Shown here: piece by piece, positions 1 through 64,000 of the stretch | How the letters are laid out: every line of letters starts with the position of its first letter | How positions within the stretch are numbered: the stretch's first letter is position 1 | Assembly: GCF_964355755.1 (NCBI RefSeq) | Contig: NC_092672.1 | Location: 11,156,501 to 11,220,500 of the forward strand | Length of the DNA: 64,000 bases | Direction of reading: 5' to 3' | From: Antedon mediterranea | Lineage: Eukaryota; Echinodermata; Crinoidea; Comatulida; Antedonidae | Position numbers and translations under genes: made by a program | The notes under the pieces: generated by a model | What the model was told of the DNA's origin: nothing | Databases searched by the model: none | Seen by the model: only the letters and a program-made list of their open reading frames with translations

Positions 1-133
1 GGCGAATTAGAAAGTTTGGTGGAAGCTAGGCACGAAGGGAGATGTTGTCTACATAATAAATACAATAACTTAGTCCATTATTAAATAACACAACTAACTT
101 AAACTTCAATTATAAATAGAAAAAATCCTTTAC

Positions 134-3100
134 CCATTTGGAAGGATCCGAGTCTTTGTTCTTGAAGTCTAGATCATATTTACCATCATGATAGAATTCA
201 GATGCAGCTACATCCATTCCAATCTCAATCTTGTCTGTATAACCAGCTTTAGCAATAGCCACCTTGAGTAACTCAAGTCCTATAACATTTAAATGATGGT
301 ATAATTTTATAACACAGTCAAGAATAAGAATTCAAATAATAATAATAATATCCTGGATATATAAATTGTGAAAACTCTAAGCACAGTGTCTTTTGCACAC
401 CTGGGTGGAAAGGTACAGTAGATGCAAATGCAAGTAAAGTGTCTTGTCCAATACAAGCAATGCGGCGAGAATTGAATTCGACCGCACAATCTCATGATAA
501 GTACTTCAACATTCAACCTACACCCCCTTGCATCTAGCCGAGGTCTATATCAGAAAGTGAGGATTGGTGAGTGAGTTCTTCTCACAGAAAGAGAGATTTC
601 CAAAGAAATTAAAAGCAAGTATTTACTAGGATGTTACTGTAGATTGTTAATTTAATTTCCGCTTAATTAAAATAATGGTGTTTAGGTACTGTAGGTGCAT
701 TGTAGGTGATTCTGCTACCTCTCGCTTATGGAATGACCCAGCCGCCTCTATTATATCATGTTCGTCTACTATTGCCTTTAAATCTGCCTTGAAAACTTAT
801 CTTTTGCTTTCAGATTGAGCTCTCCCATACACCGCACCTTTGATCACTTACTGCTGGAATTAGCACGTTACAAAATCGAACTATTATTATTATTATTATT
901 ATATTTATTTATTATGTGACTGGGAACATCTCATCAAGTGACATTGTGTTTAATGGATTTTATTGCTATAGAGCACTTTTTTCGCAGAACTGTGCGACAG
1001 GAATATACAGGGAATAATATTATTAGCATAACATAATGTGAACTATTTATACAATTTTGAGTAAGTACCTTCTTTATTATCTTGAATGTTTGGAGCAAAA
1101 CCTCCTTCATCTCCAACATTAGTAGCTGAAAGGGAAAATAAAAATACTGTAACATATAAGACAATTTAGAATACTGATGCACTCAACTACTTTCAAATGT
1201 GGTTTTTTTGTTTCTACGTTTTGCAAAACGAAACAATGTGCAACCAATAAGAGTTCAGGAAAAATAGCTGTCGCATTCATGAGCATTTTAAGAATCGAAA
1301 AGCTCAGCAAACAGCTATTTGCTCCTTTATAATGGAAAAGTTAACGCGATTCTTTTCTATGTGAAATGTTGAATTTGGGTAAACCAATCCATCTAGTGGA
1401 AAACAGGCTTTACGTCGCATAATGTTGCACAACAATTTCAATCAGGTGTCAATTTTTATGATCCTTAAGATTGCTATAGCAATAGGCAATACAGTTAGTT
1501 AAATCAGGTCCAATTCTGTTCTTAATTTATAGCACTTTTTGAAATATACCAAATTAGTCTCCAAAAACAGAGAATATAAACCTACCGTCTTGTCCATAAC
1601 GCTCCTTTATTACCTTTTTCAAGGTCTGATAGACCTCACAACCAATACGCATAGCCTCCTTAAATGATGCTGCACCTACATATTAATATATAAAGACAAA
1701 TTTTATTTAATGCCAGTGTAGAACATTGAAGAAATTAGAAAGTATTATTTTCAATTAAAATATTTTATTTCAGAACTCTGGCTCAAAAATTGTCTTGCTT
1801 GTCACGTTATATAAAATATGATGGGTAAAATGCAGACAGTACAACACCAATGTACTCATTTTGCAGTTGTAAACATTTTGTTAAAGATCTATGGAACGGT
1901 ATTCACATTGTACTTTGCACACATGAACGATTTATGAAAAATTAGCAGTACCTGTGGGAAGAATCATAAACTCCTGCATGGCAAGCTTATTGCCTGCATG
2001 ACTTCCACCGTTTATAACATTAAATGCCTGCAAAGAAAAATAAATTGCTTTGTTTAAAGTACTGTTAATAGTAATAGAATGTTAATTTTAGTATTATTCT
2101 ACAGGCAATCTAACATCAGGATGCTGATCTCCGGAGACCAAAGGGTTTATCTGTGGCTGCCACACGATCAGTTTCATGTCCTTTAATCAGACTCCATACC
2201 ATGCAGAATATGTACAAAGTACAGGACTGTTGGTATTTGTTGGAGCCAGACATAAGATCAAAGAACTGTTATGAGTTCCTATCTTGGCAAGGAAAGCTCA
2301 TCGTCCTGTTAGATCGCCTGGACTATGTAAAAAATACCAAAACTCTTGTAACCGAAACAAACATATTACAGCTTCATTTATGAGGCTCTCCCTTAGGACA
2401 CAGAATGTTTGGCAGCTTCCCTATTTCCACCATTGGAATTAAGCCCGTTTCCACAAAAGTGAAAAAAGAAACAAAAAAATTGCGGAAACAATTAGAACTT
2501 ATGAATGTTTGATTCGCGCGAAAATAACTGCTTATGGAAAAAAGGCTTTAAGTGGACAACTTCGAGAAAAATTGTCACTTTTATAGGATACTGTACCATA
2601 AAACATAAATGATGATGAAAATGTTGAACTTTAAAATAACATACTGGTACTGGTAGGATGACCTCCATGTTTCCTGCAAGGTCAGCAATGTGCTGATAGA
2701 GCGGTACACCTTTCTTAGCAGCTCCTGCCTTGCAAACTGCTAATGATACACCTAGGATTGCATTGGCACCAAGCTTGGCTAAGATAAACAAAAACACAAG
2801 GGATATAGTTTAGAAATTGATATTGTAATGTCATCAGAATTAGCCATACACTATTTCTTTTTGTAAATGTGGGAATAGCCTGCAACTTGCAGTCTACTGG
2901 GCTGAATTGCGCATACAGGTAGATGTGGACAACTTTCTTTTCTCTCTTAGTGTTTAGTGCTGCCATCAAACGGCGCCAGATTGGGCTAAATGGACCTGTA
3001 CACAACACTATTCTTCCAAAAGATGTACTGGGTTCTTTAAAGTTCACACAAGTCAGATGTGTACACTGGAGCTCCAGTTATCCGAGAAGTTCTACCACCA

Positions 3101-5317
3101 GAACAATGGTCAAGGAGTATCTTAAACCTGTCGATTGTATAGCTATGGTTTACGGCACCCCTGCCTTAACCGCTCGGCTACTCGACTTGATTGAACAAAA
3201 CTAATCAAACCAGAGACAGTAGAGCAACAATTTCATTCAGATCAGAAACTGGTGTCTTTTTACTTAGCTAACCACTAGACTCCCAAAATTTGAGTCCACA
3301 GTAATTGTGCAACTCACATTTATTTTCCGTTCCATCAAGTTCCAACATTGACGAGTCAATAGCTTTCTGGGAAGTTTCATCAATCCCCTGGAATTAAAAT
3401 GAACAAAAGGTTAAAAAAATAAGTTAATTTTTCAATCAAAGTGGTATATAAATTTGGGATTTGTGAATAAATTGCAGTTTTGCAGAATAAATTCAAGGGC
3501 AAACTGCGGGGACACATGGATGGTCGGTGTGAAAGGTACCAACATCAAACTCCAGATTTTTTAGGTTTTTATTTCAAAATATTTATAGCAGGTCTACAAA
3601 ATAATAAATAGTAAATAAAACATTATGACAGAAATAATTAGTAAATTAAAAATATTATCAATTAAAATGATTCTAATGATCATTGCTAGCAAACAAAGTA
3701 GAGGGCAGTATTTACAATTTTATTAAAAAAAAACCTGGTGTTGCTTGGTTGGTGTGAATGGAGATCACTACAGAGTTTTGGTGTGAAAGGGGTATTACAA
3801 TCTTGAATTATTCATCCTTCCGTAGTTTAGGGTTACAAATAAATAATTACCCACCTTTGAGATAATATATGGTGCTATAACATCATTTATGTTGGAAACT
3901 GCCTTTAGAACACCTGAAAAATAAATAAAATTAAATCTACTTTACCTTTTCAACCTTCATGTTTAATAACTCCATGATTTTACTTAATACTTAAAGAATA
4001 GTAATAATATTTATTGGTTACTCTTTATGCTTTAAAATAGAGAAACACTCTCGTAATGAGAGGTTCCACCCATACAAAATATTTACAAAAGTGTACAATA
4101 TTTGCAAGTTGTCCTTGGTTGGGTGGTACAAAGATCTAACTTTTAGCAGGAATTGTCGTTCACTTTATATTGCAAACCCTGAAAAAATAGTAAAATGCAC
4201 CTACCTTTGCCAAGAAACCTTATTGGATCTTTATCCCGCAACTCTAAAGCTTCATATATTCCAGTCGATGCTCCACTAGGAACAGCAGCTCTGAACATTC
4301 CTAAAATAAAAATGTTCACACAATTAGGCCTATTGTGGAGAAAAATGTGAAATAGAATAGAAGTGGAATTTTTAAGCACAATGAATTACTCCACTAATTT
4401 TCTGAATATGCACCCAAAAAAAAAGTAATAAAATAACGGAAAAAATTTAATTCCCTTTCTTTATTTCATAATCAAATGTACATACAGTATTACCGGAATC
4501 AATTCACAACATCTAAGTTTTAAAAAAAAACAGAGCTGGTGTATTTTTTAATTCAACACTGCCTTCTATCTATTTTTGAGAGGTAAGGAGTATTATGTTG
4601 TGGCTGTGTAAGGGGAATCCCCTTTTCGTTCAGAAAAAAAATTAAAAATTATGACCGCAGATGGTGGTACAATGGCTTAAATAAATAAATTTGCTTGTGT
4701 GCAAACCTTTTTGTTATAATTTTAATGCAGAAAACAAAGTATACATCAACATTTTGAAGATATTGAGCCGAAACCTTTTTTGACTTTAGAGAGGACAGTA
4801 GAACAAGGGGCCATCAATTCAAATTAAGAAAGCCAAGAGCCCGACTGAAAATCAGAAGCCACTCCTTTTCAAGTAGAATCGTCAACACATGGAACAATCT
4901 ATACCACACTACAGTACAAGCAGAAAACATAAATGCATTCAAGGATCAACTAAACAAAGACAGAGCAATGGGAGATAAATTTTGCTACCAATTCTAGATA
5001 AATACAGAAGAAATGGAGGGCGTTTAAAAGGAATTTGCCTTAATCAAGAGCCCGAAGATTCAAGTAAGATTCAAGTAAGATCTTTATAATCTATGAGAAA
5101 ATGTAGAAAAACAGGAGCTCAATTGGATTGTTAGGCCAGTTGCCGAGTTTAAAATACAGGAGTCTTCCGACCCAAACGGGAGTGTTGGCATGTATGGCAT
5201 TGGAAAGGAAATGAATGCGATTCAATACCTACCTTTTTCAGTGGTAAGATCGACCTCAACGGTTGGGTTTCCACGACTGTCAAATATTTCACGAGCATGA
5301 ATCTTTGTGATCGGCAT
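134..5317 (-). CDS. ENO: Enolase (2-phosphoglycerate dehydratase), 5' two thirds of gene
   Basis: Glycolytic enzyme converting 2-phosphoglycerate to phosphoenolpyruvate in the cytosol. Nine coding exons read on the minus strand: 5317-5233, 4300-4205, 3913-3855, 3387-3318, 2778-2645, 2027-1952, 1675-1586, 1125-1069 and 279-134. All borders are GT/AG and the phases join cleanly, giving 813 nt or 271 codons from [20 protein letters not shown]. Recognised blocks are [17 protein letters not shown] (substrate loop region), [46 protein letters not shown] and [10 protein letters not shown]. Animal enolases have about 434 residues, so about 160 C-terminal residues with the remaining metal ligands and the catalytic lysine lie left of the window. 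The start ATG at 5317 gives the usual N-terminus. Introns hold repeat debris (LINE tails at 690-915 and 4790-5000, a dispersed repeat at 2930-3180, a TIR-element remnant at 3498-3800). The gene looks intact as far as it can be read. Confidence 0.97.
365..485 (-). repeat. Dispersed repeat fragment (tRNA-SINE-like body)
   Basis: Minus-strand text contains TTGGACAAGACACTTTAC and then a CACCTGGG-type block. These words recur in short dispersed elements of many marine invertebrates. A related piece with the block TTTGTACACCTGGGCGGAG lies at 45095-45185. No tRNA head is seen here. Confidence 0.35.
685..915 (+). repeat. 3' end of a non-LTR retrotransposon (L2/CR1-like) with (TTA)n tail
   Basis: Translation of the plus strand gives [10 protein letters not shown], then [13 protein letters not shown] and a stop. 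This matches the conserved C-terminal end of L2/CR1-type LINE proteins. It is followed by about 100 nt of 3' UTR and a (TTA)n microsatellite at about 883-915, typical of such tails. It is 5'-truncated and lies in an enolase intron. Confidence 0.6.
2930..3180 (+). repeat. Dispersed repeat, family 'GGTTCTTTAAAGT', copy 1
   Basis: The block with GTACTGGGTTCTTTAAAGT, GTGTACACTGGA and TTATCCGAGAAG is shared with copies at 11265-11530, 35765-35930 and 63745-63865. The copies have different lengths and flanks, as expected for an interspersed element. No coding capacity is evident. Confidence 0.6.
3498..3806. repeat. Truncated TIR element (MITE), relative of 41903-42468
   Basis: It shares the run GGTGTGAAAGGTACCAACAT, the internal AATGATTCTAATGATC stretch and the terminal TTGGTGTGAAAGGGGTAT with the full copy in intron 2 of gene B. 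The left terminal repeat is missing. Confidence 0.6.
4790..5000 (+). repeat. Fragment of a LINE C-terminal region
   Basis: The plus strand translates to [20 protein letters not shown], then NTWNNL and later FKDQLNKD before a stop. This is the characteristic C-terminal end of L2/CR1-type non-LTR elements. It is 5'-truncated and sits in the first coding intron of enolase. Confidence 0.6.
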
Positions 5318-6486
5318 AGTGAATTGATAAATTCTTCCTTTTTTTAAAAAAAAGGTTAAAAATAAGCATTTTATTTTAAATTAAATATGTATGTTTGGTA
5401 TACAGTAGGAGTACTAAAATGTCATGAATGTTCTTAAGAGAGCCAGTCACTAAAAATCAAACATTAGGTGGCAAGGGTCAAAATTTCGAATTGGCTCATA
5501 TTTTGCACATTGGTAGACCTTGATGTAAGTAAACCTGATGTGTAGATTGTTTGGTAAAATATCGCTTAGTTTTCGAGAAAATCGAAAAATAACGATTTTC
5601 GGCCAATTTTGTTAGATTTTGGTGTATAATTTACATTAACTTTAACAGCCTCTGGAAGCCAAACGTAGCAACCTAGCGTTTTAATATTTTACACTTACGT
5701 TAACTAGCATCTTGAATATAATTTAGTAAAGTTTCAAAAAATTTTGTGAAATTTTAAGATTTTGACTAATTAATTACTAATTAGAATATATAAAACTCTT
5801 AAAAAGTAGGGTAAAAACAAACGCGTTTTTTTTTATGTGCGACGAATTTTTTTTAAATAAAAAAGTCATCAATCTAAAGTTTAGATACTAATATTTATGA
5901 ATCAAGTACAAAAAAATTGGGGAAACTATTTTCCGCTCCGCGCCAGAGCCACAAAGTTGTAAGAATTTCAAAGATTTTATCTGTCGGCAAGATCAATCAG
6001 ATGTACCTATTGTTCTCTATTTAGCAATCCAAGTGGCTTTAAGCCAAACTTTTATTACGAGAAACAAACTTGAAAGATAAATTTTGAATTAAGTTGTAAT
6101 TTAAACACAAACTAAAAATACGTTTCTGGTAAAATTTCAATTACTAACCAATATATGAAATTAAGCAATTAACTAAAAATCACTCGCTTATTCTTTGTCA
6201 AACCACATTATTATAAATTATTCCATCCTCTCATAGTTTATAGGATAAAACTGAAAAACAAATTTTTTTAACTTGTTATCGTTTTCCTGTTTGTCGAACC
6301 TGGTCGAACTTACTCAACGAGAATGTTTCAAAACATTAACCACAGTAGACAAAACACTTTACTGCGTATATTCGATAGATAACGATATCTTCATTGACGT
6401 TGACAACGGAACTGATTTGTTATCAATTTTAGTTTATGTCTTACAATGTAAAGACGTGTTGAAAATAATTCTTATATATAAGAAAA

Positions 6487-7794
6487 CAAACAAAATGGAG
6501 ATTTCATGTTCTTTTAAATCGGTTGTCGGCGGAGCTTGTGGATTCGATAGAAAAGACCGCAAACAGAGCATCACTGAAGTCCTACCTTTACAAGCATGCC
6601 AGAAGGAAATCGCTGCACACAGATACATGTTTAGGTTTACGGGCATCGATAGTGAGTGGTACTATTTGTGCAGCAGGAAAATGGAAAGGCGTGAGTCATA
6701 TCAACAACATAGAGTATGGAAGCAGGTCCATGAAGGTGTGGATGGCGTGTATGGTATTGGTGCAGTACAAAATCTACTTTTGAGTAAATTATGTGTGCCC
6801 TTGAAGCTACCCAATTGAATTCATAACCAAGATACAACGTCTGATCAAAATAAATCAAGTATCATTTATTGCAGTAAAAGCAAGAATATAAGCCAAGACA
6901 TCTCATGAAGAACAAGCTGATATAAATGACGACGACCAAATAGAAAGTGAAGAAAGTCCTGGCACCCCCAGCAAACTGTTCTTTTGTCGCGAACAAGGTT
7001 GCATTAGGTCATATCAGAGGTACTCTTCCCTAGAGAAACACTTAGATTATGAAAATCACAAGAACGCACTAGAACATGAAACACTTTATGACAGGGCAAT
7101 GAAATTATACGCAACACAACTAGGAGAGAGGGTACTTCTAAAAATCCAGAACCAACAAGAACCAACGATTTGCCACGTTTTGACATTGGCCCCAAACTGC
7201 AAATGGGCTGGGCGTTAAAGTCCTCTGCAAAAAAACCCGATTTTCTGTACCACAGAAAACCAACCTTATTGATGTTTCTGACGCTGGAGAGCAGACGGGA
7301 CAGAAAGCTGATCCATGTGATGTCTCACGAGAGATGAGATCGGCCAGGCACAGCGATGGTTCACATCTATTTAGCAAGACTGAATTTTTAACAGCACATC
7401 AAGTTTTTTCTCACACTTGGCTAAAAAAAGGAGGACAGATGCAGTCGTTCATGATGATGATGATGACGAAGATGATGATTACGATAGTAATGAAGATGGT
7501 GACAAAGTCGAAGAAAATGGAGATGATTCAAAAACGGAAAAGGAAAGAGAAATTCAACTTTTGTCGCAAACCGTACTGGACACAATAGGCTTGCAGCATC
7601 CAATAATGTTTGAAATGCATAATATTTGTGAACTGAAACCTCAAGAAAAACTCTCCAGATTCTCTTTGCCAATGTTGCAAGAAATGTGTACTTCTCTTGA
7701 ACTTAATACCACAGATATAACCATAAAGCGCAAGAAGCCATACATTGATTGGCTGGGAAAGCTGGTTTCCGTGTGCAGTTGCTCGATTGATTAA
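6487..7794 (+). pseudogene. Frame-broken C2H2 zinc-finger gene inside the TTAA element
   Basis: Successive frames carry parts of one protein. An N-terminal part reads GKWKGVSHINNIEYG. A C2H2 finger reads CREQGC, then SYQRYSSLEKHLDYENH at about 6985-7064. A block reads KLQMGWALKSSAKK; after a break at an A7 run (7227-7233) another frame continues with DPCDVSREMRSARHSDGSHL. After a second A7 run (7424-7430) comes a part with an acidic Asp/Glu stretch ending in a TGA-terminated region with a later stop TAA at 7792. At least three frame changes are needed. I know the general type as an uncharacterised C2H2-containing family recurring in cnidarian, mollusc and other invertebrate genomes, without a proven function. 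The breaks at homopolymers could be decay or assembly errors. Confidence 0.55.
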
Positions 7795-8084
7795 GGTAGC
7801 AATGAATTCTTTAAAATAACAATTTAATATGTGGGACGATTCTGTTGTCTAAATTGTTAGTATTTAAAGTCGCGTTCTGTAAATTTTTAATAAAGCGAAG
7901 GGATGAAACAATGGTTTACAAGTTTACAAACAATAATTTATTGTTTAGGCTACGAATTATTAGGAAATTTTGCACGAGCACATGAACGTTATCGGATGTC
8001 ACCATTCTACTCATTTGCATAACAACAGAGTTCAGTGAACATTATTGCATTAACGTACTTGCTCGTTTTGAATTCAAGCTTCGA

Positions 8085-8345
8085 CGGGAAGTGTAGAACG
8101 CAAAGCATGTGTAGCGCACGCAATATACGCCACACGTATTAAAACAAATCATGGAATACCTTGGGTTTATAGAGACTAAGCCTAGCCAGGCATGTTTAAT
8201 CATGTTTTGGTTAACGTTTTCATTTACGCTATTTTTCAGAAATAAGGTTCTCGACGCACGTAACTAAAGTTTTTCGTAATGCTTGCACACGCACAGCAAG
8301 TTGTTTACAAAGTGGGTGGAGCTTGGAAATAGCGTTAACGTGCTC
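8085..8345. repeat. Dispersed repeat nested in the TTAA element; relative at 29720-30290
   Basis: Blocks TACCTTGGGT, CTCGACGCACGTAACTAAAG and TTGTTTACAAAGTGGG occur in the same order at 29723-30290 in intron 3 of gene A, where the spacing is longer. No open frame was recognised. Confidence 0.55.
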
Positions 8346-8392
8346 GTGCGAATACTCCCTATATGAGAAGATAAGAACATTATGTTATATAG

Positions 8393-8582
8393 CCTGTTTT
8401 CCACTAGGCGAAATTATTCGCGCAAATCAAACATTTTCGCGTATACGCACACGTCAAATGGAACACTTTGTTGATAAAAATAAACTGCGCATGCGCGCGT
8501 ATAGTGCAAAAAATAATAATATTATTATTATTATATTATAATAATAATAAGAATAAATTCACCTAGTGGAAAACATAACAGG
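8393..8582. repeat. Short TIR element (MITE), family 'TTTTCCACTAGGCGAA', copy 1
   Basis: It begins CCTGTTTTCCACTAGGCGAA and ends TTCACCTAGTGGAAAA with ACAGG following, so the ends are inverted repeats. The interior has alternating CG-rich words and an (ATT)n run. A second, cleaner copy is at 27222-27378. A single end-like site is at about 1390-1412. Confidence 0.55.
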
Positions 8583-9653
8583 TGATGAAGCTAAGCGCGT
8601 TATAATGTTGAGCTTAGATAGTAATTGCTTAATTTCATGTGTTAGTCGTTTAAATTTGACTAGAAATTTATTTTTAGATGTTTTTATATTAAAACGTAAT
8701 TCCAAATTATTCAGGACCTTTCAAGTTTGTTTCTCGTAGTAAAATTTACCTTAAATCTGTAAATAGAGAACAATAGGTACATCTGATTGATCTTGCCGAC
8801 AGATGAAATCTTAGAATTTCTTACAACTTTGTGGCTCTGACGCGGAGCGGAAAATAGTTTCCCCAAATTTTTTTTACTTGATTCATAAATATTAGTATCT
8901 AAACAGTAGATTGACTATTTTTTTATTAAAAAAAAATTCGTCGCACATGAAAAAAAAGCGTTTGTTTTTACTCTACTTTTTAAGAGTTTTATATATGCTA
9001 ATTAGTAATTAATTAGTCAAAATCTTAAAATTTCATCAAATTTTTTGAAACTTTACTAAATTATTGTCAAGATGCTAGTTAACGTTAGTGTAAAATATTA
9101 AAACGCTAGGTTGCTACATTTGGCTTCCAGAGGCTGTTAAACTTAATGTAAATTATACACCAAAAATTAACAAAATTGGCCGAAAATCGTTATTTTTCGA
9201 TTTTCTCGAAAACTAAGCGATATTTTACCAAACAAACTACACATCAGGTTTACTTACATCAAGGTCTACCAATGTGCAAAATATGAGCCAATTCGAAATT
9301 TTGACCCTTGCCACTAAATTACGAATATGTCTGATTTTTGGTGACAAGCACTCTTAAGTATTGCCGTTTATTATATTTTAAAATTGTAATTGAGAGGGTC
9401 CAGAAAACCTACTACTGTACTATAACTACTTAGGCCTAGCCACATCTAAAACATTTATTGATTATTCCATTAATTAAAGCAATCCATCAATTAAGTTTTC
9501 AATGTTGGAGGAGCCCCAGGATATATACAGATATATATATATTAACACATTAGGCAATGAACATTAATTCGAAACCGCCCGGTGATATACTGAAATTTAA
9601 TTAATTAATTTGAAATGATAAAGATGAGGAAATCTGTGAGAATGAGAAAAAGT

Positions 9654-9725
9654 CGCCCCAACCGAGACTCGAACTCGGACCGCCTGCTTGATATGCAGAT
9701 GTCCTAACCATTAGACCACTGGGGC
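9654..9725 (-). tRNA. tRNA-like gene, complete cloverleaf, anticodon AUC (Asp-type)
   Basis: The 72-nt minus-strand sequence folds fully by eye. The 7-bp acceptor stem pairs GCCCCAG with TTGGGGC. The D arm carries the A-box TGGTCTAATGG. The anticodon stem CTGC/GCAG has the loop ATATCAA. The 5-bp T stem CCGAG/CTCGG has the loop TTCGAGT and a B-box-like GAGTTCGAGTC. A T-run follows the 3' end, as for a Pol III terminator. The anticodon at 9692-9690 would read the Asp codon GAU, but normal eukaryotic tRNA-Asp has GUC. Position 32 is A. It may be a SINE-derived tRNA-like sequence and not a working tRNA. Confidence 0.6.
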
Positions 9726-9883
9726 TTTCCTGGTATTGTTCAAACTCGATTGGATAGCGACTCTTTAACATTCTCGGCGTGGTACGGCGGAACAGCACTA
9801 GTCCTCAGTTGTACGCACGCGCACCAGAGATCAAATTGATATATATATATATAGATATAACCATTAGACAGTGGTCTAATGGC

Positions 9884-9955
9884 TAGACAGTGGTCTAATG
9901 GTTAGGACATCTGCATATCAAGCAGGTGGTCCGAGTTCGAGTCTCGGTTGGAGCG
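9884..9955 (+). pseudogene. Decayed tRNA-like copy in the right arm
   Basis: It matches the left-arm unit through the D, anticodon and T arms. The 5' acceptor strand is replaced by a duplicated piece (CTAGACAG), so the acceptor stem no longer pairs. The 3' strand carries one change (TTGGAGC). A T-run follows. The anticodon triplet is again ATC. Confidence 0.6.
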
Positions 9956-10646
9956 ACTTTTTCTCATTCTCACAGATTTCCTCATCTTTATCGTTTCAAA
10001 TTAATTAATTAAATTTCAGTATATCACCGGGCGGTTTCGAATTAATGTTCATTGCCTAATAATGTGTTTATATAGATATATATAGATTAAAAAATTCATA
10101 ATTTTTGCTCTTGGAAAGTTGTTGAGCAATGGATCTATATAGTACAGTAGGCTTAGGCCCCTTATCTAGTCTAGTAGAAGGCAGCCTGGTGCATGCAATG
10201 ATGGAATGGACCCTGGTTTTTTTGGCGTCTGAAACATTCTTTTTTTATACTTGTACTTACTACCGAGTGCAGGTAGGTATACCCACCACAGTCCACACTA
10301 ATAATCATCAGGCTTTTCTTAGAGTTTTAGACCTTACAATTCCTTTACAGTTCAATGAATTCCAATTGCACAAGTTAGCCTAATAAGGCCCCACAGACAT
10401 ACCACACTGACTGTATAGTATAGGCCTACTACTGCAGAGTAGAGAGCTTACCTAATCTCGCCCCTGGCAGGCCCAGGGTCCTCCTGAGTCCTAGCCTAGG
10501 CCTAATTTGGTATTTTGTTTATACCAGATATTTTTAATTTTCTAAAAGCATACATAATGGGTGTAAACAAAGCCTAAAAATCAATTCTCCAATAGTAACA
10601 TTGTTTATGATCCTATGAAATGGTGCTAATTATACAACAAACATAC

Positions 10647-10735
10647 CTTTGAAAAGGAGAAAAGTTTAAGCCGGGCTTGTGTCGTTCGGAAAGAGAGTGA
10701 GTGAGTGTGTCAGCTGCTGTGTGTGTACCGGTGAA
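10647..10735 (-). promoter_or_regulatory. Probable non-coding first exon / promoter end of the enolase gene
   Basis: On the minus strand a pyrimidine-rich, moderately GC stretch ends in CTTTTCAAAG followed by GTATGTTTG, a good splice donor at 10646/10645. The coding exon of enolase has an acceptor-like pyrimidine tract and AG about 20 nt before its ATG, so a 5'-UTR exon upstream is expected. This would place the 3.9 kb TTAA element in enolase intron 1. The start of transcription is not visible, so the right-hand limit is a guess. It could instead belong to another transcript. Confidence 0.4.
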
Positions 10736-11264
10736 TATCCCTAAAGATAGAAATTGATTCGTATTATGGGTGCTTTCTATTTAAAAAAATCGTGCCGGGT
10801 TCAAAGATAGGTAACGTTTAGTATAGTATGGAAGGCAATCACCGCCAAAAATACTATTACAACGAAATGTATTCGCAGAAAAAAAGACAAAAAGACATGC
10901 ACAAAAACGTAAAATGTATTCGATAAAACAGACAAACACAAAACACAACGTAGTCGCGAATTAGTGCACAGAATTAAAAAGTTCCTAGGTCGCAGATGTC
11001 AGAAATCGAAGCTTGATCTTTTGTGTTATCATCATCATGGCCCCTATTATTAATATGCTTACATTGCAGATAGGTAAAAAAACTAAAAGACTCATATTGG
11101 CCAAAATGAATGGATGGACCATGGAGGTAGGCCTATCCTCCATGGATGGGACCAGGATGAAAATGGCAACATTTTTTAAGAATCAATCATAGAGTTATTT
11201 TTATACTCCATGAATCAAGAATATCAACATTGATAATTTATTTTATTTATTTTAATTTTATTTT

Positions 11265-11530
11265 ATGTCTTTAGGCACTGTGGCCAAGGATTACCAATAG
11301 TGAATTAATCACTGTCCTATCAGATAGGTGGTAATCCCCCTGATACAGGGGCTATTGTGTGAACCAGTTCACCGGGGTAACCCCCCTACTCTTTTTCGAA
11401 TAATGAACTGGGTTCTTTAAAGTACACACAGGTTATAACTGTGTACACTGGACCTACGGTTTATAGTCCTTATCCGAGAAGACTTGTTCCACCACCAGAA
11501 CTAGGAGCGAGTCGGCCTCGAATAATGGCA
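11265..11530 (+). repeat. Dispersed repeat, family 'GGTTCTTTAAAGT', copy 2
   Basis: This longer copy contains CACCGGGGTAACCCCCCTAC upstream of CTGGGTTCTTTAAAGTACAC and TTATCCGAGAAG. The left border may start near TTTAGGCACTGTGGCC. It lies between the enolase and YEATS4 genes. Confidence 0.6.
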
Positions 11531-12049
11531 GCGACTGTAGTGTCATGAATGTCTAAAATGAATCATGGCGCTTTACTATCTGTTGTGTGCCATTCAACCT
11601 CGTGGCAAAATGTTTACAAAAACCTGAACGTGCATTAGAGCCCGGCCATTTTTAATTATCACTTTTTCGTCAGGTAGAACCAATACAGAACAACACAAAA
11701 GTCCATTACTCATGCGTCATCGTTTTAAGACTTCGGTAAAGATTGCATATAATGAGTATTTTTATATTCATTCATTCGTCTTTTTATTTCGGAATACCAT
11801 GGTGACATAATAATATCCATAGCAAAAGAGAAAAGAAAAAAATCTTAATCTAAGAGCTCATAAAAAACAAAAATGTATATATATAAAAAGTCAATGCAAC
11901 AAGGCATTCCATTGTATGTGCATTCTTGACACATTAAGAACGAACGTGGACATTAATGGCCATGGATGATCAAAGAATTACTACTTGCGTTCACACGATT
12001 TTTAAAAACTAAAAACAGATTTCTAATGAACTAATCAAGGATGGGACGT

Positions 12050-13090
12050 CATTTAAGACAAACATCATGCTACAGTAGCACTAAAATTTATAGGCTGCTT
12101 CAGCAGAAAACATAAAGGCATATTATAACATACTTTCAATGATCTCAGAGTGCTCTTAGTATATCTACACCATAAGGTTGAGCAGTATAGACTATATTCT
12201 GATAACATAACTCTTAAGATAACATTTAGTGGTAGTAGAACATTTACCAAACTTTCTATTTAGAGAGTTGGCCCTAATGCAAATAGATCGATATTGACGT
12301 TACGGTTTAATGTCACTTTCATAACTCAGATTGTTACTGATCACATGACCAAGATAGGTTATTGAATTATCAACGTTTAGAGGTACCGGCCCCATTTAAG
12401 GTAATATTATGTGGAACACCTATGAGGTTGCGGGCTTTCGGACAAAATAGCTAGCATTTGGATTTGGTTGCATTAAAAGTAATATCATGGTCACTAGCAA
12501 AACCTTCACAGAGTCTAATTAGGCTTTGTAAGCCAGCGACGTCATCGGCGAAGCTTAGGCAATTAGGTTTAAGACCGCTAAGTTCTTCTGAAGTTCCTTC
12601 TTTTTACTCAGTCAATTCTCAACAGTTAACGGATCGGTGTACACATTATAAAAGTAATGGGGACATCCCATTACCAACTGTGAAAGAATCGGAAACGGAA
12701 CCACCCCACCTGACAACAAATTCCTGATTCCTATACCATGACCTCAGTATCTTAACTACAGGTGAAGAGGTACCCCTGTCAATCAGGGTCTTGACAAGTG
12801 TCCGTGGTTCACTTTATCAAAGGCTTTGCTAGCGTCCAAGAAACAGCAATAAACTGGGCTACCATGATTGTTGTAATGCTCGATAATCTGCAAAATACAC
12901 AGTTCAGTTGAGTGACCAGATTTTAAGGCAAACTGGTTGTCATGGGAGTTCAGTGAATTACCACAATGTTGTATCATTACAGAAGCTGTGACATGCCAGA
13001 GCTATTGGCCGATAATTCCCTTTATCAGTGATATTCCCTGATTCAGATTTAATTACCGGTACTAATTCATCTAATTGTTTTTCTTAATGT
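12050..13090 (-). pseudogene. Non-LTR retrotransposon (LINE) reverse transcriptase remnant
   Basis: Minus-strand frames give GNITDKGNYRPIAL (about 13040-13000), then QFALKSGHSTELCILQIIEH and CCFLDASKAFDKVNH, which is the RT motif with a catalytic Asp, at about 12920-12800. Next come SFADDVAGLQSL (the RT FADD box, about 12555-12525), YLGHVISNNLSYES (about 12360) and ICIRANSLNRKFGKC (about 12290-12240). Several frame changes and stops separate these parts, so it is dead. The order matches CR1/Rex-type elements. No endonuclease domain is seen; the copy is 5'-truncated. Confidence 0.8.
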
Positions 13091-13099
13091 TTCCTGGAA

Positions 13100-13270
13100 T
13101 TTCGGTCCCTCGACTCTTATACAACCCTTAAAAGGCCTCCAATCCAACCAAAGGGCTCTCCTCCCATCCCACACGTTGTCTCATAAAACGGTACGGATGT
13201 TACGAAATGCACTCCCGGCGCCGCATACAGAATCTCGACTCGTCCATTTCGATTTGATCGTTAGTTAGTG
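13100..13270 (+). repeat. LINE C-terminal fragment
   Basis: The plus strand reads TVRMLRNALPAPHTESRLV and then HFDLIVS and a stop. The 'RNALPAP...SRLVHF' end is typical of L2-like LINE proteins. It lies just upstream of the YEATS4 first exon, opposite in strand to the RT remnant at 12050-13090, so it is a separate insertion. Confidence 0.45.
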
Positions 13271-13626
13271 TTTGTTTATTTTTTTTGGCGTGTGGTTGTT
13301 GACGTGGGTAGAGTTTTTATAAAAAAGATATACTTTAGGCCAGGCCTAGTGTTTTATTTTAGCAATTTAATGATATTTGTATTAAGCGTTTAAATAGTTG
13401 GTAATCTCTTTTTGAAAATAGTCCAGAATGCTTTGTTTTCAATGATCTAAGTATCTAGGCTAGGCCTGAACTCACGGACGTACGACGTTTGTTAGAGGAG
13501 AGCCACAAAGTTCTGGGCGAAAATTGTTGTTTTATCCGGCATCGAGCAGAACAACCATCGTAGACATCAGTCGTGCATAGGCCTAGCTTCTGACGCAAGT
13601 AACTAACTTCTCATAAAACATTTCCA

Positions 13627-16600
13627 ATGGATGTTGGAGGTCGTGTAAAGGTATGTTCATTGTTATTAGTGGATCAGGTGCCGTTCTCGGCCACCTCGAC
13701 TTGTATGGACTATACCATTATAAAAAGATGGGAAAATAGGGGTGTCCCATTTATTAATTGAGTGTGTTAAAATACTTTTGCTTTTGTTCTTTTGTTTTTC
13801 TTGTTGTTTCAGCAACAAAGGGAAAACAACTACGCCCTGCATGCTGTAGAATTAATTTCAGTTTTCAAGTTAATGCAGTATATTATGGCTCTTTATTTCT
13901 ATATAATTTTTACAGATTTATAGATACAGAAAGTAGGCCTATATAATTTATAAAGAAAGTTTTTATTCCAGTTACAAATAAAAAATATAATTTACCTAAC
14001 GATAACTCAGTAGTACATTTAATAAAGATGACAGTAGTATATTTATCACATACTGATTATTAGGTAATCAGTAAAACAAATAAACATTATAATTTTGTCA
14101 ATGAATCTGTACCATTTTGTTCCCAGAAAACACAGCGTTTGACATTGCATGTTTTTAGGTTTGGTCTTTCTAAAATGTTTTAAACACGTTTTTAAACGTT
14201 TCTGTGTAGAAATACATGTTCTAATTGAACAACGTTTGCATCAAAACGTTATAATAGCGAATGCAAAACGGAGCTGATAATGTCGCCATGAAGTGGATTG
14301 ATTGGTGTCTTCCAATATCAGGGAATAATTTCGCCAGTGTAGCATAGCAAAAAGCTATACAAAACAACCTTAATGCTACACATTTCTAAAATTGTGTAGC
14401 AAAAAAGACAATACAAAACTATGTTTCTCGACTAAAAAATCAGTTTGATTAGCAATAATTGCTAAACAAAATTTTAAAATGAAATTTTTCCCTGAATATA
14501 GCATGGAATACATCGGCAAGCCGTTAGCTGTAGAACGAGTCAAGCATTTGCATACTAGACAAACCAATTACTTTCCCCGCTCTACCCAGCACCTTCTCAA
14601 TTCGGTCTTTATCCCCTTACATTTCCTTACTGATATTCCCAGCCCAGTATACAATATGCCCAAATAGAACATCACTGATTAGTAAAACATAAACATTCTA
14701 TAGTACAAATATCCTGCTTTACCCCAAAGAACCGAGTTTCCTCAAGCAGTACAGCCTTGTAATTAACTTCTTAACTACCATCATGTCCACCCATTTAGCT
14801 TTAGTCAAACACTACTGCCAGATACTTATAATTGTTAACAATCTCTACTTCCTTTACTTTAATTAATGTATACTGTCAGACCAATTATGTTTTCGAAAAT
14901 CAATCCTTATTTCTTTCGTTTTATTTATGTTTAGTTCAAGAAAATAAAAAATATGATTTATCTACCGATAGGATTGGGCCGATTAGAATGCATTTGCCAA
15001 CATTCTTTTACATATTTCACAACATTATAGAGTTTAGGTAATTTAACCGATTGTAATGTAGTATTTAGGATAGTTTAATATCGATTGTACTGTAGTATTT
15101 AGGATGTTTTAATTCCGATTGTATTGTAGTATTTAAGATTTTCTAATTTCGAATCCGATTGTACTAAAATTTAAAGTGTTTAAATCCAGATAGGAATAAC
15201 ATAGGCCTAGTATTAAATATGCTTTAATTTTTTATTATACTGTAGTGTTTAGTTTAGTTTTTATATATAATACGTAAGTATACCTACTTATATAGTTTTT
15301 ATTTATTTATTCATAGGAATCACCTTTATATCGGTGTCACACACATTTATCAGTTAATGGTGCATCCAATTAGGCATACAGACAAAATTACAAATAACAT
15401 AAGCCACAAAGTTCTAAATACTAATACATAACATCAAAACAAAATGTAAACTAATTAATTAATTAGATCTGTATGAAAATACATAATACGTAAATTGTAC
15501 AATATATATAACTACAAAAATAAAAACAGAACAACAAAAATACAGGATAGGCCTAAGAAATAAATAAAACTTACAGATACATCCTCATAGAGATGTCTGT
15601 AGCTTGTTTACTATATTAAGATTTTTCCTAATGTTTCATTTTCAGTGAATAAATTTTGTCTAGCATAAAGTGGTGTTTTAATTCCTGAGGTCCAAAATTA
15701 AAATTATCCCAGTCACCGGGATAATTTTAATCGTACATACTTAATTATTGTCTAACAGAGTTTAATGAAGGACATTTAAATAAAAAATGGTTTACTGTTT
15801 CTTTTTTGTTAGTACTGTACACATCTTACATAATCCTGTGTCCTCAAGATCTAGAGAGTTAATTTTGATCTTTCTTTAAATTTTAAATTGATACTCTTAA
15901 AATTAGTTTTATCTAACAAATATTGTTCAAGGTTTGGTTCCTTTATACATGGTATATTCTGTTAACGTTGTTTTGGATGGAATTTTGTTTTGCTTTGGGC
16001 CTTTGAAAACCACTCGTTATGATCAACTTGTTTATTATTTTTCCTAAATGGCTTTATCCAGTTAGTAGATGGTTCTTCATTAAATTTGTCTATAAAATTT
16101 GTTTTATTTAAAATATCTTTAGTTGATATAGTAATTGTTACAAAATCTTGGCATTCCCTATAATAACACAGTACCTAATAATAACATGCCTTATAAAAAG
16201 TACATGCATTGCTAGTTTTTGATGTTCTGTATTGTTCCTTGTAGTTTGTACTGTAGGTTACATAACAGAACAATTGTATTGTCTTCCCATTCAATAGACA
16301 CCCTTCTCTACATAAAACATAATACACCACACCCCTATCATAATAATGGTATAGTCCATATAAGTCGAGGTGGCCGAAAACGGCACCTGATCCGTTATTA
16401 GTTAGTAAAATTTCATAATAATGAATAATTTAATTTAACATTAACATTAACAAACAACATTACATTTATTGTTTTGTTGTTAATGTTAATAGGCCCACCA
16501 ACCACAAGCAAGGGCCTAACTAATCTAAGTATGATGATACTAACTATATGTTATGTTTTATATTAGGCTGTGCCTACAAACTACATACAGTAGCCCAATA

Positions 16601-19600
16601 GGCACCGGCCAAGCTAGCTACTGTACTATCTGATCGCACCTGTAATGTAATATCCTGCCATGTACAGTAGACCTATATTAGCCTACTTTCTATTTAGTTG
16701 GTGTTGCTAGTAGGCCCCGTTAACAATTATTTAATTTCTAATATAATGTAGGCTTGGCAAGGTCTACAGTAGCTCGCCTAACTAGCTAGTTAGTAATAGT
16801 ATTAGGTACAGTACAGGTAGGCCTACTCATTTTTGAAAAACTTGATTGAATCAACATTCAAAATGTCAATATCTTTATATATTAAAATATTATTATTAAT
16901 TATGCCTAGCCTACTATCTAACCAGTGCCTTAGCTTTGTGCGGCCTAATGCAAAAAGTGAAGCTTTATTGAATTGTTGTCGTGTTACTTGTACAACAACA
17001 CAAACAATTTTCAGATTAATTTGATTTTTCAATTTATTTGTAGGAGATAATTTAAACTTGTATTGGTAACAATACTACAGTACAGTTTTCCTCCTTTGTA
17101 ATCCACAGGGTGTCACAATAGTAAAGCCAGTTGTATATGGCAATGTTGCCCGATATTTTGGAAAGAAAAGAGATGAGGACGGGCACACTCATTCATGGAC
17201 TGTCTACATTAAGCCTGTTAAAAATGAAGATATGTCCACTTATATCAAGAAGATCCAGTTTAAGCTACATGAAAGCTATGCAAGTCCTATCAGAGGTAGG
17301 CCTACAGTATCAGACATGAGCAAGAGTTGGGGACAGTTAATAAGTTAGGCCAACTACATGGTTCTCAACAACAACAACAACAACAAATTGGATTTTATCC
17401 CCAGAATTCGTTCACTATTAGCATGTTATTTCAACTCAAGGTTATAAGTGCATGGCAATTTAGCTAGGTCTAAACTTTGAGATTAACATTAATTATGGCA
17501 TAATTATTTTTGAAATTGTATTAACCGAAGAGAAATGAGACTTTTATATCATTTTCATCATCAATCTCAGTATTTATTTCTTTAAAAACGTAGAAGAAAA
17601 GTTGTGCCAAATTTCACACATGAGTGACTTGATGATAACCATGCTTGCCATCCATTTCTCTTTGTTATAAAGCCTCAACTTCCTCCACGTCATAACTGTA
17701 TTCTAGAAAGATTTTCTACAAATAATTTTTTTCATACTTACTGTATAAATTATGCTAGTTATAATAACTGCTTTTGTAAAATGTATCTACCCACATTATA
17801 AGAAACTGATTTTCAATTTTGTATTTATTTATTTTTTTTTATACTGTTGTAAAATATTATGACCTCTGAATTGGCACATGATATATGCAATTGATGTTTG
17901 GGTTTTTTTATTTATATTTTTGTAAATTTTCTGTTTTTAGTTGTGACAAAACCACCATATGAAATCACAGAAACTGGATGGGGTGAATTTGAGATCGGCA
18001 TAAAACTATTTTTCATTGATCAAAATGAGAGACCGGTAAGTAGATACAATTTCTAATGCAATGCTTTGTGCCAAGTTTCATCTTTAGCTTTACTCAAAGC
18101 CTGAATATTGAAGAAAGGTATTTATAGTCCATCATGCAGACCTCTCAGCTTGGAAAAATAAAATATCAGGAGGTTTTATTGTTCTAACTATAGAGGGCAC
18201 CATAACACTACATCAAACCATAGAGGGTGCTATGAAAAACCAAAAAACATCTACTGTATAATAAAATCACTTATTATTAAACAACACAAGAATTGATTAT
18301 AAACAGTATACGGACCGATATCATTATGTTTTCTATTCTCTTATCAATATATAGAGTAGTGGAAATTATAAATGTATACGTATCGAAAGAATTTTTTTGT
18401 TTAGCCAAAATATCGGGAGAAATTGCATTTTAACAAGAGAGCGCGAGATGAGTTGAAATATCGGGAGACTCCCGCGGCGCCCGGGAGAGAACATGACACT
18501 GGTCTGTAGTGTACAGTAAAATGTTTATATGATTTTGATTTATAAAGCTAAACTATTTTGACATGCACCCCTAGATTACCCAGGATCTGCCCCTAGATTA
18601 CCCCAGGATCTGCCCCTAGATTACCCAGGATCTGCCCCTAGATTACCCCAGGATCTGCCCCTAGATTACCCCAGGATCTGCCCCTAGATTACCCCAGGAT
18701 CTGCCCCTAGATTACCCCAGGATCTGCCCCTTGATTACCCCAGGATCTGCCCCTAGATTACCCCAGGATCTGCCCCTAGATTACCCCAGGATCTGCCCCT
18801 AGATTACCCCAGGATCTGCCCCTAGATTACCCCAGGATCTGCCCCTAGATTACCCCAGGATCTGCCCCTAGATTACCCCAGGATCTGCCCCTAGATTACC
18901 CCAGGATCTGCCCCTAGATTACCCCAGGATCTGCCCCTGTAATGAAAAGTACTGTAGTGTAATAGGTTAGCACAGGAGTAAGCCTACTATAACCCTTTCA
19001 ATTGACCTCATGTAAAAACTGTACGGCAGATAACTATGATAATGATTAGCATTTTTCTTTTTCAGGTTACTCTATATCATTTTCTGAAGTTATTTCAGAC
19101 AGATCCCAATGTCATTGCAGGAGGCAATACCGTTGTTTCTGAACATTATGATGAAATAGTCAGTATATAATAGTATATTTTTTTTCATGATAAGGCTTAA
19201 CAAAATCTACTAAATGAGAGAAAATGTATGGTTGTTACGTATTACTATTATAGGAATATTTGGTATTACAGCATCTCATTTATATAACATGTGATCCCTG
19301 CATCATGTTAGGTTTGGTTAAGGTTGGATTACTGTACTAGATACATGTGAAACACATGTCATATTGTATTACCAAATGTTCCTATGATACTTCGGAAATA
19401 GATACAGTACTGGGAATCTGGTTAATTGAGAATTAAAATTGATTAAACTAAAAATTAAATTGTTTCCTCCAACTGGACATACTGTCCTATGCCTAGGCTA
19501 CCCCTGTTATACAAATCGTTTGTTTTTGCATGAGTGAATGTTCAATAGCGCCATCTATTTTATTGTATATTTCTGCTTAGTAGTCATTGACCACAAAATC

Positions 19601-20245
19601 AGAAAATAGTTCAAATTATCTGAAACAGACCGCCCCTTTGAGTCTGTCTGATTTTTTTTTATAAGTATTTGCACATTTTCTGTATTTTATACGATCGAGA
19701 ACTGAATATTCGTCATTTATGCTTCACTTTCAGATCTTTCAAGACCCAACAGCAATGATTCAACAGTTACTTACAAGTTCACGTGCTCTGACGTTAGGGG
19801 CGCACAAACATGAAACCGATTGTAAGCAAAATTAGAGTTATATTTTCTTTGTTTTTTTCATTTTAACATCTACTAAAATTAAAGAAATATTTTTTTTTTT
19901 TCAGAATGTATTCATTAATTTTTTAATTTATCAAAATATTTTTTTGTTTAAACTTTCCTGAATGATCTTTTGTTGAATAGTGAAAAATGAAATATAACAT
20001 TCAAATAACATTCTATAAAATTAAAAACAATGTAATAATAACTAATTATTTATGTTTTGATTCATTTAGTCGTGGAACTAGAGAGTAAGACATTGAATAC
20101 GTTACAGTCTGCTAGAAAGAAGATAAGATCGGATATCTCAGAATTAAACGAACAACTTAAAAAGAGCAAAGAAGCTATCACAAAATTCAAGGATGAAATC
20201 AAAAAGCTAGAAGAACTGGAACAAGCTAAAGAAAAAAATGGATGA
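13627..20245 (+). CDS. YEATS4: YEATS domain-containing protein 4 (GAS41), six exons
   Basis: Nuclear reader of acylated histone lysines, known as a subunit of the TIP60/NuA4 and SRCAP (SWR1-type) complexes. Exons are 13627-13650, 17109-17295, 17941-18035, 19066-19158, 19734-19821 and 20070-20245. All have GT/AG borders; the total is 663 nt or 220 residues. The YEATS domain has the landmark blocks [57 protein letters not shown] (with the aromatic TGW of the acyl pocket) and FFIDQNERP. Then follow [15 protein letters not shown] and a charged C-terminal coiled coil (about residues 165-220) used for complex assembly. The human protein has 227 residues; the N-terminus here is shorter (MDVGGRVK). 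The donor of exon 4 is GTCAGT, slightly weak but correctly placed. Intron 1 (3.5 kb) contains LINE remnants and intron 3 a minisatellite. The gene appears functional. Confidence 0.97.
14550..14880 (-). pseudogene. Degenerate LINE RT C-terminal fragment in YEATS4 intron 1
   Basis: On the minus strand [17 protein letters not shown] followed by KLNGW resembles the 'V..YKYLG..ID..L.W' block downstream of the RT core in many LINEs. Reading continues with frame changes through [16 protein letters not shown]. Evidence is limited to this motif. Confidence 0.45.
15560..16115 (-). pseudogene. Degenerate LINE 3' end in YEATS4 intron 1
   Basis: Minus-strand reading gives [32 protein letters not shown] and a block like [17 protein letters not shown] after frame changes. 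The Cys/His-bearing 'C..C...HFLF.CP' end is typical of LINE ORF2 C-termini. There are several stops, so it is inactive. Confidence 0.45.
18568..18938 (+). repeat. 23-bp minisatellite, 16 copies, in YEATS4 intron 3
   Basis: The unit begins CCCCTAGATTACCCC and ends AGGATCTG. There are 16 head-to-tail units: 14 of 23 nt and two (the first and the third) shortened to 22 nt by loss of a C, plus a partial CCCCT. One unit has CTTGATT in place of CTAGATT. Near identity suggests recent expansion. Confidence 0.95.
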
Positions 20246-20871
20246 ACTTTTAGTTTAGTATCAAAATGGAATTTTTTCTTCCCCCACAGCATCTAGCTAT
20301 GACTATACCCCGTTCAGGGTGTATCGAAATCCAAGTTTTCCACTATTTTAAAACATTCTGTACATTTACTAGTTACTAATGTACTGACTTACTACTTGGA
20401 ATTATAATGTGATTTAAACAACGATGCATTGTTTACTGCAAGGTGCAGAGGGCGTGAAATGATGTGACCAAACAGCTTATAAACGTCACTGACCACGTCT
20501 ATAGCTGTACAATATTCTTCCACATATGTAGCATTATGACCCAAACATTCTGTAGAAAGTGTGTAGGTTTATATTATTTACTGTTGATCTGCTTCCACTC
20601 ATGATTAAGTGTATAACACCAGAGCTTGTTTATCATGCAAATTAAACATAATTGAGTTTAGTAAACCAAATCATTACGCACAACACTAATATCTTCGTTG
20701 CTATGAAACTGAAAACTGAATTTTATTGTTCAAGACTAGTACACTGGCGTCAAAATATTTACACACAGATATTAATATGCATTTTAAATAATGCAGCTGA
20801 TGAACCAGATGAATAAAATTAATATAAGTTCACTGTAATCGACATTTTGTTTATTTATAACATTGCTTCTT

Positions 20872-21493
20872 AAAGGCCAATTTACACAGACGAGCGGTAA
20901 AGTTGAGCGGAAAACGCAAAAATAGAATCTATGTTATTTCTTATGACCATTTACACAGAACGCGGAGCGGACGAGCGGTTGAGCGGAAATCCGCTCAGGA
21001 TTGAAACAGATTCGATTTTGTGAAATTACCGCGCGGTAATTATGAATTCTGGCCAACCAACGATATGATTGAAATGACGTCATCTATAAACAACTTTTTT
21101 TTTGCGTCTGTCGAGTCAAAGACGACAATAAATACGAGTGCCGTAGTAGGCCTAGCCTATTTTGCAACTTCTTTTTATTCAGAAATACAAACACCTACGA
21201 CGTGAATAATTGTTTGTATAAGGATAGTGAAAAGAAAATATACATTTTAGTACGTTATTAGGCAACAAGTCCCTCTAAAACTTAGATCTGTGTGTGCTAG
21301 GCCTACTGACAGTCAGTCACACCCAGGCCAGCAGTGACTGTAACATGCATTAGCCTCGAGGCCTACACGACGCACCTGCTTTCCACCACTCCGTTCGCGA
21401 ACTCCGCGCGCTGTGTAAATGGAAAAAGCCACGCGGTTTTTCGCTTACAATTACCGCTTACCGTTACCGCTCGTCTGTGTAAATTGGCCTTTA
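20872..21493. mobile_element. Short TIR (MITE-like) element, ends AAAGGCCAATTTACACAGACG
   Basis: The left end AAGGCCAATTTACACAGACG and following AGCGGTAA are matched by the inverted TTACCGCTCGTCTGTGTAAA and TTGGCCTT at the right end, about 620 bp apart. Inner GAGCGG and CCGCTC words extend the fold. No transposase frame is visible, so it is non-autonomous. End-like pieces are also seen at 26760-26775 and 41450-41465. Confidence 0.65.
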
Positions 21494-21961
21494 GGCCACT
21501 TTACACAGCTCCAGACGAGCGGTAAAGATTAGTGGGAAACTACCCCATTTTAGTTTGCACATTCAAGGGAAGATGCAGCTCAAACATTATTTATTCACAA
21601 AGAAAGTTTCAAGTAAATAAATAATAAACCAACCACAAAGGTGAGTGACCAGGTAAATATATGGACAGTGTATTTTGAAGGACTATTTGTACTACCGACT
21701 ATCGGCAACAGATGAGATGATATATATTCCATCTGCTGAAAACAATCTTCAAATCAACTTTGATACCAACGACTGGAGAAGATCAATAAAAGCCATACAA
21801 CATCTTGGGCCGTGTTCATGAAAGCGTACTAACTTTATTCATGGACTTTAGTTAGTGAAAACGTTTTGTTCCCTACGAAAACTTTTTTTTAAATGCGATA
21901 TAGTCTATTCAAAGCCTCTTTATTCATTTTTCATGTTTTTTGGGATCGGAAAGTACATCAT

Positions 21962-22421
21962 TGTCACGAACTCCTCTCACGTATGTTTCCGAGCGGTTGA
22001 AAATACTTTAGGAACTCCCTTGTGACATAAAAGTATACACACAAAATCCACAAAGTTGTAAAATAACTCAAAAACAAAGCTTTAATTTCAATCAACTTCA
22101 ACTTTTAACAATCCAGTAAGCACTTTAAACAACAGCTTCACAATAACTTTACAATATAACATCCAACCTCTAATCCAACCTCTAATCCAACAACCTTACA
22201 ATAGTTTACATCCCTTTATATACAAGATGCTCCTATCCTTCTAGATCATTCTTTATACTTCTCATTATTACATGATTACAGTTTCTATTAATAGCACTTC
22301 TGGAATGTTCTTGATTGTTCTTATTAATTATACATGGTTTCTTAAATCAAAACATCTTATTCTAGAATGTTCATGTAAATACTATGTTACTCTATGTTTT
22401 AGGGAATGGTAATTTATTACA
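21962..22421 (-). repeat. 3' LTR of the short retrotransposon
   Basis: 460-bp LTR, downstream in the element's own (minus) orientation. The polypurine tract is directly adjacent at 22422-22440. Confidence 0.9.
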
Positions 22422-22494
22422 CTCCCCCCTCTTTCTGAGCTCAAAACTCTTTCTTGGAGTTTTGAAGGGCAAGTATACACGAAAGTGGCAAAAG

Positions 22495-22995
22495 TTAACC
22501 CACTCCTATTCTATAAAACTTAAATACGCCATAATAACATACAACATAATCATTAATAATTACTAATAATGAACAAACAATATTCATGTAAATTTGTCGG
22601 AATGGGTCACTAACAATTACTGACATAGGAATCATAAAATCCTTAAATTTAGTTTTATACTTTGAGGCTTTACAATACTCTGTCAACGAAATATCATGTG
22701 AACATTTCAAAACACTATTACTGCAATGATATAAAACCAGTAATTTCTCTATGGGTTCTGTCTGGTGTTTAGTAAAAACATGCCTAAATAAAATTCCGTC
22801 CTTACAGACCGTCATATCTTCCCGACATAAACCTTCTTTCCTTTCAATATCTTCCCGATGTAAACGTTCTTGGTTATCCATCATCTGCTGCATCAGAAGA
22901 CTCTGTTGTTGTATTTGTTGCTTCATTAACAACACTAAAAAGTCTGTACTGCTGTACACTTTACCGGATATTGTTGTTGATTGTTTATCAGCCAT
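22495..22995 (-). CDS. Short Gag-like reading frame of the LTR element
   Basis: 166 codons starting MADKQSTTISGKVYSSTDFL, followed by a Gln/Met-rich helical stretch (KQQIQQQSLLMQQMMDNQER) and a charged region with HREDIERKEG. The position just after the 5' LTR and leader is that of gag. Only the N-terminal coiled-coil-like part resembles a Gag N-terminus; the last 60 residues look non-coding in character. No zinc knuckle, protease or polymerase. It may be a truncated gag or just an open stretch. Confidence 0.4.
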   Translation of the reverse strand: MADKQSTTISGKVYSSTDFLVLLMKQQIQQQSLLMQQMMDNQERLHREDIERKEGLCREDMTVCKDGILFRHVFTKHQTEPIEKLLVLYHCSNSVLKCSHDISLTEYCKASKYKTKFKDFMIPMSVIVSDPFRQIYMNIVCSLLVIINDYVVCYYGVFKFYRIGVG

Positions 22996-23353
22996 ATTTT
23001 AAATCTGGATGAGGGTCTTGTTACTAGTTAATCGTAGTTACCGAGACGTTCACAAGTCTACTGTTCCAAATAAATAATGTACTGTTCTTAAAACAATGTT
23101 TGTGTACTTACGATTAAACAAAACGTAGCACTGCGGCTTCCGTAAAATATCACAGTATCGTAAGTACCGCTTTCACAAAATATCAATAAAGTACAGTTGA
23201 TCCTAAAACAGCCACCAATCTATGGCAAAATACAGTAGATCAAACTGCTACCACAAAATATCACAACCGTAGATAAATACACAGTTAAGTCGAACAGTAG
23301 ATCGAAATAACCGCTGCCACCAAATTAGGCTGAACACCGCTGCCACCAAATTA

Positions 23354-23813
23354 TGTCACGAACTCCTCTCACGTATGTTTCTGAGCGGTTGAAAATACTT
23401 TAGGAACTCCCTTGTGACATAAAAGTATACACACAAAATCCACAAAGTTGTAAAATAACTCAAAAACAAAGCTTTAATTTCAATCAACTTCAACTTTTAA
23501 CAATCCAGTAAGCACTTTAAACAACAGCTTCACAATAACTTTACAATATAACATCCAACCTCTAATCCAACCTCTAATCCAACAACCTTACAATAGTTTA
23601 CATCCCTTTATATACAAGATGCTCCTATCCTTCTAGATCATTCTTTATACTTCTCATTATTACATGATTACAGTTTCTATTAATAGCACTTCTGGAATGT
23701 TCTTGATTGTTCTTATTAATTATACATGGTTTCTTAAATCAAAACATCTTATTCTAGAATGTTCATGTAAATACTATGTTACTCTATGTTTTAGGGAATG
23801 GTAATTTATTACA
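23354..23813 (-). repeat. 5' LTR of the short retrotransposon
   Basis: 460-bp LTR, upstream in the element's own orientation, followed by the primer-binding-site-like stretch at about 23336-23352. Confidence 0.9.
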
Positions 23814-24272
23814 ATCATCAAAAATCAAGCAAATTAAAAAAAGCCGACTTATACAATTTCATGAAAAAAAGTTTTGTAACTGTATTATTAATAGTATTAC
23901 ATTTTACATTCGTATTAGTGTTTTTCAATTGCTGTAGGCCTATATTAAATTTATATTAGAAGGAGCCACGCCATGTCACCGAACAGAAAAGAGGGCGAGT
24001 TGGGTTGGGATGTGACTGAATTACCAATCATGTGGTCGAAGCTGATAACATTTCCTGTTCTGTTGGTTGGAGTAGCCTTGGAATGGAGGAAAATGTGTTG
24101 GGTGCAAGTTTCTATTTATGTTTGATCTTCAGTTTTGTCAAAGAACTTATAACACAAGAATCTCCTGTTCTTCAATTTGCATTAAAAACACAGTATCGGA
24201 AGTACAGGATTAAAAGGTCAAACTGTGCGACGCCATTTCACAGCATGGAGCAGCGCCCCCTCCAAACTAGGA

Positions 24273-24534
24273 AGTCAATTACTCTACCCCCCTAGAGTAT
24301 TAGCAGATCCCCTCTATGATTTTGACTTTCTAATTTGATGCGGGCGCTCTACTCCTCAGTCAATTACTCTATCCCCCTAGAGTATTAGCAGATCCCCTCT
24401 ATGATTTTGACTTTCTAATTTGATGATGCGGGCGCCCTACTCCTCAGTCAATTACTCTATCCCCCTAGAGTATTAGCAGATCCTCTCTATGATTTTTACT
24501 TTCTAATTTGATGCGGGCGCCCTACTCCATGGCT
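24273..24534 (+). repeat. Three-copy tandem repeat, 86-88 bp unit
   Basis: Units start at 24273, 24359 and 24447 with GTCAATTACTCTA and contain CCCCCTAGAGTATTAGCAGA and TGATGCGGGCGC. Copy 2 has an extra GAT. Copies are nearly identical. Confidence 0.9.
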
Positions 24535-25569
24535 AACAATGGCGCCACCCATTATCTCTATTCTATCCCACAATGCCTTTCGAAATTGTTAGGCGCTTCG
24601 GACGAACAGGAGATTCTTGTGTTATAAGTTCTTTGGTTTTGTGTAGTACAGTATTCCTGTTCGTCCTCAGCAATCAGGTTGATGAGGTAGGAATTCCCAA
24701 GGAATTCTCCAGCCTCTCTCCCGGAAGCACACAACCAATGATGTTGACACTACAGGTTCAAACCAAAATTTAGTTTTACGGGGGAGTAAACGGGATAAAC
24801 TTCAAATAGGCCTACCTTATAATTCACTTTACCATCATACCAATATATATATTTTTTTAGAAAAAATTAACTGATAATTATTCGATAAAAAAACATTTCT
24901 GTTAACATGTGTCTTAACCGATTCCATTCAGTTAGTTAAACTAATAATGAGATACTTATCTGATTCAAATGATTCAGATAATGTCTGTGTAAATGTATTC
25001 TGTAAACTTTAACCAGGACGTAAAATAATTCTTATTATAATAAATGATCATCATTGATCACGTTTTTTGTTGGATGATCAGATTGGTTAAAAAAATTTTA
25101 ACTGATATAATTTCTGTCAAAAACTAACATAAAACACATTCATTATAAAATGTGATTTTCATGATCCGGATGAACATAATGATAATATAAAATATAATAA
25201 TATAATAGGATAGTTATAGCACCTTCTATTTCGATTTAAATTCAAGGTTTCAATGTTGCGGTCCGCCTTGAAGTTCCTGTAGTTTACCATCTTGAGGGTT
25301 GATTCAAGAAAAAGGGAAGAAATTAAGTAATCAAAGTAAATTAAAAGTTTCTTTCGGGTCTGAACACTTTCCGATTAATTCCGTGTGTTTACATTTAGAC
25401 AACTTTACGACAACTTCGTTCTTTGGCCGAAACATCTTACGATATTGACAACTACTTTATTCCGGTTTAAATTTTTCCGCCGGAATGACGTCCATGGATT
25501 AACCTCTCACGTAATTATCTATCTCTTGCGCCGCGTGCGGCGCTATACAATCTTTGCCTTTTTAGCATT

Positions 25570-25775
25570 CAATACATTGTCCAGTGCACGTCTGCTGCGT
25601 TTGCGTACACTAATGTTCATTCGCGCGCATCATTCGCTGATGTTGGTTGTTCCACTCGGCCCCACGGTACGCGTGCAGCATTTTACAAATGATGCATAGA
25701 AGATTAGTCTAGGCCCTAGGCCTAGTTAAGTTCGGAAACTGTAAAACAACTATATAAAACAGCTATATAATTAAA
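25570..25775 (+). promoter_or_regulatory. Upstream region of gene A, duplicated upstream of gene B
   Basis: Words such as TAATGTTCATTCGCG, GCATCATTCGC, TTTACAAATGATGCATAG and TTCGGAAACTGTAAAA are shared in order with 40385-40542 before gene B's start. The stretch next to the start codon carries TATATAAAACAGC, a TATA-like box. No start site can be proven. Confidence 0.5.
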
Positions 25776-28700
25776 ATGATGTCACAGATTTGGAAAACGT
25801 CTCCGCAATTTTTCATATGTTGCATTCTTATCATTGCCGAGTGTGCTTCATTTACTCAAGCACAGCAGGCGTTTGGTAAATTTGCAAATTCTTCTTTATG
25901 GTTAAAACGCAATTCTAACTCGGTCGTTACTGATCAAAACAGCAACATTACAGAAGAAAAGAGTGGCATTGAATTTACGAAAGATGTATCTAATGGAACG
26001 CATAGCCGTCATAAACGTTATATTCAGAACAAATCTTACTGGGCAAATTGGGGACCATGGAGTGAATGTTCCGAGAGCTGCAGTGATAGTTATCGCACCA
26101 GAGAAAGAGGTTGTCGTAATAATGACGGTGTAGACCCAGCTACCAACAGAGAATATATGTGCCCAGGAAAAGGTCAGCAAGTTAAAACTTGTACAGATCC
26201 CTCATGTCCAGATAAAGGGGAGGTAGGAGAATCCGAATATCAAAGGTTGTTACGTATAAGCAATAAAAGAAATTCGGAGGCACGTAAGAGATGGACAAAA
26301 CGCGTGTCAGAAATCAGAGCACCACAAGACGGAAAACGCTATAATTCATACAAGAAGCCAATTCCTAGTAAGTAATAACCTTTCAGGCAGCAAAATAAAT
26401 TACATTTTCACACGTCCAATCAAATAACGTCATGATCAGTAAGTGCAATGATATCGTAACAATACAACGATGTTATTGCTTTTATTGATCATGAAGTCAT
26501 TTGGTCAGATTGTTAAAAATACTATTATCAATGACAGCATAAATGATTATCCTATAGGGCCTAGGCCTAGGCCTAGTTTAAAAACAAAAAATTTTTCCAA
26601 TTTATTTTGTTTTATGTAAGAACAAGGTCATATACATGGCCGCAGTCGTGCGCTAAAGTAATGTTTACCAACCAACCGACCGACATAGTGAGCTGTAGAT
26701 TCGCGTTGCACGTAACTAAAAATGTATGTTTATCTATTTATCGTCCATTGTTATCGTCCTAGTGTAAATTGGCCTTAAATCTAAAATATTTCAGAGAATC
26801 CTATCCTATAGATTATTATTTTATTATGTAGGATCCCAAATGACTGGCCTTTATGGGAATGGACAACTAGTGTTAGAAAAAGGACAGATGAAAGGTGGTC
26901 GATGGACAGTTTGGATGTCATGGGGAAGGTGTAGCAAGACATGTCTTGGTGGCACACGTGAAAGATATCGTACATGCTTGACACCGGATATGAAAATCTC
27001 ACTAACTTGTCGTGGTGAATTCATAGAAAGAACTGACTGCGAGTATGTAGAGTGTGCAGAAGCAAAAGAAACGGCGAGACTGAAACGTAAGTAATATGAA
27101 TAATGTTTGTGTAAGATTGAACTTTCCTACTAAAAAAAACACATTGTATTAATAAACTAAAGTAAAGATTACCGAAATTAAATAACGTTAGGACCGGTAG
27201 AACTTAGATGAGGAAAATATCTATCGTGTTCCACTAGGTGAATTTGTTTGCGCGGAGCGAACGCATCAGCTTACACGCATGCGTATTAATGTTTGCATCT
27301 TCTAAATCCCTTTCTACGCATGCGTATAAGCTGATGCTTTCAAATCGTGCCAAATTCGCCTAGTGGAAAATAGGCTTAACATGCTTAATTTATTTATTTA
27401 TTTCTCAATTCAAACGCAAATTAGACGTATTTTCCTAATATATAAAGTTTGTGTTTGGAAGTAAACACATAGGCCTAGTTTGTTAATAGAACGATAAATA
27501 TGAATACATCTTGGAATAAATTTGTTTCTTAAATCATGTACATTGTAAAATAAAATGAAATTCATCTTCAACAATATTATCTTTACACGTTCTACTATAC
27601 CTTTCTTTGTTTGTATCAAACCTGTTAGTGGCGGTAATTATCGTTGTTGGTTTCTATGTAATAAAAAAAAACCTTCCCATCTCCCCTTTTCAATTTCAAG
27701 CTCTAATATCCCTAAACGTAAATTAGTCAATCATTTTCTTGTTTAAAATTAATGATATTGGCCAAATGATAACTTAAAATTATTTATTTTCTTTAAAGAG
27801 AAAAGAATCTTAACTTATGATGTAAACTAAATTTTTGAATGAATTTTTGTTTTTCAATATCACATATCGTAACTTTTACTATTAACACATGTAACCAAAT
27901 ATAACCAAAACCAGTATAAACAAGGCCATATACATGGCTGTAGTCGCGTGCTCAAGTTAGTGTTTACCGACTAACCGACCGACCAACATAGTGAGCTGTA
28001 AAACCGCGTTGCACGCGTCTAAAAATAAAACTGATTGACCTGTTGTGGCCAACAATTTGCATTACGATTAACTTTTCTAAGTTGAACCTCATAGCACTTG
28101 AAAATAAATCTATCATGATCTAAAGTAATAATAATATGTAACCAAAATCTTACAAAAAAAGTGGTAACCTACCAAACTCGGAAGTAACACTAACAGCGGC
28201 ATTTGGTGCATTTTTTCAAACTTGCAATAAATATCTTCACAATTTAGATTTTTTAATAATGTTTGTGCTGTCTGACATTCCCCAGATTTTGCTTCCATGA
28301 ATTTAAAATAGGAAGTTTACACATCAAAAATATGGTTCATGTATTCATTGGTAGTCCTAATAACTGTTTTTCAAAGTCATTTTCCTCCCAAAATGTGTCC
28401 ATGGTTTGGCTTAGATAAATGTCAAACTAGGAATACTTACTTTTAACAAACTGTTACAGCAAGAATGTAGGCATATTATACTTATTTATAACAACTTTCG
28501 CAAAACACAAGGGATGCTTCTTTTCGAACTGAATGCATGCTGTACATTTTGTGTGAGTTGCTACTAAATTGTACGTTTCAGACAACTTGGTGGAAGCGTA
28601 GAAATGTCGCAATTCGTAGACTTTGTTTAAAATCATTGTTACAACATGTACAATTTTTCCCGTGTTAATGCCTGTAAGAATGGTATTTTTTTGTAGAATT

Positions 28701-31310
28701 TCGTCTGTTTATAATTGGTATCAACTGTGTTTGTCAAAATCCTGGATTAGATATCTTTTGTTGTATCTTTCCTAAGTTTAAGTATATTATTGTCCATGAA
28801 TAAGTTAACCCTGCTGCCAATCTATAGATTAGGTTAACTTTTAGGCTTTTCTTTTGTTATATTTATATCTATATTTTCATCCTGTAATTGTTGTATACAC
28901 TGCTGGATGGGAAAAACTAAGACACAAAATAAGAAAATACAAAAAAGAAATTCCATGCCAACTTGACATATTTTGCTAACGAGGAAAATACTATCAAAGA
29001 TGCGATCAAAGCACCATTTAGAAGACAATAAACAATGCAAAAACGATAAATATTAACAACAGTCTGAATTAATCATCGCTCACTCAACTAACATTTAACC
29101 ATGTTTGTCTTTGTATATTATAGGCCTACTTCTGTTCCTTTAGTTTAGTACCCTACTAAACAAGAGCATACTACGACCTTAAATAATACTTTATTGTTGT
29201 TCTCATTTAGGATTAAAACATAATCCCATACCGTCAATGAGTGGTGGACCATCTGATGAACTATTGAAAAAGATCGTAAGAGGAGAAAAAATTGATGTCA
29301 ACTGGGGGAAGTGGGGTTCATGGGGAGGATGTTCTGCGTCATGCGAGACTGGAGAACGAACACGCTATAGGATGTGCAAGACACTCGAAGGAGAAGTTGC
29401 CCCTGGTTGTGAAGGCAAGGAGATGGAAACTGGTAATTGCAATGCAATGTCATGCAAGGGAGCAAAACGAAACATATACAGTGGATTGGTATTCGGTAAG
29501 TTATTTGCGTAAAACAATGTTTAGTTAATCAATGATAGGTGGTCGTTTTATTTTGCGGGGTCGTTAATACCTGGTGGACATATGTGGTGGTGGTGGTTGA
29601 TCATCGTAGGTTTGTATCATATCCTGTAGAGTGTTGTTATTTTTGTAATCGTCAGACACATTTATAATGTTTGAAAGATTTGTTGCGAGACGATACGTTA
29701 TATCAAAGCAACAGGGGAATAGAGAACGCAGCATACGCCGCTCGTATAGCCAATTAATACCTTGGGTCTATAGAATAGGCCTAGCTAGACAGGTTTACTC
29801 ATGCATATTGGATGTTAAATAGGTAGAGCATATTGCGATAAACAATTATTATTGTTTGGCTTAATTAAAAACATAAATTAAATTTTATCATTTGTTTTCG
29901 TAATTATTTTGAAGAATTATAAGGTTTATTCTTCCATGTTCTACCCGTCATTCAACGTTTTCCATTGACGATATTTCTTTCAGAATTAATAAGCAGAGCC
30001 ATAATATATAAAGAGTTACGACATTGGGTTAAAGTCACATGATAACACTAGAGCAAAATGTGTCAGAATTTTCTCCACCGATGCATGTAAAGTATAGGAG
30101 AAACACAATATTTTAAAGATTTTCATTATTTAAATTTAATTGCAAATTTGATGTTTCTCGACGCACGTAACTAAAGTTGTTCGTAATGCTTGAGCACGCG
30201 CAGATCTATTTGTTTACAAAGTGGGCGGAGCTTGTGTGCTGCTGCATGTTGAGAAATAGCGTTAAAGTTAACGTTTACGTGCACCCTATTGTTAACTTTC
30301 TTTAATTTCGTATATTATTTATCTTTACCCTAGACTTTAGTGATTCAGAAGGTGTCAACATTCGTCAAAAGACATCGCCCAAGTCAAAGAGTAGTCCTTA
30401 CAATCAAGGAGATGCTCCCAAACTTCCATCTATTGCGAGTTCACCAAGGAAGTCTTCCAGTCCGTATAGCGCAGGTGATGCTCCTAAGGTTCCACCAAAG
30501 TATAACGCCAGGAGTAGACCATCAGGTCCATACAGCCAAGGAGATGCTCCTAAACTTCGACCCATCTCCAGTTCACCAAGGAAATCTTATGGTCCATATA
30601 GCGCAGGCGATGCGCCTAGAGTTCCTCCAAAGTATAACGCCAGGAGTAGACCATCAGGTCCATACAGCCAAGGAGATGCTCCTAAACTTCGACCCATCTC
30701 CAGTTCACCAAGGAAATCTTACGGTCCATATAGCGCAGGCGATGTGCCTAGAGTTCCTCCAAAGTATAACGCCAGGAGTAGACCATCAGGTCCATACAGC
30801 CAAGGAGATGCTCCTAAACTTCGATCCATCTCCAGTTCACCAAGGAAGTCTTACGGTCCATATAGCGCAGGCGATGCGCCTAGAGTTCCTCCAAAGTATA
30901 ACGCCAGGAGTAGACCATCAGGTCCATACAGCCAAGGAGATGCTCCTAAACTTCGACCCATCTCCATTTCACCAAGGAAATCTTATGGTCCATATAGCGC
31001 AGGCGATGCGCCTAGAGTTCCTCCAAAGTATAACGCCAGGAGTAGACCATCAGGTCCATACAGCCAAGGAGATGCTCCTAAACTTCGACCCATCTCCAGT
31101 TCACCAAGGAAATTTTACGGTCCATATAGCGCAGGCGATGCGCCTAGAGTTCATCCAAAGTATAACGCCAGGAGTAGACCATCAGGTCCATACAGCCAAG
31201 GAGATGCTCCTAAACTTCGACCCATCTCCAGTTCACCAAGGAAGTCTTACGGTCCATATAGTGCCGGTGATGCGCCAAGGGTTCCTCCAAAATATAACGC
31301 GAATAATTAG
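25776..31310 (+). CDS. Gene A: secreted protein with three TSP1 domains and a Tyr/Pro-rich repeat tail
   Basis: Not a gene I can name. Exons 25776-26367, 26832-27086, 29211-29495 and 30334-31310 join in phase (2109 nt, 702 residues). Residues 1-30 form a signal peptide (hydrophobic FFICCILIIAECASF). A basic RHKR site at 78-81 suggests furin cleavage. TSP1 domains follow: about 88-144 (WANWGPWSECSESC), one in exon 2 (WTVWMSWGRCSKTC) and one in exon 3 (WGKWGSWGGCSASC). Each keeps the W..W..W and Cys pattern. Exon 4 encodes seven units of 44 residues (SGPYSQGDAPKLRPI, then SSPRKSYGPYSAGDAP), basic and rich in Pro, Ser and Tyr, ending at TAG with no membrane segment. All three introns are phase 1. 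It duplicates the 5' part of gene B. An extracellular matrix or adhesive role is inference. Confidence 0.85.
26630..26725. repeat. Dispersed ~100-bp repeat in gene A intron 1; second copy 27920-28025
   Basis: Both copies share CAAGG(T/C)CATATACATGGC, ACCGACCGAC, ATAGTGAGCTGTA and CGCGTTGCACG in order. The second copy is in intron 2. Related words (ACGCACGTAACTAAA) link them to the family at 8085 and 29720. Confidence 0.55.
27222..27378. repeat. Short TIR element (MITE), family 'TTTTCCACTAGGCGAA', copy 2
   Basis: It begins GTTCCACTAGGTGAATTTG and ends CAAATTCGCCTAGTGGAA. Inner arms ACGCATGCGTAT also pair, giving a near-complete hairpin of about 140 bp. It lies in intron 2 of gene A. Confidence 0.7.
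29720..30290. repeat. Dispersed repeat in gene A intron 3; relative of 8085-8345
   Basis: Ordered blocks shared with the copy inside the TTAA element: TACCTTGGGTCTATAGA, CTCGACGCACGTAACTAAAG and TTGTTTACAAAGTGGGCGGA. Here about 330 bp separate the two halves, suggesting either two elements or an internal insertion. Confidence 0.5.
30399..31300 (+). repeat. Coding tandem repeat, 132-bp unit, seven copies (gene A exon 4)
   Basis: Units are spaced exactly 132 nt (at 30399, 30531, 30663, 30795, 30927, 31059, 31191), encoding 44 residues made of two related halves, each with GPYSxGDAP. Units 2-7 are almost identical at nucleotide level; unit 1 is more diverged. Because 132 is a multiple of three, the +1 frame also stays open for about 335 codons; I take this as a by-product. 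Confidence 0.95.
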
Positions 31311-31640
31311 AAAAAATACCATTATACATACAAGTTACAAAATTTAAAATCTATATAAACCCATTTTGATAATTATCTTACAGGGAGAATTACAATAAAA
31401 TGTTTGTGATTCGTTAGTTCAAAGAATGTTCAATATAATACAGTAATTGCACTTCAATCAAATGTAGTTACTTCACAGCTAATATACCAGAAAAAATAAA
31501 TTCTTCCTTTTCATTATTTCTTTTTATTTGGTTTGTTCTAAAATAACACTACTACAGATTTGGTCAATAGTTGTTAAAATGCTTCCTGATGAAATACTGA
31601 CGGTATAAATAAAAACCATACACATATAGAGTACATATAG
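31311..31640 (+). other. 3' flank of gene A, homologous to intron 4 of gene B
   Basis: Ordered similarity with 44650-44885: AAAGAATGTTCAATA, AAATTCTTCCTTT and GATGAAAT followed by GGCGGTATAAAT-type words. This marks the right end of the A/B duplication and shows that gene A ends where gene B goes into intron 4. No fourth TSP1 exon was found between here and gene B. Confidence 0.6.
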
Positions 31641-31924
31641 TAAGCTATAGAGGTAAATACCTTCTTTAGATGTTTAAAACAAAAGGTATCATAGCCTATC
31701 CTGGGCATTTTAATCTGAATCAAGTGTGGTTATATGCCTATTTTAGCTATGGCTAGGTCTGGTGGTGGTACAAATAATATCATTCGATGAAAGATAAAAG
31801 GTCATATTATTCTCACTCAGCTATCTTTTATTTTTCACCTCTTGAATTGATTTGTACCATCACACTCATAATTAAATCATTAATAATTTAATAATATTAA
31901 ACAGACGTGTGATATTTTAAAGTG

Positions 31925-32575
31925 ATTTAGGCCAAAAAAGTACTTAAATTACAGTACCTTTAGAACGTTTGTATGATTTTAATTAAAATGGAGGGAACAA
32001 CTCTACAATTACAATCAGTTTCAGTTGCCAGGCGGCGTTTCGTTCGTAAAGCTGCCTTTCAGGTCTAGAGTAGACCTAGCTATTTCTAGGATTATTTGGT
32101 TGATATAATTAACAGTTGAAGTGGTATAATATACAAATAATGAATGTTTATAATGAGTGTAATAGTGGTACAAATAATGCAACGCCGAGTTGATATTTAA
32201 CCTTTCATCATTCACCAAAAGCCATTATTTGTACAAGTACACTCATATAATTCATTATTTGTTTTATGTAACATCTAAATAGATTCCTGTCATTTGAATC
32301 AAATAAAAGGTGGCCCTAGCCAAGGCCTACATTTCATTCACATTGATTAAAACAGTAACATTTGGTTTTTAATATTATATTAAATCTTATATTTATATGG
32401 ATTTTATAAACACACCTACTTTAGGACAGACAATTGGAACTTATCTAGGCTAATTATAGTTTTTCCTAAGATTCCACGTCCTGTAGAGATGTTCACATTA
32501 ATTAATCAAAATCCTACACACGATATAATGTTAATTTAAAATGCCTTTTGATCTAAATTAGGCCCCTAGTACAGA
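31925..32575. mobile_element. TIR element (~650 bp), relative in inverted orientation at 49575-50260
   Basis: The left end GATTTAGGCCAAAAAAGT with TTTAGAACGTTTG is mirrored by the right end ATGCCTTTTGATCTAAATTA. The interior (TGGTACAAATAATG, CATTCACC...CCATTATTTG) is itself palindromic. The reverse complement of 32250-32530 matches 49625-50060. No coding capacity. Confidence 0.6.
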
Positions 32576-32989
32576 AATGTACTCCGATCGCGAAAACATT
32601 CAAATCGCCGCGAAAGTACAAAATATGTTGTTGTATTTCTTAAGTTAAGGTGTGGCATGAAATGTCTAACCTGCTTCTGCTTAATTTTAAGCGTCTTCAT
32701 CTCATTTGTTTCCAAAATTGTATTAATAATAAGTAATTTTTATTCTGCTGGTTAATGATCGTTTTATTTGTATATTGCAAAATTTTAATCGTAAGTTTTT
32801 ATAATGTACGGCGCTCGGAGGCCGGATTTATCAAACTTGCTTCTTAGCAAAAAAATCGTCTTTCCTTTGCCTTAAAACCTTGATCTTGCTAATTAAGTCA
32901 GATTTATTATTATATCTACGCAAAAATAGGCAAATTTTCTTAATTTTATCTTAAACCTAATACGAACCTCCCTCTTTCTTCTATAAAAC

Positions 32990-33260
32990 AATCTTAACTG
33001 ATAGTCTTAACTCCCCGATTAAAGGGCCTTTCACACCTGTTCCGGCATGGTTCCGGTCCGGCGAATCGAACGCCAATAGAGAGTTTACGAAACACGACGG
33101 AGAGGGACGACGACGGATTACCAGTGCGCGCTGATGCGTGAAAAGCTGGTTGTCGTCCACTTTAAAAAGTTCATTTACGATACGCGATGGGACGACGACG
33201 TCGCCATTAGGCGCAGGAGCCCCGGATAGCGTTACGTTTGAAAACCCCAAAAAGTGAGGT
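32990..33260. repeat. Fragments of Harbinger-end and 'GGCCTTTCACAC' TIR elements
   Basis: CTTAACTCCCCGATTAAAG matches the left end zone of the Harbinger element (37170-37197), directly joined to GGGCCTTTCACACC. The complement of GCGCAGGAGCCCCGGATAGC occurs at about 36701-36720, and GTGTGAAAGGCCC lies at about 40224-40236. The pieces look like nested, partly deleted elements around the Harbinger insertion. Confidence 0.45.
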
Positions 33261-33377
33261 TTTCAACCATTAGCGGCATGACTGATGTGAGTGATTAATG
33301 TGTTTTACGGACGGTTTCAAGGACTATCCTACCAGTGGGCTGTTCACTGGTCAAATGATTGACACTTTGTATCACCG

Positions 33378-33449
33378 TTTGTAACTGGAGCTGTGACGAC
33401 CTTTGTAACTGGAGCTGTGACGACCTTTGTAACTGGAGCTGTGACGACC
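33378..33449 (+). repeat. 24-bp tandem repeat, three copies
   Basis: The unit TTTGTAACTGGAGCTGTGAC plus GACC occurs three times in a row without change. Confidence 0.9.
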
Positions 33450-34267
33450 TTGCAAGAATACTAGGCCAGAATTTTTAATTGAAAAGTGCCTTGGTATTAA
33501 CAATAACATGGAGATGGAAACAAATTTGTCTATCTTTCTTTCTAAAATAAATGGTCACTATAGTTTCAAACTAGGCTTAGTCCACCACATTAGTAATTAC
33601 GAATCGAAACCTACATTAAAATTGTTGGTATTCTTTGGCCGTTGTTTGATTAATTACATCTTCATGCCATGTTTTTTTTCTCTAATGATTTGGCGATACG
33701 CTCCTATATTAATTAGGCCTACTAGCAGAGGGTTCGATGAGTTTTGAAAAGTTATGGAAATGTGGTCTAACATATAGCAATTCAGTTTTTTAAGGCCTTT
33801 CTTCCTTGTCCGAGCCTTTGGAAATATTAAAAAGTTATATTAATATAATATATTCTGTGTTTTCATGTTTTGAGAAATTGTATATCATTTCAGATGTTTC
33901 GCGCTGCGCTTTTATTTGTTTCGCGCTTCGTCTTGTTCGAGCTTCCTCCGTACATACCGATAATTAATATGATTTTTCATTTCATTTTTTGTACATTATT
34001 AAAAAATAGCATACAGAACCCCATACAGAACATACCCTTCTCTGAGAAAACACTTGTGGGCGATTCCCCGAATACGACATGATGGAATAGCTTTGGAGAC
34101 TTTGACTTTGGAGTAGGCCTAAATCGAAACGTCAAGCAACTCAACAGTTCTTTTCAGAACTAATATAGGCCTACGTGGTGTACCGCAAATTTATATCAAC
34201 AAATATGTAACTTATTTAGCACGTTTAAAATGGATAGCAAAACATATTAAAAAAAAAACCTGAATTA

Positions 34268-35720
34268 TTTCAAACAGACAGCACATTAGTTCAAACGGAT
34301 AGCACAATAGATAGCTCAATCAAATGGATATAACTATGATATAACTGTACTGTGCATTCTATACGGATTATCGGGTAGCACATTCTTTCAAATGGATAGC
34401 ACATTCTTTCAAATGGATAGCACATTCTTTCAAATGGATAGCACATTCTTTCAAATGGATAGCACATTATTTCAAATGGATAGCACATTAGGTAGCACAA
34501 TCAAATGGATATAGTACTGTACATTATTCTATGATTATCGGGTAGCACATTCTTTCAAATGGATAGCACATTAGGCCTATTTCAAATGGATAGCACATTC
34601 TTTCAAATGGATAGCACATTATTTCAAATGGATAGCACATTATTTCAAATGGATAGCACATTAGGTAGCACAATCAAATAGATATAGTACTGTACATTAT
34701 TCTATAAGGATTATCGGGTAGCACATTATTTCAAATGGATAGCACATTATTTCAAATGGATAGCACATTAGGTAGCACAGTCAAATGGATATAGTACTGT
34801 ATTATTCTATACGGATTATCGGGTAGCACATTCTTTCAAATGGATAGCAAATTATTTCAAATGGATAGCACATTCTTTCAAATGGATAGCACATTATTTC
34901 AAATGGATAGCACATTATTTCAAATGGATAGCACATTAGGTAGCACAATCAAATGGATGTAATTGTACTGTACATTATTCTATACGGATTATCGGGTAGC
35001 ACATTCTTTCAAATAGCACATTATTTCAAATGGATAGCACATTATTTCAAATGGATAGCACATTGGGTAGCACAATCAAATGGATATAGTACTGTACATT
35101 ATTCTATAAGGATTATCGGATAGCACATTATTTCAAATGGATAGCACATTAGGTAGCACAATCAAATGGATATAATTGTACTGTACATTATTCTATAGCC
35201 TACGGATTATCGGGTAGCACATTCTTTCAAATGGATAGCACATTAGGTAGCACAGTCAAATGGATATAGTACTGTACATTATTCTATAAGGATTATCGGG
35301 TAGCACATTCTTTAAAATGGATAGCACATTAGGTAGCACAATCAAATGGATATAGTACTGTACATTATTCTATACGGATTATCGGGTAGCACATTCTTTC
35401 AAATGGATAGCACATTGGGTAGCACAATCAAATGGATATAGTACTGTACTGTACATTATTCTATACGGATTATCGGGTAGCACATTCTTTCAAATGGATA
35501 GCACATTCTTTCAAATGGATAGCACATTATTTCAAATGGATAGCACATTAGGTAGCACAATCAAATGGATATATGTAATTGTACTGTACATTATTCTATA
35601 CAGATTATCGGGTAGCACATTCTTTCAAATGGATAGCAAATTATTTCAAATGGATAGCATGGATTTGGGTAGCACAATCAAATTGAGCACATTGGGTAAC
35701 ACATTGCATCAAATGGGAGC
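34268..35720 (+). repeat. Hierarchical satellite based on a ~21-bp unit
   Basis: The short unit CAAATGGATAGCACATT plus CTTT or ATTT is repeated in runs of one to five. Runs are separated by a longer link (GGTAGCACAATCAAATGGAT, then TACTGTACATTATTCTAT and GGATTATCGG). This makes a second-order repeat of variable length (roughly 100-190 bp). It lies between genes A and B. No gene in it. Confidence 0.93.
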
Positions 35721-35764
35721 CTACTGTACAGTTATTCTATTGAATTGAATTGAAATATATATTT

Positions 35765-35930
35765 ATACTGGGTAACCTCTTCAGTCAAAGACTGGTCTCC
35801 CAGCGGGCCCAGTTGGTGATCAGTGGCTGTGATGTACTAATACACCGGGGTAACCCCCCACTCGTCTCGAAAGATGTACTAGGTTCTTTAAAGTACACAC
35901 GAGCTAGATGTGTATTCTATTATCGGGTGT
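35765..35930 (+). repeat. Dispersed repeat, family 'GGTTCTTTAAAGT', copy 3
   Basis: It contains ACACCGGGGTAACCCCCCAC, GATGTACTAGGTTCTTTAAA and GTACACACG, adjoining the satellite. A short ATTATCGGGT after it looks like satellite sequence again, so this copy seems to have inserted into the array. Confidence 0.65.
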
Positions 35931-37395
35931 AGCACATTAAAATTGAGAGGATAAGATGGACATCATAATTTATTATTAAGGGGCAAAACAGCAAATCCTT
36001 ACTGAGGGGACACTCCTATAAAGCGGACATTAAGGGGACGGGGAACATTTAAGCTCAGTGCCAATGTTCACTCAATATATTTTCCATCACAAAATAACAA
36101 AAAAGACGAAATATTTATATCCATTTATCGTTATTAAATAAAAATGGATATCATGATAATTATGATACTTTGTTTGTCTTGAAAGTTTTCATTGGTGAAA
36201 CGTTGCCTGCTACATTTTGAATTTCCGAGTCCAGATCAGTATTAGTATTGGTTTTCCGTGATCTATTCTAAGTTCTAACTAATGAAACAATTTTTAGAAA
36301 ATGATATATCTGATAGATATCATCTAAGTGATGTTTTACATATAAGTTATAACGTTTAACTTTTCATTCTCCATACATTCAATTCTTTTAATATAGTTCT
36401 TGTATAACACCATATCAAGTAGTAGTAGAAATTATTGTAGGGTTTTCTTATTATTCAGTCAATTCAGTGTTTCTATACAGAAAAGAGTAGTCAGTGGCCT
36501 TAACATCAATTAATTGTATAATTTGCACCCAAGGTCGAATAGCAAGAAACTCAGGTCCAGTTACATTGGTGTTCATTGGTCAATAGGAAATGAACAGCAC
36601 ACTTATGGGTGGTGACAAAGTTTAGTTATTGATAAGTTGTCCTTGGGAAAAACACATTAGTTGGGTTGACCATGGGCTGACAGAGTTAACGACTTCGTAA
36701 CGCTATCCGGGGCTCCTGCGCCTAATGCGTCACGCTCGGCTTGATATGTTTGTAAACAATCATCATGGCGTTCGTACAAGATGCATTAAATATCGCACTT
36801 TACGATGATAATAATTGACCCTGAGGAGTATTTACTTTTGTATATATTTTAATAAATGCAATAATATAAATGTACAGTACAAAGATTACAATAATTTTTA
36901 TCTTGCATCGTACAATGACGACGAATGCAACGTGTTTTTCAGGTAAGTCACCACCAACCAATAATTAGTAGGGCCTAGTAAAGCCTATATTTTATGAAAT
37001 CAAATAGCTGATAGTAGGTCTAAATTCAATTGAATTTACGTCAATAAGTTCATTACTAATAAAAGTAGTGTAATTTGATAATTAAAAACAAAAATTAACT
37101 GCAAAACAGCAATTTTGCTGTTGTCTTCTACCAGACGACAACTGGGGCGGATTGCTATAAAACAGTCTTAACTGATGGTCTTAACTCCCCGATTAAAGCC
37201 GGCTTTATCAGATAGACGGTCTTATTAAAGCCAACCCTGTTAGACCATTGCTATAAAACGGTCTTACCCAAGACCGCGACGAGTATAGATGCACAAACAA
37301 CCAACTCATATTATAAAAAAAACTGAGGGCGCACTTTACGCGTATAATACCAAATAAGGTTATGTTCGTCACACTCGCTCAAATCACAATTCAGT

Positions 37396-38447
37396 TTGTA
37401 TGTACGTGTAAAAATGAACGTGAATAAAAGAAGGCCGGCCTTTTCAGAAAGTGAAAAGATAGCATTAGTCGAGCTATTTAATGAATCGAAATCAATACTG
37501 CTCTCACAATTAAATGCGAATGTTACTGTTGAAATTAAAAGAAAGCAATGGGACATAATTTGTAACAGCATAAATGCAATTAATCCTGGAGTTCAACGAA
37601 CGCGAGAAGAAATAAAAAAAAAGTGGAAGAACTTAGTGGCGGAAGCCAAAAAGGATATCAATAAGGTAAAAACAAATCTTACTCATATATTTCCTTTTAA
37701 TAATATGTTTAATTAATACAATAATAAACAATAAACGCAGAAAATAATGGCTAGGTAGACTAGGCCTAGTATACCGGTAGCTGTGGTCACAAAGGTCTAC
37801 CTATATTATAGTATTAGGCATAGGCCTAAGTATAGGCTAATATTAAAGTATCTATAAGTCTAGAAAATGACATAATTAAGTCATATATGATAACGTGAAG
37901 TATTTAATTTAATTTTGTAGGTTAAACATCCAGGGACCGGCGGTGGTCCACCTCATACAATGAGCAAAATCAGTGAAATTATTTGTGACATCTATGGAGG
38001 ACTAAATAGTGCGATGTTTGTTGGTGTTTCGACAGGGTGTGAAACATATATAGAAACTGGTAGTAAGTTAAATCCCATTGTTATGATTAATTAAATTGAA
38101 TTAGGCCTATATTGTTATAAAAATAGGAAGTAAATGTTAACATTTTATTTTCAGGTAATGATGATGGTAAAGATGACTCAAATGATGTCATTCAATTACA
38201 ACCAACCACAACGACCCAGCAATTAAATGATCCGAATGAATGCGGTAACGCATCGTCAAAAAGGAAAAGAAATTTACAGGATGAATATATGGACTGGGGC
38301 GTCAAGCTGGCTAAGTCAACAATCCAAAAAAACAAAACTGAAAAAATCAAATTGAACGAGGAAATAAATAAATTAAAACTAGAGCAACAGAAATTAAATT
38401 TAGAAATTGCCATTTTAATGACGCAAGTTCATGTGATTGAACAATAA
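37396..38447 (+). CDS. Harbinger SANT/Myb-like DNA-binding protein
   Basis: Accessory protein of Harbinger elements; in known systems it enters the nucleus with the transposase and binds the element ends. Exons 37396-37665, 37921-38062 and 38155-38447 join in phase to 234 residues. The N-terminal part (KRRPAFSESEKIALVELFNE, KRKQWDIICNSINA, REEIKKKWKNL) is a Myb/SANT-like trihelix with spaced tryptophans, as in NAIF1-like proteins. The middle part (GTGGGPPHTMSKISEII) is a conserved linker of the family. The C-terminus (about 180-234) is a Lys/Glu-rich coiled coil. A second in-frame ATG at 37414 is an equally good start. It ends about 170 bp from the transposase stop, tail to tail. Confidence 0.85.
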
Positions 38448-38618
38448 TTTAATATTAATAATTTATACTGTATAATCAAATCAACCTTTTGTAAATACAA
38501 TAGTAATTTAATTAATTAAAATTAAAACCTAAATAATCAAACAGCACGGTATTTAAATCAATTGATTCATTGTGAGAATACGGTTTAAATAAAATATTTT
38601 TACATGTTAATATGAACT

Positions 38619-39823
38619 TTATGCATTGTCTTGTAATTCATGAGCAATCATATCCCTAACAATTCTCCCATTTGGTGCTACCGGTCCATTGTACACCTCA
38701 TCATTAACCATTATTTGCTGATCGTCTACCTCTTCGTCATCTATATCTGGGAGTTTTAGATCTCTAGCTATGTTATGTAATACCATCGTAGCAGCTATAA
38801 CAGCACATATTCTCTGGGGGGACATTCGGTTTTCCTCATGCATGGACCTGAACCTTCGTTTCCATACCCCTATTGTCCGTTCAACTATACTTCTTGTCAC
38901 CGCATGTATTCGATTGTACCTCTGTTGATGTGGATGGACAGGGTTAAAATATGGCGTTAATAAAAACGGCCGTAATGGATAACCCTTGTCACCAATTAAG
39001 TATCCGTCTACTTCCCCTCTCTCAAATATTGTGCACAATTCTGAATTCCGAAAAATACGTGAATCATGCGTCGCACCAGGCCATCTAATAACAGCATTTG
39101 TGAATTTCATTTCATGATTACAGACTACTTGTACGTTCAAACTATGGTATCCCTTCCTGTTGACGTACATAAATTCATTATCTTTTGGGGCCTGCATCCG
39201 AATGTGCGTACCATCGACAGCTCCAACAACATTTGGAAATCCAGCTTTTTCATGGAATCCAATTTTAGCACGCATAATTTCGTGGTTGTTGTTATGAAAG
39301 GTAACATATTGCCTTAGTTTGGCCTCAAATGCCAGAGAAACCTTTCTAATTATTCTACAAGCTGTCGATTCATGAATTCCTTTAAAAAAGGGGAAAAAGT
39401 TTTGTAAGACTATGTCCATTAAATTGTCATTTAAAATAATTATATAGGCCTATATATATAAAATACAGTAACGATTGCATTTTTATTACAATAAAACAAA
39501 TATCTAATAAATAATAGATTATGCGATAAAAAAGGACTACCTGCTATGTCACCAGATACATTATGCATCACCCCTGTAGCATAGAAACGGAGAGCTGTGC
39601 ACACTTGTAGAACTGGCGGAACCGAATGATTTTTATTTGATTGCCTTAAATGATTTATAATTAAATCTGTTAACATTAAAATTTCAGCGCGAGGAAATCT
39701 ATATTTTCTATACAGTTCATCGTCGTTATATGCATCCAAAGGATGTGTTCTATCACGGAAAATTCGTTCAATTCGTGGTCTTTCACGATCAATAATACCA
39801 AGGCCTATCATCGGCAACGCCAT
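38619..39823 (-). CDS. Harbinger transposase (HARBI1-like DDE nuclease)
   Basis: Cuts and pastes the element. Two exons, 39823-39541 and 39379-38619, join in phase (GACATAGCAG to GAATTCATGA) to 347 residues, the usual length of HARBI1-type proteins (about 350). The N-terminal helical part includes RKYRFPRAEI and a SGDIAGIHESTACRI helix-turn-helix-like block. The DDE_4 core shows GAVDGTHI (Asp about 150), GATHDSRIF, GDKGYPL (Asp about 225) and SIVERTIGVWKRRF (Glu about 261). All three catalytic acids are present and no stop interrupts the frame. The C-terminus has an acidic DDEEVDDQ stretch. Confidence 0.93.
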
Positions 39824-40384
39824 GTTGACAACAAAAAGAGAGGTTTAAGACTGTTTTAAGACTCCTTCGAGTAGGCTTTAATTTTAAAGACCGTTTACAG
39901 GTTAGACCGCGGTATAGCAATGGTCTATAATATAAGACTACTTGCTACGTCACGAATTATAGCCGGCTAAGCGCTAAGACCGGTTATAGACCGCTTATAG
40001 CAATCCGCCCCTGGTGAAATTACTTACGCAGGCGCAGTGTCGCCAGTGGGCGTGGCTATCACTGTCAATCACTCGTTGTCTGAGCTCCCGTCGTGTTTCG
40101 TAAACTCTCTAATGTTTCGTTTTCATGACGCTCCACGCGGCCAAGCACCAATCGATATGCACGTAGCCGCGTAAAAACGAAACATTGACGTTCGATTGGA
40201 TTTGCCGTCGCCCCAGACCTTGTGTGAAAGGCCCTTAAGCCGGCTTTATCAGATAGACGGTCTTACTAAAGCCGTTGCTATAAAACAGTCTTATGTTATA
40301 AGTTCTTTGTTATAAGTCCTTTGATACAAATTACATAGGGCCAAAGAACTTATACGTTCTTTGATAGGGCCTGAGTCATGGTGT

Positions 40385-40542
40385 GCGTCTGCGTTTAGTG
40401 TATTCTAATGTTCATTCGCGTATCATTCGCAGATAACGTTCGTACTCGTCCGGCACCATGTGCAGAGCATTATACAAAATGAAAAAGATGCATAGGCCTA
40501 GGCCTAGAGGTTCGGAACTGTAAAAATAACCATTTATTTTAA
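40385..40542 (+). promoter_or_regulatory. Upstream region of gene B (copy of gene A's)
   Basis: Shares CTAATGTTCATTCGCG, ATCATTCGC, CATTATACAAAATGA, GATGCATAGGCCTAG and TTCGGAACTGTAAAA in order with 25570-25775. A TTTATTTTAAATG stretch precedes the ATG. Both copies have tandem TAGGCCTA-type words. Confidence 0.5.
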
Positions 40543-43500
40543 ATGATGTCAAAGATTTGGAGAAAGCTTGTAAAACGTTTTATAATATGCATTCTTGTCA
40601 TCGCTGAATGTGCTTCATTTACTCAATCACAGCAGACGTTTGTTAAATTAAAAAATTCTTCCCTAGGCCTAGGTTTAAAACGCAATTCTTACTCCGTCGT
40701 TACGGATCAAAACAGCAACATTACAGAAGATAAAAGTGGCATTAAATTCACGAAAGATGTATCTAATGGAACGCATAGCCGTCATAAACGTTCTATTCAT
40801 AACAAATCTTACTGGGCAAATTGGGGACCATGGAGTGAATGTTCTGAGAGCTGCAGTGATAGTTATCGCACCAGAGAAAGAGGTTGTCGTAATAATGATG
40901 GTGTAGACCCAGCTACCAACAAAGAATATATGTGCCCAGGAAAAGGTCAGCAAGTTAAAACTTGTACAGATCCCTCATGTCCAGATAAAGGGGAGGTAGG
41001 AGAATCCGAATATGAAAGGTTGTTACGTATAAGCAATAAAAAGAATTCGGAGGCACGTGATAGATGGACAAAACGCGTGTCAGAAATTAGAGCACCACAA
41101 GACGGAAATTTCTATAATTCATACAAGAAGCCACCTCCTAGTAAGTAATATTAATAACCTAAGATAAGACTAGGCTAGGCCTGATATTGCATTTTCTCGG
41201 GAACTAACTTGTCCAAAAACTTCATTTTTTTGGACAAGAAGCAAGGGTTAAAATCTGTGATTTGTAATTTTAAAACATAATTTGATTTAATGTATAGGTT
41301 TTTAAATACGAGTAGCATTGTTAGTCAAATGAGACTATATTGTTTGTTAATAATTATTTTTTTTAGTACCAGCACATGTGTTATTTTTTTAAAATTTTAT
41401 TCTGTGCATAGGCATATACTTACAACAGAACATGCCTATCGTTATCGTCTTAGTGTAAATGGGCCTTAAATCTAAATTATTTCATGGAACAAGTTATCCT
41501 ATAAATTATTGTTTTATTATGTAGGATCCTCAAGGACTGGCCTATATGGACCAACAGTGTTAGAAAAAGGACAGAAAGGTGGTCGATGGACAGTTTGGAT
41601 GTCATGGGGAAAGTGTAGCAAGACCTGTCTTGGTGGCACACGTGAAAGATATCGTACATGCATGACACCGGATATGAAAATCTCACTAACTTGTCGTGGT
41701 GAATTTATAGAAAGAACTGATTGCGAGTATGTAACATGTGCAGAAGCAAAAGAAAAGGCGAAACAGAAACGTAAGTAAGATTCACAATCACGTCACGATC
41801 TTAAAATCGCGTAATGAAAAGATATCGGACGATTTAATGTACCTTTAATTATGTTATTATTGTAGAGTAATCATGTTTACCTCTTATTCTATAATTGTAT
41901 AATACCCCTTTCACACCAAAAGCAAAACTCCGGAGACACCCCGGAGTTGACGTCCCGCTGTTTGGTGTGAAAGGTAAAATCAAGCAACTCCGGAGTTTAA
42001 AACTGCGGGGTTGAACAGCTGAACATTCTCCGGAGAGCGAACTGCGGGGACACCCCGGTGTTTTGGTGTGAAAGGTACCAACATCAAACTCCGGAGTGTT
42101 TTGGGTCAAAAGGTCATCCTCACACGATCACTCAGTGCTTTAGTTTTATTTCAAAATACTTTAAATATTTGTACAACATATATAGCGGGTTCAAAAATAA
42201 TAAGTAGTATCAATAAAACATTATATTACTTCTGGGATTTTTGAAAGTAATTATTAAATTAAACATATTATTAATTAAAATGATTCTAATGATCGTCGCT
42301 ATGTAAACAAACAAAATAGAGGGCGACATTTACAATTTTATTTTATAAACCCCGGAGTTGCTAGGTTGGTGTGAAAGGGGTATCTCCGGAGTTTCTCGAC
42401 GTTTTGAATGGTCATAAACCCCGGGGTGTCTCCGGAGACACTCCGGAGTTTTGGTGTGAAAGGGGTATAATATTGTAGTTGTTTTCATAGCCAGAGGCTA
42501 AGCATTGCAAGATCATCGCTATCGCTATCGCTGTCAAAGATTTCCATTGCAAAAATTGCAATGTTGGTTCCACTTGGTTGAATTCAAAATAAACGTACGT
42601 GACACGAACAACCGAATTCGTGCTCGATGTGAAAGCGCGCTCAACGCTCGCGATATTTTCTCACGGCGCCGGACCGAATCCGGGCGCGATGTGAAAGCAG
42701 CTTACAGTTACATACCTATGGAAAGATAAGCTCTGCATCCTGATTTTAGATTACCTTGGTGGTGGTGGTATGAAAAATTCTTCTTGTTTAGAAACTAAAG
42801 AGGGTTTCAGGCAGGAGTCTTCATTTCAAATTGAATGATGGAAATTATGTGAATTCCTACTGAAAGTATAGTAGGCCTACTTTCCAGACATTTTGGTGAA
42901 AATGTAGAATTGTAGGTACTTGTACAAGATGCGATCAAAGCTCCATTTTAAAAGAAAAAACTCGAAAATAAATGTAGAAAAAAGACGAAAAATACTATCA
43001 GTCTGACACCCAATTAACTTTTATTTAACACATGTCTGTATATTATTGTTTGTTATATTTCTGTTCCTTTAGTTTAGTAATCTTCAAAAAAGACCCATTA
43101 TATCTTTACGTAGAGTATTTTAAACTTCTCATTTAGAACTAAAACATAATCCCATACCGTCAATGAGTGGTGAAGTGTCTCAGGAACTTTTGGAAAAGAT
43201 CCTAAGAGGAGAAAAGGTTGATGCCAACTGGGGAAAGTGGGGTTCATGGGGAGGATGTTCCGCGTCATGCGAGACTGGAGAACGAACACGCTATAGGATG
43301 TGCAAGACACCCGAAGGAGAAATTGCCCCTGCTTGTGAAGGTAAAGAAGTGGAAAGTGGTAACTGCAATGCAATGTCATGCAAAGAAGCAAAAGAAAACA
43401 TATACAGTGGATTGGTATTCGGTAAGTTATTTTCAACAATTTGTAACAATGTTAGTTAGTGTCAATCATAAGTCGTTGCTTTATTTGTCAAGTCGTTGCA

Positions 43501-46500
43501 ATATTGATGCGTTTGTTGGTGATCATAATATAAGTTCGTTCCATTACCCTGTAAATTGTTACTGTTTATTGAAATCGTCAGACAAATTTTGAATAAAAGG
43601 TTTCATACGAGACGCTATGGTAATTCAAAGCATTATTAGCTTTTTTTTTATTACGATATTATTTTTATTACATTAGATTTTGGTGATTCAGAACCTATGA
43701 TTCGTCAAAAGAAATCGACCAATTCAATGTATGGTCCTTACAATCAAGGAGATGCTCCCAAACTTCGACCAATTTCAAATTCACCTAGGAAGTCTCACGG
43801 TCCATATAGCTCGGGTGATGCGCCTAGGATTCCTCCAAAATACAACGCCAAGAGTAGGCCTTCAGGTCCATACAGCCAAGGAGATGCTCCTAAACTTCGA
43901 CCTATCGCCAGTTCACCAAGGAAGCCTTACGGTCCATATAGCGCAGTTGATGCACCTAAGGTTCCACCAAAATATAGCACCAAGAGTAGGCCATCAGGTC
44001 CATATAGCCAAGGAGACGCTCCTAAACTTCGACCTATCGCCAGTTCACCAAGAAAGTCTTACGGTCCATATAGCACGGGTGATGCGCCTAGAGTTCCTCC
44101 AAAATACAGCGCTAAGAGTAGACCATCAGGTCCATTTAGTCAAGGAGATGCTTGGAAACTTCGACCAATTGCGAGCTCACCTAGGAAGTCTTCCAGTCCG
44201 TATAGCGCGGGTGATGCGCCTAAGGTTCCTCCAAAATACAGGGCCAAGAGTAGGCCATTGGGTCCATACAGCCAAGGAGACGCTCCTAAACTTCGACCTA
44301 TTGCGAGCTCACCTGGGAAGTCTTCCAGTCCGTATATCTCGGGTGATGCGCCTAAGGTCCCTCCAAAATACAGGGCCAAGAGTAGACCATCAGGTCCATA
44401 CAGCCAAGGAGATGCTCCTAAACTTCGACCTATTGCGAGCTCACCTAGGAAGTCTTTCAGTCCGTATAGCGCGGGTGATGCGCCTAAGGTCCCTCCAAAA
44501 TACAGCGCCAAGAGTAGGCCATCAGGTCCATACAGCCAAGGAGACGCTCCTAAACTTCTACCTATTGCAAGCTCACCTGGGAAGTCATCCAGTCCATATA
44601 GCTCTGGTGAGTGTCAGCAAATAAATGAAAAAATTACAATTATAAGGATAATTTACCAACAAACAGTATAATCTTACACGGTTTAATATATTGAAATATG
44701 TCATACGTTCGTAAAGAATGTTCAATAATTAAATGTATTCACTTCATAGGACATATCAGAAATACAAATTCTTCCTTTCCAATATTTCTTTTCATTCGTT
44801 CTAAATGAACAAACAGGTTTAGTAAATAGCTTTAAAATCCTTACTCTTGATGAAATTCTGGCGGTATAAATTAAACATACTTAGGCCTAAAGGCATAACA
44901 ATTAACTCACAAGAAGAAATTTCTTGTCACACATGCATGATCCCCCCAAAAAAAGAAAGAAAAGTATCGCTTACACGTTATTGTGACTCTATATTATAAT
45001 AAGTCGACCTTATATTAGCGCTTAATGCACAATGCATCAAGCCCTTCACATTATTATCCTGGTCATGTTTTGGAAATTTCTAGAAATATAGTCACTCCCA
45101 TGGTGTTGCAGCCAGTAATCATCGCAGTTAAGTTTGGACCAATTAAATAGCACGTACCCATTTGTACACCTGGGCGGAGAAAGTATGTTAAAAATAATTT
45201 GTTATAAAAAAAACACTGAAAATGAATTTGTTTAGATTCTAGATCTACTGGCGAATGGGGTGAATGGATGGCGTGGCAACAATGTTCAGCTTCTTGTGGA
45301 AAGGGTAAACGTGTAAGAGACAGAAAATGCGACAGTCCACCACCACCAACAGATGGCGGTGAGCCATGTTTTGGGAACAATATTGAAAGTGAGACATGCG
45401 CCGGAGAAACTCTCTGCAAAGGTAAGTGTGATCAGGTAAGAGTGAAATTACAATTTCACTCTTCTTCCCTGGTATGATGGTCTGAGTTGACTCAATTTTT
45501 ACTATAATAGGCCTACTGACCAAAAATAGGGAGGTTTCGCAACCTTACGAATACGATAACGAAAACGTCACACATTTGTGAAATTTTTGAGCTGTAGTCC
45601 AGTAAAGATAAGTCAAAAATAGGGTGAACCTAGAACAAATTGCAACAGAATTTTTTTTTGTTTTGTCTGGTAAATATGGTTCAAATGAATATCATATCCA
45701 AAGTTTACCAAAATCGGACATCGGGAAGTGGGTTAATTAGCATAAATTCAAAATGGCCGCCATTTGCTATTTTGAAGCCTCATATCTCTCTAACGGTTGG
45801 ATTTAGACCACCTAAGTGCATTACGAGTAGATATAAATGTGATATTAAACATTCTAATTAGCATATTTAAATTTCCATATGACGTACTTATGATGTCATA
45901 TGGTAGTTGTGACGTCATATATTATGTTATAACTGTTTAAATGACATTATACTATTCGAACAATTTAGGGACTGCAAGAAAACATGTTTCTTGACATTCT
46001 CCTTGTTAAAATGAACATTATTTCCAAAGTTTACCAAAATCGGACGTCAGGAAGTGGGTTAATTAGCATACATTCAAAATGGCCGCTATTTATCATACCA
46101 TTTTGAAGCTCCATATCTCCTTATCACTTGGTTTTAGACCACCTAAGTGCATTGAGAGTAGATATAAATGTGATATTAAACTTTATAATTAGCATATTTA
46201 AATTGCCATATAACGTACCTATGATGTCATAAGACATATGACGTCATGTATTTTGTCACAATAATGCTCAATTGGCATTATTCTAAGGGGAAAATATAGA
46301 AACCGAAAGGAAAAAATGTTTTTAATCTCATGAAAATAGTAGAACATTTACCACATCCAGGTTAAGATCATGGGTATCAGAAGGTATTCGGCAACCCTTC
46401 ACAACATGCAATAGAACATTCCAGTTAATTTTCTGCAACTGCAACTTTTTATAACTGCATATATATCTCATATATCTCATATATATTTAAAGAAATAGGA

Positions 46501-49500
46501 TTCTTAATTAAGTAATGAGTCTGGGATTTAATAATTCGACCCCATCCTAAATATGGAGTTGGATCACAGTAAGTTTCCAATCCAAAGTACATACATAGAA
46601 AATGTAATGTTGGCGCCGTCAAAATACTTCATTGGCTTTTCTGATGTCTTTTTAAATTTTGGACCAAACAGTTCTTGCTTAGAATAGAATGCATCCCCCT
46701 GTTTCTTTGCAAGTGCAGAGCATTACAAAGATGTTGCAAATTTGCTCCTTAAGATGTTTTCTTTAAGTACCAATTATTCCACTATTTTTTGCTTCTTCTG
46801 TCTTAAAACGCAGTCGCTTTTTTTAATTATGGCAAAGTAAGATATTTAATAGATCCCCATCTGCATTCAAAGTTTATTCCATTTTTCTGACATTTTTTGT
46901 CAAGGAAATTGAATACTGTCTTGTCGAAAAATAAAATACTGTAATTAGTAGTGGCAAGTTTGAAAATTACTGTATTACCTTAACAACCCCTTTTTGGATT
47001 CCGTTGATGTGTATCTTTTAACTGATGGTTCTTCATCCTAGTTAACACTAGGATGAAGTGTCCTTGTTATATGCTCATTGAATCTTGGAAACAGCATTCA
47101 AAAGATAAACATTATATAAAACATCATAAAAAGTTGTTGTCTCATAAATGATCGACATCAAACAGATGCAATGAAATAGCAAATTTGAAAGAGCAGAGTG
47201 GAGATGCTGACTATACAGAAAACTACAGTATGACATTTATCATTTTCATTTCAATTGAGATGAGTTTGTGGGAATGATGGGTTTGAATTGCCTGACCCAC
47301 AATCAATCGCCTCATTAAAATATTTTTTTTATTCCTTTACCAATTTAAAGAGATAAAGTTCTAAAAGATGTAGTTTTAGAAAACACAAAACAAGATGTGC
47401 GCTTGAGTACAAATCAGTTTCGGAAATACAGTTGATGATCACCTTTCATACGGTTCTGTAGAATATCTATTTTCATAAGATTTTGTAAATGGAAACTTAA
47501 TGATAAATTTCAATGGTTTTTACATATATATCTACTCGTAATGCACATAGGCTGTCTAAACCCAACCGCTAAGGAGATACAGGGCTTCAAAATGGTATTT
47601 TGAATTTATGCTAATTGACCCTCTTGAAGTCTAATTTTGGTGAACTTAGGAGATCATGTTCATTTCAACAGGAAATTGTTAGAAAATTGGTTTCCTGCAG
47701 TTTCTACATTTTTTAGCATGGGATAATGCCATTTAAGCAGTTATAACATAATATATGACGTCACAACTACCTTATGACGTCATATTTACGTCATATGGTA
47801 ATTTAAATGTGCTAATTGGGAAGTTTAATGTCACATTTATATCTACTCGCAATGCACTTTGGTGGTCTAAAACCACCATTAAGGAGATATAGGGCTTCAA
47901 AATGATATAGTAAATAGCGGCCATTTTTAATTTATGCTAATTAACACACTTCCTGACGTCCGATTTTGGTAAACTTTGGAAATTATGTTCATTTCAACAA
48001 GGAGAATGTTAGGAAACTTGTTTTTCTGCAGTTTCTAAATTGTTCGCATAGTATAATGTCATTTAAACATTTATAACATAATTTATGACGTCACAACTAC
48101 CATATGACGTCATAGGTACGTCCTATGGAAATTTAAATATGCCAGTTAGAATGTTTAATATCACATTTATATCTACTCGTAATGCATATAGGTGGTCTAA
48201 ATCCAACCGTTAAGGAGATATGGGGCTTTAAAATAGCAAATGGTGGCCATTTTGAATTTATGCTAATTAACCCACTTCCCGATGTCCGATTTTGGTAAAC
48301 TTTGGATATGATGTTCATGTTCACCATATCAACCAAATAAAACAAAAAAAAATTCTGTTGCAATTTGTTCTAGGTTCAACCATATTTTTACTGGACTACT
48401 GATCCCCATTTCATATCGTAAAGTCATATTCGTAACTACAAAACGAGTATAGTTTTTGATCTATTTTGCACATTTTGCATTTGAATCAGGAATGATTCAT
48501 GATTATAATAATTATAATTATAGATTTATTGAAAGTAATTTACTAAAGTAATTTACTAAAATGCCAGGTCAATTTTGATAAATAGCAGTTTCTAAAGTCC
48601 TCACTCGCATTGATGTTACGCTAGGCCTAGGCAGCCAAGCACCAAGCAACACGTACCTGCGCTTCGCTCAAATTTACCGCAGTCATATTTTGGACGGCGC
48701 CCTCAATATTTCATTGCCATGTGAAACAGATTTTTACTGGCTTACGAAAACGAATACGTGCGCGTGACGTATCCGTTTTCGTTATCGTATTCGTAAGATT
48801 GCGAAACCTCTCTAATATCGTATCGTATACACACTTTACCTCAATTAAACGGCATCTCTAGACCGCAATATCATAAACATCTCATCGAAGTGTAACAGGC
48901 AGAAAGCGTGGCAAAATATAGTGTCAGCTGTACGTTGTCACGTCGCAACGCGTCAATTCTAGTCAAATCGCGTCATTTTAAGTAGAATAATTGCGTCAAA
49001 TTACTATCCGTTTAATCTTTTTTTACAATTAGACGAAAACTACTCAGTAATTACGTCAGATATATTTTTTTATTATAAACATTTCTGGATTATTTATATG
49101 ATTAAATGAATAATAGTATAAACCATGTGAGGATCACAATTAATAATTGTACACAATAATTCAAGTAAAACAACTAAAATACATAATATTAAATAGTTGA
49201 TATTACATATTTCTATACATTATGTTTTTTATTCATTGAATGTCACAATCAATGTAATAAAAAAATGTATTGGATTACAGTTTAAAAAGAAATAAATGCT
49301 AATAAATAGATAATACTAAATAATAGGTATTATAAAATTCCTGTTATTTGATTGGACGATTGTGGGTGGCGTGCAATAGTACGTACTATTAACCGATCGT
49401 TGAATAGTACTTTTTTTCGTGTACGAAAAAAAAATCGTTTCGCGTTTGGAAAATATTATTTTAATACTATTGCTTTTAAAATACAACAGCGCCACCTATT

Positions 49501-52500
49501 TGTACTTTCCCCGCGCGCGAAGCGAAGATTGACTGGTTTCGCGACGGGGGTACATTTTTGGAAAGATATATTTGTACTAATTTAGATCAAAAAGGCATTT
49601 AAATTAGCTTTAGATCGTTTGAAGGATTTTGATTAATTAATGAGAACATCTCTACAAGACGTGAAATCATTGGTTGAAAATACGATAATTCCTAATTATC
49701 GTATTTAATTAGCCAAGATGAGTTCCAGTTGCCTGTCGAAGTTTCTGCTGTCTTTCAGCCTAGCTAGTATAGTAATAAGCCTAAACCTGTTAGTATTAGG
49801 CTAGGCCTAGGCGTTTTAGCCTGACTAGGCCTAGGATTGTTTGGTTGTTTGTTGACATATTAGCACTACAGTGGGTGTGTTTATAAAATCCATATAAATA
49901 TAATATTTAATATAATTATTAAAAACCAAATGTTACTGTATTAATCAATGTGAATCAAATGTAGGTCTTAAGCTAGGCCTAACATTTATTTTAAATTAGG
50001 AATAGTAATCTATTTAGATGTTATATAAACAAATAATGAATGTTTTATATTCGTGTAATGGTACAAATGATGGTATTTCGTGAATGATGAAAGGTTACAT
50101 ATCAACTCGGCTTCGCCTCGTCGTTGAAATATAACATTTCATCATTCACCTCATGCCATTATTTGTGCCATTACACTCAATATTTATTATTTGTATATTA
50201 GAAATTAAAGGAAACATCTTAAGACATAAACAATCTTGATATTGTATGTTTTGAAACATTTTTTTTCTTGCATTGGCCGACTTCATACAGAGGCAGATTA
50301 ATTAACATTTGGTATAAATAAAGACTAGCCATTTAACATTTACAGTATTTATGTTCTACTGTACCATACAATAGTTATATAACAATATTTAAATCAATAT
50401 TTTGCTTTTTATTTATCTATTTTTTATATTGATTATTTGAAGATTTTTGTAATTATTTTATTCAACTGAGTAATAATTTGATGAATCAATAACATTTTTA
50501 AAATGTCATGGGTCAAAACGAGTAAAAAAAATAATATTAAACTGCGAACGTTTAAATGTAATTTTCTTTTTATATGATACGTTTTTATGTCAAACTTTGT
50601 GTTATTAGGCCTACATTTAAAATATTATTAAAGTAATTACGCGTACGATCGGGATTGAAAGATAGGATTTTCACCCGATAGATAATATATACTATGGTGG
50701 GATTGGCTCACCTGAAAAATGTATTTCAAGAATTACGCACAATTTCAGTAATTTACTTAAGTTTATGTTTTGATTGTCGAAGTTTTTTTTAATAAATGAA
50801 AATATATAAATAAAAATAAAATAATTGAAAGTTAAATTATGACGGTTTAATTTCAGATGGAACAATGATACATGAATTGAGAGTAACCATTGGTTTTGAC
50901 GCCAGGCTTAGCTGTGATGCGGAATGGTATCTTGTCCACCACCCTGACGCGACTGTTGAATGGTACAAAGATCAAAACGTTGTCGAATTAACAGGTAAAA
51001 ACTATGGGCGGCCGTTGGGGCCAGAACAGACAATGTGCAAATATGCCGAAAGGACGGACAAACGCGGAAAGGACAAATACAAACATCGGAAACTGCGTTC
51101 TATCACCATTTTCTTTTTACCTTTTGCAAATTCTTCCTCTCTATTTTCCTGTTGGTTGCGCATTTATGCGATCATATAAATATCAATACGCATAAGCCAT
51201 GATTTGATGTATAATTGAGGTTAGTTAGTGTAAGAACAAAACGGTGATGCCCAATTGAAATTGATATTCATTTAATACGGTGTTACGATTAGTCGAACAC
51301 TAATAATAATTTTTTTTAATAGAGCATTGCACAAAACAGGTGTAATAACTAAGATTTTCTGAAAGTATAATTTTACATAATATACAAATAATTTTCAAAA
51401 CAAAACAATGTAATGAGTAGTAGGTGAAACTACATATAACGTGACTCTTGGGAAAATATAGATTATCGTTATTTAGAGTCATGAATGGTAGGCCCATTAG
51501 GCCTACTTGGTACGTCTTTTATTTAGAATTGGTTTTTTTTTTTCTCTCAACGCGTTGTGGTTAATATTTATTTTTAGTGGCCCTTACATAAAAATAAAAT
51601 AAAAAGGGCGTGACCAATCCAAATCCAGGTGCCGTTTTTGTAATAAATAAATTGGTCACAAAAATTAATTTTACCATAGGGAGAGGGTAGGCCTACACAC
51701 TCTTAAAGCGCATTAGATGGCCGTTATTCAAAACACAGTTTCGAATGTGTTAAAACTATTCACATGACAGAAATATAAATTTAACGAGGGTTCATTTTCA
51801 TCGTTTGAGTTATTTTAAGAAAAACCGATACTGCTTTTGATTCGAAAATAGTACTGTCCGTAGGGGCAGTGGCATTCAGGGCTGGTCTAACATGAATGAT
51901 AAACAATACGTGAAAAACTGTGTCGAACACAACGATGATACTACCGGGGTGAATTCCCAACTGTCTGGTTCATTATCTTTTACTACCTTGGGTGACATGC
52001 GATACATGTTAATGACACGGATGGACGAGCAGCTCAAGTCAGGATGTTTGGTGGGTTTTCTTACCGGGGGTTGGAAAAATTAACCCAATTGTAACCTTTA
52101 CATTTGGACCAAAACGTTATGCAGAAAATATGGCGGACAAATATAATATAATAGGCGATTTATGAGAGCTTACTGCAATGTTTCGGACGTTAAAAAGTGC
52201 AACGGACGGAACATTAGGTACGGGGTGCAGTCCGACACGCTACCTATTCTGTCTTACAAACCACGGTTTGTAAAAGATAAAAGAGTCAAATAGGTGTCTG
52301 TCGGACGGCGCCCCGTATTACCATTAGATATTCTGTGACTAGACTTAATAAAATAATTGCTAAATGGAGATTTAGCGACATACATTGAATAGTGTACCAT
52401 TTATTTGTGGTCTAGTAAGTTATCTATATATAAATTATTAATTAAATTAATTCAAAACAATCTTACCGTAATGCAAACAAAAATAAATTATACTCGTTTT

Positions 52501-55500
52501 CTTTAAGGTTAAGTTACATTTTTGTGACATAAAGTGTGATAGTGTAAACACAGAGCTTAACGAAAAATTAGCAGACTGATATTTAAAAAACAAGATCTTG
52601 CTAGAAATAGAGATAATGTATTAAAAAAATTAATGTTATAGATTTTGAGTTCACAACCAATCAGTAATCAATCAATCGATATGTGTCGCGTCGGTGCTGT
52701 AGATAAAAAGGCTGAAATATACCGTATATCACGTTGAACATACTTTCTACTGCAAGTCTGATAATACAATTTATACATTTCCAATCTTTGGTAAATTGGT
52801 AACATGGGATCGGGGTTTTGACTGTGGACAGTTTTTATATTTCTTATAAAAGTTTGCAATGTAGGCCTAATGTTTTACGGTGTTGATCAGTTTCAGTGGC
52901 GAACGGTCGAATGTTTGTGCCGGTGATTTTTAATATTATTATCAACACATGCAACAACAAAGCAGAAATAACATACGTACTGAATATTTACATTTTCAAA
53001 ATGTATGACGATTTATTTTCATAAATGTACGCAAAGTTACGTTAATTTAAAGTTTCTTTTATATTATTGTGAACTTATATTAGGTAATACCATCATGGAA
53101 TCTATAATAAACAATGTATTGATTCTTTACAGGTTCTATCCAAAATATAGGGTTGGGCGATTTACAGATAACGAAGGTGAATCAGCAAAACGAAGGCGTG
53201 TACGCATGCGCGATTACCAAGGACCAACAGTCTTATTATAACAACGTTGTACTTTTAAAAGGTATTTTATAGGTTTTTTTTTATTATGACACAGAATTTT
53301 CAATAACTCGTACTTTAAACATAATTGCTTTTAAAATTGCGACATGTTGAGTAACACGCCCTAATTGTTTCTATATTGTAAACAATGACACACGGCTCCC
53401 CTAGCCTTGAACATTGCTCCTAGGCTATTGAAACTGTTCACGGTCTAATTCCAATATATTTATTCAAATTATTAGCCTAAATACTGTACAAAGTTCTTTC
53501 ACCATTGGTTTTTCTCATCATCAACTTTAACCTAAAAGGCCCCTGGCTTCAAACCTCTCTTGAGGATTGATGATGTTGGACGCCAACTGAATGATTCAGA
53601 AATGTATTGAATTGATTGAGAGTACGCTGACAGATCGTGGCGAAAACTAGATAAAGACGCACAATTGCGCACGCACAAAAGCTGATAATGGCTTGCGTGC
53701 ATTTAAACTATGTCTGTTAACGTTTGTCAGTCTTCAGCATGCCTTTGTCGGGGAACTAAACCTGGGTGCAAATATTATAATACGGAAATAAATTTATATT
53801 TAAACATGATCGTAATATTTTTAAACCTATGTAGGGACGATTTGGGTTTTTGAAAACATTTTTGGGAATTGAAGAACTAGGCCTTTTCTATTACACAGAA
53901 TACGACGATTTAAGGGTTTAATTTATGCAATACCGATTATGTAATACGGTACCAGACATACATTTATTGGGCCTACAATGTGTTCATTATTTTAGGTAAA
54001 TAAACCTTATATTAAAGTAAAAGTTGTTTACAGATTTTTAAAAATATTTCAGATTTCATGTGCACTACATCATTTTGTACTTAAGCTACTGACCTCGTAA
54101 ATCAGAAATTATTTGTAAGATCAACGCCTATTGGACGTTTATATAAATGGACGTTGCAACAATCTAACCCCCGGATTTGGGAATGTAAACTCATTTACAA
54201 ATTAGCAAAACCTAAACCACATTGTTTCTTAATAACATGTTATTATATTAGTTTACTCGACAGGTGCCATGTCGTAAAAAAATGAGTTACGCACCATTGA
54301 AAGCGACCGAATTTTAATCTAGTCGTTTGTTGAGCCATGAGAAAAAAAAAACAAAATACATTTAAAGAGTTTCTGTATTGGAACTGTGCGCATGACGGAG
54401 ATAACGGTCCTAAAGTCAACACTTCAAACTTTATGACAAAAAAAAATTGATGTGTCCATATTATGGTAGTGATATTGTCAAATATGGTAGTGATATGACA
54501 TCCATATTTGGACATATCACATTTTTTTTTATGTTGAGATTTATGCTTCTAAACTAACAGAATAGCATTTCATACCAATACCACTTCTCCAATTTGCATC
54601 TCCTTTTAAAAAACTAACAAGTTGGAATTTCCATGTGAATGTAAAATAATCATTCCCAAGCCCATTATTTTTTACCTAAATTTGTAAGACAGAAAATAAT
54701 GCATCGGCCTAAAAATAATTATTTTTGTTGAAACTCCTAATTAAAAAATCCATAGCCATCAAATTATATTATGTATTGTCAACAACGAGCTAATACATAA
54801 TTAAATGGCATAACCTACTCTTGATTTATGCTCATGTCTATACATAGCGCCCTCCCGTAAGTTTTTAATTTATGTTTTAATTAAATGTTACGCATTATTC
54901 ATTCTGCTTCATCACAATTTGGAAAAAGTTCCCCTGTTTGAGGGTGGACAATTAATTTAATATTTGCTACAATTTTTTAACCCACTTATTTTTTATTTTT
55001 GCATTGTAGTCAAGACAACGATGTCATTAATGGAAGTTGGTGAGTTATTTTAATTTTATGGATGATAATTACAAATATTCACAATCTGAAGGGGTGGGAT
55101 TGTGCTCAGAAAATCATTCGAATAGAAAACGTTGTTAACGCAACGCAATCTCAACTCAACTGAAAAACTGTACTTAACGGTAAAATTCCCAATTGGATAC
55201 AGTTGTCTCAGGTTGAACATTTTTTTTAACAGCTCCCTCTATTGTTTAAAAAGTTAAGTTTAGCAGTAAAATCAGAATGGACAACCTGTAAGCGGAATTT
55301 TTTTTGTACATTGGTTCCGAGCGTAGCAGATTTTTTCCGTACATTGGTTCCGGCAATCGGTACATCGTGTAAAGTTGGTCGAATTTTATACAAATACTAG
55401 CTGCAAACACGAACCTAACCCTTTAATATTTCACTATAAGACGTCTTATTTTGTGCAGTTAGGTAACGTTCGCGCTATCATTATTTTTTCAACTTGTTTC

Positions 55501-57733
55501 AAAAGATCGTTTTTGATCAACAATAGAGTCGAATAAAGTCGCCTGGAAAACAAGCTTTAGTATAATATATAGGCCTGTATCGGGTGTCGTTATTTATATT
55601 TCTTCTATTATTTCAACGTATGCAAGGTGTACGCTTTTCATACAAATTGTAAAACACAATATAAGCTATTTATGATACCAATAGACAACTTTGGAGTACA
55701 CGCACTTCCTTCCACCATGTATCGAAATCATTGAGTGTAATCAATTTTAGAAGACGAATTGGTATGAAGATCGACCGAAAGATCAAGTTTAAACCAAATT
55801 ATTCTTCTACTATACATAATTATGGTAGTACCTCGATCTCTAATTAATGATTGTTTTCCTTGGTATTATACTTTTATCAAGAATGACAACTAGTAATAGA
55901 AACATTTTAACTAAATTTCCTTTCTGATTGCACATAATATATGAAAAGTAAGTTTTTAGTAAAGGACTTGTTGTAATAAATTCTTTACGAAATATAATCG
56001 TTACTAGATTAATGAATTTTATTTAAAAAAAATGCTTTATTCACCTATTTTGTAGCTCAAACTCAACCTCAGCGTCTGGTCGTACCAATCGTACTTCCAC
56101 TTTTAATCTTCGTATTAGCTGTCGTGACATTACGAAGAGAATATCAAAGGTTAGTTTAAATATAATAGGCATATACGGGAATATATTTTATCAATCCGAA
56201 CGATTGATTGGTTCCATGTTTATTTTAAAATTTGTCCGTATACTACCCTTTGATGCATTTTGTGGGGTGGACGGCAACGAACATTGTTATTTAAGACCGT
56301 GTATTTTAGCAACGGTGGGTTATTTTACCATAATTAAATTGTTTTATCAAACATGGCAATAACTTTGCTGAAAGTTGCTCGACAGAAAGCGACATACAGT
56401 TTTTACATTGTTTTATGAGAACGAAATCTCCAAGACGGCCGGCATTTCGTTTTATTTTAGTACAATAATAGTTTGTAAAAGCTGATTTTTTAATGAACTT
56501 TAATTTTACTTTTTATCGTTATTATTATACATGTTTATGGTAACTTGGACTACATAATTTAATGTTATTAGTGGACTGAAATTTAAAATTATTATGATGC
56601 TATAAAATAATATACACACAAATTAGGAGAAATAACATCTGATGATTTTATATCACCAGCAGAAACAGACGACTGCATAATGCTAAAAACAAAACATTTT
56701 TACGTTCGTATTGAACGAATAAATCAAAACGTCACGAAAGGCTTACGGGGCTAATAGCCGACGAGGTTAATGTCCAGAAAGTCAAGTTTAAACCCCAAGA
56801 AAGCCAATGATAAACGTTTTGGGGACATGGGTGCGGGTCTGGGATTTAGACAGGATTGCCAAGTTCAATGGGTTTTATGGGGTGAAGGTCATTTGTGGAC
56901 ATATATCGTCTGGTATTTAAACACGCCAGACAAAATCCAGGTCCTTTAATAATATTAAATTACTGCAGTACAAAACTATTATATTAATATTATGGTCAAA
57001 TTTAGTAGCTTGTGGTTAGATAGGCCTACCCAAAATTGGTTTTGCTTAATATTGTTTAACTCTAAATGATGTTACCCCGATGAAATTGTTTATATTTTTG
57101 TGGGCGAAACAGTAAAATGTTTTTTAGGCGAAACGTTATTACATTTGTGGGCGAAACGTTATTACATTTGTGGGTGATACGTTCATATCTGTTTTCATTG
57201 TATTTGATGTGGTTTGACATTTTGTGGGCGTTTTCACATTTTACATTTGTAGGTTCTAAGCTTCGAAACTCTTCCGAATTGGCCTACGGTTTTGTCAACG
57301 ACATAACAACTACAATAGGCTGTGTTTTTTTATACTAATTACATGTATTGCATAAAATAAAACGTAGATAGGCCTAATAACATTCATTATTTGTATATTA
57401 CATTGTAGAATGAAAAATCCGTCAACTAAACGCTCAAAAAAGAAGTCGAAAAAGAAGAAGAAGGCTAAAAAATCCAAAAAGGAAGAGGAAAGTAGCTGCG
57501 ATGATGATGATGATGGTGGTGGTTTTGGAGGTCCACCACCACCACCACCACCACCAGGACCAGGTGGAATGAGTGGACCACCGGGGATACCACCTCCATC
57601 AAGGCCTATGATGCCTCCAATGGGTGGGTTGCCGCCTGGTCCGCCATCAGCTGGTGGTGGGCCTCCTGGTGATGGAGGGTTCGTACGACCTCCAATGTCA
57701 GCTAATTTATTACAGGGTATTAAAAAGCATTAA
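40543..57733 (+). CDS. Gene B: TSP1-repeat-TSP1-Ig single-pass membrane protein with polyproline tail
   Basis: Unnamed gene; a type I receptor-like protein. Exons 40543-41140, 41525-41770, 43137-43421, 43677-44606, 45236-45421, 50857-50994, 53133-53261, 55010-55039, 56056-56149 and 57409-57733 have GT/AG borders and join to 2961 nt, 986 residues. Order: signal peptide (1-30), RHKR (80-83), TSP1 at 90-146, 219-271 and 312-363, seven 44-residue repeats (about 394-686), TSP1 at 693-748 (WGEWMAWQQCSASC), Ig domain (Cys768, Trp784, GVYAC with Cys820), short stalk, transmembrane helix about 855-873 (LVVPIVLPLLIFVLAVVTL), and a tail with Lys-rich, Asp5 and eight-proline stretches. The first eight introns are phase 1, the last phase 2. 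Introns 5-9 hold no recognised gene. UNC5 receptors also mix Ig and TSP1, but in another order and with a death domain, absent here. Function is not known; cell-matrix or immune recognition is conceivable. Confidence 0.85.
41903..42468. mobile_element. TIR element (MITE), ends ACCCCTTTCACACCAAA
   Basis: The left end TACCCCTTTCACACCAAAA and right end TTTTGGTGTGAAAGGGGTA are inverted repeats. CTCCGGAG and CCCCGG words extend the fold at both sides. It lies in intron 2 of gene B and has no coding frame. A truncated relative is in an enolase intron (3498-3806). Flanks carry TAA on both sides, consistent with a 3-bp target duplication. Confidence 0.75.
43733..44606 (+). repeat. Coding tandem repeat, 132-bp unit, seven copies (gene B exon 4)
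   Basis: Same 44-residue module as in gene A, with the forms GPYSQGDAPKLRPIASSP and SPYSAGDAPKVPPKY. The units differ more from each other than in gene A. The last unit is cut off at the exon's donor (GCTCTG/GTGAGT), which falls at the Gly-Asp codons of the second half-unit. Confidence 0.93.
45531..48810. mobile_element. 3.3 kb foldback element with arms built of ~326-bp tandem units
   Basis: Ends GAGGTTTCGCAACCTTACGA and, inverted, TTCGTAAGATTGCGAAACCT. The left arm (to about 46270) holds two units and the right arm (from about 47510) three inverted units. The word TTTACCAAAATCGGA recurs 326 bp apart on the left, and its complement recurs 326 and about 329 bp apart on the right. The centre (46280-47500) is AT-rich with no recognised transposase. 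Each unit contains ATATGACGTCA-type words. Open stretches of about 75 codons in the arms mirror each other and are by-products. Located in intron 5 of gene B. Confidence 0.85.
49575..50260. mobile_element. TIR element, inverted relative of 31925-32575
   Basis: Begins AATTTAGATCAAAAAGGCAT. Contains GTGTTTATAAAATCCATATA and CAAATGTTACTGT, found as complements at 32300-32430, and an internal palindrome (CGTGAATGATGAAAGGTTAC and its complement). No coding frame. In intron 5 of gene B. Confidence 0.55.
57102..57190 (+). repeat. Short tandem repeat in gene B intron 9
   Basis: GTGGGCGAAACGTTATTACA and related words are repeated about three times with a ~26-bp period. Confidence 0.6.
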
Positions 57734-58960
57734 GTCCATTTCAATACGATAAAATAGAAGAGAAGAGCCGTTTTACAGATTGTACACCATCACCATCCAT
57801 CCCCTTTCACTACTTCCTCTGAAAAACAAATTCCAAACAACACATTTTAAAATCAAGTTATGTTATTTGTTATCTATTTGGTTTTAAAGCATGATTATGA
57901 CTTTGAGCTTGTACCCTGATGTCACCATATACGTAACCGCACGTAAGATTGTTCGTGACAAGGTCTAAATGGAATGGCTTAACAACATAGGCTTCAGGCC
58001 TGATGTGGCCTAGCCCTTGATTCTTCAGTCGTTTTCCTCGATTATTGACCTATTTCTTTTTTAAAAGTTTGTCTACTGTTAAAAGCAACATTTTTTATTT
58101 AATCAGGTGATATACGAGTTGGAGTTGTGCCAATTTATATTTTATTATTATTAGACCTTTTATGGTCTATTTATAACAAATTTTTTTTCAATTGATTCTT
58201 ATACAAAATCAGGATTCGGAATACTTTAAATACAAACACATTGATGTATGCTCCTAACAGGAAATTGTTTAAACGCCGTGCGAATTTGAAGAATGTTGTG
58301 CGAATGATGTAGGCCTAGGACCGCTGATCTCATTATGAACATCGGTTGTTGAATATGACGCATGTGTGTTACTTATACCTCAAAGTCAAATTCACAAACA
58401 CGTGCGTTATCTAATAAAGTCGAAGCCAGACGTACATTTATTTGGTGATGAATGATAATAAAGAGTCAATCATTTCCAAAGGCAGTGTTATACGTCATTT
58501 CAAATTACCGAGATAAACACACGCCTAATTAAAACTTGAAGAGTCCATGGTGTGACTTACATCTTTGCCAACTTGGCACCCGGGTGTGGAATAACGCACG
58601 TGCAGTCTACGTGCTGCTATCCTAAGAGGCACTCACATTTATACTGGTATATTACTTAACTATAACTGTATTACATTACTGTATTTTCTAAAATGAAACA
58701 CTGTAAAAATCATTGTATAACATAGAATCCGATTCACCATTGTATGAATTATTAAAATTATATTTTTATTAGTACAAAGAAATGCATCTTAATGTATTTC
58801 CGGCTTATCGATATGAACTTATTAAAATAATTTATAAAAGGACACTAAAAACAGAGGACCTACTTAAATGAGTTTAGCGCGGCGCGCCTTCATTGTTTCT
58901 GTCTTTCTCATAAAATATTTTATATTGTAATAAACCATTATTGTATACATTATAAAATGT
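57734..58960 (+). other. 3' flank of gene B with candidate poly(A) signals
   Basis: After the TAA stop there is no further recognisable exon. AATAAA-type hexamers occur at about 58413 (CTAATAAAGTC), 58457 (GATAATAAAGAG) and 58930 (TGTAATAAACC). Which is used cannot be told from sequence. Confidence 0.35.
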
Positions 58961-61900
58961 GCTTTTTTCATGTTGTTATTAGATACATATTTCATTTAGT
59001 GGGCGATTGTTACATTATGCGGTTTTCAGAAGGTGGTTTGTGTCACGTGGGACCGTAGAATTACATTGTAAACTATTCGAATTAAAGAACATGAATCAAA
59101 AGTTATCGGTCTCTAGAGGGCGTATACCAGGTAATAAACAAATTTGTATTCCACGGTTGCAAATTTTGTAATTATTATTTTCAGAAGAAAAACTATACTA
59201 CTTACTGCCGCCCCGTAAATTATTGAACTCAGCGCGGATGCTCCCGAGTAAACGCGGCATGCAGAGGCGGCCATCGAGCTGTCCGTACAAAGTTCCGCAA
59301 TTCGGTTGGAATCATTATAGGCCTAAAGATCAATAAAACGGCTAATTTCAACCAGGGTCTTGGCGCTTCATGTTTTGTTTATGAAGTTTCTATTTGTACC
59401 ACCTCTATTTGTAACCACCGATTTTTGTACCACCTCTATTTGTACCACCTCTTTTTGTACCACCTCTTTTTGTACCACCTCTATTTTTAACCACCTCTAT
59501 TTGCATCACCGCTAATTGTACCACCGCAATTTGAACCACCTTTACTTGTAATCACCTCTATGTGTACCACCATACTATTTGTAACCATCTCTATTCGTAA
59601 CCACCTCTATTTGTACCACCTCTAGTTTTACCTCCTCTATTTCTACCACCTCTATTTGTACCACCTCTATTTGTACCACCTCTTTGTACCACCTCTATTT
59701 GTACCACCTTTATTTGTACCACCGCTTTTTGTACCACCTCTATTTGTACCGCCTCAATCTGTAACCACCTCTATTTGTACCACCTCTGTTTGTACCACCT
59801 CTATTTGTACCACCTTTATTTGTACCACCGCTTTTTGTACCACCTCTATTTGTACCACCTCAATCTGTAACCACCTCTATTTGTACCATCACTAGGCCTA
59901 TTTGTAACCACCTCTATTTTCACCACCTCTATTCTAGGCCTACCCGTCACTATTTGTATTGCCGGCCGGGTACCCAAACATATACTCAAAACATTACATC
60001 CATGCCGCTGAATTCAAAACGACACTCTCGAATTTTTTTTATATATTTTGTTATGGGCCGTATAAATAAAAACGTTAAATCCTGAGAAAATGTTACCTGG
60101 TTCTTAAATAACCAACAAACGTTCACGACGAAACTTTGGTGGTCTCCGATAACCTTGAGTTGGGTTCTCAACATTCCTACATAAAAAAAATATAGGATTA
60201 TAGGATTTGTTGTTGAACCTACTTTACGCAGTTATGTTCATATTTCATGTAAAATACCTATTACAGCACTATTCAGTTATGTATACGGAATCACTTTACC
60301 GTTTCAACCCACTAGGACGTAACGCAAGAAGGACGTTAAGCGCACTGCAAGTAGATCAATGCGTAATTGGTCAACTTACTTCATTGCGCTTACGTCAATA
60401 GTATCGCGTCCAAAAATTGGAACCAAGACGTCTTCACACTCTTTTTTACGCTTTGAGTGTAATCGTTGAGGTACGTACAGCTCGTCTTTGATACAAATAT
60501 GCGTTAGATGATGCTTATGATAATTATCACGACTGCGCTTTTACCGTTACCGTTGACGTAATATCGCGGTTTGATTCATAAATATCGCGTTTGATGATGC
60601 CGTGACAATTATCGCAACGACTGCGCTTTTACCGTTACTTCTTCATAACAAGTGTGTATATGTGACTCTATTCAGTAGACCTGGAATGTTTTCCTTAAAT
60701 AAACTCATTTCAAAGCTGATAAATATGCTATACCAATTACCAGTTATTATTCCTAATATGATTATGAATAGTTATTTAAATCGGGTTTAAAATAATACGG
60801 GTATCCACCTGTAGTGAATCGGTACGGTCAATGACCATAGCAGACGATATCTTTTTCTCTCTCACCAATACCCGATTCCATCAATTACAACGACCTGGTG
60901 AGGGTGGGTCCTAAGCATTAAGATGAACGATGACTATACAGTTTGAGACATAATGAATACCTGAGTTGAACATGCATGTGTATGGGCAATAGATTTGTAA
61001 ATACCTTGCAGTTATTTTCAAATGCAAACTAGTTTGTATGCCTTAGTGAATTTACTGGATTACTTTGCTAATCAGATAACATCCGACGATATGTTCACCC
61101 GAAAGCTAAGCTCAACGATTTAATGTCTTGCACTCCTTACAGGTGCTAGCGGCGGGCGCAGCGATGAACTAAGATTAATCGGTACACCCACGATATGGCT
61201 GAGAAATTTATAAAGTTCACAACTGACAGTGTAATGTACAGGACTAACTATACTTAACTTATGGCTAATTCACATGTACAAAAATGATTATGTTTGTCTC
61301 GTAAAAATTAAACACATTCGGTATATGCAAGATTACGTGTTGAAATACGTACACGTTTGGGCAAATTCTACAATACATTATGTGTAGGCGTTCTTGTTAA
61401 AGAGTACCCCAGATATAGGTTAGGTGTTGAAAGTATTTTTGAATGAAATACTATTATTATTATTATTAATTTTTACAGAGAACGATGGTTGTTGAAGTCA
61501 CTTCTGGGTGTAACTACTTGTTGCAAACACCGTAGGCTGAAATAACTTAGGCTATTATTAATGACAGTAATTACAACAAGAACGCATGCAAAATAAAACC
61601 TGAGAAACAACATTATTATCATTTTGTTGTGCACTGCTTAAAAAAAAAAAGAAATCCGCAGTAGTAAAACAAGTCAATTGACCAATAACAAGCGACGGTT
61701 CGTGTGATACATCGCGTCGTGATTGAATTGGTCAAGATACTTGTGGTACGCTTACGAAAACAAGCTTTAGAAAACGAAAGAAAATCATTTAGTATGGGAA
61801 ATGATAAAATGGTCTTTAGAAAGTATATAAGCATGCAAGTACATTCATGCCTTTAAAGTAATAAAACATTTATGAATAATATTTTGCAGTGTATAATCAA

Positions 61901-63740
61901 ATATGGTGCGCCAAACTAGTCTTTGTCAAAACGAACACACATTGTCGTGCGCAAACGATAACAATAAAACGGCTTCGTGGCTCCTCGTCGCGGTGACACT
62001 GATAAACCATGAGGCCTATATAGCACAATACAGATTTTTTTTAAGGTATTGGTGCTGTGTGATGGGTTGGCAACGAAGACCAAGCTAACTTTGGCAAGAA
62101 ATATCGAATTTGGCTCTGATGCATAATTTCTGATGAAAGTAGGTCTTGGTATTCTATACACTAACAAAACGCATTCCGTAGCCCAGTTATCGCAATACTT
62201 CATAAGCGAAAGATCTTTTGCGTGGTATTTGATTTATTTTATATACAGTATATTCACTTCTATTTTCTTTAAGGATGTATGTATATACAAACTTAAAAGG
62301 TAGGCAAATATTTATGGGACATACACTGGTAGCGTCCTCCTTTTTGATGATTGTCATTCCATTAATTACATACACATGTACTGTACATGCTTGTGGGTTG
62401 TGGGTTTGAAGGGGCCGGCCGCACACGTTGTATACTCACGAACGAACACGACGGTAATGCATCTTTCGCTCGTGTGACTTGTACGATGGTGGTCAAACAA
62501 CCACGAGCCAATGTAAACAAGGAAAGCTAATTCAAGTTCGTTGTAATGATGCGTTCACATTGTCTTTTCGTATTTAAAAAACACTACTTTAATAAACAAA
62601 AAACTTTTTTTTTAAATAAGGCCATAATTGGGATGATATACCGTCTGTGGACGTATTTTACCATATAAAATGATCAATACTATTTAAACAATTCATCTAA
62701 AGTGAATATATTAGTATTTAAGAGAAACATCAGAAGGTTCTAATAAACATGATTTAAGTATTATTTAGCAAAAATTATGACCCAGCATGCCTATAATTAT
62801 TATAGGCCTAATATTCTAACTACTGTATTATACATAAATAAATCAAATAATAGCTATCTTCTTATATTAACTTATGTTGAGTAATGGTGATAACAATTAA
62901 TATAGTTTGAACTATATCTTATTTTTAAACAATATATGCACTTGTGTGTAGAGAGGAATAGTTAAAATAAAGAAAATTATGAAAAAAGTGGATAATACAT
63001 ATAAAAGTATAAAAAAGTATATAACTGACCAAACTGTTTCGATCAAACCGTATAAAAGATAGGCCTACAAGAAAGTACAAGAAAATGACTGAAAAAAAAA
63101 TCAAAATAACAAGGGAATATATATTTGGATGAAGTGTAAAATCATTGTATTGATCATTTGAGAATGGAATGAATAAAATAATGGTTAACGCCACAAAAGA
63201 GAAAGAAAAACAATAGAAATATCCCGAGAAGAATTATTTCAACATTTTCACACATTACAATAAATTGCCAGGGCGCCACCAAACAAACCACTTAAGTTCA
63301 ATGACCCCCCAAAGGCACGATAACTCTATAACATTAATAATGATTATGATTTATTAATAATGATGATTTGAATTTTCAACAGACGTGCTGACAATTAAAT
63401 GGACTATTTTTAGAAAATATTACGGGATGAATGGTGTACACTTGTCAATTTATTTCATAAAAAAGTTCATGATTCAATAAATTTATTTTTTTTTCTGAAG
63501 CCAGAAACCAGTCATTCGCCAAGGCAAAGTAGCTTTTCCTGAGGTTCTAAATTTACTTATGATGAATACCCGGCCTCGTACGTACCATTAGGTTTATATC
63601 GTGATCAAGTTATGATACATTAAACATGACATAGTTTCATTATAATATTCATATGCACTTCTCATAATTTATTTTCAAACGACAACGTTGTAGCCTTATT
63701 TATTTTACTTTATTTATTTATTTTATTTCACCTTATGTAT
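58960..63740. other. Gene-free stretch; nothing recognised apart from the minisatellite
   Basis: Reading all frames shows only short open stretches without family resemblance. A short imperfect direct repeat (CGACTGCGCTTTTACCGTTA) occurs at about 60530 and 60620. AT-rich sequence dominates 62600-63240. Confidence 0.5.
59393..59955 (+). repeat. 13-bp minisatellite (CTATTTGTACCAC)
   Basis: About 560 bp of imperfect repeats of TTTGTACCACCTC with variants TGTAACCACC and CCGCTTTTTG. The array is more diverged at its left edge and more regular around 59640-59890, where a ~120-bp block is itself duplicated. Confidence 0.92.
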
Positions 63741-63744
63741 AGAG

Positions 63745-63865
63745 TTTGATCCTAAACAGCGTATGCTGACAATCAAGGGGCCTCTGTGTGTATACTAGTA
63801 CACCGGAGTAACCCCCTACTCGTCTCAAAAGATGTACTTAGGTTCTTTAAAGTGTAATAACGACC
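63745..63865 (+). repeat. Dispersed repeat, family 'GGTTCTTTAAAGT', copy 4
   Basis: Contains TACACCGGAGTAACCCCCTA and AGATGTACTTAGGTTCTTTA followed by AAGTG. Most similar to the copy at 35765-35930. Confidence 0.65.
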
Positions 63866-64000
63866 CTACGTAGGCCTATAAACAATGAAATAAATGTTAG
63901 TATAATAATAATATTTCAACATTAATAGTATGCCATCATGGTATATTTTACATCTGTAGATGATAGTACAGTACACAGTACCATTACTGTCAGCAATATC

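Follow-up and report, generated by a model that had tools for sequence, protein, structure and literature searches.

A predicted membrane protein gene and a shorter copy upstream of it

The window, a stretch of 64,000 nucleotides from the crinoid Antedon mediterranea, contains two related genes on the forward strand. The longer one (40543-57733, +) consists of nine exons with GT/AG borders, which join in frame without a stop and encode a protein of 976 amino acids with the features of a membrane protein. The shorter one (25776-31310, +) is a four-exon tandem copy, which carries the same first four exons, stops within exon 4 and encodes a protein of 702 amino acids that would be secreted; an earlier note, made from the sequence alone, does not mention this copy. 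All parts that the note had assigned to the longer gene lie in the sequence where that note had placed them. The membrane gene is made up as follows (in brackets: basis of the assignment).

40543..41140 (+): exon 1; signal peptide, propeptide ending in RHKR (furin-type site, residue 80), TSP1 domain 1 and a charged linker (Pfam; paralogue 25776-26367)
41525..41770 (+): exon 2; TSP1 domain 2 (Pfam; paralogue 26832-27086)
43137..43421 (+): exon 3; TSP1 domain 3 (Pfam; paralogue 29211-29495)
43677..44606 (+): exon 4; basic Tyr/Pro repeats, 6.7 x 44 aa, ending at the donor GTGAGT inside a half unit (TRF; pN/pS 0.27 against the paralogue)
45236..45421 (+): exon 5; TSP1 domain 4 (Pfam; nearest elsewhere in the genome is a hemicentin-like locus with a TSP1 at 52%)
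50857..50994 (+): exon 6; first half of the Ig domain with the first Cys and the Trp (Pfam)
53133..53261 (+): exon 7; second half of the Ig domain with the EGVYAC motif (Pfam)
55010..55039 (+): possible 30-nt micro-exon in the stalk (VKTTMSLMEV), uncertain (splice scan)
56056..56149 (+): exon 8; transmembrane segment LVVPIVLPLLIFVLAVVTL followed by RREYQR (hydropathy; codon score of the model frame negative)
57409..57733 (+): exon 9; tail on the cytoplasmic side with a Lys-rich stretch, an Asp-rich stretch, eight prolines and a Gly/Pro/Met-rich end, closed by the stop codon (positive in-frame codon score)

Exon junctions and reading frame

Introns 1-7 of the membrane gene are in phase 1 and the last intron is in phase 2. 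The splice matrices derive from the two paralogues themselves, and junctions 1-3 are therefore not scored independently. By leave-one-out score, six of the eight donors are found in the top 2% of the 3544 GT sites of the window, and the donors of the two Ig exons 6 and 7 (GTAAAA and GTATTT) are weak, with ranks of 12-15% among these sites. The eight acceptors rank at 1-21% among 3317 AG sites. The join of exons 6 and 7 is directly supported, since the Ig_2 profile matches the Ig part alone with an E-value of 3.3e-08 over profile positions 10-77 of 79 and thereby runs across the junction. The open reading frame at 51841-52083 is not counted as an exon, as exon 6 does not lead into its frame and exons 6 and 7 already supply a complete Ig domain.

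A codon score, which is crude and was trained on exons 1-3 of the membrane gene alone, gave positive values in the model frame for exons 5 and 9 (21.5 and 29.5) and negative ones for exons 6, 7 and 8 (-0.5, -2.5 and -5.3); another open frame of exon 8 scores +5.9. The frame of exon 8 is set by the incoming and outgoing phases, which fix it, and the transmembrane reading hangs on those phases.

The earlier note had counted, without listing them, ten exons free of phase conflicts, and 986 residues. Nine of them join in frame as described, and the tenth is plausible only. In a lax scan of all eight introns we found a 30-nt exon at 55010-55039 that keeps the frame, with a T-rich tract ending in TTGTAG in front and GTGAGT behind. 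This is probably the tenth exon in question, because 976 and 10 residues add up to exactly 986. Judged by its sequence it may plausibly be a real exon and is the weakest piece of the gene; a short candidate with an equal score was present in 2 of 22 antisense tiles of equal length, and a stricter scan of introns 4-7 (both splice scores at least 6) yielded no extra exon. Other short candidates in the lax scan were 42036-42065, 57128-57157 (within a tandem repeat) and 56778-56912 (135 nt, score 11.1).

Domain composition and predicted topology

Pfam analysis of the 976-aa protein resulted in matches over the cut-offs for TSP_1 (four stretches, E 3.6e-30), Ig_2 (1.2e-06) and I-set (1.2e-05), with Ig_3 and V-set below their cut-offs. 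The fourth TSP1 and the single Ig domain of the earlier reading are thus recovered, the latter by Ig_2 across exons 6 and 7. The 26 cysteines of the ectodomain after the signal peptide fall into groups of 6+6+6+6+2, corresponding to four TSP1 domains and one Ig domain. Four WxxWxxW and four CxxS/TC sugar-addition motifs are present in the ectodomain, and all four TSP1 domains show the core of the superfamily (WxxW, six cysteines, and predicted O-fucose and C-mannose motifs). The Ig superfamily core is represented by the Cys-Trp-Cys pattern (C768, C820) and a DxGxYxC-like motif.

The strongest hydrophobic segment is LVVPIVLPLLIFVLAVVTL with a mean KD of 3.04, and the next one, at the N terminus, reaches 1.83. 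The former is followed by RREYQR and a Lys-rich stretch, which places the positive flank inside. The cytoplasmic tail of about 110 residues is charged and runs from Lys-rich through Asp-rich to poly-Pro (Pro8), an order that had been proposed before. Pfam assigned neither a catalytic nor a signalling domain to it; weak matches in the tail, for example to AP3D1, are below the cut-off and look compositional. Taken together, the signal-like N terminus, the one strong hydrophobic segment and the Pfam matches to TSP1 and Ig support a type I topology and the domain order, as the earlier note had it for the membrane placement. The protein may act as a receptor.

The basic repeats

TRF detected 6.7 copies of a 132-nt unit in the membrane gene and 6.9 copies in a second array at 30394-31300. 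The earlier description, three TSP1 domains followed by seven basic Tyr/Pro repeats of 44 residues, holds for the TSP1 domains, and the repeats come to 6.7 units. Each unit of 44 residues consists of two diverged 22-aa halves, so that the array of the membrane gene comprises 13 full halves and a stump; the two types of half unit, GPYSxGDAPKL.P... and GPYSxGDAPKVPPKY..., share 32-50% of their residues. Mean nucleotide identity between units (six each) is 0.86 within the membrane gene and 0.93 within the upstream copy, and the value between the two genes, 0.84, is below both. When two units, combined into one composite query, were searched against the genome, all 11 matches fell within the two arrays (21/21 candidates scored).

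The composition of the repeats (288 residues: Pro 20%, Ser 19%, Lys+Arg 18%, Tyr 7%, pI 10.4) is in agreement with a structural matrix or adhesive protein that is tethered to the cell and is not a signalling receptor, the Tyr/Pro/Lys repeats giving cohesion, and the presence of the same repeats in the secreted sister points in this direction as well. Yet there are only about 3 Tyr per 44-residue unit, and the long charged tail in the cytoplasm is unexpected for a plain tether, which makes this explanation somewhat unlikely. No PDB relative of the repeats was found at E<=1, a result that speaks neither for nor against a structural protein.

The predicted secreted copy and the extent of the duplication

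The upstream copy and the adjoining homologous stretch are composed of the following parts.

25776..26367 (+): paralogue exon 1; signal peptide, propeptide, TSP1-1 (alignment to the membrane gene)
26832..27086 (+): paralogue exon 2; TSP1-2 (alignment to the membrane gene)
29211..29495 (+): paralogue exon 3; TSP1-3 (alignment to the membrane gene)
30334..31310 (+): paralogue exon 4; repeats and in-frame stop, the GTGAGT donor being absent at the matching place (alignment, TRF)
31311..31621: end of the recognisable homology, here to the membrane gene's intron 4 as far as about 44880 (alignment, tblastn)

In a global alignment read in steps of 100 bases, the exon steps are 76-99% identical, whereas the interiors of introns 1 and 2 reach about 40-55%. 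Since the exons of the paralogue are conserved well above the intron interiors, exons 1-4 are also checked by this comparison. Between the copies, exons 1-4 differ at 116.2 of 457.5 synonymous and 139.8 of 1594.5 replacement sites (pN/pS 0.35, Fisher 1.4e-18). Broken down by exon, pN/pS is 0.27 for exon 4 alone (Fisher 9e-19), a value that assumes that the repeat units align unit for unit, and 0.55 for exons 1-3 alone (p 0.006), where the differences are spread nearly evenly over the three codon positions (31, 31 and 37). Both copies look protein-coding, because synonymous changes exceed replacement changes between them, and the constraint on exons 1-3 appears modest.

Five flanks (the 5' flank, the 3' parts of introns 1 and 2 and the 5' parts of introns 3 and 4) align above control with 0.10-0.25 differences per site, and the other three of the eight (the 5' parts of introns 1 and 2 and the 3' part of intron 3) are not above the best of 60 random controls. 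Homogenisation of the exons by gene conversion was considered and is unneeded, as the divergence of the aligning flanks is close to the synonymous distance between the copies (0.15).

The recognisable duplication ends at about 31621 and 44880, respectively, before exon 5. In a tblastn search of the window (E<=1), exons 6-9 matched nothing besides themselves but one stretch of 7 residues, and exon 5 matched only other TSP1 exons apart from one match of 6 residues; no remnant of exons 5-9 was seen near the upstream copy. A possible extension of the duplication past exon 5 (32129-32262 against 50025-50194) was dropped, because 50020-50200 is a dispersed palindromic element, although the 32129-32262 stretch is not itself among its 40 scored copies. 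Used as a query, this element of intron 5 was matched 88 times, with hits spread over ten of the 11 chromosomes; 40 of 1283 candidates, query included, were scored, and the other 39 copies are 87-91% identical to it.

One gene or two, and the origin of the pair

We propose, with a probability of about 0.6, that the long gene is a single gene, that its product is a type I protein of the cell surface with a role in adhesion or recognition, and that a partial tandem duplication gave rise to a secreted version of the outer part of this protein. That exons 1-9 form one gene is in itself very probable.

The course of events may have been the reverse: a secreted gene would be ancestral, and its duplicate would have come to lie ahead of older TSP1-Ig-TM exons and been captured there. 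The breakpoint in intron 4 fits such a chimeric origin, as does the exon 4 donor of the membrane gene, which sits inside a repeat half-unit where the upstream copy reads on; moreover, the match at 50025-50194, being a dispersed repeat, does not carry the duplication past exon 5. However, in the alignment the stop of the upstream copy lies opposite the beginning of the membrane gene's intron 4, which is what truncation of the secreted copy would predict, and a truncating partial duplication would need fewer steps. A chimeric origin is compatible with the explanation that we favour, and we regard it as unlikely.

The longer gene could also be two separate genes, one with four exons and a secreted product, finishing within exon 4 or shortly behind it, and one that consists of exons 5-9 and codes for the TSP1-Ig-TM part. 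In favour of this view, the upstream copy stops within exon 4, the recognisable paralogy stops in intron 4, so that the duplication does not prove the joining of exons 4 and 5, and a frame read on past the donor of exon 4 runs into a stop at 44671. Against this, exon 4 ends in a good GTGAGT donor (top 1.8% of GT sites by leave-one-out score) in phase with exon 5, and exon 5 starts in the middle of a codon. A separate gene of exons 5-9 is further disfavoured because it would need a signal exon of its own: introns 4-6 contain five hydrophobic ATG frames, and with the eight donor hexamers used no phase-1 donor turned up for any of them, though this set of hexamers does not include the weak donors of the membrane gene itself. 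Overall, two genes are quite improbable. A decaying pseudogene pair, for which the modest constraint on exons 1-3 could be cited, is highly improbable given the low pN/pS of exon 4 under unit-for-unit alignment and the intact frames of all modelled exons in both copies.

Comparison with known families and genome-wide searches

The UNC5 netrin receptors are likewise type I proteins with TSP1 and Ig domains, and in the PDB the TSP1 parts matched UNC5B and UNC5D, among others. UNC5 proteins have the order Ig-Ig-TSP1-TSP1-TM-ZU5-UPA-Death. In contrast, the membrane protein reads TSP1x3-repeats-TSP1-one Ig-TM, does not start with two Ig domains and has no Pfam match to ZU5 or Death domains at E<=1. 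Properdin and other TSR-only proteins are strings of TSP1 domains; properdin is among the best PDB matches, and the secreted copy is similar to a protein of this type that carries a tail of repeats. Properdin is devoid of basic repeats, Ig and TM, and the TSR-only type is secreted and built of TSP1 alone, whereas the long gene has an Ig domain and a TM segment and the upstream copy combines TSP1 with repeats. For thrombospondins sensu stricto, type 3 repeats and the TSP C-terminal domain gave no Pfam match at E<=1. The same applies to the BAI adhesion GPCRs: Pfam matched neither GAIN nor 7tm, and besides the signal peptide there is one strong hydrophobic segment. CILP, papilin and ADAMTSL have TSP1 before Ig, and are secreted proteins with other domains and without a TM segment.

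Hemicentin (fibulin-6) also combines Ig and TSP1, and exon 5 finds its best match elsewhere in the genome (52%) in a TSP1 domain on C4, where a hemicentin-like locus lies. Hemicentin is described as vWA-Ig(n)-TSP1-G2F-EGF-fibulin module (PMC10381214). The membrane protein differs from this by the reversed TSP1/Ig order and the TM segment, and has no Pfam match to vWA, G2F or EGF at E<=1. The C4 locus (C4:23213500-23223400) is the 3' part of a hemicentin-like gene with six TSP1 exons followed, by eye, by G2F-like and EGF-like exons; I-set exons lie upstream of the TSP1 exons.

The genome searched comprises 354.4 Mb in 18 sequences, 11 large ones (22-41 Mb) and 7 of 13-567 kb. The black sea cucumber has 23 chromosomes, the spiny sea star 22 and one brittle star 20 (PMC11310086), so that 11 points to another class, perhaps the crinoids. 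Antedon has n=11. With exons 1-3 as the query, the two copies were found at E<=1.6e-39 among 41 matches, and the next match is an ordinary TSP1 stretch (2.5e-12, 31% identity). A query of the Ig-TM-Lys part, with the poly-Pro end outside it, gave four matches, all to its own four exons (17/17 candidates). Genome matches of I-set and TSP1 within 50 kb of each other were restricted to the C4 locus in lists read by eye (150 scored of 1313 I-set and 150 scored of 376 TSP1 candidates), which is no proof of uniqueness, since split Ig domains such as that of the membrane gene escape a search of this kind.

The earlier note knew of no described family with the order TSP1-repeat-TSP1-Ig-TM-polyproline. 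A limited literature search brought up no description of it in the accessible parts of the sources, which does not contradict the claim and is weak evidence of absence. The cnidarian TSR superfamily is reported to include TSR proteins with Ig and other domains as well as a TM-containing TSR-only protein, and we found no description of the present order in the excerpts of that survey (PMC5446238). The modules are ordinary, and within this limited search no description of their order was found.

Proposed function

Returning to the favoured reading of a cell-surface protein with a secreted partial copy, family knowledge suggests that TSP1 domains 1-3 may bind an extracellular partner, be it a sulphated glycan, the matrix or the surface of a microbe. 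The basic repeats of 22/44 residues would form a long, flexible and positively charged spacer, while TSP1-4 and the Ig domain beside the membrane could hold or pair the receptor through lateral contacts. On the inner side, the Lys-rich stretch presumably sits on the membrane face, and the Pro8 stretch might recruit actin adaptors of the profilin, EVH1 or SH3 type. The secreted copy, with the same TSP1 face, may act as a soluble decoy, an opsonin-like bridge or a co-ligand.

Receptors often gain a soluble partner through splicing or shedding. Here, a young and still recognisable partial duplication appears to give the secreted form a gene of its own, and the locus may make both the receptor and its soluble counterpart. 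We see the secreted partial paralogue as the more interesting part of the locus, more so than the order of the modules. As a tentative extension from sequence comparison, the membrane protein might represent a receptor family of new architecture in an echinoderm, probably crinoid, lineage. Its locus would have been divided, through the partial tandem duplication, between a membrane receptor and a soluble form with the same three-TSP1 binding face, a recent pair of receptor and decoy (or receptor and opsonin). If true, the locus would offer a small, manageable example of domain shuffling after which receptor and soluble form became separate, in a group of animals that has received little study.

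Other features of the window and the genome

Between the two paralogues lies a DDE_Tnp_4 transposase frame (38619-39449, -; E 2.1e-38) together with a Myb/SANT-like frame on the opposite strand (37348-37716, +), a pair that we take to resemble a PIF/Harbinger-type element. Exons of an enolase gene are found at 110-4385 (-), with Enolase_N on 2495-2809 and the other exons assigned by eye, and a YEATS-domain exon at 17070-17348 (+; E 4.2e-12). Two tandem arrays were detected, a 23-bp satellite at 18568-18938 (16 copies, 98% matches) and a 15-bp array at 59389-59933 (35 copies, 81% matches). Elsewhere in the genome, and in keeping with an echinoderm as the source, two tektin exons matched chains of PDB entry 8snb, which we take to be sea urchin sperm doublets, better than the tektins of other entries (4.7e-86 vs 1e-44 and 1.7e-51 vs 1.8e-39).
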